Below, piece after piece: positions 1 through 64,000 of a stretch of 64,000 bases of DNA. This DNA is from Glycomyces sp. L485 (GTDB lineage: Bacteria > Actinomycetota > Actinomycetes > Mycobacteriales > Micromonosporaceae). Location: positions 186,264-250,263 of the forward strand of contig NZ_JAKZEW010000001.1 in assembly GCF_022548875.1 (NCBI RefSeq), read 5' to 3'. Position numbers and translations under genes: made by a program. How positions within the stretch are numbered: position 1 is the first letter of the stretch; each line of letters begins with the position of its first letter. Below the pieces are notes generated by a model. It was not told the DNA's origin, ran no database searches, and saw only the letters and a list, made by a program, of their open reading frames with translations.

Positions 1-56
1 CGCCGAGTTTTCGCAGGTGGTCGGATGTTCGAGTGAAGAACCCGCAACCCGCCTCC

Positions 57-111
57 CTAAGCGGGTTCCGGATGAAACCGATCGGGGGTTCGAATCCCCC
101 ATCCTCCGCCA
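57..111 (+). repeat. tRNA-Ser 3'-half-like segment, copy 1
   Basis: The segment carries a variable-arm-like stretch, a perfect T arm (GGGGG, TTCGAAT, CCCCC), the acceptor 3' strand ATCCTCC and GCCA. Upstream I cannot fold a canonical D arm, and the best 5' acceptor candidate near position 20 pairs at only 5 of 7 positions. The loop is CTCCCTAA rather than a normal 7-nt anticodon loop. I therefore read it as a partial or degenerate tRNA-Ser. It differs from the copy at 2037-2090 at only three places, which suggests one arm of an attachment-type direct repeat. Confidence 0.6.
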
Positions 112-486
112 CAACCTCACGAATAGATGCCGATGACCTGCGGGAACACTGAGACAAAGGACAGTGTCCCCGTGGTCGGATCGAACTTCCGTCGATATGT
201 ACGAGTATTCGACATTCGAGGACTCTGACCTGCCAAAACGCTGCTTGTCGAACTTTGCATCTCCAGCTCCGTCCAGCGGTTGACAGCCGGTTTTCCGCCA
301 ATGTGGGTGGAACCTGTGCCGTTGCATTGCCAGGCACCCTATCTCGACTTCGGAAACGGTCGTTCTTTCCTGGGGCCGAAGAACTCTGGGCCGCGAATCG
401 ATTTATTCCGTAAACCGACCGAGCTGGTCAGGCAGGCGGTGGAAACACCGGTCGGCGGGTCGCTCGACCACACTGGCCCAGTCTCC
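112..486. other. Non-coding stretch upstream of the ATPase gene
   Basis: No supported gene. An open frame in register with the ATPase runs back to position 280, but it has no ribosome site and lacks the coding character of the gene proper. The repeat copy lies just upstream and the inverted-repeat operator just downstream. Confidence 0.6.
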
Positions 487-519
487 ACTAAACTACAGAT
501 TACTAAACTGTGGTTTAGT
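487..519 (+). promoter_or_regulatory. Inverted-repeat operator upstream of the ATPase gene
   Basis: ACTAAAC (502-508), a TGTG spacer and GTTTAGT (513-519) form a perfect 7-bp inverted repeat. A further ACTAAAC half-site lies at 487-493. The block ends 15 nt before the ATG and is AT-rich in GC-rich surroundings, so it probably overlaps the promoter. What binds it is unknown; autoregulation is possible but unproven. Confidence 0.55.
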
Positions 520-534
520 GAGAGGGGAGCTGTC

Positions 535-2007
535 ATGGAGAAGCCGGCGTCCGTGTTCGATCGGCACCAGGAATGGGCCGGGCTCACGACCTTTCTCCCG
601 GCAACGGGGTCCGCGGCGGGAGGAGCGACGCTTGGCGTCGTTTCGGGTCGTCGCCGTCAAGGCAAGAGTTACCTGCTCCGGGCCCTCGCCGAGGCGGCCC
701 AGGGCGTGTACTTCGGCGCGACCGAGGCCACTGAAGCTGAGTCGATCCGCCAGTTCACGCGAGGCATCTCCCAGCAGACCGGCCACGTTCCCCAAGCCGA
801 TGTCCACACCTGGGACGAGGCGGTTCGCCACATGTTCGCCAGTGTTCAAGGCCGCCCCCGCCCTGTAGTGATCGATGAGTTCCCGTTCCTGACCGCCGCC
901 TCGCCCGCTTTGCCTTCGATACTGCAACGGGAACTCGGACCGGGCGGTTCCGGTGCCGACAGCAGCGCACGCCTGATCCTCTGCGGCTCTGCGCTCTCCG
1001 TCATGGGGAAGCTCCTGTCAGGGACCGCCCCGTTGCGTGGCCGCGTCGGCCTAGAGCTGATCATTAGACCATTCGGCTACCGCGACGCCGCCGAGTTCTG
1101 GGGCATCGGCGACCCGCGCCTGGCAATGCTCGTGCATTCGGTCGTCGGCGGCACCCCTGCATACCGGTATGAGTTCAACCGCGGTGACGTACCGGCTGGA
1201 CTGCAGGACTTCGATGCGTGGGTCACCCGTACCGTGCTCAATCCGCAGGTGCCTCTGTTCCGCGAAGCTCGCTACCTACTCTCCGAGGAGCCCGATATTC
1301 GGGACCTCGCTCTCTACCAGTCAGTGCTGGCCGCCATCGCCGCAGGCAACTGCACCAACGGCGGTATCGCGAACTACGTCGGCCGCAAGTCCGCCGAGAT
1401 CGCCCACCCGCTCCGAGTGCTTGAGGATTGCGGTCTCATCGAGCGTTATCCGGACACCTTCGGCGCCAAACGAGTCCAATACCATATCAGCGAACCATTG
1501 ATCACGTTCTATGAGGCGATCATGCGGACTCGATGGACGGCATTGGAGTCCGGCCGGGCCGCCCAGGTCTGGGAATCGGTTCAGCACACCTTCAAGACCC
1601 AGGTTCTGGGACCGCACTTCGAGGGCATTTGCCGCGCCTATGTTCGAGACCACGACCTGGAGATCCTTGGAGAGTTCGCGGATCGGGTCGGAAACGCCGT
1701 CGTCAACGACCCTGGCTCTCGCACCCAGATCGAGATCGACGTGGCGGTGACCGCCGCCGAGTCGACAGCGCGACGCCGGGTTCTAGCCTTGGGCGAGGCG
1801 AAATGGGGCGAAGTCATCAGCACCGGTCACCTCGACAGACTTCACAGAGCCCAATGGCTCCTCAACGAACGGAAATTCGACACCGCCGAGGCCCACCTCA
1901 TGCTCTTCAGCGCAGCGGGTTTCACCGAAGAAGTCCAGGCGGCGGCCGCATCGAACCCGCGCCTCCATCTCGTCGGCATCGAGGATCTTTACCTGGATGG
2001 AATCTGA
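535..2007 (+). CDS. Archaeal-type ATPase (ATPase_2/DUF234 family)
   Basis: A 490-residue P-loop NTPase resembling the archaeal-ATPase superfamily, which is common as single-gene units in archaea and actinobacteria; its cellular role is unknown. Seen here: Walker A GRRRQGKS at residues 38-45; Walker B-like PVVIDEF near 113; a central winged-helix-like part; and a C-terminal region with D-x(n)-EAK spacing (EIDV near 401, GEAKWG near 421). That spacing matches the restriction-endonuclease-like fold often assigned to the DUF234 tail. I chose the ATG at 535 because GAGGGGAG sits 6 nt upstream. The gene stands alone, bracketed by two tRNA-Ser 3' segments with no integrase, and is preceded by an inverted-repeat operator. 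A hairpin follows the second tRNA segment. The unit looks acquired. Confidence 0.75.
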   Translation: MEKPASVFDRHQEWAGLTTFLPATGSAAGGATLGVVSGRRRQGKSYLLRALAEAAQGVYFGATEATEAESIRQFTRGISQQTGHVPQADVHTWDEAVRHMFASVQGRPRPVVIDEFPFLTAASPALPSILQRELGPGGSGADSSARLILCGSALSVMGKLLSGTAPLRGRVGLELIIRPFGYRDAAEFWGIGDPRLAMLVHSVVGGTPAYRYEFNRGDVPAGLQDFDAWVTRTVLNPQVPLFREARYLLSEEPDIRDLALYQSVLAAIAAGNCTNGGIANYVGRKSAEIAHPLRVLEDCGLIERYPDTFGAKRVQYHISEPLITFYEAIMRTRWTALESGRAAQVWESVQHTFKTQVLGPHFEGICRAYVRDHDLEILGEFADRVGNAVVNDPGSRTQIEIDVAVTAAESTARRRVLALGEAKWGEVISTGHLDRLHRAQWLLNERKFDTAEAHLMLFSAAGFTEEVQAAAASNPRLHLVGIEDLYLDGI

Positions 2008-2036
2008 CTGATCACAACCGGTGGCGGGCTCGCCTG

Positions 2037-2090
2037 CTAAGCGGGTTCCGGATGAAACCGGTCGGGGTTCGAATCCCCCATCCTCTGCCA
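2037..2090 (+). repeat. tRNA-Ser(GCU) 3' segment, copy 2
   Basis: The sequence from about 2021 resembles tRNA-Ser from the end of the D loop. It has an anticodon arm with loop CTGCTAA (anticodon GCT), a variable arm CCGG-ATGAAA-CCGG, a T arm and encoded CCA. One G has been lost from the T stem relative to copy 1. No convincing 5' acceptor strand exists, since the upstream bases belong to the end of the ATPase gene. The part shared with copy 1 is 54-55 nt with three differences. Confidence 0.6.
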
Positions 2091-2093
2091 AAC

Positions 2094-2135
2094 AGCCCGT
2101 TGACCTGCGTCAATTCAGCGTCGACGGGCTTTCTT
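2094..2135 (+). terminator. Rho-independent terminator
   Basis: AGCCCGTTGAC (2094-2104) pairs with GTCGACGGGCT (2120-2130), 11 bp with one G-U, followed by TTTCTTCCTTTT. It lies just after the second tRNA-like segment and would end transcripts from the ATPase unit. Confidence 0.7.
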
Positions 2136-2572
2136 CCTTTTCCGATATCAGCCGTTCCCGTCTGGTCTCGTCTCCCTGCTTGCGGTGCGGTCCTATCGAG
2201 TTGCCATTGACCCTGGTCGGCGGCCGGCGGCATCATTCCATGGACGCATTGCGGGGCAGCTGATGCCCAGATTCTCCGCGAGTGATCCAGGGCCGGATCG
2301 AGGTCACCGGCCCCGGCGAGGCGAGCCTGTTCCGCGGTGGCCTCCAGCCCCAACGACGTCCTCGGCTTCGGTCGGCCGATGGGCCGACACGTGGACGACC
2401 AGCAGTGGTCGGTGAGCGAGCACTCGGACGGCTTCGACAGCTTCATCGACCGCAACTCCGGCAAGGCTCTCGGTACCGGCACGGGCGGGCTGCGGTCAAA
2501 ATCGAGCCTGAAGGCGCCGCAGGACATAGCGTGGGTACATAGAAGTATTCGCCGCCGACCGGGGGAGGGGCC
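2136..2572. other. Gene-free stretch before the cytochrome b operon
   Basis: Several open frames exist on both strands, but none has a ribosome site, a recognisable domain or consistent codon bias. The last 15 nt hold the GGGGGAGGGG ribosome site of the next gene. A decayed gene cannot be excluded. Confidence 0.5.
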
Positions 2573-3145
2573 TTGACGGGACTTCTGCGTGCCTTCCTGT
2601 CGACTCTCGCTGCCCTGGTCGTGATCGGCCTGTCCTCCGGTGAGGCCTTCGCCCACGGAGGTGAGTCCGACACGCCCGCATCGGCTGCGGACCTCGTCGA
2701 GCAGACCATAGCGCTGATGGTCAACACCCCCGACGACCACGAGTCAGTCACCCACCGCCTTGAGGAGGCCCTCGAAGCCGAGGACACCGGCGGAGCGGAC
2801 ATGGACCTGGTCGCGCAGGCCGCCGAAGCGCTCGATGAGGGCGACATGGGTCGGGCCAGGGAACTGCTCGAAGGAGCGATCGGCATGGGATCCATGATGC
2901 AGGAGGACCCCTCGCCGACCCCTGATGAGGAGGACGCCGAGCCGACTCCTGCCCCCGAGGAGTCGGAGCCGCCGCTCGTGCTCGAGGAGTTCCGGCCGAG
3001 CCGTTCGCTCGACGGCGGCGACTGGGTCCTCCTGGCCGCCTCGGCGGCCGCCGTCGCCGTCGGGGCTCTCCTGGCCTGGCGGTTCCGACCGGCCGACACG
3101 ATCCGCTCGCTGCGCCGCGGAGCCCGAACCGGCCGGGAGGAATGA
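2573..3145 (+). CDS. Exported membrane-anchored protein, mature N-terminus His
   Basis: 190 residues; family not recognised. The TTG start is supported by GGGGGAGGGG 3 nt upstream. Residues 1-27 form a signal peptide ending AFA, so cleavage would give a mature protein beginning HGGES. The middle is acidic and helical (about 35-105) with a Pro/Glu-rich linker, followed by one transmembrane helix (about 148-166) and a basic cytoplasmic tail, giving an outside-in topology. The stop overlaps the start of the cytochrome b gene (ATGA), so the two are coupled. An N-terminal His is the copper ligand in CopC-like proteins and lytic polysaccharide monooxygenases. A metal role here is only inference from that residue and the redox neighbour. 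Confidence 0.6.
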   Translation: MTGLLRAFLSTLAALVVIGLSSGEAFAHGGESDTPASAADLVEQTIALMVNTPDDHESVTHRLEEALEAEDTGGADMDLVAQAAEALDEGDMGRARELLEGAIGMGSMMQEDPSPTPDEEDAEPTPAPEESEPPLVLEEFRPSRSLDGGDWVLLAASAAAVAVGALLAWRFRPADTIRSLRRGARTGREE

Positions 3146-4215
3146 TGGAGGACCGCGACGTACCCGCACCGGTTCCCCAGCGCCGGCGAGGGCCGGGACG
3201 GCGCCTTATCGGCGCCGTCGACGAACGACTCGGTGTCGACGCCCTCCGCTACCCGGTGCCCGAGCACGCCAACAATCTCGGGTGGAGCCTCGGCGGCCTC
3301 ACCGCGTTCACGTTCGTGATCTTGCTGGTCACCGGTGTGTACCTGGCGCAGTTCTACAATCCGACGCCGGAGGCGGCGAACCAGTCGGTCCGCGAAATAT
3401 CGACCGATGTCTGGTTGGGCGAGTTCACCCGCTCCCTGCACTTCTGGTCGGCCAACGCGATGGTGCTGCTCGTCATCCTGCACCTGCTCAGGGTGGTTCT
3501 GCACGGGTCGTACAAGCGTCCCCGCGAGGGCAACTTCCTGGTGGGCGTGACGATGTTCGCTCTGGTCATCGGCGGTATGTTCACCGGGACGGTGCTCAAG
3601 TGGGACCAGGAGGGCTTCGAGGCGCTCCTGCACAACATCGAGGTCGCCTACCTGCTCGGCGGTCTGGGGTTCTGGCTCACCCCCGAGGCGGCCGCGAACC
3701 TCCCCATCCTGGTGCGGCTCTATTCCGCTCACCTGATGCTCGTACCGGGGCTGATCATCGTGCTGCTGGTCCTGCACGCACTACTGGTCAAGCGGCACGG
3801 GATCTCCGCCCACCCGTCGATTCCCGGCCGGTCCCGCGAGTTGGACGAGCCGTTCACCCACCATCTGCGCCGCGTCGGCGCGTTCGGGCTGGTCCTGCTG
3901 GGGTTCCTCGGACTGCTGTCCGTGCTGATCCCTCCGATCATCGGCGCCACTCCGGTCGAGGGCATCGAGGTCACCAGGCCGCCGTGGATGTTCTGGTGGT
4001 TGTACACGTTGGAGAACTGGTTCGGGTTGCGGGCGATCCTCTGGGCAAGCGTCGGGCTCGGTGTCCTGCTCGTGCTGCTGCCTTTCATCGACCGCGGCCC
4101 CGAGCGTGAATGGCGCCGGCGCCCGTTCGTCATCGCGGCGGTCGGTCTGGTCGTGCTCCTGCTCATCGTGCTGAGCCTGCTGGTCCTCGTCACCGAGCCG
4201 GAGCAGCACCTGTGA
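3142..4215 (+). CDS. b6-type cytochrome b
   Basis: 357-residue integral membrane di-haem cytochrome b that would pass electrons within the membrane. Helix B carries His-x13-His (starting HFWSANAM) and helix D His-x14-His (starting HLMLVPG). The 14-residue spacing in the second pair is the cytochrome b6 pattern rather than the mitochondrial one. Eight or so hydrophobic helices are visible, including a C-terminal subunit-IV-like part. The ATG at 3142 is immediately followed by a second ATG at 3145 that sits better behind GGGAGG. No Rieske protein or cytochrome c gene lies nearby, so this is not a complete bc complex. Stand-alone cytochromes of this type often serve dedicated oxyanion or metal reduction; the partner is unknown. 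Confidence 0.85.
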   Translation: MMEDRDVPAPVPQRRRGPGRRLIGAVDERLGVDALRYPVPEHANNLGWSLGGLTAFTFVILLVTGVYLAQFYNPTPEAANQSVREISTDVWLGEFTRSLHFWSANAMVLLVILHLLRVVLHGSYKRPREGNFLVGVTMFALVIGGMFTGTVLKWDQEGFEALLHNIEVAYLLGGLGFWLTPEAAANLPILVRLYSAHLMLVPGLIIVLLVLHALLVKRHGISAHPSIPGRSRELDEPFTHHLRRVGAFGLVLLGFLGLLSVLIPPIIGATPVEGIEVTRPPWMFWWLYTLENWFGLRAILWASVGLGVLLVLLPFIDRGPEREWRRRPFVIAAVGLVVLLLIVLSLLVLVTEPEQHL

Positions 4216-4356
4216 GACGACGGAACCGGTCACTCGAGAAGCGTGTGCGATCGCGCACCCGGCGTTGCCGGCCGGGTCCTTGGTCCCTTGATGCACCCCT
4301 CGGTTCGGCGGAGATTTGAACGTGAAAGCACTCTTGTGAGAGGGGATGTGGTCGTC

Positions 4357-4605
4357 ATGATGGACGGGGATTGGAGCGGCTGGGGCTGGGGCTGGATGAT
4401 GCTGATGCCGCTGCTGTGGATCCTCCTGATCGGGGCGATCGTGTGGGCGGTGGTGCGCCTGGCGCATCCAGGCGGCCACCGAGACGCTTCGGCGCGTGCC
4501 GAGTCGGCGAAGGAGGTGCTCGACCGGCGCTACGCCTCCGGCGAGATCGACGAGGAGACCTACCAGCGGATGAGCGAGCGCCTCGCGAAAGGCGGACGGC
4601 CGTGA
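4357..4605 (+). CDS. Small membrane SHOCT-domain protein
   Basis: 82 residues. A Trp/Gly-rich N-terminus (MMDGDWSGWGWGWMM) leads into one transmembrane helix (about 15-34). A C-terminal SHOCT motif follows (AKEVLDRRYASGEIDEETYQ, about 52-71), a short helical module found at the end of many bacterial membrane proteins. GAGAGGGGAT lies 11 nt before the ATG; a GTG at 4348 is the alternative start. It overlaps the next gene by 4 nt (GTGA), so translation is coupled. Its role is unknown, but it belongs to the cytochrome b operon. Confidence 0.7.
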   Translation: MMDGDWSGWGWGWMMLMPLLWILLIGAIVWAVVRLAHPGGHRDASARAESAKEVLDRRYASGEIDEETYQRMSERLAKGGRP

Positions 4606-5246
4606 CCCGCACCGGAGGCCGCCTGTTGCCGCTGGTGGTCCTCGTGGTGGCGGGCCTCCTGCTGGTCGCCTCGATCGCGTGGGTCGCGACGGGCCGCATG
4701 TCGGGTCAAGCGGGACCCGGCCAGTGGGGTCCGGGGCACATGGGAGGCCCGGGCTACAGCGCCGGCCCCGTCGAGGACCTCGACGGGGCCCAGCGGGCTG
4801 CGAACGGCTTCGCCGAGCGATGGGACTTGGGTGTCGGTGAAGTGATGGAGTTCGACGACGGTTTCTACGCGGTCCTGACCGAGCCCGATGGATCGGGCGC
4901 CACCGAAGTCGTCATCGACCCTCGCAGTGGCGCGGTCCGGATCGAATGGGGGCCGGCGATGATGTGGAACACCGCTTACGGACCGCACCGTTTCGACGCG
5001 CCGGAAGGCACAGCGCTCGGGGAGGACCAGGCACGGGCGATCGCCGACGAGTGGCTCGCCGACCACCGGTCAGGCGAGCAAACCGCCGAGGTCGTGGCGT
5101 TCCCCGGCTACTACACGATCCACACTGAAGACGCGTCCGGCCGGACCGCGGGGATGCTTTCGGTCCACGCCGATACCGGCGACGTCTGGTACCACACTTG
5201 GCACGGCCGGTTCATCGCCTCCACCGGCCACGAGACGGATGAATGA
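4602..5246 (+). CDS. Membrane-anchored PepSY-like protein
   Basis: 214 residues from a GTG that overlaps the previous stop. One N-terminal transmembrane helix (about 7-26) is followed by a Gly/Pro/His/Met-rich linker. Two repeats of about 70 residues follow that look like PepSY folds: one ending in TEVVIDPRSGAVRIEWGP and one ending in GMLSVHADTGDVWYHTWHG. PepSY domains bind peptides or metal-containing partners outside the membrane. The His/Met-rich linker and cytochrome b context fit a periplasm-side redox or metal function, which is inference. It is the last gene of the operon; a weak hairpin (GAGGCG/CGCCTC, 5257-5276) follows. Confidence 0.65.
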   Translation: MTRTGGRLLPLVVLVVAGLLLVASIAWVATGRMSGQAGPGQWGPGHMGGPGYSAGPVEDLDGAQRAANGFAERWDLGVGEVMEFDDGFYAVLTEPDGSGATEVVIDPRSGAVRIEWGPAMMWNTAYGPHRFDAPEGTALGEDQARAIADEWLADHRSGEQTAEVVAFPGYYTIHTEDASGRTAGMLSVHADTGDVWYHTWHGRFIASTGHETDE

Positions 5247-5583
5247 CTTCGCGGCCGAGGCGGCTAGCGACGCCTCTGGGGGTGAAGAGGTCCCCATAGC
5301 GGTCGGCGCTCATTCGCTCAGGAGCTTCCCCGTCGACCGCAGCGATCGTTGAGTCCGATCAGGACCACGTCCTCTCGTTCGGCCAGTGCATGGATTCGGT
5401 GAACCCGGTTCCGCCGCACAGCGCCTATTTCGCCTGCCCGGTGTCGAAGCGGCTCGACAGGAGACCGCGGACGCGTTCGAGCCGTTCGAGGTGTGCCTTG
5501 CCCATTGCCTCGTTCAATCTCGCCTAGCCGATGGACGGCGAGCTGTGCGTCGTCGAGAAAATGCGAATCGATCTACGGGCCTC
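5247..5583. other. Gene-free stretch upstream of the first carbohydrate locus
   Basis: No supported gene. Apart from a weak 6-bp hairpin at 5257-5276 I see nothing specific until the regulated promoter that begins at 5584. Confidence 0.5.
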
Positions 5584-5632
5584 TTGCTTACGCTGCTCAA
5601 GGTCGGTACGGTATGCAGCGAACCGGTTCGCT
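5584..5632 (+). promoter_or_regulatory. Promoter with LacI operator (AGCGAACCGGTTCGCT)
   Basis: TTGCTT (5584-5589) and TACGGT (5607-5612) are separated by 17 bp. The perfect 16-bp palindrome AGCGAACCGGTTCGCT (5617-5632) starts 5 nt after the -10 element and so covers the expected transcription start. The central CG and the symmetry are typical of LacI-family operators. The same site recurs at 8895, 9990 and 10040 around the LacI gene and the ABC importer. Confidence 0.85.
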
Positions 5633-5694
5633 CTGATGCACTGTCCCGGAGTGCGGGCGAGGGGCGGACCTCTCAATGATGAGAGTGAGGCGAA

Positions 5695-8600
5695 ATGAAC
5701 GTACGAACAAGGCGGGCCGCGCGAATATGCAGCGCGGTCGCAGCCTTCGCGATCATCCCCTTGGCAGCGGTGCCCGCCGCCGGCCAGGAAGCGGATGTCA
5801 TCAGGGTCGACCTCGGCCAGACCACCGGAGATTTCCTCGGAGGAGCCTCGGGCACGCTGTACGGCCTCTATGACGAGGGGCTGCCGTCCGAGAACTTGGT
5901 GGACGGCATCGATCTCACCTCGGTGTCCACCAAGGCCCAGGACGGGCCCCAGCACCCCGGAGCCGACGGGCTCGAAGTCCTCGGCCCGCTGGTGGAGGCC
6001 TCCAACGGCGACGTCTACATCTACATGACCGACATCCACCGCGGGTTCCCCTACCAGTGGCCCGGCGACACCCCCGAAGAGAAGCTCGACACCTACCTGG
6101 ACAAGATCCGCGTCCAGGCCGAGCAGGTCGCCACATTGCCCGCGGAACAGCAGGACAACATAGTCTTCATGCCGTACAACGAGCCCGAAGGGAACATGTT
6201 CGGCACCGGGACGTGGAGCTACAACGGCATCAGCTGGCTGGACGACCCCCAGTACTTCTTCGACGCCTGGGACCGGGCACACGGGACCATCCGCTCGGTA
6301 CTGCCCGACGCGCGCATCGGCGGCCCGAACACCACCGTGCTCTACAACCAGGTCTACGGCTTCATGGAGCACGCCATCGCAGCCGGGACGGTACCGGACA
6401 CGATGGCGTGGCACGAGCTGTCGAACCCGGCCCAGATCCGCACCAATGTCAACAAGTACCGCGGTTGGGAGGCGGAGTTCTTCGCCGGCACGGCATATGA
6501 GGGCACCGAGCTGCCGATCAACATCACCGAATACGCCTACCGCTACCACACCTCGGTGCCCGGCCAGATGATCCAGTGGGTCTCCGCGCTCGAAGATTCC
6601 AAAGTATACGGCGACATCGCCTATTGGAACATCGACGGCAACCTGTCCGACTCGGCCGTGCAGGCCAACCGGGCCAACGGCCAGTGGTGGCTGCTGCACG
6701 CCTACAGCCAGATGAGCGGCGGCCAGACCGTCGAGGTCACGCCGCCTCGGCCCGGCGTCAGCTACACCCTCCAGGGCGTCGCGACCATCGACACCGGCAA
6801 GCGGCAGGCCCGCGCTCTGATCGGCGGCGCGAGCGGGGCGAACACGCTCGCGTTCGACAACGTCCCGTCCGACGTATTCGGCCAGAACGTGCACGCGGTC
6901 GTGCGCGAGATCGGCTGGAGCGGCCAGATCGGCGACTCGGGCCAACCGGACACGGTGGCCGAGCTCGACGTGGCCGTCTCAGGCGGCACCGCCGAACTCG
7001 CCTTCGGCTCCGGCGGACTGCCGGAACTCGACGCGGAGTCCGCCTACGAGGTCATCGTGACCCCGAGCGTCTCCCCCGGAGAGACCGCCGTGCCGCAGTC
7101 GTCGTGGGAGGCGACATACGAGGCCGAGGACGCCACCTGGATCGGCGATGGCCTGCACCGCAACGGCCCCGAGGGCTCCCCGTCGAGCGTGTCCAAGTTC
7201 TACACCTCCGGCGGCTACAACGTCGGCGGTATGCGCACCGGCTCGGATAACGCGATCGAGTTCAACGTCAGCGTTCCCGAGGACGGCGTCTACGACCTGA
7301 GTGTCTTCGCCAGTTCCCTCAACACCGACGCCGAAGTGCAGGACCAGGGCCCGACGAACATGTTCCTGCGGGTCGACGGCGACGCCGCCACCGAGCAGGA
7401 GCTCTTCTTGACCCTGGGTTACAGGTGGGTGGTGTGGGACCACACCGACACGACCGTGGAACTCACCGCCGGGGACCACGTCATCACCCTGGCCACCCGC
7501 AGTCTCGACGGAACCGGCGCCATCACCGGCGACGTCATCCTCGACAAGATCGACCTGTCGCTGCCCCACCCCGACTACGGCGACGACGTGTACGAGGCCG
7601 AATTCGCCGAGTTCAGCGGCGGTGCGGAGCCCACTTACCCGACCGGACACAACGGTTCGGGCCCGGGCGCGGCCGCCGTGCCGGCCGGCGGCGAGGCGAC
7701 CTTCTGGGTCTACTCCCCGGACGACGCACCCGCCCGCCTCGACGTCGCCTCGCTCGGCGACCGGAAGGTGGAGCTCGAAGTCAACGGCGAGACCGTGACG
7801 ACCGGGCACGGCGGCATCGTCGACGCCTTCCTGCTCGGCGGGATCAACCAGGTCACCGTGAAGGGCGCCCAGGGGCTCGAGGTGGACCGTCTCGCCGTCA
7901 CGCCCTCCGTCGGAGCCGACGCCTCCGCCCTCTACGAGGCGGAGGACGGCGTCGTCGCCGGAACCGCCGAGGTCACGAACCTGTCCCTCGCCTCCGGCGG
8001 GGCCGCGGTGACGGGCATCGGCGGCGATCCCGGCAACGGCAACACCCTGACCTTCGACGGCGTCGAGGTTCCCGAAGCCGGCCGCTACGCGCTGACCTTC
8101 CGGTACTCCAACGAAGAGCAGTCGCCCGCCACGCACTACAACCCCGACCCGGTGGCGCGGTACGCGCTCGTGTCGGTCAACGGCGCCGACCCGGTCCGCG
8201 CGATCTTCCCGCACTCGTTCCACGAGAACAACTTCTGGGAGCTGACCGTGCCGGTCGACCTCCAGGCGGGGGCGAACTCGATCGTCGTGCGCGGTGAGGA
8301 GAAACCGCAGTTCGACGGCACGACCTACGCCTCGGACACCTGGCCCGACGTACTGCTGCGCTCGCGCTTCGCGCCCAACCTCGACCGGATCGCGGTCACC
8401 CCGCTGTTCGCCGACGTCGACTGGCGCGAACTGCGATCGCATAACTATCCGGACCGGCTGGTGCGGCACACGGACTCCAACGTCCGCCTGGAGGCGAACC
8501 CCAGCCCGGCGGAGGACGCGCGGTTCCGGATGGTGCCGGGCCTGGCCGACGGCTCGACCGGGTACGTGTCGTTCGAATCGGTGAACAACCCGGGCCAGTA

Positions 8601-8832
8601 CCTGCGGCACTCGTTCTTCGAGCTCGTGCTGGCGCCCGACGACGGAACGGCGCTGTTCGACGAGGACGCGACGTTCCGGATGGTCGAGGGTCTGGCCGAT
8701 GAGTGGTGTACGTCGTACCAGTCGTACAACTTCCCTGACCAGCACGTCCGGCACTCGGGCTTCGAGCTGCAGCTCGATCCGATAGAAGACGAGACCGGCC
8801 GCGCCGACTCCACCTTCTGCGTCAGCGTCTGA
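5695..8832 (+). CDS. Secreted clan GH-A (GH39-like) glycosidase with CBMs and AbfB domain
   Basis: 1045 residues. A signal peptide (about 1-31) is followed by a TIM-barrel glycosidase (about 35-340). The likely acid/base Glu is in YNEPEGN and the nucleophile Glu in NITEYAY, the clan GH-A arrangement. A beta-sandwich (about 340-465) follows, then CBM6/35-like carbohydrate-binding domains whose starts are marked by YEAED or YEAEF. The C-terminus (about 908-1045) is an AbfB/CBM42 arabinose-binding trefoil with repeated LRSHNYPDRLVRH-like segments. Family knowledge suggests a beta-xylosidase or arabinofuranosidase acting on arabinoxylan-like polymers; the exact GH family is uncertain. ATG 5695 has only weak upstream pairing (GAGTGAGG). 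Its promoter carries the LacI-1 operator, and a strong hairpin follows the stop. Confidence 0.75.
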   Translation: MNVRTRRAARICSAVAAFAIIPLAAVPAAGQEADVIRVDLGQTTGDFLGGASGTLYGLYDEGLPSENLVDGIDLTSVSTKAQDGPQHPGADGLEVLGPLVEASNGDVYIYMTDIHRGFPYQWPGDTPEEKLDTYLDKIRVQAEQVATLPAEQQDNIVFMPYNEPEGNMFGTGTWSYNGISWLDDPQYFFDAWDRAHGTIRSVLPDARIGGPNTTVLYNQVYGFMEHAIAAGTVPDTMAWHELSNPAQIRTNVNKYRGWEAEFFAGTAYEGTELPINITEYAYRYHTSVPGQMIQWVSALEDSKVYGDIAYWNIDGNLSDSAVQANRANGQWWLLHAYSQMSGGQTVEVTPPRPGVSYTLQGVATIDTGKRQARALIGGASGANTLAFDNVPSDVFGQNVHAVVREIGWSGQIGDSGQPDTVAELDVAVSGGTAELAFGSGGLPELDAESAYEVIVTPSVSPGETAVPQSSWEATYEAEDATWIGDGLHRNGPEGSPSSVSKFYTSGGYNVGGMRTGSDNAIEFNVSVPEDGVYDLSVFASSLNTDAEVQDQGPTNMFLRVDGDAATEQELFLTLGYRWVVWDHTDTTVELTAGDHVITLATRSLDGTGAITGDVILDKIDLSLPHPDYGDDVYEAEFAEFSGGAEPTYPTGHNGSGPGAAAVPAGGEATFWVYSPDDAPARLDVASLGDRKVELEVNGETVTTGHGGIVDAFLLGGINQVTVKGAQGLEVDRLAVTPSVGADASALYEAEDGVVAGTAEVTNLSLASGGAAVTGIGGDPGNGNTLTFDGVEVPEAGRYALTFRYSNEEQSPATHYNPDPVARYALVSVNGADPVRAIFPHSFHENNFWELTVPVDLQAGANSIVVRGEEKPQFDGTTYASDTWPDVLLRSRFAPNLDRIAVTPLFADVDWRELRSHNYPDRLVRHTDSNVRLEANPSPAEDARFRMVPGLADGSTGYVSFESVNNPGQYLRHSFFELVLAPDDGTALFDEDATFRMVEGLADEWCTSYQSYNFPDQHVRHSGFELQLDPIEDETGRADSTFCVSV

Positions 8833-8843
8833 TCAACAGTCCG

Positions 8844-8872
8844 GGCGGCCGCCGGCCCAGCCGGCGGCCGCC
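8844..8872 (+). terminator. Strong hairpin terminator
   Basis: GGCGGCCGCCGGC (8844-8856) pairs perfectly over 13 bp with 8860-8872, with loop CCA. There is no T run, as is common in actinobacteria. It ends the glycosidase transcript 11 nt after the stop. Confidence 0.75.
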
Positions 8873-8894
8873 TCTCGGGCGAGGTCCGCTGTAG

Positions 8895-8910
8895 AGCGAA
8901 CCGGTACACT
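8895..8910 (+). promoter_or_regulatory. Imperfect LacI-1 operator before its own gene
   Basis: AGCGAACCGGTACACT matches the 16-bp palindrome at 14 positions. It lies 35 nt before the GTG of the LacI gene, consistent with weaker autoregulation. Confidence 0.65.
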
Positions 8911-8944
8911 CGATCATGTCCGAGCGAGGAGTGGAAGGAACAAC

Positions 8945-9952
8945 GTGGCAACGATCGGCGATGTAGCACGTGAAGCCGGGGTGTCGCGCAGTACCGTCTC
9001 CTCGGTCCTCACCGGCCGCAAATACGTCAGCCCCCAGACCCGGGCGAAGGTCGACGCCGCGGTCGCCAAGCTCCACTTCTCGGTCAACGCCGGAGCGAGG
9101 GCGCTGGCGACCTCTCGGACGATGACGTTCGGCGTCGTCGTCCGCTTCCACGAGGCCGAGTTCAGCCCGGCGCTCGCGGCGTACCTCATCGCGCTGTCCG
9201 ACGCGGCGCGCGAGCAGGGCTACTCGGTCGTGCTGCTGACCGAGCCCGACGGCACGGAGGCGGTGCGGCGGGCGATCTCCGGCCGCCAGGTCGACGGGTT
9301 CATCCTGCTCAACGTGGTCGACGACGACCCGCGGCTGGAGCCGATCAGCCAGGCCCGCTACCCCGCGGTCCTCATCGGGATGCCGCAGGACGCACGCGGC
9401 GTCGACGCGGTCGACCTCGACTTCGCCGCGGCGGCCGCGATGCTGGTCGACCACATCGCCGACGCCGGGCACCGCGAGGCGATGTTCGTCCGATGGCCCG
9501 AGGAGCTGTACTCCTCGGGCAGCACCTACGCGACCCGGTTCGACCGCTCGGCGCGAGAGAGGGCCGAGCGGCGCGACCTGCGACTCGTTCCGGTCTCCGT
9601 CCCGGTGGGACCCGAGCAGGTGCGCACGACCCTGCGCGCCGCGCTGGAGAACCCCGAGAACCCGCACGCGCTGCTCATCCACAACGACGCCGCCGTGGCG
9701 ATGCTCCCGTTCGTGCTCGGCGATCTCGGGCTCGAAGTGCCCGCCGACCGCAGCGTCGTCTCGCTGCACGCGGCAGAGCTCGCGCGACTCTACGTCTTGT
9801 CGTTCACGTCGGTCGAGTCCGAGCCGGTCGCCGTCGCCCAGGCCGCGGTCGAGATGCTCGGGAAGCGGATCGCTTCGCCCGACAGTCCCGTGCACAAGCG
9901 CCTCATCATGCCGCACCTGGAGCCCAGAGCGAGCGTCGAAACTGTCGCATAG
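8945..9952 (+). CDS. LacI-family transcriptional regulator (LacI-1)
   Basis: 335 residues from a GTG behind GGAAGGAA. The N-terminal HTH is classical (ATIGDVAREAGVSRSTVSSV, residues 2-21), followed by a hinge helix with ALATSRTMTFGVVV. A periplasmic-binding-protein-like sugar domain (about 60-330) would bind the inducing oligosaccharide. The gene sits between the secreted glycosidase and the ABC importer. Both have copies of the palindrome AGCGAACCGGTTCGCT at their promoters, and a 14/16 copy precedes this gene. I infer that it represses the whole 5.6-15.2 kb locus, itself included, and is released by a transported sugar. Confidence 0.9.
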   Translation: MATIGDVAREAGVSRSTVSSVLTGRKYVSPQTRAKVDAAVAKLHFSVNAGARALATSRTMTFGVVVRFHEAEFSPALAAYLIALSDAAREQGYSVVLLTEPDGTEAVRRAISGRQVDGFILLNVVDDDPRLEPISQARYPAVLIGMPQDARGVDAVDLDFAAAAAMLVDHIADAGHREAMFVRWPEELYSSGSTYATRFDRSARERAERRDLRLVPVSVPVGPEQVRTTLRAALENPENPHALLIHNDAAVAMLPFVLGDLGLEVPADRSVVSLHAAELARLYVLSFTSVESEPVAVAQAAVEMLGKRIASPDSPVHKRLIMPHLEPRASVETVA

Positions 9953-9989
9953 GCCCGTGACGAGGGTGTATCAGGGCAGCTCAAGAATC

Positions 9990-10055
9990 AGCGAACCGGT
10001 TCGCCTTGACGAATGCGGATCCGTGCTGGCATGATCGGCAGCGAACCGGTTCGCT
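9990..10055 (+). promoter_or_regulatory. Importer promoter flanked by two LacI-1 operators
   Basis: TTGACG (10006-10011) and CATGAT (10030-10035) are 18 bp apart. One operator copy ends right against the -35 (9990-10005, 15 of 16 matches). A perfect copy (10040-10055) lies just after the -10. The centres are 50 bp apart, close to five helical turns, so one repressor tetramer or two dimers could occupy both sides of the promoter. Confidence 0.85.
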
Positions 10056-10120
10056 GACTATTGGAATCCCTCGAGTCAGCGAGGCACCGGTGATCCCAAC
10101 TCGACGAAGAGGCCGATGAA

Positions 10121-11377
10121 ATGACGAACAAGACGATGCGCCGGTGCCTCGCCGCCGGCGCCGCGGTCACGATGGGCGCCCTGGCCGCCTGCTCCGGCGG
10201 CACGCCCGAACCGGGAGAGAGCGGCAACGCGAGCGAAGGCTCGACGACCGCCGAGATCGCCTTCTGGGACCCCTACCCCCAGCACACCGAAGGTTCCGCC
10301 TGGGACGAGCACGTCAAGTCCTGCGCCCCGGACGGATCGACGATCGTGCGGACCAGCGCGCCCCAGACCGACCTGTTCAACCAGCTCACCACCGCAGTGA
10401 AGGAGGGCGGCGCCCCCGACGTCGTCCTGCTCGACAACCCGATGATGCCCGAAGCCGTCGGCGCCGAAATGCTGGCGACCGCCGAGCAGGCGGGCATCGA
10501 CACCACCGGCGTCGACGAGAACCTCATCGGACCCGGCGTCGTCGACGGCACCGCCTACGGCGTGCCGTTCGGCTCAAACGCGCTCGGCCTGTACTACAAC
10601 GTCGACCTGCTGGCAGAAGCCGGCGTCGACCCGGCCTCGATCACCGACTGGGACTCCCTGACCGCAGCGATGGAGCAGGTCGCCGCAGACGGCGGCAAGG
10701 GCATCACCTTCTCCGGCGTCACCGGCGAAGAGGGCGTCTTCCAGTTCCTCCCCTGGTTCTGGGGCGCCGGAGCCGACCTGTCCGACATCACCTCGGACGA
10801 GGCCGTCGCGGCCGGGCAGCTCCTCTCGGACTGGATCGGTGAGGGCCTGGCCCCCCGTTCGGCGGCCACCGACAACCAGTCGGCGGCCTGGGACCTGTTC
10901 CTCACCGGCGAGTACGCCTTCGCTGAGAACGGCTCGTGGTTCGCCTCGGCCGCGGCCGAAGCGGACTTCGAGGTCGGCGTCATCCCGATCCCGGCCAAGG
11001 ACGGCGGCGTCGCCCCGGTGCCGACCGGCGGCGAGTTCGCCGTGGCCCCGATCCAGACCGAGGACGCCTCCGACCACTACGCGAACGCGTCGGCCGTGAT
11101 CGCCTGCCTGACCGAAGGCGAGGCCGCGTTCCAGACCAACGAGACGCTCGGCTACCTCTCCGCCAAGCCCGAGGTCCGCGCCGACCAGGCGGACCAGTCG
11201 CCCCTGTGGGAGCCGTGGGTGTCCGCAGTCGAGGGCGCCCAGGGCCGCACCACCGAACTCGGCAGCGAGTACGTCGACGTGTCCGCCTCGCTCTCCGGGG
11301 CGATCCAGGCCGCGATCAACGCCGAGGGCGACCAGGCAGCCGTCGAGGCCGCGTTCCAGGACGCCGGCGGATTCTGA
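10121..11377 (+). CDS. ABC importer sugar-binding lipoprotein
   Basis: 418 residues. A lipoprotein signal with lipobox LAAC (residues 21-24) would anchor it outside the membrane. The rest is a family-1 solute-binding protein (MalE-like): N-terminal AEIAFWDPYPQHT and the central KGITFSG...FLPWFWGAGA segment are typical. It captures an oligosaccharide and hands it to the two permeases downstream. No ATPase gene is in the locus, so a shared MsiK-type ATPase elsewhere is likely, as in other actinobacteria. The promoter carries two LacI-1 operators. A 14-bp hairpin follows directly, which usually keeps binding-protein mRNA in excess over permease mRNA. Confidence 0.9.
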   Translation: MTNKTMRRCLAAGAAVTMGALAACSGGTPEPGESGNASEGSTTAEIAFWDPYPQHTEGSAWDEHVKSCAPDGSTIVRTSAPQTDLFNQLTTAVKEGGAPDVVLLDNPMMPEAVGAEMLATAEQAGIDTTGVDENLIGPGVVDGTAYGVPFGSNALGLYYNVDLLAEAGVDPASITDWDSLTAAMEQVAADGGKGITFSGVTGEEGVFQFLPWFWGAGADLSDITSDEAVAAGQLLSDWIGEGLAPRSAATDNQSAAWDLFLTGEYAFAENGSWFASAAAEADFEVGVIPIPAKDGGVAPVPTGGEFAVAPIQTEDASDHYANASAVIACLTEGEAAFQTNETLGYLSAKPEVRADQADQSPLWEPWVSAVEGAQGRTTELGSEYVDVSASLSGAIQAAINAEGDQAAVEAAFQDAGGF

Positions 11378-11380
11378 CGG

Positions 11381-11412
11381 TCGGTCGGCCCGCCCTCGGG
11401 CGGGCCGACCGA
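11381..11412 (+). terminator. Intra-operon hairpin (attenuator-like)
   Basis: TCGGTCGGCCCGCC (11381-11394) pairs perfectly over 14 bp with 11399-11412, with loop CTCG and no T run. It sits between the binding-protein and first permease genes, where partial termination or 3'-end protection would set the expression ratio. Confidence 0.7.
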
Positions 11413-11442
11413 TCCGGCAACCCGGATCGGAGCAGTACCCGA

Positions 11443-12390
11443 ATGACCACTCTGACCACGAGAACGGCAGCGCCGACCACTCAGGAACGGGCGACCTCGA
11501 AGCCGAGACGGCACGGCGCTCGCTGGGCGGCCGTCGCGTTCGTCGCCCCGCTGGTGATCTACCTCCTCCTCTTCTACGCCTACCCGCTCGCCCAGAACCT
11601 GTCGATGAGCCTGCACCGCTTCGACCGCGGGACCTTCATCAACGGCGGCGCCCCGTTCGTCGGCACCGAGATCTACCAGGACGTGGTCGAACACCCGCGG
11701 TTCTGGACCATCGTGCGGCAGACGACGGTGTTCACCGCCGCCTCGCTCGTGTTCCAGTACCTGATCGGACTGGCGCTGGCGGTCTTCTTCCACCGCGGCG
11801 GGTTCCGGCTGGCGGCGCCGCTTCGCGCCATGTTCCTCGTCCCGTGGCTCCTGCCCATCATCGTCTCGGGCACCACCTGGCAGTGGATGATGAACCCGGA
11901 CGACGGCATCCTCAACTCGTTCATCGGCCTGTTCGGCGCCGATCCGGTGTGGTGGCTCAGCGCCGACAACGCCCTGATGTCGGTGGCGATCGCGAACATC
12001 TGGCTCGGCATACCGTTCAACCTGGTGATTCTCTATTCAGGACTCCAAGGCATCCCGAAGGAGCTCTACGAGGCCGCGTCGATGGACGGCGCCACTCCCT
12101 GGCAGCAGTTCTGGCGCATCACCCTCCCGATGCTGCGTCCGGTCTCCCTCATCACCCTGCTCCTCGGCCTGGTGTACACGCTCAAGGTCGTCGACATCAT
12201 CTGGATCATGACGCTCGGAACCGGGACGTCCCAGACGCTCGCGACGTGGGCTTACGGCATGTCCGTCGGCAAGGGCGCCTCGGCGATCATCCGCTACTCC
12301 GAAGCCTCGGCCGTGGGGACGATACTGCTGCTGGCCGCACTCGCATTCGGCCTGATCTACATCGCGGCCCAACGGAAGCAGGAGGACTGA
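11443..12390 (+). CDS. ABC sugar importer permease 1 (MalF-like)
   Basis: 315 residues with six predicted membrane helices starting near residue 30 (AAVAFVAPLVIYLLLFY). The EAA loop that contacts the ATPase reads YEAASMDGATPWQQFWRITL (about 207-226), the usual form for carbohydrate type-I importers. ATG 11443 is the first start after the intergenic hairpin and has little Shine-Dalgarno pairing. The stop is 1 nt before permease 2, so the two are coupled. Confidence 0.9.
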   Translation: MTTLTTRTAAPTTQERATSKPRRHGARWAAVAFVAPLVIYLLLFYAYPLAQNLSMSLHRFDRGTFINGGAPFVGTEIYQDVVEHPRFWTIVRQTTVFTAASLVFQYLIGLALAVFFHRGGFRLAAPLRAMFLVPWLLPIIVSGTTWQWMMNPDDGILNSFIGLFGADPVWWLSADNALMSVAIANIWLGIPFNLVILYSGLQGIPKELYEAASMDGATPWQQFWRITLPMLRPVSLITLLLGLVYTLKVVDIIWIMTLGTGTSQTLATWAYGMSVGKGASAIIRYSEASAVGTILLLAALAFGLIYIAAQRKQED

Positions 12391-12391
12391 C

Positions 12392-13201
12392 ATGGCCCGC
12401 ACCTGGTGGAAGAACCCCGTCGCGGTCGTCGTGACCGCGCTCATGCTGTTCCCTCTCTACTGGATGCTCAACGTCTCGTTCACCAGGCGCGAGAGCATCC
12501 GAGGCGGCGACCTCCTGCCCGTCGACTTCACCTTGGACCACTACGCGGTCGTCCTCCGCGATCAGCTCCCGTACCTCGGCACGAGCCTCGTGATCGGCGC
12601 CGGGACGGTGGTGCTCACGCTCGCTATCGCGGCGCCGGCCTCGTTCGCGCTCGCCAGAATGGCCGTGCCGGGACGCCGCGTCCTCGGTTTCGCGCTGATC
12701 GTGGCGCAGATGGTCCCGGCCGTGGTCATGTCGCTCGGCCTGTACTCGATCTACAACACCGTGGGGCTGCTCGACACGCTTCCGGGCCTGATCCTTGCGG
12801 ACTCCACGATCGCGGTCCCGTTCGCCGTCCTGCTCCTCACCGCGTTCATGTCCGGCATTCCCCGTGAACTGCTGCAAGCGGCCCAGATCGACGGCGCCTC
12901 GCACTGGCGGACGTTCCGGTCGATCGTGCTGCCGGTCTCGCGGAACGCGATCATCACTTCGGCGCTGTTCGCGTTCCTGTGGGCGTGGTCGGACTTCATC
13001 TTCGCTTCCACCCTCAATCGCGAGGGCGGCTTGCTCCGGCCGATCACGATGGGCATATACAACTACATCGGAGCCCAGAACCAGGAGTGGGGCCCGATGA
13101 TGGCGACCGCGGTGGTCGCCTCGATCCCGGCGGCGGTGCTGCTGGTCGTGGCACAGAAATACGTGGCCGCCGGCGTGACCGCCGGCGCGGTCAAGAACTA
13201 G
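12392..13201 (+). CDS. ABC sugar importer permease 2 (MalG-like)
   Basis: 269 residues, six helices. The EAA motif appears as LLQAAQIDGASHWRTFRSIV (about 158-177) and the family signature SDFIFASTLNREGGLLRP near the end of the conserved core. GCAGGAGGA provides the ribosome site within the end of permease 1. Together with the lipoprotein and permease 1 it forms a complete transmembrane importer lacking only the ATPase. Confidence 0.9.
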   Translation: MARTWWKNPVAVVVTALMLFPLYWMLNVSFTRRESIRGGDLLPVDFTLDHYAVVLRDQLPYLGTSLVIGAGTVVLTLAIAAPASFALARMAVPGRRVLGFALIVAQMVPAVVMSLGLYSIYNTVGLLDTLPGLILADSTIAVPFAVLLLTAFMSGIPRELLQAAQIDGASHWRTFRSIVLPVSRNAIITSALFAFLWAWSDFIFASTLNREGGLLRPITMGIYNYIGAQNQEWGPMMATAVVASIPAAVLLVVAQKYVAAGVTAGAVKN

Positions 13202-13221
13202 AGGAAACGAGTGACAACCTG

Positions 13222-15243
13222 ATGAACACGTTCGAGACGACCGAGGACTCCATCACCTGGCGCGGCGACGGTGAGACGCTGGTGGTCCAGGCGTGGGGCC
13301 GCGATTCGCTGCGGGTGCGCAGTTCGCCGTCGGGCGACGTGCGCGACACGGATTTCGCGCTGCTGGAGCCCGAGCCGGTTCAGGTCGCCATCGAGGTGGA
13401 CGGCGAGACCGCGACGCTCACGAACGGCGCCATCACAGCCGTGCTCAGGGCCTGGGGCGGCTTCGACTATCAGACCGGCTATGACGTCTTCAAGTGCTCG
13501 CTGGAGTTCCGTGACGCGGACGGGCGAACCGTGCTCAAGGAACTCGGCGGTGGAGGCGCTCTCAAGCTCGCCGCGCGCGAGTTCCGGCCGCAGGCCGGTG
13601 GAGCGCACCGCCTGCGAGCCGCGTTCGAGCCGGTCGCGGGGGAGAAGCTCTACGGGATGGGGCAGTACCAGCAGGAGATCCTCGACGTCAAGGGATCCAC
13701 GTTCGAACTGGCGCACCGCAACTCCCAGGCCAGCGTCCCCTTCGTCGTCTCCAGCGCAGGTTACGGGTTCCTGTGGCACAACCCGGCCATCGGGGCGGCC
13801 ACGTTCGCGGCGAACCGCACCGAGTGGGTCGCCGAAGCCACCGAACAGCTCGACTACTGGATCACGGTCGGTACGACGCCCGCGAAGATCAGCGGCGCGT
13901 ACGCCGATGCGACAGGGCACGCCCCGATGATGCCCGAGTACGGGCTCGGGTACTGGCAGTGCAAGCTGCGGTACTGGAACCAGGAGCAGCTGCTCGAGGT
14001 GGCGCGCGAGCACAGGCGGCGTGGGTTGCCGCTCGACGTCATCGTCGCGGACTTCTTCCACTGGCCCAAGATGGGCGACTTCCGCTTCGAGGAGGAGTTC
14101 TGGCCCGACCCGGCCGCGATGGTCGCCGAGCTCAAGGAGATGGGCGTGGAGCTGATGGTCTCCGTCTGGCCCCAGGTCTCGCTCGAGTCGGAGAACTTCG
14201 CGAGGCTCAAGAAGGAGAACCTGCTGGTCCGCACGGAAAGGGGCCTGGACGTCCAGATGGGCTTCCAAGGTCCGAGCATGTTCCTCGACGCCACGAACCC
14301 CCGCGCTCGCTCCGAGGTCTGGGACATCGTCAGGCGCAACTACCACGACCTCGGCATCAAGGTCTTCTGGCTCGACGAGGCCGAACCCGAGTACGGCGTC
14401 TACGACTTCGACAACTACCGCTATCACGCGGGTCCGAACGTCGAGGTCGGCAACGTGTACCCCCAGGCGTTCTCGCGGATGTTCTACGAAGGACAGCGCG
14501 AGGCCGGTCAGGACGAGGTGGTGAACCTGGTGCGCTGCGCCTGGGCCGGCAGCCAGCGCTACGGGGCGCTCGTGTGGTCCGGGGACATCCACTCGAGCTG
14601 GGAGGACTTCCGAAAGCAGATCACCGCGGGCATCCACATGGGCGTCGCGGGCATCCCGTGGTTCACCACCGACATCGGCGGCTTCGGCGGCGGGAACATC
14701 CACGACCCCGGTTTCCGCGACCTGCTCGTCAGGTGGTTCCAGTTCGGGGCGTTCTGCCCGGTCATGCGCATGCACGGTGACAGGCAGCCGAGCGAGGAGG
14801 TCCGGGCTGCGGACGGCTCGGCCCGCAACCCCACCGGCGCGCCCAACGAGCTGTGGAGTTTCGGTGAGGAGGTCTACGAGATCCTCGCTCGCTACGTCCA
14901 CTTCCGGGAGGCGATGCGGCCGTATACCCGCCGCCTGATGGAAGACGCCCACACCGACGGCCAGCCGGTCATGCGCGGCATGTTCCACGAGTTCCCTGCC
15001 GACGAAGTCTGCTGGGACCTGGCCGACCAGTACATGTACGGCCCTGACCTGCTGGTCGCTCCTGTGGTCGAGCCGCGCGTGACCAGCCGCCGCGTCTATC
15101 TGCCCGCAGGCGCGCAGTGGACCGACCTGCGCACCGGGACGGGGCACGAAGGCGGCCAGTGGCTCACCGTCGACGCCCCGCTCGACCGCATCCCGGTCTT
15201 CACTCGGAACGGCGCACTGCCCGAACTCGTCGGCGCGATCTAG
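13222..15243 (+). CDS. GH31 glycosidase, probable alpha-xylosidase
   Basis: 673 residues, no signal peptide, so probably cytoplasmic and acting on imported oligosaccharides. The N-terminal beta-sandwich ends near MMPEYGLGYWQCKLRYWNQE, the usual entry to the GH31 barrel. The nucleophile is D385 in FWLDEAEPE and the acid/base D455 in WSGDIHSSW. The xLDEAEPEYG form resembles alpha-xylosidases active on xyloglucan-type fragments more than maltases. ATG 13222 starts 20 nt after the permease stop in the same operon. Role inferred: removing alpha-xylosyl or similar side chains from sugars delivered by the importer. A long hairpin follows. Confidence 0.85.
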   Translation: MNTFETTEDSITWRGDGETLVVQAWGRDSLRVRSSPSGDVRDTDFALLEPEPVQVAIEVDGETATLTNGAITAVLRAWGGFDYQTGYDVFKCSLEFRDADGRTVLKELGGGGALKLAAREFRPQAGGAHRLRAAFEPVAGEKLYGMGQYQQEILDVKGSTFELAHRNSQASVPFVVSSAGYGFLWHNPAIGAATFAANRTEWVAEATEQLDYWITVGTTPAKISGAYADATGHAPMMPEYGLGYWQCKLRYWNQEQLLEVAREHRRRGLPLDVIVADFFHWPKMGDFRFEEEFWPDPAAMVAELKEMGVELMVSVWPQVSLESENFARLKKENLLVRTERGLDVQMGFQGPSMFLDATNPRARSEVWDIVRRNYHDLGIKVFWLDEAEPEYGVYDFDNYRYHAGPNVEVGNVYPQAFSRMFYEGQREAGQDEVVNLVRCAWAGSQRYGALVWSGDIHSSWEDFRKQITAGIHMGVAGIPWFTTDIGGFGGGNIHDPGFRDLLVRWFQFGAFCPVMRMHGDRQPSEEVRAADGSARNPTGAPNELWSFGEEVYEILARYVHFREAMRPYTRRLMEDAHTDGQPVMRGMFHEFPADEVCWDLADQYMYGPDLLVAPVVEPRVTSRRVYLPAGAQWTDLRTGTGHEGGQWLTVDAPLDRIPVFTRNGALPELVGAI

Positions 15244-15330
15244 AACCGTCGGTCGGAGAAGAGCTCGATTGGAGGTCGTTCCCGCACACCGTGGTGTGCT
15301 CGAAGGAGGTCCCCAGTCCGGCGCGGTCTG

Positions 15331-15368
15331 CCGATCAGCTCCACGAAATGCTCCGTGGAGCTGATCGG
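15331..15368. terminator. Bidirectional hairpin between convergent genes
   Basis: CCGATCAGCTCCACG (15331-15345) and its exact 15-bp complement (15354-15368) flank loop AAATGCTC. The structure sits between the convergent GH31 and GH43 genes and could stop both transcripts. Confidence 0.75.
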
Positions 15369-15408
15369 ATCCATCCATGTCGGACGGCGTCGCGTCGAGG
15401 TCGGGGGC

Positions 15409-16812
15409 CTAGATCGGGGCGATGCCTTCGAGGGTCGGGACGACCGGTCGGATGGAGCCGTCCGGCTCGAAGTACAGGCGGTCGATCATGGTCTCGCGGT
15501 GGGTGCCGTCGCCGTCGGGTATGGCGAAGCGGTGGTAGGCGATGTACCAGTCGTCGGTGCCGGGGACCTGGACGACCGAGTGGTGGCCGGTGCCCTTGAT
15601 GCCTTGGCTCAGGTCCTTTTGGAGGATCACTCCGACTCGATCGCTCCACGGGCCGGTCGGCGAGGAACCGGTGGCGTAGGCGACGCGGTAGTCCTCGCTT
15701 CGGGTGTCGTTCTCCGACCACATGAAGTAGTAGGTGCCGTCGCGTTCGACGACGAAGGCGCCCTCGTTGTAACCGGGCGGGTCGTAGATGGCGACCTGGT
15801 CGGGGTCGAACGAGATCATGTCCTCGTTCAGCGGCACCTGCTGCGCCTGGCCGTTTCCCCAGTACAGGTAGGACTGGCCGTCGTCATCGGTGTAGACGGC
15901 CGGGTCGATCGCCTGGCCCGAGTAGGTGCCCGCCGGGACCAGCGGTTCACCGAGGGCGTCGGTGAACGGGCCGGTCGGTGAGTCCGAGACGGCCACGCCG
16001 AGGTGCTTGGCCGTGTTGCCGCTGGCCAGACCGCCGGAGAAGTAGAAGTAGTACTTCCCGTTCTTCTCGGCGATGCCGGGCGCCCAGGCCGAGTTGTCGG
16101 CCCAGGAGACGTCGGTCGCGAGGTCGAGGATCACGCCGTGGTCGGTCCAGTTGACCAGGTCGGTGGAGGAGAAGGCCCGGTACTGGGTGCCCGACCAGCC
16201 GGCGAAGCCGTCGGTGGTCGGGTAGAGGTAGTAGGTGTCGTCGAAGACGACGATGTTCGGGTCGGCGAACAGGCCGGGCAGAGCCGGATTCGAGACCAGG
16301 TTCAGCTCCCATTTCTGATTGTCGCCGGTGTGGCAGTCCCACTGCTGGAGTCGTGCGCCGTTGTCGGTCGAGGAGCTGGGCACGTCGAGGCACTTGTCGG
16401 AATGGCGGGCGATGAGTTGCACCTGGCCGTTCCCGGCGTCTTGGATCTGCCATTGCTGGTTGGCTCCGCCGTTGCAGGTCCACTGGATGACCTTGGCGCC
16501 GTTGGAGTCCGAGGCAGAGGTGACGTCGAGGCACTTGTCGGAGTGGCGAGCGGTGAGCTCGACGTAGCCGTCGCCCAGGTCGTTCATGCGCCACAGCTGG
16601 TTCAGGCCGTCGTTGCAGTCGTATTGCGCGATCTCTGCGCCGTCGGCGGTGGATGCGCTGATCACGTCGGCGCATTTGTCCGAGTGGAAGGCGATCAGGT
16701 TGACCGACGTCCCGTCGGTCAGATGGTGATCGGCCGCGGCGGGGGAGGCTCCGCTCAACGCGATGGCCAGCGCCAACACGAGAGCGGAGCATATGGAGCG
16801 GATTCTGGGCAT
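15409..16812 (-). CDS. Secreted GH43-like glycosidase with N-terminal ricin-type lectin
   Basis: 467 residues. A signal peptide (about 1-27, ending SPAAA) is followed by a ricin-B/CBM13 trefoil (about 35-172) with three repeats carrying HSDKC and Q-x-W motifs (NQLW, NQQW, NQKW). A five-bladed GH43-type propeller follows (about 178-467). The catalytic triad is visible: Asp in FADPNIV (base), Asp in AIDPAVY (pKa tuner) and Glu in YNEGAFV (acid). Family members release arabinose, xylose or galactose units. The start is the ATG at 16812, preceded by AAGGAGATCACC. A 9/12 version of the second operator lies 51 nt upstream, and a frameshifted small gene precedes it on the same strand, so it may belong to the LacI-2 regulon. 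Confidence 0.85.
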   Translation of the reverse strand: MPRIRSICSALVLALAIALSGASPAAADHHLTDGTSVNLIAFHSDKCADVISASTADGAEIAQYDCNDGLNQLWRMNDLGDGYVELTARHSDKCLDVTSASDSNGAKVIQWTCNGGANQQWQIQDAGNGQVQLIARHSDKCLDVPSSSTDNGARLQQWDCHTGDNQKWELNLVSNPALPGLFADPNIVVFDDTYYLYPTTDGFAGWSGTQYRAFSSTDLVNWTDHGVILDLATDVSWADNSAWAPGIAEKNGKYYFYFSGGLASGNTAKHLGVAVSDSPTGPFTDALGEPLVPAGTYSGQAIDPAVYTDDDGQSYLYWGNGQAQQVPLNEDMISFDPDQVAIYDPPGYNEGAFVVERDGTYYFMWSENDTRSEDYRVAYATGSSPTGPWSDRVGVILQKDLSQGIKGTGHHSVVQVPGTDDWYIAYHRFAIPDGDGTHRETMIDRLYFEPDGSIRPVVPTLEGIAPI

Positions 16813-16862
16813 GGTGATCTCCTTGGTTCGGGGCGCCAGGCTCGAACGGGCGCGGACCGAGT

Positions 16863-16874
16863 GGTACCGATAAC
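16863..16874 (-). promoter_or_regulatory. Weak LacI-2-type operator upstream of the GH43 gene
   Basis: Read on the minus strand, GTTATCGGTACC matches the GATATCGTTATC operator at 9 of 12 positions including the central TCG. It lies 51 nt before the GH43 start codon. The match is marginal on its own and is supported mainly by location. Confidence 0.35.
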
Positions 16875-16906
16875 ATGGGCTGATCCAGTGTGGGAACGAC
16901 CGAGGA

Positions 16907-17249
16907 TCAATGGTCCGAGGCTAACGACAACCCATAGAGAAAGTCAAGAGCCTCGATGCCGGACGACGACTCGGCTCGACTGCCGAGGTCGGTCACGGCC
17001 GGGGCGACGCGGGTGCGTACCACCGTGCATCTGTCCTCTTCGTATAGACCGACCAGCTGGTGCCCCAAGCGGTGCAGGCCGATCGAGCGCCATGGTCCGG
17101 CGTTCGGACCGAACCAGCCGATCCGGTCGTTGCCGGTCGGGGCCCACCACAGGTCCAGGCGGGTCCCTCGATCGTGAGTCCCCCGGTGAGAGCAGGCGGC
17201 CGAAGCCGTCGAACTCGGCCGCGAATCGGCATGAGCAGCCCGGGCTCAT
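16907..17249 (-). pseudogene. Small unknown gene broken by a 1-nt insertion
   Basis: A strong ribosome site (GGAGGGAGGC) precedes an ATG at 17249, opening the frame MSPGCSCRFAAEFDGFGRLL. After about 23 codons the coding character moves to the +1 frame, continuing THDRGTRLDLWWAPTGNDRI and ending GLSLASDH at the TGA at 16907-16909. Removing one G from the run of five (17180-17184 on the plus strand as C) rejoins both parts into a protein of about 113 residues. I do not recognise the family; Trp- and Gly-rich segments suggest a beta-rich fold. An 11/12 operator lies 73 nt upstream of the start, which places it in the LacI-2 regulon. Real mutation and sequencing error are both possible. Confidence 0.6.
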
Positions 17250-17321
17250 GCCTCCCTCCGAAGTGTTGCGGGGTCGATCGCGGTGTGGCTGAGGGGCGGG
17301 GAGGTGCTCGGGCGGACACGG

Positions 17322-17333
17322 GATAACGATTTC
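17322..17333 (-). promoter_or_regulatory. LacI-2-type operator before the frameshifted gene
   Basis: GATAACGATTTC matches GATAACGATATC at 11 of 12 positions. It is 73 nt upstream of the minus-strand start at 17249 and about 175 nt before the plus-strand operator at 17508, so it probably serves the minus-strand gene. Confidence 0.55.
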
Positions 17334-17467
17334 TGTCCTAAGGGGTCGAACCGGAATGTCGAGGCCGATCTTCTGGGCTTAGGGCAAGCTCGCCGACGGT
17401 GCCGGCCCGGCTTTTCGGCCTTGGGGTGGTGGGTGTTCCACTTGAACCGCAGGTTGCGATCAGAGTA

Positions 17468-17519
17468 TTGACATACATAGATGTTGTGAGTACTGTTGAA
17501 ATTGAGGGATAACGATATC
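17468..17519 (+). promoter_or_regulatory. Promoter with LacI-2-type operator
   Basis: TTGACA (17468-17473) and TACTGT (17491-17496) are separated by an ideal 17 bp. The near-palindrome GATAACGATATC (17508-17519) begins 11 nt after the -10 element, at about +5, where a bound repressor would block transcription. The AT-rich region stands out from its surroundings. Confidence 0.8.
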
Positions 17520-17573
17520 TCAAGGTGATGGTTGCGTTCCCGCATCGCACACCGCATGGAGCAAAGGAGCACC

Positions 17574-19277
17574 ATGTCAGAACGACATGACACAGAACGA
17601 CCGCGCACGCCGTCGAAGCGCGCGAGCGTCGGACGGCGGCGCCTCTTCCAAGGGGCGATCGGCGCGGCGGGCCTGGCGGTGGCCGGCGCCGGCTCCGTCG
17701 GCATCGCCGGTGCCCAAGGCCAGCCGGCCGGAGTGCTCCAGAATTCCCACCCCGGGATGCTCCATACCGAGGCGGACCTCGACCGCATGGCCGAAAAGGT
17801 CGACGCGGGCGCCGAGCCGTGGACCTCCGGTTGGGACAAGCTGGTCGCCAACGGCCGCTCGCACAGTACCTGGGAGCCCCGCCCGGTGGAAGTGGTCGTA
17901 CGCGGTGGCGGCCAGGAGGAGAACTACGCGCAGCTCTACCTCGACATCGCTGCGGCTTACCAGAACGCGCTGCGATGGAAGATCTCCGGGGACACCGCCC
18001 ACGGCGATGCCGCGCGAGACATCTGCAACGCGTGGTCGCAGACGCTGAGGTCCATTGACCCCACCCACTCCGATTCCCGTCTAGCCTCAGGCATCTACGG
18101 CTACCAGTTCGCAAACGTCGGCGAGCTCATCCGCGACTACGACGGCTTCGACCTGGCTCGGTTCCAGGACATGATGCACAACGTCTTCTACCCGCTGAAC
18201 AGCGACTTCCTGGCCAGGCACAACGACACCTGCGACAGCCACTACTGGGCCAACTGGGACCTGTGCAACATGGCCTCGATCATCGCAATCGGAATCCTGC
18301 GCGACGACCAGGCCCAGTTCGACGAGGCGGTGGACTATTTCCACAACGGTGAGGGCAACGGCTCGATCGAGAACGCGATCCCGTTCGTCTACGACGACGG
18401 CCTCGCTCAGTGGCAGGAGTCCGGCCGCGACCAGGCGCACTCGATCATGGGCATCGGCCTGATGGCCGCGTTCATGGAGATGGCCTGGAATCAGGGCCTC
18501 GACCTGTACTCGGCCAATGACAACGCCTTCGCCAAGGCCGCAGAGTACGTCGCCCGCTACAACCTCGGCTACAACGACGTTCCGTTCACCACCTACAGCT
18601 GGGGGTTCGGCCACAACTGCGACTACCGTGAGCACACCGCCATCTCTGAGGGCGGCCGCGGTGAGCAGCGCCCGGTGTGGGAGATGGTCTACAACCACTA
18701 CAGCGTGCGGCGCGGGCTCAAGATGCCGAACGTCGCTCGGATGGCCGCCTCCCTGCGACCCGAAGGGGGCGGCGGGGACTACAACTCGAGCTCCGGCGGC
18801 TTCGACGCCCTCGGCTTCGGCACCCTCGCCAACACGCTGCCGACCCCGGCCGTCGTCTCAGGAGGGGTTTACACGCTCACCTGCGAGCGTTCGGGGAAGG
18901 TCTTGGACAACGCCGCCTCCTCCGAGAACGGCCAGCGGATGATCCAGTGGGGCGCGAACGGCGGTACCCAGCAGCGCTGGTACATCAACGACGTCGGCGG
19001 CGGCTACCATCGGCTGCTCTGCCAGCATTCGGGCAAGGCACTCGACAACGGCAACACCGCGACCGAAGGCGCTCGGGTCATCCAGTGGACCGACAACCGG
19101 GGCCCGCAGCAGCGCTGGCGCATCACCGACGTCGGCGGTGGAGCGGTCAAGCTCACCTGCGAACGCTCCGGCATGGTGCTCGACAACGGCAACGGCGAGG
19201 CGGACGGCGACGGCGTCATCCAGTGGAGCGACAACGGCGGACCGCAGCAGCGTTGGCACCTGCACCGCATCGCCTGA
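17574..19277 (+). CDS. Tat-exported alginate-lyase-family protein with ricin-type lectin
   Basis: 567 residues. I chose the ATG at 17574 because AAAGGAG lies 4 nt upstream. The Tat signal reads GRRRLFQGAIGAAGLAVAGAG (about 20-39). An (alpha/alpha)-barrel of the alginate-lyase superfamily follows (about 55-415), with the conserved HYWANWDLCNM and GRDQAHSIMGIGLM segments that hold likely active-site Asn, Arg and His. The C-terminus (about 430-567) is a ricin-B/CBM13 trefoil with three repeats of LDN...IQW and QQRW. The enzyme should cleave an acidic polysaccharide outside the cell; alginate itself is not certain. The promoter carries a LacI-2-type operator. Confidence 0.8.
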   Translation: MSERHDTERPRTPSKRASVGRRRLFQGAIGAAGLAVAGAGSVGIAGAQGQPAGVLQNSHPGMLHTEADLDRMAEKVDAGAEPWTSGWDKLVANGRSHSTWEPRPVEVVVRGGGQEENYAQLYLDIAAAYQNALRWKISGDTAHGDAARDICNAWSQTLRSIDPTHSDSRLASGIYGYQFANVGELIRDYDGFDLARFQDMMHNVFYPLNSDFLARHNDTCDSHYWANWDLCNMASIIAIGILRDDQAQFDEAVDYFHNGEGNGSIENAIPFVYDDGLAQWQESGRDQAHSIMGIGLMAAFMEMAWNQGLDLYSANDNAFAKAAEYVARYNLGYNDVPFTTYSWGFGHNCDYREHTAISEGGRGEQRPVWEMVYNHYSVRRGLKMPNVARMAASLRPEGGGGDYNSSSGGFDALGFGTLANTLPTPAVVSGGVYTLTCERSGKVLDNAASSENGQRMIQWGANGGTQQRWYINDVGGGYHRLLCQHSGKALDNGNTATEGARVIQWTDNRGPQQRWRITDVGGGAVKLTCERSGMVLDNGNGEADGDGVIQWSDNGGPQQRWHLHRIA

Positions 19278-19305
19278 ACCGGACGTGAAAGCGGCGGGGC
19301 GCTTC

Positions 19306-19383
19306 GGGCCCGGGGGCCTACAGCGTCAACTCGGGCGGCTTCGACGCTTGGAAGCTGTCTTTGAATCTGCGCCGCAAGTGGTG
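19306..19383 (+). pseudogene. 3' fragment of an alginate-lyase paralogue
   Basis: A short frame reads GAYSVNSGGFDAWKLSLNLR and stops at 19381-19383. The YSVNSGGFDA segment mirrors YNSSSGGFDALGFGTL at the end of the lyase domain of the upstream gene. With no start or body, it looks like the remains of a second lyase gene lost from this spot. Confidence 0.4.
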
Positions 19384-19446
19384 ACGCGAGCGGGCCTCTG
19401 TTCCCCAGTGACGCTGGATGCGAGTGAAGAAAGGCGTGCGGGGGCA

Positions 19447-19499
19447 TTGATTCGTGTCGCGACCTTAGATATCGTTATCTGTAAATGGATAACGATATC
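19447..19499 (+). promoter_or_regulatory. Promoter with paired LacI-2-type operators
   Basis: TTGATT (19447-19452) and TATCGT (19470-19475) are 17 bp apart. Two exact operator copies in opposite orientation, GATATCGTTATC (19468-19479) and GATAACGATATC (19488-19499), have centres 20 bp apart, close to two helical turns. The first overlaps the -10. This is the strongest operator array of the second set and controls the 1518-residue lyase. Confidence 0.8.
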
Positions 19500-19632
19500 C
19501 AGGGTGAATTGAGTCGATCCCCCACCCGTACACGCCGGATCCGACTGCCGCGCAACGGCGACACCGCCCCGGCATGTTGCGTCTCGGAACCCTGTATGCC
19601 CGCATCCACCCTCAACGAAGAAGGTACCGATC

Positions 19633-22600
19633 ATGATTCCCCTCCGGGCCGCTCTGCGCGGCCCCTCCAGCATCCCGAAACGGGCCCTGGCGCTCGCGGC
19701 GGCCCTCGCGCTGTCACTCGGACTCCTCCAGTTCGCGCCCGGCGCCGCGAAGCCCGTCACGGCCCAGGAGACCGCCGCCTGTGAGGTGCAGATCCACTCC
19801 ACGACAAGCGAGGCCGGGTTCAACCACCCCGGCGTCGGACTCACCGAGCCGATCCTGGAGAACGTGCGCGACCAGCTCGCGGCCGGAGCCGAGCCGTGGG
19901 CGTCCTCGTTCGAGGCGCTGAAGAGCCACTCCGCAGCCGGCGAGAACGTGGGCTCGTCCAACGCCGGGTCCGATCCGACCAAGCCGGCCTCGGACGCGTT
20001 CAACAGCCAGGGCTTCAACGGGCGGTTCAGGGCCGACGGCCAGAAGGCTTACACGCAGGCGGTCATGTACGTGCTCACCGGGAAGGAGGTCCACCGCGAG
20101 AACGCGCTGGGCATCCTCCGCATCTGGTCGCAGATGGACCCCGCGAAGTACGAGTACTTCACCGACTCGCACATCCACACCGGCGTCCCGCTCTTCCGCA
20201 TGGCGTCCGCCGCCGAGCTGCTGCGCTACACCAGCTGCGGCGAGGACGAGGCCTACCCGTGGACCGACGCCGACACCCAGGCCCTCACCGAGAACCTCAT
20301 CCTGCCGAGCATCGCGACGTTCATGTCCTCCCCGGACCATTTCATGAACCAGCACAACTACCCGCTGATGGGCTCCATGGCCGGGGCGATCTTCATGGAC
20401 GACAAGGCCCTCTACGAGGAGAAGGTCGAGTGGTTCACCGTCAACTCGACCGCCGAGGACCGAGGGTTCAACGGCTCCATCAAGTGGCTTCTCCGGTGGG
20501 TCGACAAGAACGACCAGACCGGCGAGCCCATCGAAGACCCGCACGTGCAGCACGTCGAGATGGGCCGCGACCAGGCGCACGGCGGCGGCGACCTCACCAA
20601 CTTCGCAGTCCTGTCCCGCATGCTGCTCGCCCAGGGCACCGAGGTGGACCCGGTCGACGGCACGGTCTCGACCGCCGAGGACGCGGTGGGGCCCTATGAG
20701 TTCCTGGACGACCGCATCCTCGGAGCCGCCGACTACTTCTGGCAGTTCATGCTCGGCCACGACCCCGAGTGGACCCCGGTCGGGTACGCGATCTCGCCCG
20801 ACGGCACGATCCGCGACACCTACAACCACATCTCCGACAGCTATCGCGGCCGGTATGCGACCGCGAGCTTCTGGGAGATCTACTACCACTACAAGTTCAC
20901 TCGCGGCATGGACCTCGATGCGACGGCTCCGTTCCTAGCCGAGGCCTACGCCAAGCGCCCTGGCCCGCTGTACTACCGCGGCGGTGCGTTGGGCAACGCC
21001 TGGGGAGGTTACGACGGCGAGGGCGACTCGTGGCTGTTCGCACCCGCCGAGGCGGCCGGGGATTCCACTCCGCCGCTGGGCGATGACCCCGACATCCACG
21101 AGGTCGAGGAGCGCTACACCCATCTGGCCGGGGACGTCGAGACCGGCGAGGGCTACGTGAGCATGGCCGACGGCTCGAAGATCGCCTATCTCAGCGGCGC
21201 GACCAACCGCCCGAAGTTGGGCTTCCTCGTCCGCACCGAAGGCGAGGCGGTGATCCACCTGGGCGGTGCCAGTCACGACGACACCGTCAAACGCGACCGC
21301 ACGCTGCTCGTGCCGGACACCGGCGGCGAATGGCGCTATGTCACGGCCGACAGATCCATGGGCGACATCCTGTTCATCGAGACCGAGGGCGCCACGGTCG
21401 ACATCGACCACATCAACATCGACGCCGAGGCCGACCTCACCGGGCCGGTCTTCGCCGCGGACGCGGCCGACCGGGTCGTCACCTGGTCCGGAGCCGATGT
21501 CACCGCAGACCTCTCGGCGACCGCCGCGGAGGGCACGACCTACACTGCGACCGGCCTCCCCGAGGACGCCGATCTCGACCCGGATACGGGCGCGTTGACC
21601 TGGACTCCTGACGGATCCGGCACTTGGGCGGTCACCGTCGCCGCCGACGACGGCACCAACGCCGCCGCCCGCCGAGTGACGTTCGCCGTCGCGGGCGACC
21701 GCCGAGGCGCCATCGGGCTCGCCGAGGACGGCCTCGACCTCGAAGACGGATACGAGTCCGCGACCGAGGCCGCCTTCACCGCCGCGCACGAGACCGCCGA
21801 GGACCTGCGAAAGAAAGGCTCCGACGCGGAGTACCTGGCCGCGCTGGCCGACCTGGTCGCGGCCGTCGAAGGTCTACGCCTGATCTCGCCGACGTCCGAT
21901 CTGGACGGCGGTCTCGACTACGCGGGGCTCGTCGAGTCCTCCACCGCCGGGGGCCGCATCGGACTCCTGACCGACGGCAACAATCAGACCGGCGTCTGGT
22001 ACGGCCAGGCCGTCAACCTGTCGCACACCTTCGACTTCGGCCCCGACTTCCGGGTCTCGGCCAGCGAGTTCGGGTTCCAGAGCAACATCTTCTCCGACCG
22101 GCTCGCCAACTCGGCGGTGTTCGGCTCCGACGACGGCACCGACTGGACCCGGCTCACCCCGGAGGTCACGGAGTTCACCCAGGACTTCCACACCCTCGAA
22201 GTGGACCCGGAGCTCACAGACGATCATTTCCGGTACATCAAGGTCAAGATGCTCGAACCGTTGCCGGACGTCCTGTACGGGACCGTGCGGGGACTCTTCG
22301 AGATGACCGAGTTCCGCATCTACGGCGAACGCCACGAGATCGGCAACCTGATCGAGTCGGCCACGATCACCTCCGATGACGCCGTCGCGGGGAAGATCGC
22401 CATCGGCGACACCGTGACCGTCGCCGCAACCACGAAGGAGCCGATCGACTCACTCTCGGTGAACGTGAAGGGAATATCGGCGGCGGCCACCTCCGACGAC
22501 GGCGTCAACTGGATCGCCCCGGTCGTCCTCGACGACGTCGAGCCGGGCACCGTCTCGCTCGCCGTGGACTACACCGACGCGAACGGGCAGCCGGGTCCGA

Positions 22601-24189
22601 CCTACTACGGCACCGCCGACGACGAGAGCCTCTACGTCGGCGGCGACCGCGACCACTGGATCGACGTCGCCGACCTCGCCACCGTGACCGCCTCCGACAA
22701 GCAGTGGCCCGGCAACGGACTCAGCGCCGATGAGGTCGGATACCTGCTGTTCGACGGCGACGCCGAGACGGCCGGGGACCTCGTCACCGGCGAAGGCTCC
22801 TACTACACGGTGGACTTCGGTGAGGGCGCGTCCGTGCGTCTCGACGAGGCGTTCCTCCTGCCGCGCGACTGCTGCGTCTCACGGGCCGAGGGCACCATCG
22901 TTCAAGGCTCCGACGACGGCCAGACCTGGACCGACCTCACCGAGCCGTTGAGCGACCCCGTCAGCGGCGTTTGGTCCCGCAGCGCGGTCACCGGCGACGC
23001 GCACTACCGTTACTTGAGGATCATCAACCCGAACCGCTGGCACGGCAACCTCAGCGAGGCCCAGTTCTTCGGCGACTTCACGTACGACGACGCCTACCTC
23101 GAGGCGAAGGTGCGCGACACCGGCGACTCCACCCGCGCGAGCGCCTATCTCTACGAGGAGGAGGTCGCCCGCATCCGGGAGGCCCTCGCAGCCGAAGACC
23201 CCGACCGCATCGCACTCCTGAACGACCTGCTCGCGGCCGCGGCACTGCTGGTGCCGCAGTCGACGCTGTTCCCCGAGGTCGAGGTCGACCCGGCCGGTGT
23301 GGTCGCGTCCAGCGTCGCTTGGGACGACTCGGTCGACGCGGCCGGGAACGGCCGGCGGGCCTTCGACGACGACCCGGCGACCTCTCCGGACACCAAGACC
23401 GCGGAGGGCTGGGTCCAGGCCGACCTCGGAGAGGACGGTGCCGTCGCGCTCTCGGCCGTCGAGTTCCTGCCGCGGTCAGGGAACCATCTGCGCGCCAACG
23501 GAGCGCAGATCCTGGGCTCGAACGACGGCCAGACCTGGGAGGCCCTCGCGACCATCTCCGGGGTGACGGCCGCCGAATGGGGCGCCGTCCCCATCGAGAG
23601 CACCACCGAGTACCGCTACTTGCGGTACTACACGCCGAACGGGCACGCCAACGTCGCCGAACTCGTGTTCATCGAGCGCGCCGTCGACGACACCCTGATC
23701 GACCTGCTGCTCGATCGCGCCGCCCTCCTCAATGAGGCCGACTGGACGCCCGAATCGTGGGGCGCGCTCGCGGACGCCGTCACCGACGGCGAATCGCTCG
23801 CCGCCGACGATGCCGCGACGCAGAGCGATGTGGACGCGGCGGCCGACGCGCTCGACGCCGCGATCGGCGCCCTGGTCTGGAACGTTCCCGACTGGGACGA
23901 ACCGACCCAGTACACCGCCGGAGCCCGCGTGCAGTACGAGGGCGCGGTCTACGTGGCCCAGTGGTCGACGCATGGTCAGGTCCCCGGCGAGTCGCCCTAT
24001 AGTGCCTGGGCCGAGGTCGGCGAGGCGCTGTTCTGCGGCGGCGACCGCCTGACCCGGTGGACGCCCTCGACCGTCTACGAAGAAGGCGACGAAGCGGTCC
24101 ACGACGGGGTGCGCTGGCGGGCACGGTGGTGGTCGCGCAACCAGGAACCCGGCACTGCCGGCGTCTGGGAGCGCCTGGGCGACTGCTGA
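19633..24189 (+). CDS. Giant secreted multidomain polysaccharide lyase
   Basis: 1518 residues. A signal peptide (about 1-45) precedes an alginate-lyase-type (alpha/alpha) barrel (about 55-470) with NQHNYPLMGSMAGAIF and HVEMGRDQAHGGGDL segments like those in the neighbouring lyase. A long accessory region follows: a putative Ig module (GLPEDADLDPDTGALTWTP, about 640-660) and at least three discoidin (F5/8 type C, CBM32-like) domains (about 755-905, 1010-1150 and 1210-1360) marked by GSDDGxxWTxL or GSNDGQTWEAL. Helical FIVAR-like linkers lie between them. Two chitin-binding type-3 (CBM5/12) modules form the last 95 residues (YTAGARVQYEGAVYVAQW; YEEGDEAVHDGVRWRARWW). AAGAAGG lies before the ATG. 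Two LacI-2 operators control it and a strong terminator follows. Substrate unknown; the modules suggest binding to complex or chitin-containing walls. Confidence 0.8.
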   Translation: MIPLRAALRGPSSIPKRALALAAALALSLGLLQFAPGAAKPVTAQETAACEVQIHSTTSEAGFNHPGVGLTEPILENVRDQLAAGAEPWASSFEALKSHSAAGENVGSSNAGSDPTKPASDAFNSQGFNGRFRADGQKAYTQAVMYVLTGKEVHRENALGILRIWSQMDPAKYEYFTDSHIHTGVPLFRMASAAELLRYTSCGEDEAYPWTDADTQALTENLILPSIATFMSSPDHFMNQHNYPLMGSMAGAIFMDDKALYEEKVEWFTVNSTAEDRGFNGSIKWLLRWVDKNDQTGEPIEDPHVQHVEMGRDQAHGGGDLTNFAVLSRMLLAQGTEVDPVDGTVSTAEDAVGPYEFLDDRILGAADYFWQFMLGHDPEWTPVGYAISPDGTIRDTYNHISDSYRGRYATASFWEIYYHYKFTRGMDLDATAPFLAEAYAKRPGPLYYRGGALGNAWGGYDGEGDSWLFAPAEAAGDSTPPLGDDPDIHEVEERYTHLAGDVETGEGYVSMADGSKIAYLSGATNRPKLGFLVRTEGEAVIHLGGASHDDTVKRDRTLLVPDTGGEWRYVTADRSMGDILFIETEGATVDIDHINIDAEADLTGPVFAADAADRVVTWSGADVTADLSATAAEGTTYTATGLPEDADLDPDTGALTWTPDGSGTWAVTVAADDGTNAAARRVTFAVAGDRRGAIGLAEDGLDLEDGYESATEAAFTAAHETAEDLRKKGSDAEYLAALADLVAAVEGLRLISPTSDLDGGLDYAGLVESSTAGGRIGLLTDGNNQTGVWYGQAVNLSHTFDFGPDFRVSASEFGFQSNIFSDRLANSAVFGSDDGTDWTRLTPEVTEFTQDFHTLEVDPELTDDHFRYIKVKMLEPLPDVLYGTVRGLFEMTEFRIYGERHEIGNLIESATITSDDAVAGKIAIGDTVTVAATTKEPIDSLSVNVKGISAAATSDDGVNWIAPVVLDDVEPGTVSLAVDYTDANGQPGPTYYGTADDESLYVGGDRDHWIDVADLATVTASDKQWPGNGLSADEVGYLLFDGDAETAGDLVTGEGSYYTVDFGEGASVRLDEAFLLPRDCCVSRAEGTIVQGSDDGQTWTDLTEPLSDPVSGVWSRSAVTGDAHYRYLRIINPNRWHGNLSEAQFFGDFTYDDAYLEAKVRDTGDSTRASAYLYEEEVARIREALAAEDPDRIALLNDLLAAAALLVPQSTLFPEVEVDPAGVVASSVAWDDSVDAAGNGRRAFDDDPATSPDTKTAEGWVQADLGEDGAVALSAVEFLPRSGNHLRANGAQILGSNDGQTWEALATISGVTAAEWGAVPIESTTEYRYLRYYTPNGHANVAELVFIERAVDDTLIDLLLDRAALLNEADWTPESWGALADAVTDGESLAADDAATQSDVDAAADALDAAIGALVWNVPDWDEPTQYTAGARVQYEGAVYVAQWSTHGQVPGESPYSAWAEVGEALFCGGDRLTRWTPSTVYEEGDEAVHDGVRWRARWWSRNQEPGTAGVWERLGDC

Positions 24190-24197
24190 CGCGTCAC

Positions 24198-24232
24198 AGG
24201 AAAGGGGCCGTGTCGCACACGGCCCCTTTCCT
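24198..24232 (+). terminator. Strong terminator after the giant lyase
   Basis: AGGAAAGGGGCCGTGT (24198-24213) pairs perfectly over 16 bp with 24217-24232, with loop CGC. The 3' arm ends CCCTTTCCT, so it resembles a classical terminator in the plus direction. It could also act on the minus-strand fragment that ends at 24239. Confidence 0.85.
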
Positions 24233-24238
24233 CATCGG

Positions 24239-24442
24239 TCACTCGGCGAGTCCGCGGTTGTGGCACTCGATGCCGTTGCGGACGAACAGGTTCTCTTCCG
24301 ACCCGTAGGGCGCGGAGATGTAGTCCAGGACGTTGAGCACCTCGACCAGGCGGTCCTCGTCCTCCAGAAGCGTGTGCGACAGGCACGTCGAACGGCCGTA
24401 GGGGATGTTCTGGACCACGACCTGGCCGGTCCCGTCGAACCC
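24239..24442 (-). pseudogene. 3' fragment of a solute-binding protein gene (LplA/YtcQ-like)
   Basis: The last 67 codons read through GFDGTGQVVVQNIPYGRSTC and end with DYISAPYGSEENLFVRNGIE plus nine more residues. The LDYxxAPYGSEE...NGIE pattern is the conserved C-terminal signature of LplA/YtcQ-type ABC sugar-binding proteins. Upstream there is no continuation: the frame runs into the LacI-2 gene antisense without coding character. The transporter this belonged to is absent from the window, so the locus has lost an importer. Confidence 0.55.
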
Positions 24443-24538
24443 GGGCAGAAGTCGAACTTCGCTCCGGGGGTCGATCTGCCCGAGCCGACGAGCGTCGGTC
24501 TGGACCCGGCCGATGCCGAGCCTCGTATCCTCAAGACC

Positions 24539-25558
24539 ATGAGTTCCTCCAAGCCGTACCGCGCCCCCGTTCTCGCCGACGTCGCAAGGGCGGCAGGGGT
24601 CTCGGTGCCCACCGTCTCCCGCGTGCTGAACGGATCGAAGTACGTCGCACCCGAGCTGACCCAGCGGGTGCAGGCCGCGGTGAAGGAACTCGGTTACCGC
24701 CCCAACAGCGCCGCACGCTCGCTTCGGTCCAAGCAGCGCACCCTCGTCTCGATCCTCGCCGGGGCCACGTCGAACTACGGTCCGGCCCACACCCTTCAGG
24801 GCATCGAGACCGCGGCCCGGAACGCGGGGATGTCGGTCTCGATAACCGTGATGGAGTCGGACGACGACGAGTCCTTGGTGAGCGCGATCGACCTCGCGCT
24901 CTCCCAGCCCACGGCCGGCGCCATCGTCCTGGAGTTCGATCGCGCCGGCATAGGAGCGGCCCGTTCACTGCCCGAGGGCCTGCCGGTCGTCGTCGCCGGC
25001 GGCGGATCCGAGCGTGTGGACGGCATGGCGGCCGCCCTCCTCGACGAGCATGCCGCGGGCCGCCAGGCGACGGACTACCTGATCCGCCTGGGCCACGAGA
25101 CCGTCCACCACGTCGCCGGCCCGACGCAGGGGAAGTCCTCCGGCCGGACCGAGGGCTGGCGTGCCGCACTGCGGGACGCAGGTGCCGCCGTCCCCGAGGT
25201 CCTGCATGCGAACTGGGACGCCGTCTCGGGCTACCAGTGCGGTGAGAGGATCGCCGGGCGCGACGATGTCACGGCCGTCTTCTGCGGCAACGACGAGATC
25301 GCGCTCGGTGTCATGCGGGCGCTGACCGACCGCGGACTCGACGTCCCCGTCGATGTCTCGGTGGTCGGCTTCGACGACCAGCCTCTCGTCTCCCTCTGGC
25401 GTCCTTCGCTGACCACGATCGACCAGGATTTCGAGGACCTCGGTGCGCGGGCGTTCCACATGCTGTCCAGACTGCTCGACGGCGAGGTAGACCTCAAGGC
25501 GTCGGTGGTCGCACCCCAGCTGGTGGTGCGGGAGTCCACCGCGCCTCCTCGCCGCTGA
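24539..25558 (+). CDS. LacI-family transcriptional regulator (LacI-2)
   Basis: 339 residues. Start taken at ATG 24539, where homology begins; the upstream open frame overlaps the decayed binding-protein gene. The HTH reads LADVARAAGVSVPTVSRVLN (about 11-30), followed by the hinge with NSAARSLRSKQR and a sugar-binding domain (about 65-330, ending LVVREST). It lies at the end of the second carbohydrate locus. I infer that it recognises GATAWCGWTATC, present upstream of both lyases, the frameshifted gene and, weakly, the GH43 gene. No clear copy precedes this gene, so it may not autoregulate. Confidence 0.85.
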   Translation: MSSSKPYRAPVLADVARAAGVSVPTVSRVLNGSKYVAPELTQRVQAAVKELGYRPNSAARSLRSKQRTLVSILAGATSNYGPAHTLQGIETAARNAGMSVSITVMESDDDESLVSAIDLALSQPTAGAIVLEFDRAGIGAARSLPEGLPVVVAGGGSERVDGMAAALLDEHAAGRQATDYLIRLGHETVHHVAGPTQGKSSGRTEGWRAALRDAGAAVPEVLHANWDAVSGYQCGERIAGRDDVTAVFCGNDEIALGVMRALTDRGLDVPVDVSVVGFDDQPLVSLWRPSLTTIDQDFEDLGARAFHMLSRLLDGEVDLKASVVAPQLVVRESTAPPRR

Positions 25559-25588
25559 CCGCGACGCCGGGATCGCCGTGTCCGGTCG

Positions 25589-26429
25589 CTATGCACGGCC
25601 TCCGATGAGCACCGTCGCCGGATGCCCGTTGACGAGGACCTCGTGGGTCGAGGAGATCCGGAGGTCGTTGCTGATCAGCGCTTCCTCGACCGTCTCACCG
25701 GCTTTCCTGGAGACCAGGGTCACGAATCTCCCGTCGCGAGGATCGAGGACTCTGTCGAAGGCCCGAGCCATCGCGCCGAAGAACTCAGGCAGCGCCATGT
25801 CGATCTGCTCGTATTCGCCCCAAGGCGGATCGGTGACGATGACGTCCACTCCGTGGTCCTCGATCGAGGGGAGGCGCAAGGCGTCGTCGGCCAGGAATGC
25901 GACTCGCCGACTCTCCCGCAGCGCCGGAGGAAAGCCGTCCCTGAGATTCTCGGGCCTTCGCCGGACGTTCGCGCCTGCTGTGGCGGCGGCAGAGCATGAG
26001 GCGGTCGAAGTCGGTCCTGCCGACGAGCCAGTACTCCTCGCCCAGACCGCGCGCGGCCACTCTCCTGCCGGACGCGGCGGCGATCGTCGACTCGAGGTCG
26101 CTCTTGACGCGCGAATCGATGGAGACGAGCTCGCCGTCGACATGGCACATCACTCGGAACGTGCTCGCGTAACTGTCGAGGCGGCCGGACTCGATGGTCT
26201 CCGACAGATCCAGGACTCCCGTCTCGACGCCGCGCCGGAGTACGTCGGCGATGACGGTGAAGGAGTTCTTCACAAAGGGGATCTTCTCGATATTCGAGCG
26301 CTTCGAATCGGTCTCGAAGATCATCGAGCCGTCGTCGGTGTAGACGACATACGGCCTGTGAACATATGTCCCGATGGATTCTGTGACCAGCGCACTCGTA
26401 CCGGCCGGAAACTGGACATAGTAGCGCAT
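25589..26429 (-). pseudogene. Decayed RNA methyltransferase (TRM11/THUMP-like)
   Basis: The N-terminal part starts at ATG 26429 (MRYYVQFPAGTSALVTESIG) and runs to VGRTDFDRLMLCRRHS near 25985 in one frame. The C-terminal part, with VIVTDPPWGEYEQIDMALPE (motif IV, catalytic DPPWG) and ending VLVNGHPATVLIGGRA, is in another frame to 25589. In intact relatives about 70 residues containing the SAM-binding motif I (DPFxGxG type) lie between these parts. Here only about 35 poorly conserved codons do, so there is both a frameshift and an internal deletion. The product would be non-functional. Confidence 0.7.
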
Positions 26430-26487
26430 GGCGCTCAACCATACATGGAGACTCCTCAACGATGAGTAGCGTGGGGAGGGAACGGGA

Positions 26488-27144
26488 ATGCCCGCGGAAG
26501 GGGATCGATCCATGGCACGTGTCAAGACCCTCGACGACCTGCGGCGGCGCTGGGACAAGGAAGCCGACCACTACGACCGGTCGATGACCTGGGCCGAGCG
26601 CCGGTTCTTCGACGACACCCGCGACTGGATCGCCGGCCGGGCGCAGGGGAGGACGCTGGAGGTCGCGATCGGCACCGGCCTCAACCTGGAGCACTACCCC
26701 GAGGGCGTGGAGCTGACCGGAATCGATCTGAGCCCGCGCATGCTCGACGGGGCGAAGCGGCGGGCGAGCGAACTCGGGCGCGACGCCGACCTGCGCACCG
26801 GCGACGCCCAGCGTCTCGACTTCCCCGACGGATCGTTCGACACCGTCGTCTGCACGTTCTCGCTGTGCGCCGTCCCCGACGACCGGCGGGCGGTGGCCGA
26901 GATGGTGCGGGTGCTGCGCCCCGGCGGACTGCTGCTGCTGGCCGACCACGTGGTGGCCGGGCCGCGGTGGATCCGCGCGGTGCAGGCGCTCATCGAAATC
27001 GGCTCGATCCGGATCGGCGGCGAGTACTTCCGTCGCCGCCCGATCAGGCACGTCCTGGCGGCCGGATTGTCGATCGAGGCCCACGACCGGTTCAAGGCCG
27101 GCCTGATCGAGCGTCTGGCCGCCCGCAGACCCGGCCGGGAGTGA
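26488..27144 (+). CDS. Class I SAM-dependent methyltransferase (UbiE-like)
   Basis: 218 residues. Motif I reads LEVAIGTGLNLEHYP, motif II GIDLSPRMLDGAKRRA, then GDAQRLDFPDGSFDTVVCTF and MVRVLRPGGLLLLADHV, a complete Methyltransf_11 core. The N-terminal WDKEADHYDRSM is typical of quinone or small-molecule methyltransferases. GGGGAGGGAA precedes ATG 26488; ATG 26512, behind GGAAGGGG, is an equally good alternative. It stands alone between two minus-strand genes. Substrate not predictable. Confidence 0.8.
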   Translation: MPAEGDRSMARVKTLDDLRRRWDKEADHYDRSMTWAERRFFDDTRDWIAGRAQGRTLEVAIGTGLNLEHYPEGVELTGIDLSPRMLDGAKRRASELGRDADLRTGDAQRLDFPDGSFDTVVCTFSLCAVPDDRRAVAEMVRVLRPGGLLLLADHVVAGPRWIRAVQALIEIGSIRIGGEYFRRRPIRHVLAAGLSIEAHDRFKAGLIERLAARRPGRE

Positions 27145-27217
27145 CCGCCGAGCCGATCGGGCGAGCAGCCGACGTCTGAGGGCGTCGAGGATCGCCTGGC
27201 CTGAACGGGCCGGGCCT

Positions 27218-28489
27218 TCAGCCGGTGGGGATGCCGCCGTTCTCCAGCGGGACCGGGTCGGCCTCGACCTCCTCCACCCGCCCGATCGTCACGCTGTAGG
27301 TGGTGCCCACGTAGTCCTGCACGCCCTGGTCAACGCTCGCTATCCCGACGGTGCTGTAGCCGGCGTGGTTCCCGTCGCTGTACGAGACCGGCACGATCCC
27401 GTTGCCGAGCAGCTCGCCCGACTCCACCGCCTCGATGAGCGATTCGCGGGTCGGCTCCTCCCCGGCGGCGGCGAGCGCCTCGGCGAACAGGTAGCCCACG
27501 CTCATGCCGAACACGGTGTTGGCGGTGAACGGCGCGCCGCCGTTGTACTCGTCGTTGATCTGCTTGAACAGCTCGACCCACTCGCCGTCGGGGCTGAACG
27601 GCAGGTAGTTCACGCTGACCATGCCCTGCAGCAGCGCCGGGCCGTTCTCGGCGCCGAGGTACTCCACCAGCGTCGGGTAGTCGGCGCCGGAGGAAGAGAC
27701 GTACCACCGGGGGAACCATTCGAGCTGCGCGGCCGTGCCGACCGACAATGCGGTGAACCCGTTGATCGTGCCGAGGATGTTCACCTCGCAGCCGGCCTCC
27801 ATCATCGCGGCGATCTGCGGGGTCACGTCCTCCTTGGAGGTCGAGTAGATCTGGATCTCGGTGATCTCGTTGCCGCCGACGACACTCTCGACGCCCTCCA
27901 GGATGCCCTCGCCGTAGTCGTCGTCCTGCCCGAGCACGCAGATCGACGCGTCCGGGTCCTGGTCGACCGCGTACTGGGCGAGCGCGGCTCCCTCGGTCAC
28001 GTACTCGGCGTTGAAGCCGAACGTGTTCGGGTAGACCCTCGGATCGTTCCAGATGCGGGACCCCGAGGAGATGAACAGGTCAGGCACGCCCTCCTCGTCG
28101 AGGTAGTCGAGCACCGCCGAGTGGGTGGGCGTGCCCAGGCCGTTGACGATGGCGAAGACCTCGTCCTCGCTCACGAGCTCGGTCACCGAATTCAATGTGT
28201 TGAAGGGGTCGTACTCGTCGTCCTCGACCAGGTACTCGATGCTGCGGCCGTGGATGCCGCCGTTGTCGTTGACGTACTCGAAGTAGGCCGAGGTCGCCGC
28301 CGAGATCGTCGAGTATCCGGCCGCGGCCGGGCCGGTCAGGGGATGGTGAGTGCCGATCGTCACCGTGTCGTCGGTGACCCCGGGGGTGCCCTCGTCGCTC
28401 GGTTCGGTGCACGCGGCCAGCCCGAAGACCGTCGCCGTAGTCATGGCCGCGACGGCCGACCTTCTTGCGGGAGTGCGCATTCCGATCAC
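27218..28489 (-). CDS. Branched-chain-amino-acid-type solute-binding lipoprotein (orphan)
   Basis: 423 residues. Lipobox LAAC (residues 24-27) and a Peripla_BP_6/LivJ-type domain: VTIGTHHPLTGPAAAGYSTI near the N-terminus, YVNDNGGIHGR, then LGQDDDYGEGILEGVE. Such proteins capture amino acids, amides or aromatic acids for a Liv-type importer. No permease or ATPase genes are adjacent, so it either serves a remote importer or acts as a sensor. The start ATG is followed by a second ATG (MIGM); AGAGAGGTGATC precedes the first. An orphan response regulator lies upstream on the same strand. Confidence 0.85.
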   Translation of the reverse strand: MIGMRTPARRSAVAAMTTATVFGLAACTEPSDEGTPGVTDDTVTIGTHHPLTGPAAAGYSTISAATSAYFEYVNDNGGIHGRSIEYLVEDDEYDPFNTLNSVTELVSEDEVFAIVNGLGTPTHSAVLDYLDEEGVPDLFISSGSRIWNDPRVYPNTFGFNAEYVTEGAALAQYAVDQDPDASICVLGQDDDYGEGILEGVESVVGGNEITEIQIYSTSKEDVTPQIAAMMEAGCEVNILGTINGFTALSVGTAAQLEWFPRWYVSSSGADYPTLVEYLGAENGPALLQGMVSVNYLPFSPDGEWVELFKQINDEYNGGAPFTANTVFGMSVGYLFAEALAAAGEEPTRESLIEAVESGELLGNGIVPVSYSDGNHAGYSTVGIASVDQGVQDYVGTTYSVTIGRVEEVEADPVPLENGGIPTG

Positions 28490-28641
28490 CTCTCTGTGTT
28501 CGCGGCAGGCGGGGCACGGTATAACGCCCGAATGTGTGCGCGTTGCGAAATCGTACGCGGATTCGGACGCCCGCGGGGTCCGGGGCTACCGACCAGTAGC
28601 CATCGGTTCCCCGGGCGTTCCGGCCCTGCCCGCGCGCTGCC

Positions 28642-29340
28642 TCAACGAGCGGGACCCGGCCGGCGCAGCGCGTAGCCGAAGCCGCGGACCGTCTGGATCA
28701 GCGGGGGGTCCATCACGTCGATCTTCCTGCGCAGATAGTGAACGCACGCCTCTACGACGCGGTTGTTGCCGCCGAAGTCGTACTGCCAGACCCGGTCGAG
28801 GATCTGGTCCCTGCTGACCACCTTGCCCGCATTGATCATCAGGTACCGCAGCAGCCGGAACTCGACGGGGGACAGCTCGATCGCCCGCCCCGCCCGCCGC
28901 ACCTCGTAACGGGCCTCGTCGAGCTCCAGGTCCGCGTACCGCAGCAACTGCTCCTCGGTCGGCATGTCGGCCCCGGCACGCCGCAAGACCGCCTGGATCC
29001 GCAGCACCACAGCTTCGAGGTCGAACGGCTTGGCGACGCATTCGTGCCCCGCGAACCGGTCGCGCGCGGCACCCGGCGAGGCCAGGTACAGGGCCGGGAG
29101 GTCCCGGCCGCCGGCGCGGAGCCGCTCCACGAGTTCGGGGCCGTCGATGTCGGGCAGCGCCACGTCCAGGACCACGAGGTCGGGAGCGAAGTCTTCGGCG
29201 TAGCGCAGGGCCTCGGCCCCGTCTCGCGCGAACACCGCCTCGAAGCCTGTCAGCCGCAGCGCGGCCGACAGCAGTACGCCGTTGTTCCCCTCGTCGTCCA
29301 CGACGAGGATCCGGGGCTTGTCCGAAGACGCATCGATCAT
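28642..29340 (-). CDS. Orphan OmpR/PhoB-family response regulator
   Basis: 232 residues. A receiver domain (about 9-120) contains the acidic pocket VVDDE, the phospho-accepting Asp in VVLDVALPD, Ser in place of the usual Thr (LYLASPG) and the Lys in VAKPFD. A winged-helix DNA-binding domain follows (about 130-228) with LSPVEFRLLRYLMINAGKVV and VRGFGYAL. Tail sequence and length are normal. No histidine kinase gene is in the window. The gene precedes two LCP genes read in the same direction, 62 nt downstream of the first of them, but a functional link is not shown. Confidence 0.9.
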   Translation of the reverse strand: MIDASSDKPRILVVDDEGNNGVLLSAALRLTGFEAVFARDGAEALRYAEDFAPDLVVLDVALPDIDGPELVERLRAGGRDLPALYLASPGAARDRFAGHECVAKPFDLEAVVLRIQAVLRRAGADMPTEEQLLRYADLELDEARYEVRRAGRAIELSPVEFRLLRYLMINAGKVVSRDQILDRVWQYDFGGNNRVVEACVHYLRRKIDVMDPPLIQTVRGFGYALRRPGPAR

Positions 29341-29402
29341 GCCTCAGGAGTATCGACCGCGTCCGAACCCGATCTGGGAAGATCTTGAGGGAACGTTGAG
29401 AA

Positions 29403-30458
29403 TCAGGTGTCGGACTTGACCCATTCAGGATACTGGAGCATCCACTGGTCCACGGTGTCGTTCCGCAGCGCTTCCCACAGCGCGTCGGCCGCGATCTGCT
29501 CCTCGGTCCCGACATGGGTGACCTCGTAGTCGATCCCGTCGATCTTCTCGCCGGACGCGGGAACGCGGATGGAGTCGATGTGGTCGGGGTCGAGATCGCG
29601 GAGGTTGACCACCAGGTCCGTCACCTCCAGCCCCGGAGGCAGGTCCAGTTTCAGCGAGCTGCCGAAGCCGTCGAGCAGTCCGGTCAGCTTCGTCGGGTCC
29701 TTGTGGAAGCCCTGCGCCTTAGCCTCGCGCAGGAGCGACTTGATGGCCTGCTGCTGCATCGCCTGGCGCCCGTAGTCGCCGCCTCGGCCGCTCTCCCAGT
29801 CAGAGGGCCGGCCCCAGGCCTTGCGCTGGCGCACCAGGTCGAGCGACTCGTCCTTGTCGTAGTAGGCGCAGCCCTCGGGGAAGGTCCGCCGGTCGCCGTG
29901 GATCGAGGTGATCTCGTGCCACGGGCACAACTCGATCTCCCCGACCATGTCCACCAGGTCGAGGAATCCCTCGAAGTTCACCGTCGCCCCGAGGTGGAAC
30001 TGCACGCCCGTCAAGTCGTCGATCGTCTCCACCACGTTCGAGCGCGTGACGTCCCAGTCGTCGCTGATGGAGGCGGCGTGGTTGAGCTTGTATTCGCAGG
30101 GGCCGTTCCCCCAGTCCGGCCCGCAGTCGGGGATCGGCACGAGCAGGTCGCGGGGCAGTGACACCATCGCCACGTCGGTCAGGTCCTCGTTGACATGAAC
30201 CATGATCATCGTGTCCGACCGGGTCGACCCGCCCTGCTCGTCGACGCCGAGCACCAGGATGTCGAGGGGCCCGGCGAGGTTCTCCACGTCGACCTCGGCG
30301 CGGTTGTCACCGAGGATGTCCTCGTGCTCGACAGCGCCGTTCGCTGTGTCGAGCCCGTACTGCGCGACGGCCGCCGCGCCCCCGGCGACCACCGTCGTCA
30401 GCCCGCCCGCGTACAGCATCACGTGCGCCCACCAGGGGGCATGGGTCTTGCCGGTCAT
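29403..30458 (-). CDS. LytR-CpsA-Psr (LCP) family protein A
   Basis: 351 residues. One N-terminal membrane helix (about 12-30) is followed by the extracellular LCP domain: DILVLGVDEQGGSTRSDTMI, VSLPRDLLVPIPDC and the late LVRQRK motif with conserved Arg residues. LCP enzymes transfer undecaprenyl-linked glycopolymers onto peptidoglycan. An extra Cys-containing segment (DCGPDWGNGPCEYKLN) and CPWHEITSIH...CAYYDK suggest disulfides. It is a close relative of the next gene upstream (LCP B), with the same PWWA N-terminus, so the pair arose by tandem duplication. Confidence 0.9.
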   Translation of the reverse strand: MTGKTHAPWWAHVMLYAGGLTTVVAGGAAAVAQYGLDTANGAVEHEDILGDNRAEVDVENLAGPLDILVLGVDEQGGSTRSDTMIMVHVNEDLTDVAMVSLPRDLLVPIPDCGPDWGNGPCEYKLNHAASISDDWDVTRSNVVETIDDLTGVQFHLGATVNFEGFLDLVDMVGEIELCPWHEITSIHGDRRTFPEGCAYYDKDESLDLVRQRKAWGRPSDWESGRGGDYGRQAMQQQAIKSLLREAKAQGFHKDPTKLTGLLDGFGSSLKLDLPPGLEVTDLVVNLRDLDPDHIDSIRVPASGEKIDGIDYEVTHVGTEEQIAADALWEALRNDTVDQWMLQYPEWVKSDT

Positions 30459-30539
30459 CGGCGCTCCTACGAGGTCCGTCAGCTCATTCCGCTAGACATG
30501 ACGCTTCGGGGAAGCCGCGCGGTTGCAGAGGACGCCGCG

Positions 30540-31661
30540 TCAGTCCTCGGCGGGCTCAGTGGCCTCGTCCGCGACCTCGGATCCCGCCCCGCCGCAGTCG
30601 GGGTCGGCGTCTCCGTTGGTCCACTCCGGGTACCGGCAGATCCACTCCTCGAGCGTGTCGTCACGGATCGCCTGGTACAGCGACTCGGCCGCGATCTGCT
30701 CCTCGCCCTCGTGCGTGACCACGTACGACGTCCCGTTGATCTCCTCGGCCGACGACGGCACGCCGATCGAGATGATCCCGCCCGGGTCGATGTCCCTCAT
30801 CTGCGTGATCATGTCGATCAGCGAGTAGTTGCCCACGTCGAGCGTGAGCGCCTCACCGAAGCTGTTGAGCAGGTCCACGGCCTTCGTCGGGTTCGTGGCG
30901 TAGCCCTCCTCCTTGGCGCGCTCCAGGATCTTCTTGATCGCCTGCTGCTGCATCTTCTGGCGCCCGAAGTCGCCCCACGTGCCGTTCGCGTAGTCCTCGT
31001 CCCAGTCCCACACGTACCGCTGCCGGACGATGTCCAGTGCCCCGTCCTTGTCGTACTCGGCGCACCCGCCCGGATAGGTCACGTTCGTGTGAATCGAGGT
31101 GATCTCGTGCCACGGGCACAGCTCGATCGTGCCCAGCTCCTCGACCATGTCCAGGAAGCCCTCGAAGTTCGCGATCGCGCCGCCGTCGAAGTTGACGCCC
31201 GTCAGATGCGTGACGGTCTCGGCGGTGTTCCCGAACGACTCGCCCCAGTCCTCCGAGAACGCGAAAGCCTCGGTGAGCTTCGTCTGCTGAGCCGGCACGC
31301 CGCTGGGGACGCTCACCAGCAGGTCCCGCGGCAGCGAGACCATCGTGACCTGCGAGAGGTCCTCGTTGACGTGGACGATGATGTCGGCGTCGGTGCGGGC
31401 CAGACCGCCCGCGCCCACCCGCTCGTCGGTGCCGAGGACCAGGAAGTTCAGCGGCCCCTCGATATCCTCGCCCTCGGTCTCCACGCGCTGGTCGCCGAGG
31501 AGGTCCTGCGTCTCGACGGCGCTGTTGACCAGGCTGAGACTCACCTGCGTCGCGATCGCGGCACCGCCGGATACGACCATCACCATCGCACCGGAGATGA
31601 CCATCGCCTTCGCCCACCACGGGGACGACGCCTTCGCCGCATGGCTCATCCGCTCGCTCAC
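30540..31661 (-). CDS. LytR-CpsA-Psr (LCP) family protein B
   Basis: 373 residues from a GTG behind GGGAGCA. Same design as LCP A: a membrane helix (about 17-37), then the LCP domain with NFLVLGTDERVGAGG, TDADIIVHVNEDL, VSLPRDLLVSVPSG and IVRQRYVWDWDED. A Glu/Ala-rich tail follows the domain. The catalytic Arg and Asp positions of the LCP family are present. It lies 81 nt upstream of LCP A and is probably co-transcribed. Substrate glycopolymer unknown; the envelope glycan genes at 45-50 kb are candidates. Confidence 0.9.
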   Translation of the reverse strand: MSERMSHAAKASSPWWAKAMVISGAMVMVVSGGAAIATQVSLSLVNSAVETQDLLGDQRVETEGEDIEGPLNFLVLGTDERVGAGGLARTDADIIVHVNEDLSQVTMVSLPRDLLVSVPSGVPAQQTKLTEAFAFSEDWGESFGNTAETVTHLTGVNFDGGAIANFEGFLDMVEELGTIELCPWHEITSIHTNVTYPGGCAEYDKDGALDIVRQRYVWDWDEDYANGTWGDFGRQKMQQQAIKKILERAKEEGYATNPTKAVDLLNSFGEALTLDVGNYSLIDMITQMRDIDPGGIISIGVPSSAEEINGTSYVVTHEGEEQIAAESLYQAIRDDTLEEWICRYPEWTNGDADPDCGGAGSEVADEATEPAED

Positions 31662-31760
31662 TACTGCTCCCAGGGGAAATCCGTTGTCTGCGACTCACAC
31701 GCGCAGCTCACTGGCGGGGTTGCGTCAGGGGGTGCTAGCAGCACCCTAGAACACCGAAGA

Positions 31761-32864
31761 TCAGTATCCGCCGACCCCTCCGCCGGTCGTGGGGGATCCG
31801 CCCGAAGAATCGGACAGAACAATGAAATACACCGCGACGGCCGCCACTACAAGCCCGATGACCACCGCGAACGCGATCTTCCACGCGCTCCACGGCCGCT
31901 CGCCGGTGACCCGCCCCGTCTGGCCGCTCACCAGCACCTGCCACGACTTGCCCCCGAACAGGTACACCACCAGCCACACCGGCAGCAGGAGCAGCTTGTA
32001 CTTGATGTTCGAGTACGACGTGTCGATCGAGTGGACGCGCTGCTCGTCACCGCCGATGTCGCGGCGCACGTCCCGCTCGATCACGCGCGCCATCCTCTCC
32101 TTGGCGTGCCCGAGCCCCTGCTCGGGCTCGATGTCGTAGCGCTGCGTGTGGTGCCCGGACAGGAACTCCGGCTGGTAGGCGAGCGCCTGCCCCGTCGGCC
32201 AGTCCTCGCCGAGCTTCTCCAGGTACGCGTGCGAGACGTGGTTCGTGGCCGGCACGACCACATCGTCGAAGGACCGCGAGACGGTGCCCCTCGCCAGGTG
32301 CCAGCGGGTGCGCCGCGACCGGTTCCCGTTGGAGTCCTCGACGTAGTAGTGCTCCCCGCGCTGGCCGGTGTACCGCGAACGCGTATCGGCGTCCCACGTC
32401 CAGTGCGGCAGGTAGGTGCTCTTGAGCGACTCGGCCTCGTCGACGTGCTTGAACCTGTTCGGCGCGAACCACCGGCTGCGCACCCACTCGCGCAGCCGCT
32501 CGCGGGCCGCGGCCCGGTCGACCTGGAACGGCAGCACGCCCTCCGGCGGCACCAGGTCCGGGTTGAACTCGTCGGCGACGACGGGCGCGTCGCAGAACTG
32601 GCACACGTCCGACCACGTGTCGGACTCGGTGTGGGCCCCGCACTGCGTGCACACGAACAGGTTCGCCGGCACCTCGGACCGCGGCCGCCTCGGCTTGGAG
32701 GCGAGCGAGGCCCAGTCCCGGTCGACGACGCGGCGCCGCTTCAGCTCGATCTGCTGATGGGTTCCGCAGTAAGGGCAGGTCAGGGCGCTCGAACCGGGCT
32801 TGAACTCGAGCTGGGCGCCGCAGGTGTTGCAGGGGTAGGTCTGGCCGGCGGACTGTTCGGTCAC
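31761..32864 (-). CDS. Double zinc-ribbon membrane protein (YdjG-like)
   Basis: 367 residues. Two zinc ribbons open the protein: YPCNTCGAQLEF...CPYCGTH (about 10-36) and FVCTQCGAH...CQFCDAP (about 70-95). A long soluble part with LPHWTWDADTRSRYTGQRGE follows, then two C-terminal membrane segments (about 290-310 and 328-350) and a Gly-rich tail. The arrangement resembles Bacillus YdjG, encoded beside the SPFH protein YdjI in the pspA operon and linked to membrane stress. Here the SPFH gene lies 9 nt upstream in the same operon, which supports that comparison. Confidence 0.75.
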   Translation of the reverse strand: MTEQSAGQTYPCNTCGAQLEFKPGSSALTCPYCGTHQQIELKRRRVVDRDWASLASKPRRPRSEVPANLFVCTQCGAHTESDTWSDVCQFCDAPVVADEFNPDLVPPEGVLPFQVDRAAARERLREWVRSRWFAPNRFKHVDEAESLKSTYLPHWTWDADTRSRYTGQRGEHYYVEDSNGNRSRRTRWHLARGTVSRSFDDVVVPATNHVSHAYLEKLGEDWPTGQALAYQPEFLSGHHTQRYDIEPEQGLGHAKERMARVIERDVRRDIGGDEQRVHSIDTSYSNIKYKLLLLPVWLVVYLFGGKSWQVLVSGQTGRVTGERPWSAWKIAFAVVIGLVVAAVAVYFIVLSDSSGGSPTTGGGVGGY

Positions 32865-32873
32865 TGGGGGCTC

Positions 32874-33974
32874 CTATTGAGGGGGCAGGGGAGGGGGCAC
32901 CGCCCCGAGGACGCTCGCGAGCTCGGGGATCTCGCCGGCGGCCCTCCAGCCGTCCTGCCCAGCCCGCCATGCGAGGGTCTCGCGCGTCAGCTCGCCGGAG
33001 GCCGCCTTCTGCCGCAGGGCCTGCTCGTCGAACGGCCCCGCCTGGCTGCCGCCGATCCCGAGATACCACTGGCCGGTGCTCGGCAGCGGCGGCGGGGCCG
33101 CCGCGGCGGCCGGCTGCGAGCTGTTCATGTTCTGGGCCATCTGCTGACCGACGGCCATGCCCGCGCCGAGGCCGAGGCCGTCGGCGGCCCCGCCGCCGTG
33201 GCCGGCGGACTCCTCCAGCGCGTTCGCAGCCTGGAACTGCGTGTACTGGTTCAGATCGCCGACGACGCCGATGGACGTGCGCTTGTCCAGCGCCTCCTCG
33301 ACCTCCTTCGGCAGGGAGATGTTCGAGATCGTGAAGGCCGGCACGTCCAGGCCCAGCGACGACAGCTGCCTCGCGACGGTGCCGCGCAGCTGCTCGCCGA
33401 TCTGGTCCTGGTGGACGGCCATGTCGAGCACGGGGATGCCCGACGAGGCGATCGCGGGCGCGAACGCCGCGACGACCTTTTCACGCAGCCAGCTCTCGAT
33501 CTCCTCGGTGCGGAATCGCCCGTCGGTCCCGGCTGCCTCGCGCAGCAGCTTCGCCGGATCGGTGACGCGCACGCTGTAGGCGCCGAACGCGCGGATGCGC
33601 ACCGGCCCGAACTCGGGGTCGCGCACCATCACGGGGTTCTTCGTGCCCCATTTGAAGTCGGTGAACTGCCGGGAGTTGACGAAGTACACCTCGGCCTTGA
33701 ACGGCGAGTTGAACCCGTGCCGCCAGCCCTTGAGGGTCGACAGGATCGGCAGGTTCTGGGTTTCAAGCGTGTAGGTGCCCGGGCCGAACACGTCCGCGAG
33801 CCGACCCTCGTTGACGAACGCCGCCGTCTGGGACTCGCGCACGACGAGCCGGGCGCCCATCTTGATCTCATTGTCGTAGCGGGGGAACCGCCACACCATG
33901 GTGTCGCGAGAATCGTCGAGCCATTCGACGATGTCGACGAACTCGCCGCGCAGTTTCGAGAACAAGTCCTCCAC
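32874..33974 (-). CDS. SPFH-domain protein with C-terminal GYF-like domain (YdjI-like)
   Basis: 366 residues. The N-terminal two thirds form an SPFH/virion-core-like domain (ESQTAAFVNEGRLADVFGPG; FAPAIASSGIPVLDMAVHQD), found in proteins that cluster at membranes. A Gly/Pro/Ala-rich linker leads to a GYF_2-type domain (about 306-355, QWYLGIGGSQAGPFDEQALR), a fold that binds proline-rich peptides. The protein itself ends PPPLPPQ, a potential ligand for such a domain. It is the first gene of the pair with the zinc-ribbon membrane protein. Membrane-stress or envelope-integrity role inferred from the Bacillus YdjI parallel. Confidence 0.8.
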   Translation of the reverse strand: MEDLFSKLRGEFVDIVEWLDDSRDTMVWRFPRYDNEIKMGARLVVRESQTAAFVNEGRLADVFGPGTYTLETQNLPILSTLKGWRHGFNSPFKAEVYFVNSRQFTDFKWGTKNPVMVRDPEFGPVRIRAFGAYSVRVTDPAKLLREAAGTDGRFRTEEIESWLREKVVAAFAPAIASSGIPVLDMAVHQDQIGEQLRGTVARQLSSLGLDVPAFTISNISLPKEVEEALDKRTSIGVVGDLNQYTQFQAANALEESAGHGGGAADGLGLGAGMAVGQQMAQNMNSSQPAAAAAPPPLPSTGQWYLGIGGSQAGPFDEQALRQKAASGELTRETLAWRAGQDGWRAAGEIPELASVLGAVPPPLPPQ

Positions 33975-34183
33975 ACCTTCCTTCTGATCGGGCCCCGATC
34001 CACTCTAGCGCCGCGCCGCGCGCCGCAGGGCTCGCGACGGGCGCCGGTCCCGCGGGCCCCGCCCGGCACGGGCGACGACCAGCGCGGAGAACGCTTCGCG
34101 CTCAAACGCATCGAGCCGCCGGTGTGGCGCGAAAGCCGAGGCCTCCTCTGGATATATCCGCTTCGGGGTGGCAGGATAGTGCT

Positions 34184-35695
34184 GTGACGCCACGGAGGGA
34201 GACCACACCTGCGTGTGATTATGCCGATGAGTACCGGCGCCTGCGTAGGCTGATGGGATCGGGGCGGGTAGCCGAGGCCGTCGACAACGCCACCACCATC
34301 GCGTATAATGCACCGACCGCGCAGCGGCGTGCCCAGGCCTGGCTGTTCATCCTCCAAGGCCAGATCAACCAGCGCGCCATCGCCGAGATCCCCACGACCC
34401 TCGACCAGTCCGACTCGGCCGTGCGCCGCTGCCGCGACTACCGGCTCACCGGCGAGTTCCACGCCCTCGCCGCCTGGTACCACCACCACCACGTCAAATC
34501 CCTCCACTTCACCGCCCAGCACCTCGTCCTCGCCTCCCGCGCCCTGCGCTCGATGCAGGAGGCGAGCCAGGCCGCCGTCGACTCCTGGTACGACCTGGCA
34601 GTGGTCATGAGCAACTGCGGCTACCAGCAGCAGTCCACCGCGGCGCTCGAAGAGTGCCACATGCTCGCCGAGCGGATCGGCGTCCCGCGCTCCTCGGTCG
34701 AGGGCGTGGAGATCCTCGTCCGCGACGCCCTGCTCCGCTACTACACGGGCGACCCGCACGCCTGCATAGGCCTGCTCCGCAAGGAGCTGCGGCGCGTCAA
34801 ACCGCACCTTCACGTGCTCGACAAGCGCGAGCTCGAATGGGTCCACTACGCGCTCGGGCGCCTCATGCTGCTCGGCTTCTCAGAGCAGTGGTCGGTCGAG
34901 CAGATGCTGCCGGAGACGACCTCCTCTGCCGAGGCGCTCGACCTGCGCGCGCTGGCGCTCGCCTCGCGGCTCATCGCCCAGGGGCGGGGCAACGAGGCAC
35001 TGGAGACGCTGGATACGCGCGTGATCGGGAGCGAGACGATCGGAGTGATGGAGCCGCAGCACCTGCGCTCGTTGGCGCTGGTGGCGAAGGGCGACCACGC
35101 CGAGTCGATTCTGGCGGCGCACCAGACCACGTACGCGCTCTACAAGCAGATCAACGAGTTCCACACGATCTACCTGGACTCGGCGGCGGCGTTGGTCGAC
35201 CACGACCAGTTGCGCCGCGCGGTGGCGGGCTGGGCGGACCAGGCGAACACCGACGATCTGACGGGTCTGCCGAACCGGCGCAGGCTGGATGCGTTCCTGG
35301 TCGAGGTCGTCGGGGACGGGATGATCGCGGTGCTCGACCTCGACGGCTTCAAGGCCGTGAACGACACGCACGGCCACCAGGCCGGGGATGCGATCCTCCA
35401 GCGGGTGGCCGCGCTGCTGTCGAGCGTGGTGCGCTCAGGGGACCTGTTGGCGCGCACCGGGGGCGACGAGTTCATCCTCGTGCTGCCGGGCGCCACCGAG
35501 TTCGACGCCGACGCGGTCTCGGAGCGGATCCGGGTGGCCGTGGCGGCCGAGAACTGGGAGTACTCAGTTCCCGGCACGCCGGTCGACGTCTCGATCGGTT
35601 GGGCCCGGCTGGTGCCCGGCGGCGACCCCGCGCAAACGCTGTGGGCTGCCGACCAGGCCATGTACCAGATGAAGCGGGATCGGAAGTCTTACTGA
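34184..35695 (+). CDS. TPR-like sensor with GGDEF diguanylate cyclase
   Basis: 503 residues from GTG 34184 behind AGGATAG. The N-terminal 340 residues are helical repeats resembling TPRs (YRRLRRLMGSGRVAEAVDNA; YQQQSTAALEECHMLAERIG). The C-terminal GGDEF domain begins near ANTDDLTGLPNRRRLDAFLV. The active-site GGDEF is intact (residues 426-430), and the inhibitory I-site RSGD (417-420) sits five residues before it, so c-di-GMP synthesis with product inhibition is likely. In filamentous actinomycetes c-di-GMP controls development through BldD. No membrane segment is seen; input probably comes through the repeats. It overlaps the convergent putP by 7 nt. Confidence 0.9.
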   Translation: MTPRRETTPACDYADEYRRLRRLMGSGRVAEAVDNATTIAYNAPTAQRRAQAWLFILQGQINQRAIAEIPTTLDQSDSAVRRCRDYRLTGEFHALAAWYHHHHVKSLHFTAQHLVLASRALRSMQEASQAAVDSWYDLAVVMSNCGYQQQSTAALEECHMLAERIGVPRSSVEGVEILVRDALLRYYTGDPHACIGLLRKELRRVKPHLHVLDKRELEWVHYALGRLMLLGFSEQWSVEQMLPETTSSAEALDLRALALASRLIAQGRGNEALETLDTRVIGSETIGVMEPQHLRSLALVAKGDHAESILAAHQTTYALYKQINEFHTIYLDSAAALVDHDQLRRAVAGWADQANTDDLTGLPNRRRLDAFLVEVVGDGMIAVLDLDGFKAVNDTHGHQAGDAILQRVAALLSSVVRSGDLLARTGGDEFILVLPGATEFDADAVSERIRVAVAAENWEYSVPGTPVDVSIGWARLVPGGDPAQTLWAADQAMYQMKRDRKSY

Positions 35696-37200
35696 GCCGC
35701 GGGCTCGACCTCCTCTTCGGGGCGGTACTTGCCGACCCATTCGCGTTCGGGGCGCTTGCCGATCATGCCGAAGATCCAGGCGGCGAGCAGACCGGCGGCG
35801 AAGCCGGGCAGCATCGAGTAGACGCCGCCGGGAGAGCCGAGCTGCTCCCACGTGACCACGACGGTCGCGCCGGTGACCATGCCGGCGAGCGCGCCCAGCC
35901 ACGTCATGCGGGACCAGTACAGCGACAGGATGACGATCGGTCCGAACGCCGAGCCGAAGCCGGCCCAGGCGTAGGCGACGATCTCCAGCACCGTGCCGCC
36001 CTGCAGCGCGAAGTAGTAGGCGACGATCGCGACCGCGACGACCGCGGCGCGGCCGATCCACACGAGTTCGGCGTCGCGGGCTTCGCGGTGGAAGTAGCGG
36101 CGGTAGAAGTCCTCGGTGACGGCGGTCGAGGCGACCAGCAGCTGGGAGTCGGCGGTGGACATGACCGCGGCCAGGACGGCCGCGAGCAGGATGCCGGCGA
36201 TCCACGGGTTGAACAGGTCCTGCACGAGGACGAGGAACACCGTCTCCTGGTTCTCCAGCGGCGCGTCGATGTAGGAGATGCCGACCAGGCCGATGAGAAC
36301 GGCGGCGGCGAGGGTCACGAGCACCCAGGTGACGCCGATGCGGCGGGCGACGGGAACATCCTTCGCGGACCGGATGCCCATGAAGCGGGCGAGGATGTGC
36401 GGCTGGCCGAAGTAGCCGAGGCCCCAGGCGAGGAGCCCGGCGATCGCGACGAAGCTCAGCGTGTTGGAACCGGCCCAGCCTTCGCCGGGCGTGAAGCCGG
36501 ATTCGTCGATCCAGTTGAGCAGGTTCGGGCTGGTGTTCCGGACGTCGCCGAACACGGCGTCGAAGCCGCCGACCGCGCCGATGGCCAGGATCGGGACGAT
36601 CACGAGGGCCAGGAACATGAGCACGCCCTGGATGAAGTCGGTGAAGGACACCGCCAGGAAGCCGCCGAGGAACGTGTAGACGACGATGACGACGACTGCC
36701 ACGGTGATGGCGACCGTCGGCTCGACGCCGAAGATGGTCTCGAACAGCAGGCCGCCGGCGACGAGGCCGGAGGCGACGTACAGGGTGAAGAACACGCCGA
36801 TGATGAGCGCCGAGACGATCCGCAGCAGGTTCGTCTTGTCTTCGAACCGGGACTCGAAGTAGGCCGAGAGGCTGATCGAATTGTGCGCGCGCTCGGTGTA
36901 GGTACGCAGGCGCGGAGCGACGAAGAGCCAGTTCAGGTAGGTGCCGATGGCGAGGCCGACGGCGATCCAGGCTTCACCGATGCCGAACGCGTAGACGGCG
37001 CCGGGAAGGCCGAGGAGGAGCCAACCGGACATGTCGGAGGCCTGGGCGGACAAGGCGGCGGTCGGAGCATTCAGGGTGCGGCCGCCGAGCGCGAAGTCGG
37101 AGAGCGTCTTGGTGCGGCTGTAGACCCATACGCCGATCGCGACCATGACCAGCAGATAGAAGATGAAGGTCGTGATGATCGGGGCCGATAGATCGACCAT
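35689..37200 (-). CDS. putP: Sodium/proline symporter
   Basis: 503 residues with about 13 membrane helices. SSS-family signatures are present: ALSAQASDMSGWLLLGLPGA near the start, GGFLAVSFTDFIQGVLMFLA in the middle, and AAVMSTADSQLLVASTAVTED (Na2-site region). It imports proline with sodium for nutrition or osmoprotection. Length and ends agree with PutP, including the charged C-terminal tail. GAGGTACTCAC precedes the ATG at 37200. The stop overlaps the end of the diguanylate cyclase gene, with no terminator between. Confidence 0.92.
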   Translation of the reverse strand: MVDLSAPIITTFIFYLLVMVAIGVWVYSRTKTLSDFALGGRTLNAPTAALSAQASDMSGWLLLGLPGAVYAFGIGEAWIAVGLAIGTYLNWLFVAPRLRTYTERAHNSISLSAYFESRFEDKTNLLRIVSALIIGVFFTLYVASGLVAGGLLFETIFGVEPTVAITVAVVVIVVYTFLGGFLAVSFTDFIQGVLMFLALVIVPILAIGAVGGFDAVFGDVRNTSPNLLNWIDESGFTPGEGWAGSNTLSFVAIAGLLAWGLGYFGQPHILARFMGIRSAKDVPVARRIGVTWVLVTLAAAVLIGLVGISYIDAPLENQETVFLVLVQDLFNPWIAGILLAAVLAAVMSTADSQLLVASTAVTEDFYRRYFHREARDAELVWIGRAAVVAVAIVAYYFALQGGTVLEIVAYAWAGFGSAFGPIVILSLYWSRMTWLGALAGMVTGATVVVTWEQLGSPGGVYSMLPGFAAGLLAAWIFGMIGKRPEREWVGKYRPEEEVEPAAQ

Positions 37201-37429
37201 GTGAGTACCTCACAATCGAAGGTTTTCGGGCAATGACGCTGATCATACAGTGGCTGGAGTCGCAATAGAACCCCTGAATCCATCGGCCGTGGGCACGCGG
37301 CCGGAAGTTTGCGGCATTCCTGTTCGATTGGCTGTTGTCAGCGCCCTTCGCAAAAAGGGACACTCGTTATATCGATGCTGATCCTGGGGGTGTTCTCTGC
37401 GATGGGATTGCAACCAATTCCAAAGAGGA

Positions 37430-38506
37430 TCAGAAGCGTCTCCGCATATCGCGCCCCTGAGGACCCCCAAAATCAACGCTATGGATTGATTGTGACACTG
37501 AAAGTAACTCACGGGGACGGCCGGCTCCATCAAGTTGCACAGTCGTGACAAAACCGAGGAGCCTCCGTCGCCGTAGCGCGCAGGCGGCGGCCAGATCGGT
37601 CCGGCTCGTCCAGGGCTCGGCCGCCACCGCCTGGTCGAGCCGCGGGGGTCCCGCCACCGCTCGGCCGCCCAGTGCGCCGCGAAGGATCGGTAACCGCATC
37701 GCGCCTATCGCATCGGCGACCGCCTCGAGGGCGAGCGCCCTGGCGACGTCGGCAGACGCCTCCACCGTCCCGGTCGCGGCGGCGATGAACGCGTCGCCGT
37801 CCATCCGCGTGTGGACGGGGCTCACCGCCCGCGCCAGACCGTCGTGCGCGCCCTCGGCGAGCAGCTTGCACTCGACCTTGTCGAGCCTGGCGTTCGTCGC
37901 GACGACTCCGATGGTGGTGTTGCGTCCGAATGCGACCGGGAAGCCCTCCGGCCTGAGTCGAGCCCGGTCGAGCGGCCCGGGCTCGCCGAAGGCGTTGACG
38001 GCCGCGACGACGCTCACGACGAGCTCTCCGCTCCGCAGGGTCGCCGACGCGAGTCCGGACGGCAGCGTCACCCCGCGCCACTGCCCTACCGTCGCGCCCC
38101 TACCGGCGCCGACGGCACCGTCGAGGGGTGTATCCCCGCTCGCGACCTCGCATGCCGCATAACCGTGCGCCGCTTCGGGAACGATTTCCGAGCCGTCGAG
38201 GTCGTACAGCCCGAGCGCGGGCACGATCGGCACCACGCCGCCGGGAGTGCCGACCCCGCGGCCGCGCTCGGCGAGCCAGCGCATGACCCCGTCTGCGGCG
38301 GCCAGCCCGAACGCCGAACCGCCGGTGAGCAGGACCGCGTCGATCCCGGCGTTCGACCTGATCGGATCGAGCAGTTCGATCTCCCGGGTGGCCGGCGCCC
38401 CGCCCCGGACCTCGCCGGAGGCGAGGGCCGCCCGCTCGAACAGCAGCACCGTGCAGCCGGTGCGCTCACCGGTCCAATGGCCTACCCGGACGCCCAAGTC
38501 CCGCAT
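37430..38506 (-). CDS. P1-family (DmpA/NylC-like) peptidase, unusual C-terminus
   Basis: 358 residues. The self-processing N-terminal nucleophile hydrolase fold is recognisable: VRVGHWTGERTGCTVLLF at the start, LTGGSAFGLAAADGVMRWL, and the cleavage site in GRNTTIGVVATNARLDKVE. There the chain splits before Thr to create the nucleophile. The family covers aminopeptidases and amide hydrolases. The domain should end shortly after ALALEAVADAIGAM, yet the frame continues for about 80 residues (ending RRRF) into AT-richer sequence. This suggests that the original stop was lost by a frameshift near the end. The catalytic part looks intact. Confidence 0.8.
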   Translation of the reverse strand: MRDLGVRVGHWTGERTGCTVLLFERAALASGEVRGGAPATREIELLDPIRSNAGIDAVLLTGGSAFGLAAADGVMRWLAERGRGVGTPGGVVPIVPALGLYDLDGSEIVPEAAHGYAACEVASGDTPLDGAVGAGRGATVGQWRGVTLPSGLASATLRSGELVVSVVAAVNAFGEPGPLDRARLRPEGFPVAFGRNTTIGVVATNARLDKVECKLLAEGAHDGLARAVSPVHTRMDGDAFIAAATGTVEASADVARALALEAVADAIGAMRLPILRGALGGRAVAGPPRLDQAVAAEPWTSRTDLAAACALRRRRLLGFVTTVQLDGAGRPRELLSVSQSIHSVDFGGPQGRDMRRRF

Positions 38507-38822
38507 GCCGACAGACTACCGCCATCTGGCGGCAACCCCCCGGCCGTCCTTGTAACCGAACGGATGATCAGATCTCAGTGGACAGTGGTGCGGGATACAT
38601 GTGACCCACGCGAAATCCCTGGATTTCTCGGACGTGGAGGCCATAGCATTGTCAGTGAAGCCGGGAGGCGACAGCAACGAAGCGGCAATCCCGATCGAAG
38701 GCTCGAACCCCCGGTCCAATGCGAAGCATTGGCCCGCCGCCGTCGACAAAGGCGTCATCGACGGGCGGTTCATCCCCTGAGAAATTCACTATCCGGCACA
38801 CCATGCCGGGAAGGAACAGATC
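38507..38822. other. Intergenic stretch before a small gene
   Basis: No supported gene or RNA. It carries the divergent upstream regions of the P1 peptidase (minus) and of the 71-residue protein (plus); I see no convincing promoter or repeat. Confidence 0.45.
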
Positions 38823-39038
38823 ATGAACGAGTTCGTAGGTGCATACCTCGCAGTCGACGCCGCCAACACCAACGCCACCTCGGCCCTGCCGAACGCTCCG
38901 GTCGTCGACGACGGCCGCGAGAACAAGCTGTACGTTGCCGGCGCCACGGCGCAGGACAAGGTCCGCTTCTCGACCGCCGGCGTCCTCCGCCGCGTGGCCG
39001 ACCGGGTCGAGCGCGGCGCCCTGACCCGCGCCGCCTGA
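38823..39038 (+). CDS. Small unknown protein (71 residues)
   Basis: The ATG has GGGAAGGA 7 nt upstream and the frame shows strong third-position GC bias, so I regard it as real. The sequence begins MNEFVGAYLAVDAANTNATS and ends in a basic helix (AGVLRRVADRVERGALTRAA). There are no Cys residues, signal peptide or membrane segment. The family is not recognised. A weak 7-bp hairpin (GACAAGG/CCTTGTC, 39120-39147) lies before the convergent Ntn hydrolase gene. Confidence 0.5.
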   Translation: MNEFVGAYLAVDAANTNATSALPNAPVVDDGRENKLYVAGATAQDKVRFSTAGVLRRVADRVERGALTRAA

Positions 39039-39173
39039 CAAGGCGACGGTGTAAGCGCACCCACAAGGTGCCGGCCGTGACTGGACAACTCAAAAGCAGA
39101 AGACGCGACGCGCTGAGCCGACAAGGGCCGGCGCGTTTCGCCTTGTCCGGGGCCGGGAGGGCGAACCCTCCTG

Positions 39174-40139
39174 TCAGGCGGTGGCGAACTCGAACGGCTC
39201 CGCGGGAGCGAACCGGTCGTTGATCGCGCCGCCGATCGGCAGCGAGGCCGGGTCCATGCACATCGTCCGAGAGAAGTCGAGGCTTCGCAGCTCGACCCAG
39301 ACGATGTCCGGGCGCGTCGACGATTCGAAGGCGTACACCAGGTTGGTCAGGTCGGTCAGCGTCCGCCAGATCGTCTTGGAGATGTTGGGACTGTCCGGAT
39401 CCGGCGCGCCGAACGGCTGCGCGGCGTTGCGCATGACGCTGAGCAGCGCGGCGTATGCCGACGGCAGGGTCTCGGGCCGAGGCAGCCGGTCCAGGTAGTA
39501 GCTGGCGCGGACGAACCGGTCGGCGGCATCGGTGGTTCCCGGCAGCGGCAGCTCGCCACCGAAACCCACGTAGCGTTCGAGGTGGGTCAGCTGCTCGTCG
39601 AACGGCGGCGAGTTGGTCATGACCCGATGCCGCTCGCCGTGATGGACGCTGGGCCGACCGTCCAGGTACTCGACGATCGCCGAATCGCCGCTCGCGTCGT
39701 CGAGCGCGAGGTGAACTGTCGCGTACCTGCTGGTCTGGTCGTCGAAGACCGGGCGCGGCTGGAAGGGCGAAGAGCGCATCAGTTCGACCGCTTCGGCGAC
39801 GGTCGCGCAGGTGTCGAGCAGGTACTGGGCCCACAGCGACACCGCGAGCGCCGGTAGATCGGCTTCACGCGGCCCGAAGTCGGATTCCGCCAGCCACAGC
39901 AGGTGGGCGGCCAGTCCCGCCTCGTTGACCCCGTCGCTCGTCGCCAGGTCGTAGCTGGAGGCGATGACCGATCCATAAGAGGCGGTCCAGCGCAGCGGAT
40001 TCGCGTCCCCCGGCAGTCCGGTCCGAGCGGCTCCCCGCGGCATGACCCATAGCCGGGTGTCCATCTCGATACCCCAGTCCATATTGCGACCGACCAGGAC
40101 CGCCCGCTCATCGCCGGACCACAGGACGCGAGTGCACAT
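39174..40139 (-). CDS. Linear amide C-N hydrolase (choloylglycine hydrolase family)
   Basis: 321 residues. The protein begins MC: after removal of Met, Cys2 becomes the N-terminal nucleophile, as in penicillin V acylase and bile salt hydrolase. Conserved segments: CTRVLWSGDERAVLVGRNMD, YDLATSDGVNEAGLAAHLLW, VMTNSPPFDEQL and the late DPDSPNISKTIWRTL. No signal peptide, so probably cytoplasmic. Actinobacterial members often hydrolyse N-acyl-homoserine lactones or penicillin V; the substrate here is unknown. A perfect 18-bp palindrome lies 80 nt upstream. Confidence 0.85.
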   Translation of the reverse strand: MCTRVLWSGDERAVLVGRNMDWGIEMDTRLWVMPRGAARTGLPGDANPLRWTASYGSVIASSYDLATSDGVNEAGLAAHLLWLAESDFGPREADLPALAVSLWAQYLLDTCATVAEAVELMRSSPFQPRPVFDDQTSRYATVHLALDDASGDSAIVEYLDGRPSVHHGERHRVMTNSPPFDEQLTHLERYVGFGGELPLPGTTDAADRFVRASYYLDRLPRPETLPSAYAALLSVMRNAAQPFGAPDPDSPNISKTIWRTLTDLTNLVYAFESSTRPDIVWVELRSLDFSRTMCMDPASLPIGGAINDRFAPAEPFEFATA

Positions 40140-40218
40140 GGCACCACGGTAGACCGCCGCACCGGTCGCCGCGGCCGAGTCGCCGAAACCGTCCCGCATG
40201 GAGGACCACGTCGCGGGA

Positions 40219-40236
40219 GCGGACCGATCGGTCCGC
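40219..40236. promoter_or_regulatory. 18-bp perfect palindrome upstream of the Ntn hydrolase
   Basis: GCGGACCGATCGGTCCGC is a perfect palindrome without a spacer loop, so it is more likely a protein site than a hairpin. It lies between the glyA terminator and the Ntn hydrolase gene. The form resembles TetR-family operators, but no TetR gene is in the window. Confidence 0.45.
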
Positions 40237-40250
40237 GCCGGAGAGAGTGA

Positions 40251-40277
40251 AGGGGACCGGCCGCAGGCCGGTCCCCT
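40251..40277 (-). terminator. glyA terminator
   Basis: AGGGGACCGGCC (40251-40262) and GGCCGGTCCCCT (40266-40277) form a perfect 12-bp stem with loop GCA, 14 nt beyond the glyA stop. Confidence 0.8.
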
Positions 40278-40291
40278 CAGTCGCAGAAGTT

Positions 40292-41566
40292 CTAGGCGTG
40301 CCAGCCCGGGATCGGGTAGGCCTTGCAGAACTCGCGGATCTCGCCGGCGATCGCGTCCAGCTCGGGGTCCTTCTCGGCCTTCGCGGCGTTGATCGCTCGG
40401 TCGATCCAGTTCGCCACGAGCTCCATGTCGCCCTCGGTCATGCCGCGCGTCGTCACGGCGGCGGTGCCGATGCGCAGACCCGACGGGTCGAACGGCTTGC
40501 GCTGGTCGAACGGAACCGTGTTGAAGTTCAGCTCGATGCCGGCGACGTCCAGGGCCTTCGCCGCGGGCTTCCCACCGATCTCCTTGCTGGTCAGGTCGAC
40601 CAGGATCAGGTGGTTGTCCGTGCCGCCCGAGACCAGGTCGTAGCCCCGGTCGCTCAAGGCCGTCGCGAGCGCCTGCGCGTTCTTGACGATCTGGGCCGCG
40701 TAACCGCGGAACGACTCGCGGGCCGCCTCGCGCAGCGCCACCGCGATCGCCGCGGTGGTGTGGTTGTGCGGGCCGCCCTGGAGCCCGGGGAAGACCGCCT
40801 TGTCGATGGCCTTCGCGTGGTCGGCGTCGGTCATGATCATCGCGCCCCGCGGCCCGCGCAGCGTCTTGTGCGTCGTGGTCGTGATGACCGGCGCGTGCCC
40901 CACCGGGCTCGGGTGCGCGCCGCCGGCGACGAGGCCGGCGATGTGGGCGATGTCGGCCATGAGGATCGCGTCGACCTCGGCGGCGATCTTCGCGAAGCCC
41001 TCGAAGTCGATCGTGCGCGGGATCGCCGTCCCGCCGCAGATCATGAGCTTCGGTCGCTCGCGGCGCGCGATCTCGGCGACCTCGTCGAGGTCGACCCGGC
41101 CGGTGTCCTTGCGGACGCCGTAGTGGACGGCGTTGAACCACTTGCCCGTCGCCGAGACGCTCCAGCCGTGGGTCAGGTGCCCGCCCATCGGCAGGCCCAT
41201 GCCCATGACGGTGTCGCCCGGCTTCAGGAACGCCAGGTAGACGGCGAGGTTCGCGGGGGATCCCGAGTAGGGCTGCACGTTGGCGTGGTCGACGCCGAAC
41301 AGCTCCTTGGCGCGGCCGATCGCCAGCTCCTCGACCTCGTCGATGAACTGCTGGCCCTCGTAGTAGCGCTTGCGGGCGTAGCCCTCGGAGTACTTGTTGG
41401 TCAGGATGGACCCGGTGGCCTCCATGACCGCCTCGGAGACGTAGTTCTCGGAGGCGATGAGGCGGATCTTCTCCGACTCCCGGCGGCCCTCGGCCTCGAT
41501 GAGCCGTTCGATTTCAGGGTCGGCGGCCGCGAGGTTCGCCGTCAGGGCCTCATAGGCGTCAGTCAT
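40292..41566 (-). CDS. glyA: Serine hydroxymethyltransferase
   Basis: 424 residues. Converts serine and tetrahydrofolate to glycine and 5,10-methylene-THF in the cytoplasm. Signatures: LIASENYVSEAVMEATGSIL, NKYSEGYARKRYYEGQQFID, the PLP lysine in TTTTHKTLRGPRG, and TDNHLILVDL. Full length with a typical C-terminus. AAGGAGAG precedes ATG 41566. A strong hairpin ends the transcript. The nearest plus-strand gene is divergent. Confidence 0.97.
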   Translation of the reverse strand: MTDAYEALTANLAAADPEIERLIEAEGRRESEKIRLIASENYVSEAVMEATGSILTNKYSEGYARKRYYEGQQFIDEVEELAIGRAKELFGVDHANVQPYSGSPANLAVYLAFLKPGDTVMGMGLPMGGHLTHGWSVSATGKWFNAVHYGVRKDTGRVDLDEVAEIARRERPKLMICGGTAIPRTIDFEGFAKIAAEVDAILMADIAHIAGLVAGGAHPSPVGHAPVITTTTHKTLRGPRGAMIMTDADHAKAIDKAVFPGLQGGPHNHTTAAIAVALREAARESFRGYAAQIVKNAQALATALSDRGYDLVSGGTDNHLILVDLTSKEIGGKPAAKALDVAGIELNFNTVPFDQRKPFDPSGLRIGTAAVTTRGMTEGDMELVANWIDRAINAAKAEKDPELDAIAGEIREFCKAYPIPGWHA

Positions 41567-41754
41567 GCATGCTCTCCTTGTCGAATGGCATGGTCTCAGC
41601 ACGGCGACCGGGCAGGTGGCCTTGACTTCCCCGAGCATAACCGCCGGAGCTGTCCGCGCTCAGCTGCGTTTGGAGCCTGTGACCCCGGCTGAGCGGGCCG
41701 TGACTCATCCGCCTGTTCGAGACTCCATTGCGTACACGCAGTACCGTGCGATGC

Positions 41755-42957
41755 ATGTCACCTAAAACCGCAACCAACGCGATCGGTGTGGGATTCGCGG
41801 TGGCCGCGACCGCGGCGCTCGCCCAGCTCGGGCTGGCGTACGGGTTCGGACTGCTGTCCTGGGCCGACGCCGCCCCCGGTTCCGCGGACCCCGTGCTCGA
41901 CTACCGCGCGAACGCGAACCTCGCCTGGGTGGCGTGGTTCGCCGCCGCCTCCTGCGTCGTCGGCGGCCTCGCCTCCGGCGTCATCGGCGGCAAAGGTGAG
42001 GCCGCCGGCTCCCCGGCCGTGCGCGTCGCCGCCGTCGTCGCCTCCGCCGTCGGCGCGTTCGCCGTCGGGCCCCTCGTGTCGCTGTCCGCTCAGCAGGGTG
42101 CCGGGTTCTCCTCGTTCCTGACCGACCCGCTCATCGCCGCGGGGGCGGGCTCGGTCGTCGGCTTCGTGCTCACCCTCATCGGCCTCGGTTCGCGTTCGGT
42201 CGCGGTCAACGTCGGCGCCTCGGTCGCACTGATCTGGCTGCTCGCAGTCCTGGCGACGTTCGTGGAGATCGGCGAGCCCGCCACCCCCGTCACCGAACTG
42301 GCCGTGTGGGGCTCGTGGGCGAGTCCGGAATCGGCGCTGGGTCGGCGCGGCTTCTCGATCGTCGTGCCGTTCGTGACCGGCTCGGCGCTCATCGGCGCGG
42401 TCGTCGCAGTCATGGCCCGCCGCAAGCCGATCACCAGCTCCGGCTACCGGATCGCCGCGGCCTCGGGAATCGCAGGGCCGCTCATCGTCACCGTCGCGCA
42501 CCTGATCGCGGGCCCTCCGCAGGTCGACAGCCCCGAGTCGACGGCGGTGTTCCTCGTCGGGCCGTACGCGGCGATCGCCGGACTCCTCGGCTCGCTCATC
42601 GTCTCGGCCATCCCGCGTTCGGGCGGTCAGATCGACGACACGCCCGACGAACCGGTCGAGACGGCACCCGCCTGGACGGTCCCCGAGGCGCCGAGCTCGG
42701 CCTTCGACGACTCGAACGACGGCAAGACCGAGTCCATGGCCGGCGAGCCGGCCGACGCCGAGACCTCGGACCCCGAGGTCGACTGGGTCCAAGAGCTCAA
42801 ACCCGTCGACGGCTCCACCGTCACCGGCTCCGACACCGAGACCGAGACCGAGACGAAGACGAAGACCGAGGCAAAGCCGAAGCGGACGAGGAAGGCGTCG
42901 AAGCGGACCCGGCGCAAACTCTCCGACGCCGAGCCCGCTTCAGAGGACGATTCCTAG
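41755..42957 (+). CDS. Multi-pass membrane protein with acidic/basic tail
   Basis: 400 residues, no recognised family. About eight membrane helices (residues about 8-290) precede a soluble tail that starts acidic and Pro-rich, then has an alternating Glu/Thr/Lys run (TETETETKTKTEAKPKRTRK) and ends RRKLSDAEPASEDDS. The start is taken at ATG 41755. TACCGT lies only 8 nt upstream as a possible -10, so the transcript may be nearly leaderless. The gene's end overlaps the convergent ligase gene by 4 nt. Confidence 0.7.
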   Translation: MSPKTATNAIGVGFAVAATAALAQLGLAYGFGLLSWADAAPGSADPVLDYRANANLAWVAWFAAASCVVGGLASGVIGGKGEAAGSPAVRVAAVVASAVGAFAVGPLVSLSAQQGAGFSSFLTDPLIAAGAGSVVGFVLTLIGLGSRSVAVNVGASVALIWLLAVLATFVEIGEPATPVTELAVWGSWASPESALGRRGFSIVVPFVTGSALIGAVVAVMARRKPITSSGYRIAAASGIAGPLIVTVAHLIAGPPQVDSPESTAVFLVGPYAAIAGLLGSLIVSAIPRSGGQIDDTPDEPVETAPAWTVPEAPSSAFDDSNDGKTESMAGEPADAETSDPEVDWVQELKPVDGSTVTGSDTETETETKTKTEAKPKRTRKASKRTRRKLSDAEPASEDDS

Positions 42958-44450
42958 ACCTCCCACTCGTGGACCGGGCGGCCGTCGGCCGCCTGCGCCG
43001 CGTAGTCGAGCACCATCGCGCGCAGCGCGTCGAACCGCTCCAGACGCTGCCGGTGCTCGGCCACCTGCACCCTGGCGACCTGCCAGGACGCGCCGTTGAC
43101 CCCGCGGCGGCACCGCTGCTCGATCACGTCGAGGAAGCGGTCGGCGTCGCGCCGGACCACGCCCATCGACGCGAGCCCCTCCGCCGCGAGTGGCAGCAGC
43201 TCCTCCAGCACGAGTTTGCGCACCGGGACCCGGCCCCGGCCCGGCCAGACCTGGTCGGCCTGGATGCCGTGCCTGGCGGCGGCGCGGAAGTTCGCCGTCG
43301 CCGACGCGAAGTCCAGCTCGTCGCTGAGCTGCTCGCCGCGCTCGGCGAAATGCGCCATGAGCCCGTAGAACAGCGCCATGTTCGCGCAGATGTCGACCGG
43401 GGTCGGCCCGGCCGGCAGGACCCGGTTCTCCACCCGCAGATGCGGACGGCCGGACCTGATGTCGTAGACCGGGCGATTCCAGCGGTAGATGGAGCCGTTG
43501 TGGAAGCGCAGCTCGCGGAGGACGGGAACGCCGCCCGAGGCGGCTACCGCGAGCGGGTCCTCGGGGTCGCACAGCGGTAATAGCGGCGCGAAGTGCTTGT
43601 AGTTCTCATCGAACAGGTCCAAGACGCTGTCGATCCAGCGCTCCCCGAACCAGGCGCGGGGCATCGCCCCCGCTCGTCGCTGGTCGGCGCGCCGCGTGTC
43701 CGTGCCCTGCTCGAACAGGACGATGCGGGTCTCGGCCCACAGTTGGCGCCCGAACAGGTAGGGGGAGTTGGCGCCGAGGGCGATCTGGACTCCGGCGAGC
43801 GCCTGGGCGGTGTTCCAGTAGCGGTGGAAGCGCTCGGGGGCGACCTGCAGGTGGAACTGGACCGAGGTGTTGGCGGACTCGGGGGCGATGTTCGCGCAGG
43901 AGTAGTCGACCGACTCGGCGCCGGTGATGTCGATGCGGAGGTCTTCGCCGCGCGCGGCCATGATCCCGTCGTTGAGGACTCGGTAGCGCTCGGCGCTGGA
44001 GAGCGATTCGACGTCCATGTGCTCGGTGAACAGGGTCGGCATCGTGCCGATGGGGCAGCAGTAGACGCCCGCCTTGCCCGCGGCTTCGCGGACCTCGGCG
44101 AGAGCGGCGGCGAGATCGCTCTCGTACCAGGAGATCCCGGCGCCGTCGAGCATCCTGGGGGGCAGGTTCAGTTCGATGTTGAAGGCGCCCAGCTCGTGCT
44201 GGGCGCTGTAGAGGGCCTCCTCGTCGCCGGTGGTGTGCAGGTATTGCAGGACGGCCTCATTGGCGAACGCCGGGTCTCCATTGTGCTCGAGGAGATCGAG
44301 TTCGAGCTCGAGTCCGGTGAGGGGCCGGTCCCTGTCGAGTCGCCGGTCGGCCAGGAGCTGCGCGAGGGCCTCTCGTCCTGCTTGGAGCTTCGCTCGGTAT
44401 GCGGATTGATCCCAATGCGCCAAGGCAGAACCGCTCACCTCGTCGCCCAT
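42954..44450 (-). CDS. Glutamate-cysteine ligase family (GCS2) protein
   Basis: 498 residues from ATG 44450 behind an excellent GGGGAGGAA. The GCS2 fold shows LTGLELELDLL (metal/glutamate site), ELGAFNIELNLPP, SVQFHLQVAPERF and LRVENRVLPAGPTPVD. Members ligate glutamate to an amine; in actinobacteria they include carboxylate-amine ligases and EgtA, the first ergothioneine enzyme. No other egt gene is nearby, so I leave the substrate open. It stands between two convergent or divergent membrane protein genes. Confidence 0.8.
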   Translation of the reverse strand: MGDEVSGSALAHWDQSAYRAKLQAGREALAQLLADRRLDRDRPLTGLELELDLLEHNGDPAFANEAVLQYLHTTGDEEALYSAQHELGAFNIELNLPPRMLDGAGISWYESDLAAALAEVREAAGKAGVYCCPIGTMPTLFTEHMDVESLSSAERYRVLNDGIMAARGEDLRIDITGAESVDYSCANIAPESANTSVQFHLQVAPERFHRYWNTAQALAGVQIALGANSPYLFGRQLWAETRIVLFEQGTDTRRADQRRAGAMPRAWFGERWIDSVLDLFDENYKHFAPLLPLCDPEDPLAVAASGGVPVLRELRFHNGSIYRWNRPVYDIRSGRPHLRVENRVLPAGPTPVDICANMALFYGLMAHFAERGEQLSDELDFASATANFRAAARHGIQADQVWPGRGRVPVRKLVLEELLPLAAEGLASMGVVRRDADRFLDVIEQRCRRGVNGASWQVARVQVAEHRQRLERFDALRAMVLDYAAQAADGRPVHEWEV

Positions 44451-44656
44451 GTTTTCCTCCCCAGGAATCGATGGTTCATCAACCTTAAGACGGTAGGTCA
44501 CGTCATGGCTACCAAGGGAGACGTTGTTTAGTCCCAAATGCCGTGGTTCACGCACATATTAGGTACTGACTACTCCGAGTGGTGTCCGAAGGTTGACACA
44601 TTCAGGTCTGACTTGGCAACGGTGGGTGCGCTTCCAAGGACTTGTAAGATCATGGC

Positions 44657-45361
44657 GTGACCGAACAGAGCGCTTCGGGCCCAGGCCCGGCCGACTTCCT
44701 CGCCGCCAATCGAGGCGGCGGCATGCTCACAATGGTGGATCAGCGCGGCGGCGCGCTCTTCGCTTACCTCGCATGGCGAACGGGCCTGAAACCGACGCAT
44801 CTGACACTGCTGAACCTGCTCCTCGGGCTCCTCGCCTCCGCGGGCGTCATCGCCTACATCCCGGCCGCGCAGGACGGCGCTCCATGGTGGCCGGTCGCGA
44901 TCACCGCCCTCGTGATCTGGCACGTCGCCTACATGCTCGACTGCGCCGACGGTCAGCTCGCCCGGGTGACGAAGACCGGCTCGGACGCCGGCGCCCGAGT
45001 CGACATCCTGTCCGATGTGGCGATCCAGGCATCGGTGGTGGCAGTAGTCGTGGCGGTCGTGAACGCCTACACGCCCCAGATCCCCGCCTGGACGGGGGCG
45101 GCCTTCGCGGCGCTGTGGATGACCAACCTCGTGACCGCGGTCATGGCCAAGGACGGCGGCGGCGCCTCGTTGGTGACCGCCGACAACCTCGTCGTCCGCC
45201 TGGTCAAGCTCGTGCGCGACTACGGCTTCATGATCGTCGTCATCGCCCTGGCACTCCTGCGGCCCGAGGCGATGGCCGCGGTCATGCTGTTCTTCGGTGC
45301 GATCAACGCGCTGTTCCTCCTCGCGAGCATCGCCGCCGCCGCCCGCACCACGCTCCGCTAA
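44657..45361 (+). CDS. CDP-alcohol phosphatidyltransferase family protein
   Basis: 234 residues from a GTG. The family signature is exact: DCADGQLAR (residues 95-103), then G112, D116 and D120, giving the D-x2-DG-x2-AR-x8-G-x3-D-x3-D pattern. Six membrane helices are predicted. Such enzymes move an alcohol-phosphate onto a CDP-activated lipid, or use a CDP-polyol for a glycopolymer. The neighbouring glycan genes favour an envelope lipid or polymer. The stop overlaps the convergent glycosyltransferase stop. Confidence 0.9.
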   Translation: MTEQSASGPGPADFLAANRGGGMLTMVDQRGGALFAYLAWRTGLKPTHLTLLNLLLGLLASAGVIAYIPAAQDGAPWWPVAITALVIWHVAYMLDCADGQLARVTKTGSDAGARVDILSDVAIQASVVAVVVAVVNAYTPQIPAWTGAAFAALWMTNLVTAVMAKDGGGASLVTADNLVVRLVKLVRDYGFMIVVIALALLRPEAMAAVMLFFGAINALFLLASIAAAARTTLR

Positions 45362-46518
45362 GCCGCGAGCAGTTCCTCGTACACGGCGATCAGCCGCTGC
45401 AAGACCACGTCGGGGGAGAAGGTCGACTCATAGCGGGCCCGCGCGTTCGCCGCGTACGTCGGATCCCCCGCCACCGATTCGAGGCCCCGCGCCAGCGCCT
45501 CCGCGGTCGGCTCGACCGCCACTCCGGCCGGCGCGCCGGTGTCGGCGCCCGCGATGAACGGCGCGCCGCCCATCCGCGTCGCCACGATCGCCCTCCCGCT
45601 CGCCAGCGCCTCCAGGCCGGTCGTCGGGAGGATGTCCTGCCAGATCGAGGGGATCACCATCACCGCGGAAGCCGCGAGCGCCGCCCGCATGCCCGCGGCG
45701 TCCAGCTGGCCCAGGTACTCGATGCCTTCTTCTCTTGCGGCCGCCTCCTCCACCAGAGGGCGAAGCGGGCCGTCGCCGGCGATCCGGAGCCGCCGCCCGG
45801 GCAGGTCGGCCCGCCTCCAGGCGTCCAGGAGCAGCTCCACCCCCTTCTCAGGCACCAGGCGGGCCCCGAACAGGAAGCCCTCGCCGGGCGGAACCGCGCC
45901 GGGGTCGGCGATCGCGTTCGGCTTGACCCGGATCCGCTCGTCCGCGATCCCGATGCCACGCAGGTAGTCGGCGATCGCGTCGGTCAGCGCGACGAATCGG
46001 TCCACCGTCCTCCACGTCCCCTGGTGGACGCCCAGTGCCACCGCCATCACCGCGCTCTGCGCCCGCGAGCCCCGGTAGCACCCGTGCAGCACGCCCGGGC
46101 CGTTCCACCGCCGACCGTGGCAGTCGTGGCAGTCGTGGCCGTCGCGGAAGTACAGCCCGTTGACGCAATCGTGACGGTAGTTATGAATGGTCTGCACCAC
46201 TTTGACCCCTGCTCGGTGCGCCGTCGTCACCACGGACGGTGACAGCAGTGGATAGGGATTGTGGAGGTGCAGGACGTCCGGCCGCTCGCGCTCCAGGAGC
46301 GCCGCCAGCTCTCGCTGCGTCCCCGCCGCGTGGACCGGCGAGACCACCAATGCTGCTTTCTTATGGGCCGCAAGGCTTCCGATCTCGTCCGAGGACCGCA
46401 GGAACGGCACCACGTCCACACCGGCGTCCCGTAGAGCGCCGATCTCGTAGTCGACGATCACGTTCTCACCCGACGGCTGCGCCGATGCGTAGCGGTTGTG
46501 GGCGATGACGATCTTCAA
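45358..46518 (-). CDS. GT4-family glycosyltransferase
   Basis: 386 residues from TTG 46518 with GGAGGAATC just upstream. GT-B fold: N-terminal KIVIAHNRYASAQPSGENVI, the acceptor-side LHLHNPYPLLSP, a Cys/His-rich CHDCHGRRWNGPGVLHGCYR segment typical of a GT4 subgroup, then the donor site FGARLVPEKGVELLLDAW and PTTGLEALASGRAIV. It adds a sugar from a nucleotide donor to a lipid-linked or polymer acceptor in the cytoplasm. Divergent from the glycosylphosphotransferase gene, with which it likely builds the same glycan. Confidence 0.9.
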   Translation of the reverse strand: MKIVIAHNRYASAQPSGENVIVDYEIGALRDAGVDVVPFLRSSDEIGSLAAHKKAALVVSPVHAAGTQRELAALLERERPDVLHLHNPYPLLSPSVVTTAHRAGVKVVQTIHNYRHDCVNGLYFRDGHDCHDCHGRRWNGPGVLHGCYRGSRAQSAVMAVALGVHQGTWRTVDRFVALTDAIADYLRGIGIADERIRVKPNAIADPGAVPPGEGFLFGARLVPEKGVELLLDAWRRADLPGRRLRIAGDGPLRPLVEEAAAREEGIEYLGQLDAAGMRAALAASAVMVIPSIWQDILPTTGLEALASGRAIVATRMGGAPFIAGADTGAPAGVAVEPTAEALARGLESVAGDPTYAANARARYESTFSPDVVLQRLIAVYEELLAA

Positions 46519-46692
46519 GATTCCTCCGGGTGGCGCGCACGGCTTCCAACTCGGGCGAAGATACCTCAGGTGCTGAATAGGTGTAGGTTGTCGGGTACCG
46601 TGTCCGGCGGGCCGCCCGGTAGGGATCGGTGGCTTCGATCTCCCCCGCGGACACTCACCTCCACCGTAAGCTGACGACCGCAGGGATGTGCA

Positions 46693-48249
46693 GTGGCGAC
46701 GAGCCTGGAACGCCCAGCAGAGCAATACCCAGCCGGGAAGTACGGACGGACGGGGACCCAAGTGGCTGGCACGCAAGAGGACGGTGATCCGAAGCTCGTC
46801 ACGAACGGAGTCACGCGCTCGGCGTGGCGTCGACTCGTCCGCGCCTCCAACTGGCACCGCTCCTACCAGGCCGCGCTGGTGGGCGTCGATCTGGCGGCCG
46901 CGCTCGCCGCCTCGGCCATCGCCGTCAACCTCACCCCCCACTCCTACGCCGGCTTCGACGGCCAGATGGTCTTCTACCACCTCGTCGTCTGGCTCCTGCT
47001 TCCGGTGGCCTGGCTCCTCTCCCTCTGGGGCACCGGCTCCTACGACCGTCGCTACCTCGGCCTCGGAAACGACGAGTTCAAGCGCGTCATCCGCGCCTCG
47101 ATGTTCATGCTGGCCCTCGTCTCGTTCCTCGCCCTCACCTTCAAGGCCGACGTCTCCCGCGCCACGGTCGCGGTGGTCCTCGCCGCCGGCGCCATTCTCA
47201 TCGCCGCATTCCGCTACGGGGCCCGCCTGGGCCTCCACAGGATGCGTGAGGCGGGCCGCGCGGTCCAACGCGTCCTGCTCATCGGCTCCTACCCCGAGGC
47301 CCTGGAGGTCTACCGGACCGTGCGCCGAGCCACCGCAGCCGGGCTCGTCCCCGTCGGCATCTACGTCACCGAGGGCGCCTCCTCGGTGCGCAACCTCGAC
47401 ACGCCCGTGCCGGTCTTCGCCGGCACCGACGTCGTCACCTGCGCCGAGCAGCTCCGAGCGGACACCCTCGCCGTCTGCGGCACCGCCTCGTCCGATTCCG
47501 CCGACCTGCGCCGCCTCGCCTGGCAACTCGAAGGCACCGGCCGCGACCTCGTGGTCGCCCCCCAGCTCACCGACATCGCCGGCCCGCGCGTCCACATCCG
47601 GCCGGTCGAAGGCCTCCCGCTCCTCCACGTCGAAGAGCCGAAGATCTCCGGCATCAGCTGGCTCATCAAGAACGTCCTCGACATCTCCTCCTCGGTGCTC
47701 GGCCTCATCGTCCTGTCGCCGCTGTTCCTGGCCGTGGCAATCGCCATCAAGTCCGACAGCCCCGGCCCCGTGTTCTTCCGGCAGTCCCGCGTCGGCCGCG
47801 ACGGCGAGACCTTCTACTGCTGGAAGTTCCGAACGATGTACATCGACGCCGAGGAGCGCCAGGCCGCGCTCATGATGCACAACGAGACCGACGGCCTGCT
47901 GTTCAAGATGAAGGACGACCCGCGCATCACCCGCGTCGGCAAGTTCCTCCGACGCACCTCCATCGACGAGTTCGCCCAGCTCATCAACGTCGTCAGGGGC
48001 GATATGAGCCTCGTCGGCCCCCGCCCGCTCCCGGCCGAGAACGGCGACTTCCTCGGTGACGTTCGTCGCCGCCTGCTTGTGAGACCCGGCATCACCGGCC
48101 TGTGGCAGGTCTCCGGCCGCAGCGACCTGTCCTGGGACGACGCCGTGCGCCTCGACCTCTACTACGTCGACAACTGGTCCCTCACCACCGACCTGCAGAT
48201 CCTCTTCCGCACCGTGGCGGTAGTGTTGCGGCGAAAAGGCGCTTACTGA
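46693..48249 (+). CDS. Polyprenyl glycosylphosphotransferase (WbaP/CpsE-like)
   Basis: 518 residues from a GTG. Four to five N-terminal membrane helices and a CoA-binding-like middle (VLLIGSYPEALEVYRTVRRA) lead to the catalytic bacterial sugar transferase domain (about 325-518): KNVLDISSSVLGLIVLSPLF, FFRQSRVGRDGETF, YCWKFRTMY, KFLRRTSIDEFAQLINV and RPGITGLWQVSGRSD. It starts exopolysaccharide or wall-glycan assembly by placing a sugar-1-phosphate on undecaprenyl phosphate. Length is normal. The UDP-xylose synthase gene follows 51 nt later. Confidence 0.93.
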   Translation: MATSLERPAEQYPAGKYGRTGTQVAGTQEDGDPKLVTNGVTRSAWRRLVRASNWHRSYQAALVGVDLAAALAASAIAVNLTPHSYAGFDGQMVFYHLVVWLLLPVAWLLSLWGTGSYDRRYLGLGNDEFKRVIRASMFMLALVSFLALTFKADVSRATVAVVLAAGAILIAAFRYGARLGLHRMREAGRAVQRVLLIGSYPEALEVYRTVRRATAAGLVPVGIYVTEGASSVRNLDTPVPVFAGTDVVTCAEQLRADTLAVCGTASSDSADLRRLAWQLEGTGRDLVVAPQLTDIAGPRVHIRPVEGLPLLHVEEPKISGISWLIKNVLDISSSVLGLIVLSPLFLAVAIAIKSDSPGPVFFRQSRVGRDGETFYCWKFRTMYIDAEERQAALMMHNETDGLLFKMKDDPRITRVGKFLRRTSIDEFAQLINVVRGDMSLVGPRPLPAENGDFLGDVRRRLLVRPGITGLWQVSGRSDLSWDDAVRLDLYYVDNWSLTTDLQILFRTVAVVLRRKGAY

Positions 48250-48300
48250 CCGGCTACGACCAGGTGAACGCCGTGGGAACCCTGATAATCTGGGGAATTG

Positions 48301-49290
48301 ATGACTTCTTACGGAACAGGCAGCCGGATCCTCGTCACAGGTGGCGCGGGCCTCGTGGGCTCGCACCTCGTCGACGCGTTCCTGGAGCGCGGCTGCGGCG
48401 TGACCGCCGTCGACAACTTCTCCACCGGCTCGGCCGAGAACCTCACCCCTCACCCGAACCTCACCGTCGTCGAAGCCGACGTCACCGAGGGCCTCCCCGT
48501 CGGCGACGAGCCGTTCGACGCCGTCCTGCACTTCGCGTGCCCGGCCAGCCCCGTCGACTTCGCAACCCTCCCGGTCGAGATCCTCCGCGTCGACTCCCTC
48601 GGCACCCTGCACGCGCTCGACCGCGCGCTGGCCGACGGAGCCCGCTTCATGATGGCCTCCACCTCGGAGGTCTACGGCGACCCGCAGGTCCACCCGCAGC
48701 CGGAGTCCTACTGGGGCAACGTCAACCCGATCGGGGTGCGTTCCTGCTACGACGAGGCCAAGCGCTTCTCGGAGGCCGCCGTCGCCGCCTACCACCGCCA
48801 CAAGGGCCTGGACGCGGCCATCGTGCGGATCTTCAACACCTACGGGCCCCGGATGCGCCCCGACGACGGCCGCTTCGTTCCCACCTTCATCACCCAGGCG
48901 CTCGCGGGCGAGCCGCTGACCGTCCACGGCGACGGCTCCCAGACCCGTTCGCTGTGCTTCGTCGACGACCTGGTCCGCGGCCTGGTCATGTTCCTCGAAT
49001 CAGGGGAGTACGGCCCGGTCAACCTTGGCGCCGAGTACGAACTGACGGTCCGCGAGACCGCCGAGATCATCATCCGCCTCACCGGTTCGCCCTCGACCAT
49101 CGAGTACACCGACCGGCCCGCCGACGACCCCGAGCGCCGCCGCCCGGACCTGACTGCCGCGCGGGAACTGTTCGGCTACCACCCGCAGGTCCCCTACGAA
49201 GCGGGTCTCAAGGCCACTATCGACTATTTCGCAACTGCTGGGGCGCAGCCGGGCGCGCATCGTCATGGCCCGCGAGCGGCAGCCGCGTAA
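48301..49290 (+). CDS. UDP-glucuronate decarboxylase type (UDP-xylose synthase) epimerase
   Basis: 329 residues, extended SDR. NAD site ILVTGGAGLVGSHLVDAF, then HFACPASPVDFATLPVEIL (the CPASP motif typical of UXS), catalytic Ser/Tyr/Lys in MMASTSEVYG and CYDEAKR, then RIFNTYGPRMRPDDGR and TRSLCFVDDLVRG. It would convert UDP-glucuronate to UDP-xylose, supplying a pentose for the glycan made by the neighbouring transferases. A TTG precedes the chosen ATG by 3 nt, with GGGGAA close by. Distinction from related dehydratases rests on the CPASP motif. Confidence 0.8.
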   Translation: MTSYGTGSRILVTGGAGLVGSHLVDAFLERGCGVTAVDNFSTGSAENLTPHPNLTVVEADVTEGLPVGDEPFDAVLHFACPASPVDFATLPVEILRVDSLGTLHALDRALADGARFMMASTSEVYGDPQVHPQPESYWGNVNPIGVRSCYDEAKRFSEAAVAAYHRHKGLDAAIVRIFNTYGPRMRPDDGRFVPTFITQALAGEPLTVHGDGSQTRSLCFVDDLVRGLVMFLESGEYGPVNLGAEYELTVRETAEIIIRLTGSPSTIEYTDRPADDPERRRPDLTAARELFGYHPQVPYEAGLKATIDYFATAGAQPGAHRHGPRAAAA

Positions 49291-49299
49291 GCTGTCGCC

Positions 49300-50406
49300 A
49301 TGACGTATTCCGGTTCCAACTACCGGGGCGCCGCCTCGGTGCCTCCCGAAGGCGGCGGAGCGCGCGTGGCCGCTTCGGCGGCCGACGGCCCGACTCGGCG
49401 CGGCCTGATCGGATCGGCCGTGGGCCTGGTGGCCTCGCTGGCCGCGGCCGGCGGCGGCGCTGCCGTGTGGACGACCGCCAACAGCGCCAACTCGGACCTC
49501 AACCGGGCCTTCGACCTGGAAGGCATCCCCGAGGAGGACCGCCCGGAGAAGATCAACGGCGCGATGAACGTCCTGATCCTCGGTTCCGACGCCCGCGAGG
49601 AGGGCGACGACGCGCGCAGCGACACCTCGATCGTCATGCACGTCAACGAGGGCGGCACCGAGGCGTACGGCATCTCGGTACCGCGCGATCTGTACGTCTA
49701 CATCCCTCCGAACTCCCAAGCCGACTACTCGGACACGAACGCGAAGTTCAACGCCGCCTACGCGTGGGGCGGCGCCACCCTGACCGTCCAGACCATCGAG
49801 GAGCTCACCGAAGCCCGTATCGACCACGTCGTGGAGATCGACTTCCCGGGCCTGGTCGAGGTCGTCGACGCGCTCGGCGGCGTCGAGATGGACATCGAGC
49901 CCGCCGACGCGCCGAACTACTACGACGAGTCCGGCGTGACCTCGATCCACCCGCCGCGCCGCTTCTTCCCCGCCGGCAAGAACCTGCTGGACGGCGAGGA
50001 GGCGCTCGACTACGTGCGCCAGCGGTACCAGTACGCCTCGGGCGACTTCGCCCGCATGCGCCACCAGCAGGAGCTCATCAAGGCCATCATGGATGCGGCG
50101 GTCACCGCCGAGGTCCTCACCTCCCAGTCGAAGCTGAGCTCGTTCATCGAGTCGGTATCGGACGCGGTCAAGGTCGACACCCAGTTCAACGTGGTGTCCA
50201 CCGGGATCGAGTTCATGCACCTGCGCAGCGACGACATCGTCTTCATGACCACGCCGAACCTGGGCACCGGCACCGAGGGCGGCGAGTCGGTCGTCGTGTA
50301 CGACGAGGAGACCGCCTCGGGCCTGTGGGCGGCGCTCCGCGAGGACGCCGTCGGCGAGTGGATCGAGGCGAACCCCGAGGCCGCCGGCCAGAGCGAGGAC
50401 GCGTAG
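49300..50406 (+). CDS. LytR-CpsA-Psr (LCP) family protein C
   Basis: 368 residues. A membrane helix (about 35-57) precedes the LCP domain with MNVLILGSDAREEGDDARSD, ISVPRDLYVYIPPN, NAKFNAAYAWGG and LDYVRQRYQYASGDFARMRH. It is more like the canonical LCP form than proteins A and B (no Cys-rich inserts). It starts 10 nt after the UDP-xylose synthase gene, so it probably attaches the glycan made by this cluster to peptidoglycan or arabinogalactan-like polymer. Confidence 0.92.
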   Translation: MTYSGSNYRGAASVPPEGGGARVAASAADGPTRRGLIGSAVGLVASLAAAGGGAAVWTTANSANSDLNRAFDLEGIPEEDRPEKINGAMNVLILGSDAREEGDDARSDTSIVMHVNEGGTEAYGISVPRDLYVYIPPNSQADYSDTNAKFNAAYAWGGATLTVQTIEELTEARIDHVVEIDFPGLVEVVDALGGVEMDIEPADAPNYYDESGVTSIHPPRRFFPAGKNLLDGEEALDYVRQRYQYASGDFARMRHQQELIKAIMDAAVTAEVLTSQSKLSSFIESVSDAVKVDTQFNVVSTGIEFMHLRSDDIVFMTTPNLGTGTEGGESVVVYDEETASGLWAALREDAVGEWIEANPEAAGQSEDA

Positions 50407-50577
50407 ACCGCGCCCGTCCACTTCGACACGAACGCGTCCCATGTTGTTGGTGTGGCCGGTGATTCGCTTCCGAACGAGTGCGGCCAATGTGCCGTAATGG
50501 CTCGATCCCGAACTCCGACATGGGGTTCACCGGTCGTACCATGGTCGGAACGTACCTTCGACGAAGAGGTTGTGCCG

Positions 50578-51420
50578 ATGAGTGAAGAATCAGTCACCGT
50601 GCCCGGCGAAGACCCGCCCTACACACCCGAGTTCGACATCAGCAGACCCACCATCGCGCGCGTCTACGACGCGATCCTCGGTGGCAAGGACAACTTCGCG
50701 GCCGACCGAGAAGGCGCGGCCGCGTACATGAAGTTCGTTCCCAACTCCCGTGAGGTCGCCATCGACAACCGGGCCGGGCTCGAAAAGGGCGTCGCGTACA
50801 TGGCGCGGAAGGGCATCGACCAGTTCCTCGACGTCGGCGCCGGCCTGCCGACCATGCGGAACACGCACCAGGTGGCCCAGGAGATCAACCCCGACGCGAA
50901 GGTCGTCTACGTCGACAACGACCCGATCGTGCTCGCGCACGGCCGGGCGCTGCTGGAGACCAACGACTCGACCACGATCGTCACCGCCGACCTGCGCGAC
51001 CCCGAGAGCATTCTCGACCACCCCGACGTCAAGAAGGTCATCGACTTCTCGCGCCCGGTCGGGCTGATGGTCGTGGGCCTGTTCATGCACTTCCACGACG
51101 ACGAGCGGCCCGGCGACTGGGTCCAGGAGCTCGTCGACGCCTGCCCGAGCGGGTCCTACCTGCTCATGACCGACTTCGCCGACACCGGCGAACCCCAGCA
51201 GAAGGCCATCGAGAAGGCCGGCCTGGAGAGCCTCGGCAACGGGTGGGTCCGCAAGCCCGAGAAGATCGAGGAGCACTTCTGCGGATTGCCGCTCGTCGAG
51301 CCGGGTCTGGAATGGGTCCCGCGCTGGTTCCCCGGCGAGCCAGACAAGGAGGTCCCGGCGGCCGAGGACCTGGAGCCGTACAACCGGATCATGATGGCAG
51401 GGCTCGGCTACAAGGAATAA
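50578..51420 (+). CDS. SAV2177-family SAM-dependent methyltransferase (DUF574)
   Basis: 280 residues. The family begins with DISRPTIARVYDAILGGKDNFAADR, here intact, followed by QFLDVGAGLPTMRNTH (SAM motif I), VVYVDNDPIVLAHGRALL and GLMVVGLFMHFHDDERPGDW. Members occur in many copies in filamentous actinomycetes, often near XRE/DUF397 pairs, and their substrates are unknown. That pairing is seen here: the XRE regulator lies next, on the opposite strand. GAAGAGGT precedes the ATG. A strong hairpin follows. Confidence 0.88.
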   Translation: MSEESVTVPGEDPPYTPEFDISRPTIARVYDAILGGKDNFAADREGAAAYMKFVPNSREVAIDNRAGLEKGVAYMARKGIDQFLDVGAGLPTMRNTHQVAQEINPDAKVVYVDNDPIVLAHGRALLETNDSTTIVTADLRDPESILDHPDVKKVIDFSRPVGLMVVGLFMHFHDDERPGDWVQELVDACPSGSYLLMTDFADTGEPQQKAIEKAGLESLGNGWVRKPEKIEEHFCGLPLVEPGLEWVPRWFPGEPDKEVPAAEDLEPYNRIMMAGLGYKE

Positions 51421-51436
51421 CCGCCCCGAGCAGCAG

Positions 51437-51459
51437 GGCGCGCGGCCGAGCCGCGCGCC
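51437..51459. terminator. Bidirectional terminator
   Basis: GGCGCGCGGC (51437-51446) pairs perfectly over 10 bp with 51450-51459, with loop CGA followed by TTTCGTCGTT. It lies between the convergent methyltransferase and XRE regulator genes. Confidence 0.75.
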
Positions 51460-51505
51460 TTTCGTCGTTCTCACCGGCGTCGAAACTGCGAGCTCGACGT
51501 CACGA

Positions 51506-52387
51506 TCAGTAGTTGGCGTTGAGGATCTCGCGCAGGATGTCGGGAGTCTTCGACGGCTGCGCCGCCTGGACGCACAGGTGCTCCATGGCCGCCTGGTAGG
51601 CGTCGACCTCGTCTTCGCGGTCGAGGTAGAGACCGCTGGTGAGGTGTTCGAGGTAGATGACGTCCTTGAGGTCCTCGGAGGCGAACCGCAGCCAGGTGAA
51701 GGGGGCGCCGGCACCGGAGTGCGCGCCGCTGGAGAAGCGGACGATCTGGATGCGCACGTTCGGCATCTCGGAGGCCTCGATGAGCGCCTGGATCTGATCG
51801 CGCATCACCGCCCTGCCGCCGAAGGGCCGGTGCAGCGCCGCCTCGTCGATCACCGTCCACAGGATCGGCGGGTCGTGCTTCTTGAGGACGTTCTGGCGCG
51901 AGAGGCGCACGTTGACGCGGTCGTCGATCTCCTGGAGCGGCGTGTGCCCGAAGCCGAGCATGAGCAGCGCGCGAGCGTACTCCCGGGTCTGGAGCAGACC
52001 GGGGACGAGCTGGACCTCGTAGGTCCGGATCATCGACGCCGCGCCCTCCAGGTCCAGGTAGGCGCTGAACCAGTCAGGCAGGGCGTCGCCGTAGCGGTGC
52101 CACCAGCCGGGCTGGTTGGCTTCTTTGACCAGTGCGAGAAGCCGGTCCACCTCGGCTTGCTCGGTGATGCCGTACATGTGCAGCAGGTCCTCGACGTCGC
52201 GGACCTTGAAGCCCACCCGGCCGAGCTCCATGCGGCTGATCTTGGACTCCGACGAGCGGATCTCATAGCCCGCCCTTTCGCGGGTGATGCCCTGTGCCTC
52301 GCGTAGTCGCCGGAGGTAGCCGCCCATGATCATGCGCAGCGCGGTGGGGCCTCCCGTGCTTCCGCCGACGGGGGGTGACGTGTTCAT
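51506..52387 (-). CDS. XRE-family regulator with DUF5753 domain
   Basis: 293 residues from ATG 52387 behind GGAGGTGAG. N-terminal HTH_31-type helix-turn-helix: LRRLREAQGITRERAGYEIR and SSESKISRMELGRVGFKVRD. A DUF5753 ligand-like domain follows (about 105-285; YEVQLVPGLLQTREYARALL, RLSRQNVLKKHDPP). Such regulators (WhiJ-like) are paired with DUF397 proteins and SAV2177-type genes in Streptomyces and relatives and influence development. The DUF397 gene is the next upstream gene on the same strand. Confidence 0.93.
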   Translation of the reverse strand: MNTSPPVGGSTGGPTALRMIMGGYLRRLREAQGITRERAGYEIRSSESKISRMELGRVGFKVRDVEDLLHMYGITEQAEVDRLLALVKEANQPGWWHRYGDALPDWFSAYLDLEGAASMIRTYEVQLVPGLLQTREYARALLMLGFGHTPLQEIDDRVNVRLSRQNVLKKHDPPILWTVIDEAALHRPFGGRAVMRDQIQALIEASEMPNVRIQIVRFSSGAHSGAGAPFTWLRFASEDLKDVIYLEHLTSGLYLDREDEVDAYQAAMEHLCVQAAQPSKTPDILREILNANY

Positions 52388-52508
52388 GCCTCTCACCTCC
52401 ATACGGGCAATGTAGAGGCGGTCCAGGACGAAAAGCTCACCCTGACAGGGTAACCTGCCGGGCATTCTCGTCAGGGTGAGCGTGCGGCCGAGTGATCGAC
52501 TAGGGCCG

Positions 52509-52754
52509 CTAAGCGATCAGGTTGTCGAATTCTCCGTCCTTGGCGCCCTCGATGAGCGCCTCGATCTCCGCGATCGTGTAGACGAGGGCCGGGCCCTCGG
52601 GGTCGCGGGAGTTGCGGACCGCGATCTCCTGCCGGCCGGGGAGTGCGGCCAGCTCGACGCAGTTGCCGCCGTTGGGGCCGCTGCGGCTGCTCTTCTGCCA
52701 GGTAATCGACGGGGGGAGGTCCCCTGCGGGGATTCCGTTGCGTGCCTCGTTCAT
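52509..52754 (-). CDS. DUF397 protein
   Basis: 81 residues, start ATG 52754 behind AAGGAAT. The family core is complete: WQKSSRSGPNGGNCVELAAL, IAVRNSRDPEGPALVYT and a C-terminal helix. DUF397 proteins are the small partners of XRE/DUF5753 regulators and can modulate their repression, or act like toxins neutralised by them in some reports. It lies 121 nt upstream of the regulator in the same direction. Confidence 0.93.
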   Translation of the reverse strand: MNEARNGIPAGDLPPSITWQKSSRSGPNGGNCVELAALPGRQEIAVRNSRDPEGPALVYTIAEIEALIEGAKDGEFDNLIA

Positions 52755-53300
52755 CGAAATTCCTTCCACCAGTGGCCGGCGAACCGACCGGTATCTCGAT
52801 CTGTCAATGACCTGCGCACGGATCCGAAGAGAGCTTCGGCGGCGGACGTTCCTCGCGACGCCCCGGAGCCGAGTCGGCCCGCTGGGCGACGCCGGGGGGC
52901 CGAGATTCGGCCCTGTCAGGAGAACCGCATACCGGATGTTTCCGACGTTTCCTTTGCTGGTCCAGGACAGTGTTGCACATTACAGACAGTGATCTGCACG
53001 CGCCTATTCGCGCGCATCTGCACGTGCATCTGCCCTGTGTGAATGCATGCTAGGATGAATGTGATACTGCACATAGACATATATGGTTCGAGTGTGCGAT
53101 CGTGATCGCAGACTCAAAGCCGCTAACCGGCGTCCGGCGCTCGGTGGAATCGGTCCAGGGGTTGAGGCTCCTTGGACGGCAACCGCCTACACGACCGGGC
53201 GTCTCGCATCGCACAACCGGATCTCGCTAAGTCGTTGCAGAACCCGGCCGGGCCGCACCCCGGCAGGTCTTGATCGTCGCCCGGAGAGGGGTTGGGTGCC
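52755..53300. other. Gene-free stretch with clustered TGCAC elements
   Basis: No supported gene. Between 52973 and 53072 the core TGCAC occurs at 52974, 52995, 53019 and 53068, with a TGCCC variant at 53031. Three of these (GATCTGCAC at 52991, CATCTGCAC at 53015, CATCTGCCC at 53027) are 24 and 12 bp apart. A fourth (GATACTGCAC at 53063) lies 36 bp further. An AT-rich tract follows (about 53040-53085). This could be the regulatory region for the divergent DUF397 and 53301 genes; binding by the XRE regulator is a guess. Confidence 0.45.
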
Positions 53301-53615
53301 ATGGTGGAACGTCTTCAGACCCAGACGTTGCTACAGGCGGCCGCGGCAGGCAAGCTGCGGAGCTCTATGTGCCAGCAGGTCATGGCGATCGAGTACGACA
53401 GGAACGGCCAGGCGATATACCGGTGCGCCCCGTCCTGCGGCAAGCACTTCGCCGACGCGAGGCAGGTCCAGGCGGGATTGCTGTGGCATTACCGGGGCCG
53501 CAGCGTCGGCAAATTGTACGGACTGCCCGACGAGGACATAGTCGACGAGATGTTCGCGGCACTCCAACTGGCCTGGGTGCGCGACGGCGATATCTACACC
53601 GCGCGCTTCCGCTGA
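53301..53615 (+). CDS. Small Cys-containing protein of unknown function
   Basis: 104 residues from ATG 53301 with GAGAGGGG upstream. It contains MCQQVMAIEYDRNGQAIYRC and APSCGKHFADA, in which three Cys and a His could bind a metal like a zinc ribbon. The C-terminal half is a basic-acidic helix-turn region (RSVGKLYGLPDEDIVDEMFA). The product is soluble, with no signal peptide. Family not recognised; similar small proteins are common near XRE/DUF397 genes. A strong hairpin terminator follows, supporting expression as a single-gene unit. Confidence 0.6.
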   Translation: MVERLQTQTLLQAAAAGKLRSSMCQQVMAIEYDRNGQAIYRCAPSCGKHFADARQVQAGLLWHYRGRSVGKLYGLPDEDIVDEMFAALQLAWVRDGDIYTARFR

Positions 53616-53664
53616 TTCCGGAGGCCTCGCGCGGTGACAGGCTTTGCTCTGTTCGGTGGGAAGA

Positions 53665-53694
53665 CTCGGGGAGGCCGGTGGGGGCCTCCCCGAG
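53665..53694. terminator. Hairpin terminator
   Basis: CTCGGGGAGGCC (53665-53676) pairs perfectly over 12 bp with 53683-53694, with loop GGTGGG. It ends the small-gene transcript and may also stop the convergent three-gene operon. Confidence 0.75.
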
Positions 53695-53881
53695 CTCCAC
53701 ATCGGGCAAGGTTCATCGCAGCCGTGGCAACCCGAGGGCCTGTACGGCCTATGGTTCGCCGGCTACCCCGAGCACGGCTTGACCTGCGAGTTTACCAGCC
53801 GTAAGCCATCGCCGACACCCCGTCGCCTACCAGGGAACCTACTCAAAACCCCTTGTGCCCCAAATGAACTCAAGAACATGC

Positions 53882-54298
53882 TTATGAGGCCTCCGACCGC
53901 TGCACGAGTTCCACGATCCTGGTGACCAGTTCGGTCAGCGCCGTGAAGGGCTTCACCAACTGCTCGATCGCCTTGAGCTTGCTGTGGATTCGCCTGGCCG
54001 GCTTCATCTGCTCCAGCGACTCTTCAAGGTCGTCGATGTTGTCCCGGATGGCCTCGAAGTCGTCGCCGACCGCGCTGCGGTGGGCGTCCAGGGCGTCACG
54101 GAGCTCGTCGATGAGAGCGAGCGTCTGCTCCAGCATGCGCTCCGCTTCCGGGTCCCGCGCCACCGTGACGAAGCCGCGGGAGTGCTCGCCGATCGCTCCG
54201 ACGGTGGCCGAGGCCCCGGTTCCGATCGCTCCGGTCTGGACGCTTCCGCGGAACACGTAGCCGCCGTCCTTCTGGTCCTCGTCGTGCTGCTGGTTCAT
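53882..54298 (-). CDS. Coiled-coil protein with N-terminal GAIG motif (module subunit 3)
   Basis: 138 residues, last gene of the three-gene operon, starting 2 nt after the membrane protein stop; the overlap of signals implies coupling. The N-terminus (GYVFRGSVQ) leads into the motif GAIGTGASATVGAIG at residues 23-37. From residue 46 onward it is helical: a heptad-rich segment (LEQTLALIDELRDALDAHRS, about 55-74, continuing to about 100), a basic turn (MKPARRIHSKLKAIEQ) and a final amphipathic helix. There is no enzyme signature. Short proteins combining such a Gly-rich motif with a helical tail occur beside NTPase-linked conflict systems in actinobacteria. Here it would be an adaptor. Function is inferred, not known. 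Confidence 0.75.
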   Translation of the reverse strand: MNQQHDEDQKDGGYVFRGSVQTGAIGTGASATVGAIGEHSRGFVTVARDPEAERMLEQTLALIDELRDALDAHRSAVGDDFEAIRDNIDDLEESLEQMKPARRIHSKLKAIEQLVKPFTALTELVTRIVELVQRSEAS

Positions 54299-54300
54299 TT

Positions 54301-55929
54301 CTATCCTTTCGCCATTGGTTGCTGGACCGCGCCCGTGCTGCCCGGACCGACGGCGCCGGTCGTCGCCGTGGCCCCCGTTCCGACGGCGCCGGCGGAGAGC
54401 TCGCCGTAGTTGATGACGCCTTGGTTGTGGACGATCGCGGTGATTCGGTCGTTGAGGGCGCTGGTGTCGATGCCGCGTTCATCGAGGAAATCGCTCAGTG
54501 CTTCGAGGGTCTGGTGTTCGAGGATCAGGGAGTATTTGACGGCCTCTCTTGGGTAGCTGGTGAAATCATCGAGATCGCAGCCGAGTTGGCGGACGCTCGT
54601 CTCCGGTCCCCAGTCGGGTGGGCGCCAACCCTTCAGCTTCGGCCGTCCCCGAGAGGCGTTCAAGACGCCGCGCCAGGCATTGACGACGGAGTCGTAGGGG
54701 CTGCGAAGGACCTCGATCGGGGCGGTCGCCACTGCGAGACCCCCGCACCAGAGCATCGCCCGCATTCGCTGTACCGCCCCGTCACGAAATACGTGGTAAT
54801 CCCTTTTCGTCATGGGCAGCCAGTAGCTCGCGTACTCGATGTACAGCGTCTCGCCCTGCAGCGCCAGGTGGATGAAACCGGTGGTGACCACCTCGCCCCC
54901 CAGGCAGGAGACCTGGCAGCGGATGCGGTGCCGCACTGGTGACGCCGGTGCGTCCAGGACGTCCTCGATGCTCCGGAGATCGAATTCCGAGGCTGGAAGG
55001 CCGGCGATGTCGAGCACGGGGCGCGTGATGGCGCGCCCGGAGACGAACAACTGATCAGAGACTTCGAGGTCGGGAAGGCCCCGAGTGGCGGGGGAGTCGT
55101 CACTGAGCGCCTCGATCCGCGCCTTCAGATGACGGTTCAGGTCCGCTATGTCTAGAGTGGGCGGCGATTTGCCGTTGGGTTCCTTCGCATGCAGGGGGAG
55201 CGGAAGCGGGTGGGTGGTGATGTGGTTCCCGAATCCGACGAACTCGCTTTCACCGGGGGAGTATGTGATCACCTGCGAGCGCTGCGCGGCGCCTATGTAC
55301 GCGAGTCTTCCACGCGGTGGACGGCCTGGTTCGGGCTCGCTCGGGATTCGGGTGAGGTGGTACATCCGTGCCATCTCGAATCCGGCGGTGCAGACGGCGA
55401 GGGCCGCAAGCCAGATCCATATCGGGGTTCCCGAGGTGCGGATGTCGATCCACAGATAGGCGCCCAACGCCAAGGCTATGAAGGCGGCCTTCGGAACCGT
55501 GAGTTTCGACTTGATCTTCTTGAGCAGCGGACTCGTGTCGATGCGCCGCTGGTTGGACGAGATCTTGAGCTCGTTGCCGATCTTTCGCGCCTTGAGCCCG
55601 ACGAGGAGCCATGCGCCGAGGCAGATGAGGAGCGACAAGTCGTCGACGGCGGGCGTCAGGAGGAACGCGACCAGCATGGCGGCAAGGAGACTCTGCTCGG
55701 CGATGTCGAGAATCCTGGCCCGGTGCACGTGCCGGATCACGGGGACCGCATCGGTCCCGGGATTCGGTGCGATGGCCTGGTCGCGTCGCGCGCAGACCTT
55801 CTCGATGACGGATTCTCGGAACTCGCGGTCGAGGTAGGCGGCGGCGCAGAGGTGGATGGTGGCGTCGTTCTTGCGCGTCCGGTCAGGGCTGGCCTTGCCG
55901 AACTGAGGTGCGGGATGGTGCTGGACCAT
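54301..55929 (-). CDS. Four-helix membrane protein with C-terminal GAVG motif (module subunit 2)
   Basis: 542 residues from ATG 55929 behind GGAGAC. Soluble N-terminus (1-72), two membrane hairpins (about 75-113 and 147-184), then a large soluble domain (about 190-505) with no recognised family (FVSGRAITRPVLDIAGLPAS; GETLYIEYASYWLPMTKRDY). A last helix (NDRITAIVHNQGVINYGE) leads to the motif GAVGTGATATTGAVG (residues 514-528) and a short Gly/Ser/Pro tail. All large soluble parts probably face the cytoplasm. It lies 29 nt after the phosphorylase-like gene and 2 nt before the coiled-coil gene. A membrane-disrupting or membrane-anchoring role in a three-part system is inferred. Confidence 0.75.
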   Translation of the reverse strand: MVQHHPAPQFGKASPDRTRKNDATIHLCAAAYLDREFRESVIEKVCARRDQAIAPNPGTDAVPVIRHVHRARILDIAEQSLLAAMLVAFLLTPAVDDLSLLICLGAWLLVGLKARKIGNELKISSNQRRIDTSPLLKKIKSKLTVPKAAFIALALGAYLWIDIRTSGTPIWIWLAALAVCTAGFEMARMYHLTRIPSEPEPGRPPRGRLAYIGAAQRSQVITYSPGESEFVGFGNHITTHPLPLPLHAKEPNGKSPPTLDIADLNRHLKARIEALSDDSPATRGLPDLEVSDQLFVSGRAITRPVLDIAGLPASEFDLRSIEDVLDAPASPVRHRIRCQVSCLGGEVVTTGFIHLALQGETLYIEYASYWLPMTKRDYHVFRDGAVQRMRAMLWCGGLAVATAPIEVLRSPYDSVVNAWRGVLNASRGRPKLKGWRPPDWGPETSVRQLGCDLDDFTSYPREAVKYSLILEHQTLEALSDFLDERGIDTSALNDRITAIVHNQGVINYGELSAGAVGTGATATTGAVGPGSTGAVQQPMAKG

Positions 55930-55958
55930 ATCGGATGTCTCCGGTGGGGATGGCCGCC

Positions 55959-56852
55959 TTAGCGGCCGTGCTGGTTGATCGTGAGGTGACCCGAAGCCCC
56001 GGGCCCGATGGCGGCGGTATTGGCGACGGCTCCGTCGCCGATCGCGCCGGTGTAGTTGCCGCCGCCGATGACCTGGTCGTCTTCTGCGCGGTGCTGCCGG
56101 GCAGGCTTGCAGCGCTCGATCAGCGCCAAGGCGAAGGCAGCCGCGTTGCGGGCCGCCAGCGGCTGGCGAGTGCGATCCGCAGATTTCGTCTTGTCGTCGA
56201 TGAGATCGGAGACGCCGCGTACGACCATGGCGTCCACGCCGCTGCTTCGGGAGGCCGCCGCCATCGCGCCGTAGCCCTCCATCTCGATACCTTGGGTATC
56301 GCCGAAGGTTCGCCGAATCAGGGCGGCGGTTTCGGAGCCGGTGCCGGTGACGACCTTGCCGCCGGCCGCTATGGGCCGATGAAAGACCCGGGGCCGCCGT
56401 TGATCAGGGTCGAGACGGCCGGTCCAGGTCCGGTCTTCCGCGACTCGGTGGGCTTGCTGGATGAGCATGTGGGAGCAGCGGATGGTGTCGACGCGCGGCT
56501 CGAAGCCGCCGTCGGTGTCCTGTCCGGACTCGTAACCGTAGACCTTGGTGGCGGCGATGACATCGCCGATGGAGGAGTCGCGCAGTCCGCCCGCGATTCC
56601 GGCGAGCAGCAGTATCTGCGGGTCCCAGACGGCGATCGCGTGTTCGACGGCCGCCGCGGTGTCTTCGTTGCGGCGGCTGGTGAGGGTGAGGACGAGTCTC
56701 CAGGCGGTATGGCGACCTTCGAACTCCGTCACCTCGTAGACCGTGCCGCCTTCGAGGTGCTCGGTGATGCGGTGTCCGTCGAGCAGGTCGAGCGCGGCCC
56801 GGTGCTCGACGTCCAGCGGGGTGCAGAGGACGGCTGTCGGCAGGTGCTTCAT
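55959..56852 (-). CDS. PNP/MTAN-fold nucleosidase with C-terminal GAIG motif (module subunit 1)
   Basis: 297 residues, start ATG 56852 behind GGAGACC. Residues 5-247 have the purine nucleoside phosphorylase / methylthioadenosine nucleosidase fold: ILLLAGIAGGLRDSSIGDVI (80-99), the ribose-binding EME (190-192 in GIEMEGYG) and the catalytic Asp216 in VVRGVSDLIDD. The active site looks intact. A linker (250-265) ends in NYT followed by GAIGDGAVANTAAIG (269-283) and GHLTINQ. PNP-type domains serve as effectors in bacterial immune systems; those of Detocs cleave ATP. Here it is the first gene of an operon whose other two products share the same motif, so I read it as the toxic or signalling enzyme. 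Confidence 0.8.
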   Translation of the reverse strand: MKHLPTAVLCTPLDVEHRAALDLLDGHRITEHLEGGTVYEVTEFEGRHTAWRLVLTLTSRRNEDTAAAVEHAIAVWDPQILLLAGIAGGLRDSSIGDVIAATKVYGYESGQDTDGGFEPRVDTIRCSHMLIQQAHRVAEDRTWTGRLDPDQRRPRVFHRPIAAGGKVVTGTGSETAALIRRTFGDTQGIEMEGYGAMAAASRSSGVDAMVVRGVSDLIDDKTKSADRTRQPLAARNAAAFALALIERCKPARQHRAEDDQVIGGGNYTGAIGDGAVANTAAIGPGASGHLTINQHGR

Positions 56853-56898
56853 AGGGGTCTCCGTGAATCTCGCAGGTGGGGGGATGGTGGGGTAGGAC

Positions 56899-56914
56899 TG
56901 TCGGAAACCCGACA
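56899..56914. promoter_or_regulatory. Inverted repeat upstream of the three-gene operon
   Basis: TGTCGG and CCGACA flank AAAC, forming a 6-bp inverted repeat 47 nt upstream of the operon's first start codon and about 105 nt before the divergent Nudix gene. The direct repeat GTCAAG-TA-GTCAAG (56993-57006) lies close to the Nudix start. Either could be an operator; the binding protein is unknown. Confidence 0.4.
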
Positions 56915-57018
56915 ATGCCCAATCTGTGCCGATCGCTATATTGTTCGTTCGACAAGAACTAGGGTCCATCATAGGGTGAGACATGAATTATTGTCAAGTA
57001 GTCAAGAAGGGGGCGACG

Positions 57019-57714
57019 ATGGGCGAGGAAACGGCCCCTGCCGTGTTCGTTGCGGCCGACATCGTCATCCTGACGATCCGTCGCGGCGACTTCGAGGTCC
57101 TGCTCGTCCGGCGCGGCAAGCCGCCGTTCAAGGGCGAGCTCGCGCTGCCCGGCGGCTTCCTCGAACCGGGCGAGACCGTCGACCAGGCCGCCGGCCGCGA
57201 ACTGCGCGAGGAGACCGCCCTGTGGGCGAAGGACGCCCGCCTCGAACAGGTCGGCGTCTACTCCGACCCCGACCGCGACCCCCGTCAGCGGGTCGTCTCG
57301 GTCGCCTACGCCGCCATGGTCCCCGACCCCCCGGAGGCCGCCGCGGGCGGCGACGCGGCCGACACCCAGTGGATCAGCGTCGAACGTGCCCTGAACGAAC
57401 CGCTCGCCTTCGACCACCGCCGCATCCTCACCGACGCCGTCGAGCACGCCCGGAGGCAGCTCGAATACACGACCGCCGCCACCGCCTTCTGCCGCGAGGA
57501 GTTCACGGTCGCGGAACTGCGCCGCGTCTACGAGATCGTGTGGCAGACCAAGCTCGATCCGGGCAACTTCCACCGCAAGGTCACCCGCATCGAGGGCTTC
57601 CTCGAACCCACCGGCGAGACCACCACCCGGGACGGCGGCCGACCCGCCGGGTTGTACAGGGCCGGGACCCGGCGCTGGCTCCAGCTCCCGCTGTCGCGGC
57701 CCGACCGGTCCTGA
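57019..57714 (+). CDS. Nudix hydrolase with C-terminal winged helix (NrtR-like)
   Basis: 231 residues; ATG 57019 chosen for its AAGGGGG site, since the upstream in-frame ATG at 56983 lacks one. Nudix box at 46-68 (GFLEPGETVDQAAGRELREE) with Ala replacing the usual Gly near its end. The C-terminal third (about 150-225) is the winged helix of NrtR-type regulators (FTVAELRRVYEIVWQTKLDP; FHRKVTRIEGFL). NrtR proteins sense ADP-ribose or NAD metabolites and repress NAD-linked genes. It is divergent from the PNP-containing operon and could report on nucleotide or NAD status, which is inference. Confidence 0.85.
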   Translation: MGEETAPAVFVAADIVILTIRRGDFEVLLVRRGKPPFKGELALPGGFLEPGETVDQAAGRELREETALWAKDARLEQVGVYSDPDRDPRQRVVSVAYAAMVPDPPEAAAGGDAADTQWISVERALNEPLAFDHRRILTDAVEHARRQLEYTTAATAFCREEFTVAELRRVYEIVWQTKLDPGNFHRKVTRIEGFLEPTGETTTRDGGRPAGLYRAGTRRWLQLPLSRPDRS

Positions 57715-57739
57715 ACGACCTGCGCCGGGTGCGCCCGCG

Positions 57740-58204
57740 TCACCCGTTCGCGGCCCGCTCGTTGATCCGACCGATGACCCGTTCGAGCACCTCTAGCTCC
57801 TCGGGCTCGATGAGGTCGAAGAAGTGGTGACGGACGGCCGCCATGTGATCGGGGATGGCGGTCGCCATGACCTGTTCGCCCTTCCCGGTGAGCGCAACGG
57901 CCTGACCGCGTCCGTCGGCGGCGACCCCGCGCCGCTCCACCAGCTCGCGCCGGGCCATGCGGGTGACGTGCTTGGAAAGGCGAGCCTTGTCCCAGCCGAT
58001 GGCGGCCGCCAGGTCGCGGGCCCGCATCTCGCCGCCGGGTACCTGGCGGAGCCGGGCGAGCACCTCGAAGTCGCTGACCGACAGTCCATTGCGAGCCAGG
58101 TCCCCGGCGAGGGCCGCCTCCAGGTCGCGCCGCATGGTGACGAACGCCTGCCACGCCCGCTGCTCGCGTTCGCCGAGTGATGCTCCGGAATCCACGGTGA
58201 CCAC
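57740..58204 (-). CDS. MarR-family regulator
   Basis: 154 residues if started at GTG 58204; GTG 58195 is an alternative that sits better behind AGGGTGG. Winged helix: LSVSDFEVLARLRQVPGGEM, ARDLAAAIGWDKARLSKHVT and LVERRGVAADGRGQAVALT. It is divergently transcribed from the FAD monooxygenase. A mirrored pair of 17-bp sites occupies the 76-bp gap between the coding starts, so it likely represses both genes until a phenolic or similar ligand binds. Confidence 0.92.
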   Translation of the reverse strand: MVTVDSGASLGEREQRAWQAFVTMRRDLEAALAGDLARNGLSVSDFEVLARLRQVPGGEMRARDLAAAIGWDKARLSKHVTRMARRELVERRGVAADGRGQAVALTGKGEQVMATAIPDHMAAVRHHFFDLIEPEELEVLERVIGRINERAANG

Positions 58205-58213
58205 CCTAACATC

Positions 58214-58264
58214 TTAGTTGCCATGGAAACAAAACCGTGCTCTAGTAGTTTCCATGGCAACTAA
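58214..58264. promoter_or_regulatory. Mirrored 17-bp MarR operators
   Basis: TTAGTTGCCATGGAAAC (58214-58230) is repeated exactly in inverted orientation at 58248-58264 (GTTTCCATGGCAACTAA) with 17 bp between. Each copy is itself nearly palindromic around CCATGG (GTTgCCATGGaAAC). The sites cover the divergent promoter region of the MarR and monooxygenase genes. Confidence 0.85.
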
Positions 58265-58280
58265 ATCTGAGGAGGACGTC

Positions 58281-59696
58281 ATGGCAACAACCGTCGTCGT
58301 AGGAGCGGGACCGACCGGCCTCCTGCTCGCAGGCGACCTGGCCGAAGCGGGCCTCGACATCACCGTCCTCGAAAAGCGCCCCGCCGGGCTGTCCAACCTC
58401 TCCCGCGCATTCGGTGTCCACGCCCGCACCATGGAGGTGTTCGACATGCGCGGACTGGCCGACGAGCTGCTTTCCCAAGCTTCTTACAAAATGGACAGGA
58501 TCGCGGCCTTCGGCAACGCCGAGCTCGACCTGTCCGTGCTGCCCACCGGCTTCCCCTACCTGCTCGTGTGCTCGCAGACCAACATCGAACGGGTCCTGCT
58601 CGACCGGCTCGCGAAGCTCGGCGTCGAGATCCGCTACGGCACCGAGGTCACCGCGCTCGCGCAGGACGCAGACGGGGTGTCCGTGACCGCAGCGGGGCCC
58701 GACGGGGAGGCCGTCAGGCTCCGCGCCGACCACGCGGTCGGCTGCGACGGCGTCCACTCCACCGTCCGCGACCTGGTCGGACTGCCATACCCCGGCGGTC
58801 CTGTCCTCAAGTCGATCATGCTCGCCGACGTCGAGCTGGCCGAGCCGCCCTCGGCACCCACCGTCAACACCAACCGCGACGGCTTCGCCTTCATCGCCCC
58901 GTTCGGCGACGGCTTCTGGCGGATCACCGCATGGAACCGCCACGACCAGGCCGACGACGACGCCCCGCTGAGGCTGGAGCAGATCGCCGCCGCCGCCCGG
59001 CAGGCCTTCGGCACCGACTACGGGATGCGATCGCCGCGCTGGATCTCCCGCTTCCACTCGGACGAACGGCAAGTGCCCCGATACCGGGTAGGCCGTGTCC
59101 TCCTCGCCGGAGACGCCGCCCACTGCCACACCCCGGCCGGCGGGCAGGGCATGAACACCGGGATCCAGGATGCGGCCAACCTCTCGTGGCGGCTCGCCGC
59201 CTTCGCCCGCGGCGCCGACCCCGGAATGCTCGACGGCTACCACGCCGAGCGCCACCCCGTCGGCGAGGAGGTGCTGCGCTCCAGCGGTCGCATGGCCCGC
59301 ATGGCCACGCTCCACTCCCGCCCTGCCGTCGCCCTGCGCAACGCTCTGGCCCCGCTGGTCCTGGGTTCGGCCGGAATCACCCGAAGGGTCGCGATGCAGG
59401 TGTCGGGCCTCGGCATCGACTACGGGAGCCGCGCCGGCGAGGCGGCGATCGTCGGCGCCCGCGTGCCGGACCACCGTTTTCCCGACGGCGCCCGGCTCTT
59501 CGAGCGCCTGCGGGGCGGCAGGTTCGCCGTCCTCGGCGGCCCCGAGCTGCCCGCGTGGGGTGAGCATGTGGCGTTCCTCCCCGCGACCGGGCGGCGGTCC
59601 GAGCCCGTCCTCGTCCGCCCGGACGGCCACGCGGCCTGGTCCGGAGCCCCCGACGGCCTAGAACGAGCGCTCCGAACCTGGTGCGGCACCGCTTGA
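58281..59696 (+). CDS. FAD-dependent aromatic monooxygenase
   Basis: 471 residues; ATG 58281 chosen because GAGGAGG is 5 nt upstream (ATGs at 58218 and 58254 overlap the operator). FAD site GAGPTGLLLAGDLAEAGLDI, GCDGVHSTVRDLVGL (DG motif) and VLLAGDAAHCHTPAGGQGMN (second FAD motif), then a short thioredoxin-like C-terminus. The PHBH-type class A flavin monooxygenases hydroxylate phenols or polyketides using NAD(P)H. With its divergent MarR regulator it probably detoxifies an aromatic compound or antibiotic, as rifampicin monooxygenase does. A terminator follows. Confidence 0.88.
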   Translation: MATTVVVGAGPTGLLLAGDLAEAGLDITVLEKRPAGLSNLSRAFGVHARTMEVFDMRGLADELLSQASYKMDRIAAFGNAELDLSVLPTGFPYLLVCSQTNIERVLLDRLAKLGVEIRYGTEVTALAQDADGVSVTAAGPDGEAVRLRADHAVGCDGVHSTVRDLVGLPYPGGPVLKSIMLADVELAEPPSAPTVNTNRDGFAFIAPFGDGFWRITAWNRHDQADDDAPLRLEQIAAAARQAFGTDYGMRSPRWISRFHSDERQVPRYRVGRVLLAGDAAHCHTPAGGQGMNTGIQDAANLSWRLAAFARGADPGMLDGYHAERHPVGEEVLRSSGRMARMATLHSRPAVALRNALAPLVLGSAGITRRVAMQVSGLGIDYGSRAGEAAIVGARVPDHRFPDGARLFERLRGGRFAVLGGPELPAWGEHVAFLPATGRRSEPVLVRPDGHAAWSGAPDGLERALRTWCGTA

Positions 59697-59757
59697 CAGC
59701 ACCGCTGCCCCCCGGGGGCACCTCGAGCGGCTTCCGGGCGGAGCGCTCGGGAAGCAA

Positions 59758-59791
59758 GGAGGGGCTCCCGCACGACTGCGGGAGCCCCTCC
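59758..59791 (+). terminator. Strong terminator
   Basis: GGAGGGGCTCCCGCA (59758-59772) pairs perfectly over 15 bp with 59777-59791, with loop CGAC. It separates the monooxygenase gene from the convergent tRNA-Arg gene. Confidence 0.85.
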
Positions 59792-59849
59792 ATCGCGAGT
59801 CGGAGCGCCAGTTCACCTGGAAACCCTGGGAGTCACCAGATGACAGCAG

Positions 59850-59922
59850 TGCCCCCGGTAGGAATCGAACCTACGACACCCGCTTTAGGAGAGCGGTGCT
59901 CTATCCACTGAGCTACGGAGGC
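59850..59922 (-). tRNA. tRNA-Arg (anticodon CCU)
   Basis: The minus strand folds as a standard 73-nt tRNA. Acceptor GCCTCCG pairs with CGGGGGC (one T-G), with a normal D arm (GCTC...GAGC), anticodon loop CTCCTAA with anticodon CCT, a T arm around GGTTCGATTCC and discriminator A. CCA is not encoded. Confidence 0.95.
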
Positions 59923-60151
59923 GACAGCGGTAGAGTCTAGCCCATGGGCCGTCTTGAGATGAAGTCGCATGAATCGGTCTTGCCGCGGTCCGGCCGCGGC
60001 GAGTCGCGATGGCCCGTCCGCCGCTCATGAGCCGATCGGAATCCGCCAGGGATTTCTCCACTCCCTCCTGCACGCAGCGGCAATGAGAGGCGATCTTCGA
60101 GCGGCTCGATCGCCGCCCTGAGATCCTCGATGCGAGAATCCCGGGGCCTCG

Positions 60152-61915
60152 TCAGCGGCCGAGCGGGACGATCCTTCGGATCTCGGCGGCTGCGAGGCGC
60201 GCGGCCTCGGCCGCGTCGTCGTCCGGCTGCCGCTGCGAGCGCCGCTCCGCATCGACCCGCTGCAGGTACGCCTCCACCTCCTCGGCGCGCCGCTCCTCGT
60301 CCCAGCCGAGGACAGCCCCGGCCAGCGAGGCCGCGTCCATCGCCGCTCGGGTGCCCCGGTCGACCGACTCGATCGAGATGCGAAGCCGGCGCGTCAGCAC
60401 ATCGTCCAGATGCAGCGCCCCCTCGGCCCGCACGGCGTAGACCACCTCCGCGCGCAGGTAGTCCCGCGAGCCCGGCAGCGTCCGACCCAGCTGCGGCTGG
60501 TCCGAGACCAGCCGCAAGAGCTGCGTCGCCAGGTTCCCATAGCGGCGCAGCAGGTGCTCGACCGTCCGGACCGGCACCTTGAAGCGTTTCGCCAGGGCCG
60601 CCCGCCCTGACCAGTAGGCGCCGAAGCCGTCCGCGCCCATGAGCGGAAGCAGGTGCGTGCCGCTAGCCGGCACCTCGCGGTCGAGCCGTTCGGCCGCCCG
60701 GTCGACGGCGTCGCGGGCCATCACCCGGTAGGTCGTCAGCTTCCCGCCCGCCACGAAGAACAGGCCCCTCTCCGGCTCGACGACGGCGTGCGTCCGGCTC
60801 AGCTTCGAAGTCTCCTCGGTCTCCCCTCGCAGCAGCGGCCGCAGTCCCGCGTAGACGCCCTCCACCTGGCTTATGTCCAGGCGTTTTCGGAGCACCTCGC
60901 TGGCCTGCTGGAGGAGGTAGGCGACATCTCCGGCCGAGGCCGCCGGGTGCGCCAGGTCGAGCTTCCAATCGGTGTCGGTGGTTCCGATGATCCAGTGCCC
61001 GTCCCACGGTATGACGAACAGGACGCTCCATTTCGTCCTCGTGATGATCCCGGCGTTCCCCTCGATCGCCTCCCGCGGCAGGACGAGGTGGACGCCCTTC
61101 GACGCCAGCACCGCCATCCCCGTCCGCTCGGGGAGCAGTGCCGCCAGCTCGTCGCTCCACACCCCGGCCGCGCTGATCACCGTCGACGCCCGGACCCGGT
61201 GCCGCTCACCGGACTCCACGTCCGCCACCTCGACCCCGGCGATCCGACCGCGCTCGCGCACGAATCCCAGCGCCTCGACCGACGGCACCACCGCCGCGCC
61301 CAGCGCCGCCGCCGTCCTCGCCAGTGTCACCACCAGCCGCGCGTCGTCGACCTGCCCGTCGTAGTACCGGATCGCGCCCCGAACCCCGCCCGAGAGGTCC
61401 GGAAAGGCCAGCCTGGTCGCGGCCCTGCCCAGATGGCGGTGCCACGGCATGCCACTACGGCGAGCCTCTCGAGCCGTGAATCGGCCCGAGCCGGAGGCGA
61501 GCAGGTCGTACGCCGCCACCCCTGCCCCGTAGTACAGCCGCTCCCACACGTCCTTCAACGGCAACAGGAACGGGACCGGACGCACGAGATGCGGCGCCAG
61601 GCGCTCGGTCAGCAGCCCCCGCTCCCGCAGCGCCTCGTGTACCAGGGCCAGGTCCAATTGCTCCAGATACCGCAGCCCGCCGTGCACCAGCTTGCTCGAC
61701 CGCGACGACGTCCCCGACGCCAGATCCCGAGCCTCCACCAACGCCACCCGCAGACCCCGGCTCGCCGCGTCCACGGCCGCCCCCGCTCCCGTGGCTCCGC
61801 CCCCGATCACGACCACGTCGAACGGCTCCGAGCGCAGCCGCTCCAGGTCGGAGCGCCGCCGCTCGGGCGAGAGACGGCCAGACTGCGAACGGGTCCAAGC
61901 GGTGGGCGGGCGCAT
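60152..61915 (-). CDS. glpD: Glycerol-3-phosphate dehydrogenase
   Basis: 587 residues. FAD-linked membrane-peripheral enzyme that oxidises glycerol-3-phosphate to DHAP and feeds electrons to quinone. DVVVIGGGATGAGAAVDAAS (about 33-52) is the FAD site, followed by SSRSSKLVHGGLRYLE, the family hallmark. DGQVDDARLVVTLARTA, VIPWDGHWIIGTTDTDWKLD and FVAGGKLTTYRVMARDAVD complete the oxidase domain. The C-terminal DAO_C helical domain is full length. The ATG at 61915 has only a modest upstream site. No glpF or glpK is adjacent. Confidence 0.95.
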   Translation of the reverse strand: MRPPTAWTRSQSGRLSPERRRSDLERLRSEPFDVVVIGGGATGAGAAVDAASRGLRVALVEARDLASGTSSRSSKLVHGGLRYLEQLDLALVHEALRERGLLTERLAPHLVRPVPFLLPLKDVWERLYYGAGVAAYDLLASGSGRFTAREARRSGMPWHRHLGRAATRLAFPDLSGGVRGAIRYYDGQVDDARLVVTLARTAAALGAAVVPSVEALGFVRERGRIAGVEVADVESGERHRVRASTVISAAGVWSDELAALLPERTGMAVLASKGVHLVLPREAIEGNAGIITRTKWSVLFVIPWDGHWIIGTTDTDWKLDLAHPAASAGDVAYLLQQASEVLRKRLDISQVEGVYAGLRPLLRGETEETSKLSRTHAVVEPERGLFFVAGGKLTTYRVMARDAVDRAAERLDREVPASGTHLLPLMGADGFGAYWSGRAALAKRFKVPVRTVEHLLRRYGNLATQLLRLVSDQPQLGRTLPGSRDYLRAEVVYAVRAEGALHLDDVLTRRLRISIESVDRGTRAAMDAASLAGAVLGWDEERRAEEVEAYLQRVDAERRSQRQPDDDAAEAARLAAAEIRRIVPLGR

Positions 61916-61986
61916 ACCGCAACGATACTGGCGTCGTCTTGACCTGGTGATGCATCGGGGATAAGCGCTTTCGGTATCGTATAAGC

Positions 61987-62622
61987 GTGGACCCTTCCCC
62001 CCGATGGAGTCTGCGGCGACTCACCGCGCTCGCCCAGCGCATAGAGGACCGGCTCACCCTTCCGGTGGTGATCGCCGTATGCGCCTCCATACCCGCGGTG
62101 TTCCTGACGGTCTGGTCGGACGGCCAGTTCGTCGTGGCCGGAAAGATTCTCGGCTGGGCGGCCGGCGCCGTCCTGTGGGTCGAGACGGTCATCCTGCTGC
62201 TCGCCGCCGAGAACAAGCGAAAATGGCTCATGCGCCACAAGTGGCTGCTATGCATCTGCGCGCTCACCTTCGTGAGCCTCGTAGCCGCGGCCGGTGGCGC
62301 GCAGATCCTGCGGCTGTTCTATGTCATCGGCTCGATCCGGGTGCTGCGCGCCAAGCGCATCATCACCGCCGCGCAGGTCCTCAACCGCCGCTTCGGGCTC
62401 GGCCTGTGGTGGCGTTCGGCCCTGTTCGGCACCGCCGGGATCATCTCCGCGATCTTCGTCGCGGTGGTACTGGCCGACCCGACCTCGGAGTACATCAATC
62501 TCGTCTCGTGGTTCGACCACAATCTGCAGATCGTCCCGATCCTCGTGGCCGGCGCCATCCTCGCGTTCTCCACCTGGCTCGTCGTGCGCGGCCGCGCCGA
62601 AGCCGAGGAGGAAGAGGAATGA
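61987..62622 (+). CDS. Voltage-sensor-like membrane protein without visible pore filter
   Basis: 211 residues from a GTG. Helices at about 25-43 (S1-like), 55-73 (S2-like, with Glu66), 86-104 (S3-like) and 106-132. The last has Arg109, 118, 121 and 124, mostly three residues apart, like an S4 voltage sensor. Two more helices (about 146-163 and 181-200) correspond to S5 and S6 of an ion channel. The loop between them (DPTSEYINLVSWFDHNLQ) has no TxGYG-type selectivity filter. It may be a degenerate channel or a different VSD protein. Its stop overlaps the next start (ATGA). Confidence 0.65.
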   Translation: MDPSPRWSLRRLTALAQRIEDRLTLPVVIAVCASIPAVFLTVWSDGQFVVAGKILGWAAGAVLWVETVILLLAAENKRKWLMRHKWLLCICALTFVSLVAAAGGAQILRLFYVIGSIRVLRAKRIITAAQVLNRRFGLGLWWRSALFGTAGIISAIFVAVVLADPTSEYINLVSWFDHNLQIVPILVAGAILAFSTWLVVRGRAEAEEEEE

Positions 62623-63938
62623 GAGAGGACAGCTCGTCGTTTTCCGATCGGCGAATGATCGATCGGCTTCCATACGCGTTCCGGACCACCGTCGCCGCGT
62701 GGGTGGTGGTGCCCGCAGTCGTCATCGAGTTCCTGAACTTTTTCCAGCGCGGCATGCCTTGGAGAGGCGAGGGAATCTGGACCGTCGAGTGGATGGCCAT
62801 CGGCCTGTTCCTGCTCGGCCCTGTCATATCGGGCTTCGCGGCAGTGGAGACGGCCCGGCTGTTCCGACCGGGATCGGTCCACCAGATCACCGTTTCGCGC
62901 CAAAGGCATCGTGCTCTCTGGAATGTCGTCACATGGTGCGGTCTCGCGGTGTGCGCCGTGCATATCGGTTTCACGGCCGCGGGGTTGATAGTTGGCCTGG
63001 TACCGAGCTCGGTCGATTGGGCTTCGATGGCCGGAGGTTTGCTGCTGCAATGCCTGGCGATCCTCTGGTACACCGCGATCGGCATGGCGGCGGGACGCGT
63101 CATGCCCCCGCTGGTGTCCGGTGTCGTTGCCGCCGTCCTCGGATTCGGTTCGTTCTATGCGCTCGGTTCCTCATACGTCGGCGATGAATTCGCTCTGCTG
63201 GACTTCGGCGCCTCCACGGTCTCGAGAATCGGATTGGATTACAACCCGCGATACCTCGGGTTTCAGGCGGCGGTTCTGCTCGTTTCGGCCGTCCTCATGG
63301 CGGCGGTGACCCTCTTTCCTCGCGGCAGGGGGGCGCAGGCCCGCTGGGTCGCCGTCGGTGTGAGCGTGACCCTTGCGGTGCTCCTCGGAGTGGCCAATGC
63401 GTTTGGGCCAGATCAGCGGTGGGTGGCGGCGCCTCAGCCACCGGACACCTGTGTCGGTGTGGGCGATGCCGATTGGGCCGAGTACTGCGTCTTCGCGGAG
63501 CATCGCGGCTATATCGATGAGCTCGACCGAGTGTATCGACCCTTGCGGCAGGCGGCCGTCGAGAACGGTTATGACGCGTTCGTATTTGAGAAGGCCTGGG
63601 AACTGAGCCGGACGTACGCGCCCGCCGACGGATCAGTCGCCGGATTCACCTTCGTGCCGTCGATTCATGAGGAAGGCGAGATCGATCCCTACCGCCTGGC
63701 GTACGACCTGGTCTACCCCGAGCAATGCGAGGAACTCCATTCGGGCGCTCCGCCGGGGGATGGGTTCTGGACGAGCATGGACCGCCTCAGCTTCACCTGG
63801 ATCTCGCTGATGGGCATCGACCCTGACCGGTACGCACAGGAATCGTTCACCCAGGGCCGGGCCGAACCGATGACGCCCGAGGAGGCGCAGGCGGTCATGG
63901 ACGGACTCCAGAACTGCGACTGGACGGATTCGGAATGA
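62619..63938 (+). CDS. Membrane protein, ABC-2-permease-like
   Basis: 439 residues, translationally coupled to the preceding gene (ATGA). Six hydrophobic helices are visible (about 25-45, 61-80, 105-130, 140-158, 165-182 and 210-260 region), arranged like the membrane part of actinobacterial ABC-2-type exporters. A soluble C-terminal domain of about 160 residues follows (from CVGVGDADWAEYCVFAEHRG to NCDWTDSE) with three Cys. No ATPase gene is in the window, but the operon may continue past the right edge. Family not firmly recognised. Confidence 0.6.
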   Translation: MREDSSSFSDRRMIDRLPYAFRTTVAAWVVVPAVVIEFLNFFQRGMPWRGEGIWTVEWMAIGLFLLGPVISGFAAVETARLFRPGSVHQITVSRQRHRALWNVVTWCGLAVCAVHIGFTAAGLIVGLVPSSVDWASMAGGLLLQCLAILWYTAIGMAAGRVMPPLVSGVVAAVLGFGSFYALGSSYVGDEFALLDFGASTVSRIGLDYNPRYLGFQAAVLLVSAVLMAAVTLFPRGRGAQARWVAVGVSVTLAVLLGVANAFGPDQRWVAAPQPPDTCVGVGDADWAEYCVFAEHRGYIDELDRVYRPLRQAAVENGYDAFVFEKAWELSRTYAPADGSVAGFTFVPSIHEEGEIDPYRLAYDLVYPEQCEELHSGAPPGDGFWTSMDRLSFTWISLMGIDPDRYAQESFTQGRAEPMTPEEAQAVMDGLQNCDWTDSE

Positions 63939-64000
63939 GCGGCGGCCTCCCGACGGGAATCGTCTTTCTCGGCGAAGCCGAGGACGTCGAGTAGGGTCGG

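Follow-up and report, generated by a model that had tools for sequence, protein, structure and literature searches.

Genes and features of the locus

The window, a 64,000-nucleotide stretch of the Glycomyces sp. L485 genome, carries the gene for a LacI/GalR-family repressor, LacI-1, between the gene for a secreted GH39-like glycosidase and an importer operon whose last gene encodes a GH31 enzyme (Table 1). LacI-1 combines the N-terminal LacI helix-turn-helix (HTH; PF00356, 55.8 bits, cut-off 27) with the periplasmic-binding-protein-like effector domain (PF13377, 78.1 bits, cut-off 26.5) by which LacI/GalR proteins are recognized. Its recognition helix reads VSRSTVSSVL, and HTH residues 12-22 do not vary among the 12 Glycomyces proteins aligned.

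The GH39-like enzyme aligns over residues 39-455 with PDB 5u22 (N2152; E=5.7e-30), which we take to be the NF2152 structure, and also matches 8uwt. Glu163 and Glu279 stand at the expected catalytic positions and are conserved in relatives, so that catalytic-domain homology to NF2152 and two catalytic glutamates together speak for membership of the GAfase/AAfase/NF2152-like group of GH39; Pfam Glyco_hydro_39 gave no match at E 0.001, AbfB and CBM_35 were matched, and CBM_6 stayed below its cut-off. The -2-subsite position is probably occupied by Tyr110, as in AAfase, a placement made through the 5u22 alignment and aromatic residues at +8 and +10. The GH31 enzyme contains a GH31 TIM barrel (Pfam, 267.6 bits) and has its closest PDB relative in MeXyl31 (5zn6/5zn7; E=6.9e-251), a soil-metagenome enzyme (PMC7527525) with which it aligns over nearly its full length (3-668); these domains and the full-length similarity to a characterised enzyme predict α-xylosidase activity. 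Matches to the GH31 α-galactosidases 8j50-8j53 reached only 7e-32 at best.

Table 1 Features of the locus, in window positions
Feature	Position	Strand	Basis or remark
Promoter-like TTGCTT (5584-5589) -17- TACGGT (5607-5612), GH39-like gene	5584..5612	+	Letters, conserved layout
Operator of GH39-like gene, exact 16-mer	5617..5632	.	4 bp past -10-like hexamer
Secreted GH39-like glycosidase, 1045 aa	5695..8832	+	Signal peptide read from sequence; TIM-barrel region, CBM35, AbfB (CBM42)
Operator of lacI, 14/16	8895..8910	.	Window motif scan
LacI-1, LacI/GalR-family repressor, 335 aa	8945..9952	+	Pfam LacI + Peripla_BP_3
Degenerate operator-like stretch within lacI, 4 mismatches	9529..9544	.	Letters compared
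Operator O1 of importer-GH31 operon, 15/16	9990..10005	.	Abuts -35 hexamer
Promoter TTGACG-18-CATGAT, importer-GH31 operon	10006..10035	+	TTGACG 10006-10011, CATGAT 10030-10035
Operator O2 of importer-GH31 operon, exact 16-mer	10040..10055	.	4 bp past -10
ABC importer solute-binding lipoprotein, SBP_bac_8	10121..11377	+	Lipobox LAAC read from sequence
ABC importer permease A	11443..12390	+	Family searches on 11551-12390
ABC importer permease B	12392..13201	+	Family search
GH31 enzyme, no evident signal peptide	13222..15243	+	Start codon 13222; near α-xylosidase MeXyl31

Predicted operator sites in the window and the genome

A scan of the window for AGCGAACCGGTTCGCT with up to 3 mismatches returned exactly four places, at 5617 and 10040 (no mismatch, 16/16), 9990 (one, 15/16) and 8895 (two, 14/16), the same copies and identities that a sequence-only reading had listed. 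Among 100 dinucleotide shuffles of the window the mean was 0.65 sites and the maximum 3, with none reaching four. Across the genome (4,416,376 bases, 4.42 Mb), just 3 places match with no more than one mismatch, all in the window locus, against base-composition expectations of 0.08 such sites and 0.0015 exact copies per genome; 5 places have two mismatches, 8895 among them, and 40 have three.

The four sites fall in the gaps that precede the GH39-like gene, lacI and the binding-protein gene, which bears out their earlier placement at the promoters of glycosidase, importer and repressor. At these three promoters the operator takes the form of a 16-bp even palindrome with a central CG (...ACCGGT...). 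The site before the GH39-like gene covers its expected transcription start, and the right half of the lacI operator includes TACACT (8905-8910), a possible -10 hexamer. The letters and a promoter scan also uphold the importer promoter flanked by two copies: TTGACG-18-CATGAT is the sole sigma-70-like site in 5500-10200 by the scan rule used (shuffles mean 0.3), and the centres of O1 and O2 are 50.0 bp apart.

Within lacI, the matching place of the degenerate stretch has an intact 14-mer core in the lacI genes of three relatives (G004, G006 and G014). With its 4 mismatches in the window and the constraint of the encoded motif A-T/N-R-F, the stretch is no more than a conceivable auxiliary operator like lac O2.

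Two nearby genes, one for a GH43 enzyme (15409-16812, minus strand) and one for a lectin-lyase protein (17532-19277), were rejected as regulon members, as the window scan placed no site with up to 3 mismatches upstream of either. A global regulon in the own genome was likewise rejected. This draws on two of the four other 2-mismatch places (on C23, C33, C127 and C151): the one on C23 has an SNF2-type gene on one side and a laminin-G protein on the other, and the one on C151 falls within a methyltransferase ORF.

Conservation of predicted operators and promoter layout

Sites with at most one mismatch are found in 11 of 11 Glycomyces genomes that have a LacI-1 orthologue and in 1 of 11 that do not (Fisher P 3.4e-5, a guide only as the species are related). 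The 11 orthologue genomes hold 31 such sites, 26 of them in LacI-1 clusters and 5 in G021, where 2 precede a detached GH39 gene, itself bearing two intragenic 14-mer cores, and 3 lie elsewhere. Many scattered copies had been named beforehand as the finding that would speak against the assignment; the own genome has none with up to one mismatch, whereas G021 does have strays, several of them within unrelated genes. G002 carries two 1-mismatch sites, and a LacI-1 orthologue was not found in it. Within the genus, the operator is linked near-exclusively to LacI-1 orthologues.

The same genes are preceded by the site from genome to genome. All 11 GH39 orthologues have an upstream site with at most one mismatch. 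Among 12 GH31 orthologues, 6 have a site within about 270 bp upstream, 3 stand last in an operator-bearing importer operon and 1 has a site 500 bp upstream, while the remaining 2 (G009:C80 and G006:C2) have none with up to 3 mismatches in 1.5 kb upstream. The detached GH31 gene G006:C11 has both the operator and the same CCTTGACG...GGCATGATC promoter. Promicromonospora, Antribacter and two Propionibacteriaceae, all outside the genus, have operators at the corresponding genes. Of 393 further genomes in the class, 59 contain the 14-mer core, and 29 of 30 such loci examined had no nearby LacI HTH by a regular expression that can miss some.

Spacing is conserved along with sequence. Every one of the 11 Glycomyces GH39 promoters has TTGCNN, a spacer of 17 (18 in L097), TAYGKT and, exactly 4 bases further on, an operator; in 9 of 9 importer or GH31 promoters, TTGACG is followed by a spacer of 17-18, a -10-like hexamer and an operator 4 bases on. 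Operator pairs bracket importer or GH31 promoters at 46-50 bp spacing, O1 being weak or lost in 3 of the 9 (L098, L101 and L102) with O2 retained. A lacI-promoter site with up to 3 mismatches was found for 7 of the 12 lacI-1 genes in Glycomyces and for 4 of the 5 from other genera, and all 11 of these carry a T-to-A change at position 12. Outside Glycomyces, L140 and L141 depart from the promoter-to-operator distance seen within it.

A paralogous repressor with a related candidate operator

Only LacI-1 and one paralogue (G000:C15:42676-43668, 38% identical to LacI-1) have Arg15-Ser16 among the 29 LacI HTH domains of the genome; the other 27 were set aside as binders for lack of this pair, leaving the paralogue as the one rival. 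Neither this protein nor its related operator had been mentioned in the sequence-only reading. Glycomyces has a pair of related LacI repressors, and each is accompanied by a GH39-like enzyme and importer genes of its own. The candidate operator of the paralogue, TTCGAACCGGTTCGAA/C, has the 12-bp core CGAACCGGTTCG in common with that of LacI-1, and the two differ outside it, chiefly at base 2/15, which is G.C for LacI-1 and T.A for the paralogue.

Helix residue 20 covaries with this base pair, Ser or Ala going with G.C and Tyr with T.A. Ser/Ala20 proteins have only G in the counts, and Tyr20 proteins have G in 32 of the 146 half-sites scored G or T at base 2; these counts are not independent events. 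The tree calls for 2 changes of residue 20, one of which depends on L152, a long branch. Residues 23, 25 and 26 vary in step with residue 20, and the effect cannot be pinned on any one of these positions. In a protein-independent test of the pairing, TCGAACCGGTTCGA gave 37 places; of the 30 loci examined, 12 lay no further than about 1.5 kb from a LacI HTH, 11 of them with Tyr20 (one being the own paralogue), in line with the pairing of Tyr20 and T. With GCGAACCGGTTCGC, 75 places were found; of 30 loci examined, none from the own genome, a single one had a nearby LacI HTH, which is Tyr20 and thus an exception. L265, a Tyr20 LacI from outside the group, adjoins a GCGAACCGGTTCGC site.

A distant LacI, L152, is 36% identical in its effector domain and 80% identical in helix segment 20-29, and it goes with an exact AGCGAACCGGTTCGCT site before a GH31 gene; this combination may point to a domain swap or to an independent second origin. 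It is conceivable, at slightly less than even odds, that the Ser20 segment and the operator base changed together, creating the LacI-1 operator and keeping the two regulons apart. Such insulation may be one-sided, with Tyr20 proteins tolerating G.

Proposed mechanism and alternative explanations

Genus-wide co-occurrence and conserved layout, along with the sequence itself, support the earlier assignment of the sites to the adjacent LacI. We put the probability at about 0.9 that LacI-1 is a local autoregulating repressor with AGCGAACCGGTTCGCT as its predicted operator. The predicted regulon, which is strongly supported, consists of autoregulated lacI, the secreted GH39-like enzyme and the importer-GH31 operon; the membership first proposed (glycosidase, importer and lacI) holds but was drawn too small, leaving out the GH31 gene of the operon. 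Each site would be occupied by one LacI-1 dimer. In the absence of inducer, dimers would cover the transcription start (5617 and 10040), the -35 side (9990) and the lacI -10 (8895) and would thereby block RNA polymerase. LacI-1 ends at residue 335, presumably without a LacI-type tetramerisation tail, which favours a dimer on either side of the promoter over a looped tetramer. The secreted GH39-like enzyme may release an arabinose-ended disaccharide from plant polysaccharide, which the ABC importer would take up and the GH31 enzyme cleave inside the cell, and an inducer from the imported sugar would free the dimers from their operators.

Chance or unrelated repeats could be invoked for the four palindromes, given that the 14-mer core turns up sporadically in other actinomycetes, but the shuffles, the co-occurrence across the genus and the conserved promoter footprint make this explanation extremely improbable. 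Binding of the sites wholly or in part by the paralogue, with the two regulons cross-wired, deserves more weight: it has the same Arg15-Ser16 and a common operator core, and both the 32 G half-sites of Tyr20 proteins and the position of L265 indicate tolerance of G. On the other hand, two T-type sites spaced by 141 bp lie in the divergent promoter region of the paralogue itself, and seven genomes (G002, G003, G005, G008, G012, G017 and G020) encode a paralogue-type LacI (41-44% identity) but lack LacI-1 and any exact 16-mer, with 1-mismatch sites in G002 only, so that we regard cross-wiring as unlikely. Less likely again is that LacI-1, bound at O1, is an activator of the importer promoter, either in addition to repressing or exclusively, and that repression falls to O2. 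O1 does lie directly upstream of the -35 hexamer, but it abuts that hexamer closely enough that a dimer would probably collide with the polymerase, and it is the site that weakens or disappears in L098, L101 and L102 while O2 stays. LacI-family proteins, moreover, mostly repress.

For repression by LacI-1, the identity of the sugar is a separate matter that leaves the operator assignment untouched. The most likely single disaccharide is α-D-Xyl-(1->3)-L-Ara, a tentative choice that we hold at distinctly less than even odds. The GH31 enzyme lies nearest MeXyl31 and far from the α-galactosidases, and the AbfB domain of the GH39-like enzyme points to arabinofuranosyl chains, presumably the AbfB ligand. 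There is an even chance that the cluster serves another sugar, such as β-L-Arap-(1->3)-L-Ara, as with AAfase, or isoprimeverose from xyloglucan: the tyrosine of the GH39-like enzyme is at the position that separates AAfase from GAfase (PMC10688797), and xyloglucan oligosaccharides are also substrates of GH31 α-xylosidases (PMC4491172).

Comparison with known systems

LacI-1 and its operator are an ordinary kind of gene switch, with a sister repressor and a near-identical site in the same genome. They provide a firm regulator-operator-gene assignment for an actinobacterial sugar-use cluster, one that predicts the roles of the GH39-like and GH31 enzymes and their induction. Among the records listed, literature searches found no description of it and no paper on this operator, and papers containing the string GAACCGGTTC were unrelated by title. 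With the LacI-family local sugar regulons described in the available text of PMC4052901, where operators are even palindromes with a central CG and Actinobacteria are under-represented in the collection, the locus has in common a CG-centred even palindrome, an adjacent regulator, autoregulation and tandem sites.

The specificity residues (HTH 15, 16 and 20) and their numbering agree with the LacI recognition code of Camas et al. (PMC2978694), which covers TVSR (Arg20) proteins only and assigns base NT-6 to residue 20. LacI-1, with TVSS at residues 17-20, lies outside the TVSR subgroup, and, unlike in that code, Ser/Ala20 and Tyr20 proteins differ at the next base out (NT-7 by our count) while NT-6 stays C. 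The paralogue pair, with its common 12-bp core and differing flanks, offers a ready natural experiment on the way duplicated repressors diverge, a problem that has been addressed with simulations based on lac mutation data (PMC1464816). If the joint change of Ser20 segment and operator base is real, it would be a natural counterpart to the divergence that was simulated for duplicated repressor-operator pairs, and it would extend the recognition code beyond Arg20.

The closest parallel is with the GAfase/AAfase clusters of Bifidobacterium longum and B. pseudocatenulatum, which comprise GH39, GH36 and transport genes and a LacI-type regulator (PMC10688797). An operator is assigned here and none is noted for those clusters in the excerpts of that source; the operon partner, moreover, is an α-xylosidase-like GH31 in place of their GH36. 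Common to both are a GH39 enzyme of the disaccharide-releasing type, a solute-binding protein, two permeases and a LacI-type regulator, with the -2-subsite tyrosine (aligned through 5u22) as in AAfase, and we suggest that the locus works like a GAfase/AAfase cluster without classing it as one.

Operator copies in the window and the genome

The sequence-only reading had placed four copies of a 16-mer palindrome at the promoters of a secreted glycosidase, an importer and the gene of the LacI-family regulator LacI-1, the predicted binder of the palindrome. The sites were confirmed at 5617 and 10040 (exact), 9990 (one mismatch) and 8895 (two mismatches); window shuffles gave a mean of 0.65 matches at up to three mismatches, and four matches were reached in 0 of 100. 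The importer promoter proposed there, TTGACG-18-CATGAT, was borne out at 10006-10035, and the flanking sites O1 (9990) and O2 (10040) lie exactly 50 bp apart from centre to centre. The genome-wide scan that had been suggested as a check (4,416,376 bases, 151 contigs) returned copies with at most one mismatch only at 5617, 9990 and 10040, along with five two-mismatch places, 8895 among them. From base composition, this genome would be expected to hold 0.0015 exact copies and 0.08 at up to one mismatch. In 393 other genomes of the class the 14-mer core has 72 copies, a background of about 0.18 per genome; given this, an isolated site that lacks promoter context is not to be trusted. The window holds another LacI gene (HTH at 24572-24706; G000:C111:210835, G000 being the own genome), whose recognition helix, VSVPTVSRVL, differs from that of LacI-1; no copy of the 16-mer lies near it.

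Features of the LacI-1 cluster and of the paralogous locus
Feature	Position	Remarks
Secreted protein, 1045 residues	5695-8832	GH39-like
LacI-family regulator (LacI-1)	8945-9952	
Solute-binding lipoprotein and two permeases	10121-13201	
GH31 protein	13222-15243	no evident signal peptide
Paralogue locus (L111)	G000:C15:39517-45216	LacI, divergent GH39-like gene, importer genes

The N-terminal half of the secreted protein matches PDB 5u22 (N2152) and 8uwt, and both expected catalytic glutamates are present. Pfam finds AbfB at the C terminus and CBM35, with CBM6 under its cut-off; the GH39 model did not reach E 0.001. The importer gene set is without an ATPase gene. The GH31 protein aligns with the alpha-xylosidase MeXyl31 across nearly its full length, and its gene, which lies closely downstream of permease B, is assigned to the importer operon. 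Further along, at 15409-19277, are a minus-strand GH43 gene with ricin-type lectin repeats and a gene for an alginate-lyase-like protein with lectin repeats, from both of which this operator is absent.

Conservation across Glycomyces

Orthologues of LacI-1 (76-88% identity) occur in 11 of 22 Glycomyces genomes, the own genome counted, and sites with at most one mismatch were found in all 11 of these versus 1 of the 11 genomes without an orthologue, counts that come from related and hence not independent genomes. Within LacI-1 clusters lie 26 of the 31 sites of this kind that these 11 genomes hold; the other five all belong to G021, a genome with stray operator sites, where two precede a detached GH39 gene and three lie elsewhere. 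The operator is upstream of GH39 orthologues (at least 78% identity) at 11/11 loci. Among 12 GH31 orthologues (at least 80%), a site lies no more than about 270 bp upstream of six and 500 bp upstream of one; three others are the last gene of an importer operon carrying the operator, and for two the 1.5 kb upstream contains no site. In G006, a GH31 gene on a separate contig (C11) keeps a promoter and operator like those of the LacI-1 cluster; the operator is absent from that genome's second GH31 gene (C2). Such operator-bearing targets distant from lacI are the strongest comparative evidence for the predicted assignment.

One stray site in G021, with one mismatch (C127:71857; L105 5858), has a sugar permease gene on one side and a XylR/AraC-type regulator gene on the other, a context that would fit xylose use. 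Coding sequence also harbours intact operator cores: G021's detached GH39 gene contains two (L104; 10563 and 11513), and lacI of three species contains one each (L017, L018 and L019, at 1906, around codon 195); these are possibly auxiliary operators like lac O2, or products of chance under coding constraint.

Promoter anatomy

All 11 GH39 promoters read TTGCNN, 17 bases (18 in one), TAYGKT, four bases and operator, and all nine Glycomyces importer or GH31 promoters read TTGACG, 17-18 bases, a -10-like hexamer, four bases and operator. O1 adjoins the -35 element in six of these nine; in L098, L101 and L102 it is weak or has been lost. Outside Glycomyces, TTGAC and the operator pair are kept, with CATGAT or CACTAT one base ahead of the operator in Promicromonospora (L140) and Antribacter (L141). 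Measured between centres, the two sites of a pair at importer or GH31 genes lie 49-50 bp apart in Glycomyces, against 46-49 in Promicromonospora, Antribacter and two Propionibacteriaceae; where a GH39 gene has a pair, the distance is 52 (L097) or 55 (L100, L101, L102 and L104). Among lacI promoters, 7 of 12 from Glycomyces and 4 of 5 from elsewhere carry a site (up to three mismatches), and all 11 sites depart from the palindrome identically, T to A at position 12, creating TACACT or TACGCT. We infer that the lacI operator sits on the lacI -10 element, compromised for the promoter's sake. The simplest reading is that a dimeric repressor would cover the -35 side, the -10 element and the start.

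Covariation of operator and recognition helix

Among 51 LacI proteins (homologue-search proteins, the window LacI and its paralogue), HTH residue 20 is Ser in 16, Ala in 2 and Tyr in 33. With sites gathered by the core CGAACCGGTTCG at up to one mismatch and the outer bases left free, operator base 2 of half-sites is G in 76 and T in 0 beside Ser/Ala20 proteins; beside Tyr20 proteins, 114 have T and 32 have G. Oerskovia and Cellulosimicrobium proteins, close in effector domain (56-57%), have Tyr20 and CTCGAACCGGTTCGAC; L152, far in effector domain (36%), combines a Ser20 helix with an exact 16-mer before GH31. The effector-domain tree requires two label changes, with L152 on a long branch, and residues 23, 25 and 26 vary together with residue 20. 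A DNA-only screen across 394 genomes of the class found a LacI HTH within about 1.5 kb at 12 of 30 examined TCGAACCGGTTCGA loci, 11 of the 12 with Tyr20, and near 1 of 30 examined GCGAACCGGTTCGC loci, where it has Tyr20, contrary to the rule. The published LacI recognition code, which is on TVSR proteins, links residue 20 to base NT-6 (PMC2978694), whereas in our set NT-6 is C in both residue-20 classes and NT-7 differs.

Arg15-Ser16 occurs in 2 of the 29 LacI HTH domains of the own genome, those of LacI-1 and its paralogue (C15:42676-43668). The paralogue's promoter region holds TTCGAACCGGTTCGAA and TTCGAACCGGTTCGAC, 141 bp apart; across it lies the GH39-like gene (27% identity, tblastn; no Pfam match), and there is a related importer. 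This GH39-like protein has Arg at the -2-subsite position. Each of 19 Streptosporangiaceae loci from the range L155-L180 has, ahead of lacI, an asymmetric site, GTTGAACCGGTTCGC(C/T), at no more than 200 bp and a T-type site at about 30 bp; many of these loci have a divergent GH39 gene.

Predicted substrate and relation to known systems

The whole assignment of regulator, operator, targets and substrate is sequence-derived. In Promicromonospora and Myceligenerans, the operator precedes another kind of protein, which has a ricin-type lectin domain and matches GH39 under the Pfam cut-off; a GH39-type target may therefore be an enduring trait.

The gene set resembles Bifidobacterium clusters (PMC10688797) in which importer genes and a GH36 enzyme accompany a GH39 enzyme, either GAfase, which frees Gal-alpha-1,3-Ara, or AAfase, which frees Arap-beta-1,3-Ara. 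At the position with Tyr in AAfase and Asn in GAfase, the window enzyme has Tyr110; according to that source, swapping the distinguishing residue converts GAfase into AAfase. The partner in the window, however, is an alpha-xylosidase-like GH31 rather than GH36, and for this reason the GH39 product may be alpha-D-Xyl-(1->3)-L-Ara. Corn bran xylan contains alpha-xylose, which a GH31 enzyme of Bacteroides ovatus frees as xylose (PMC4491172).
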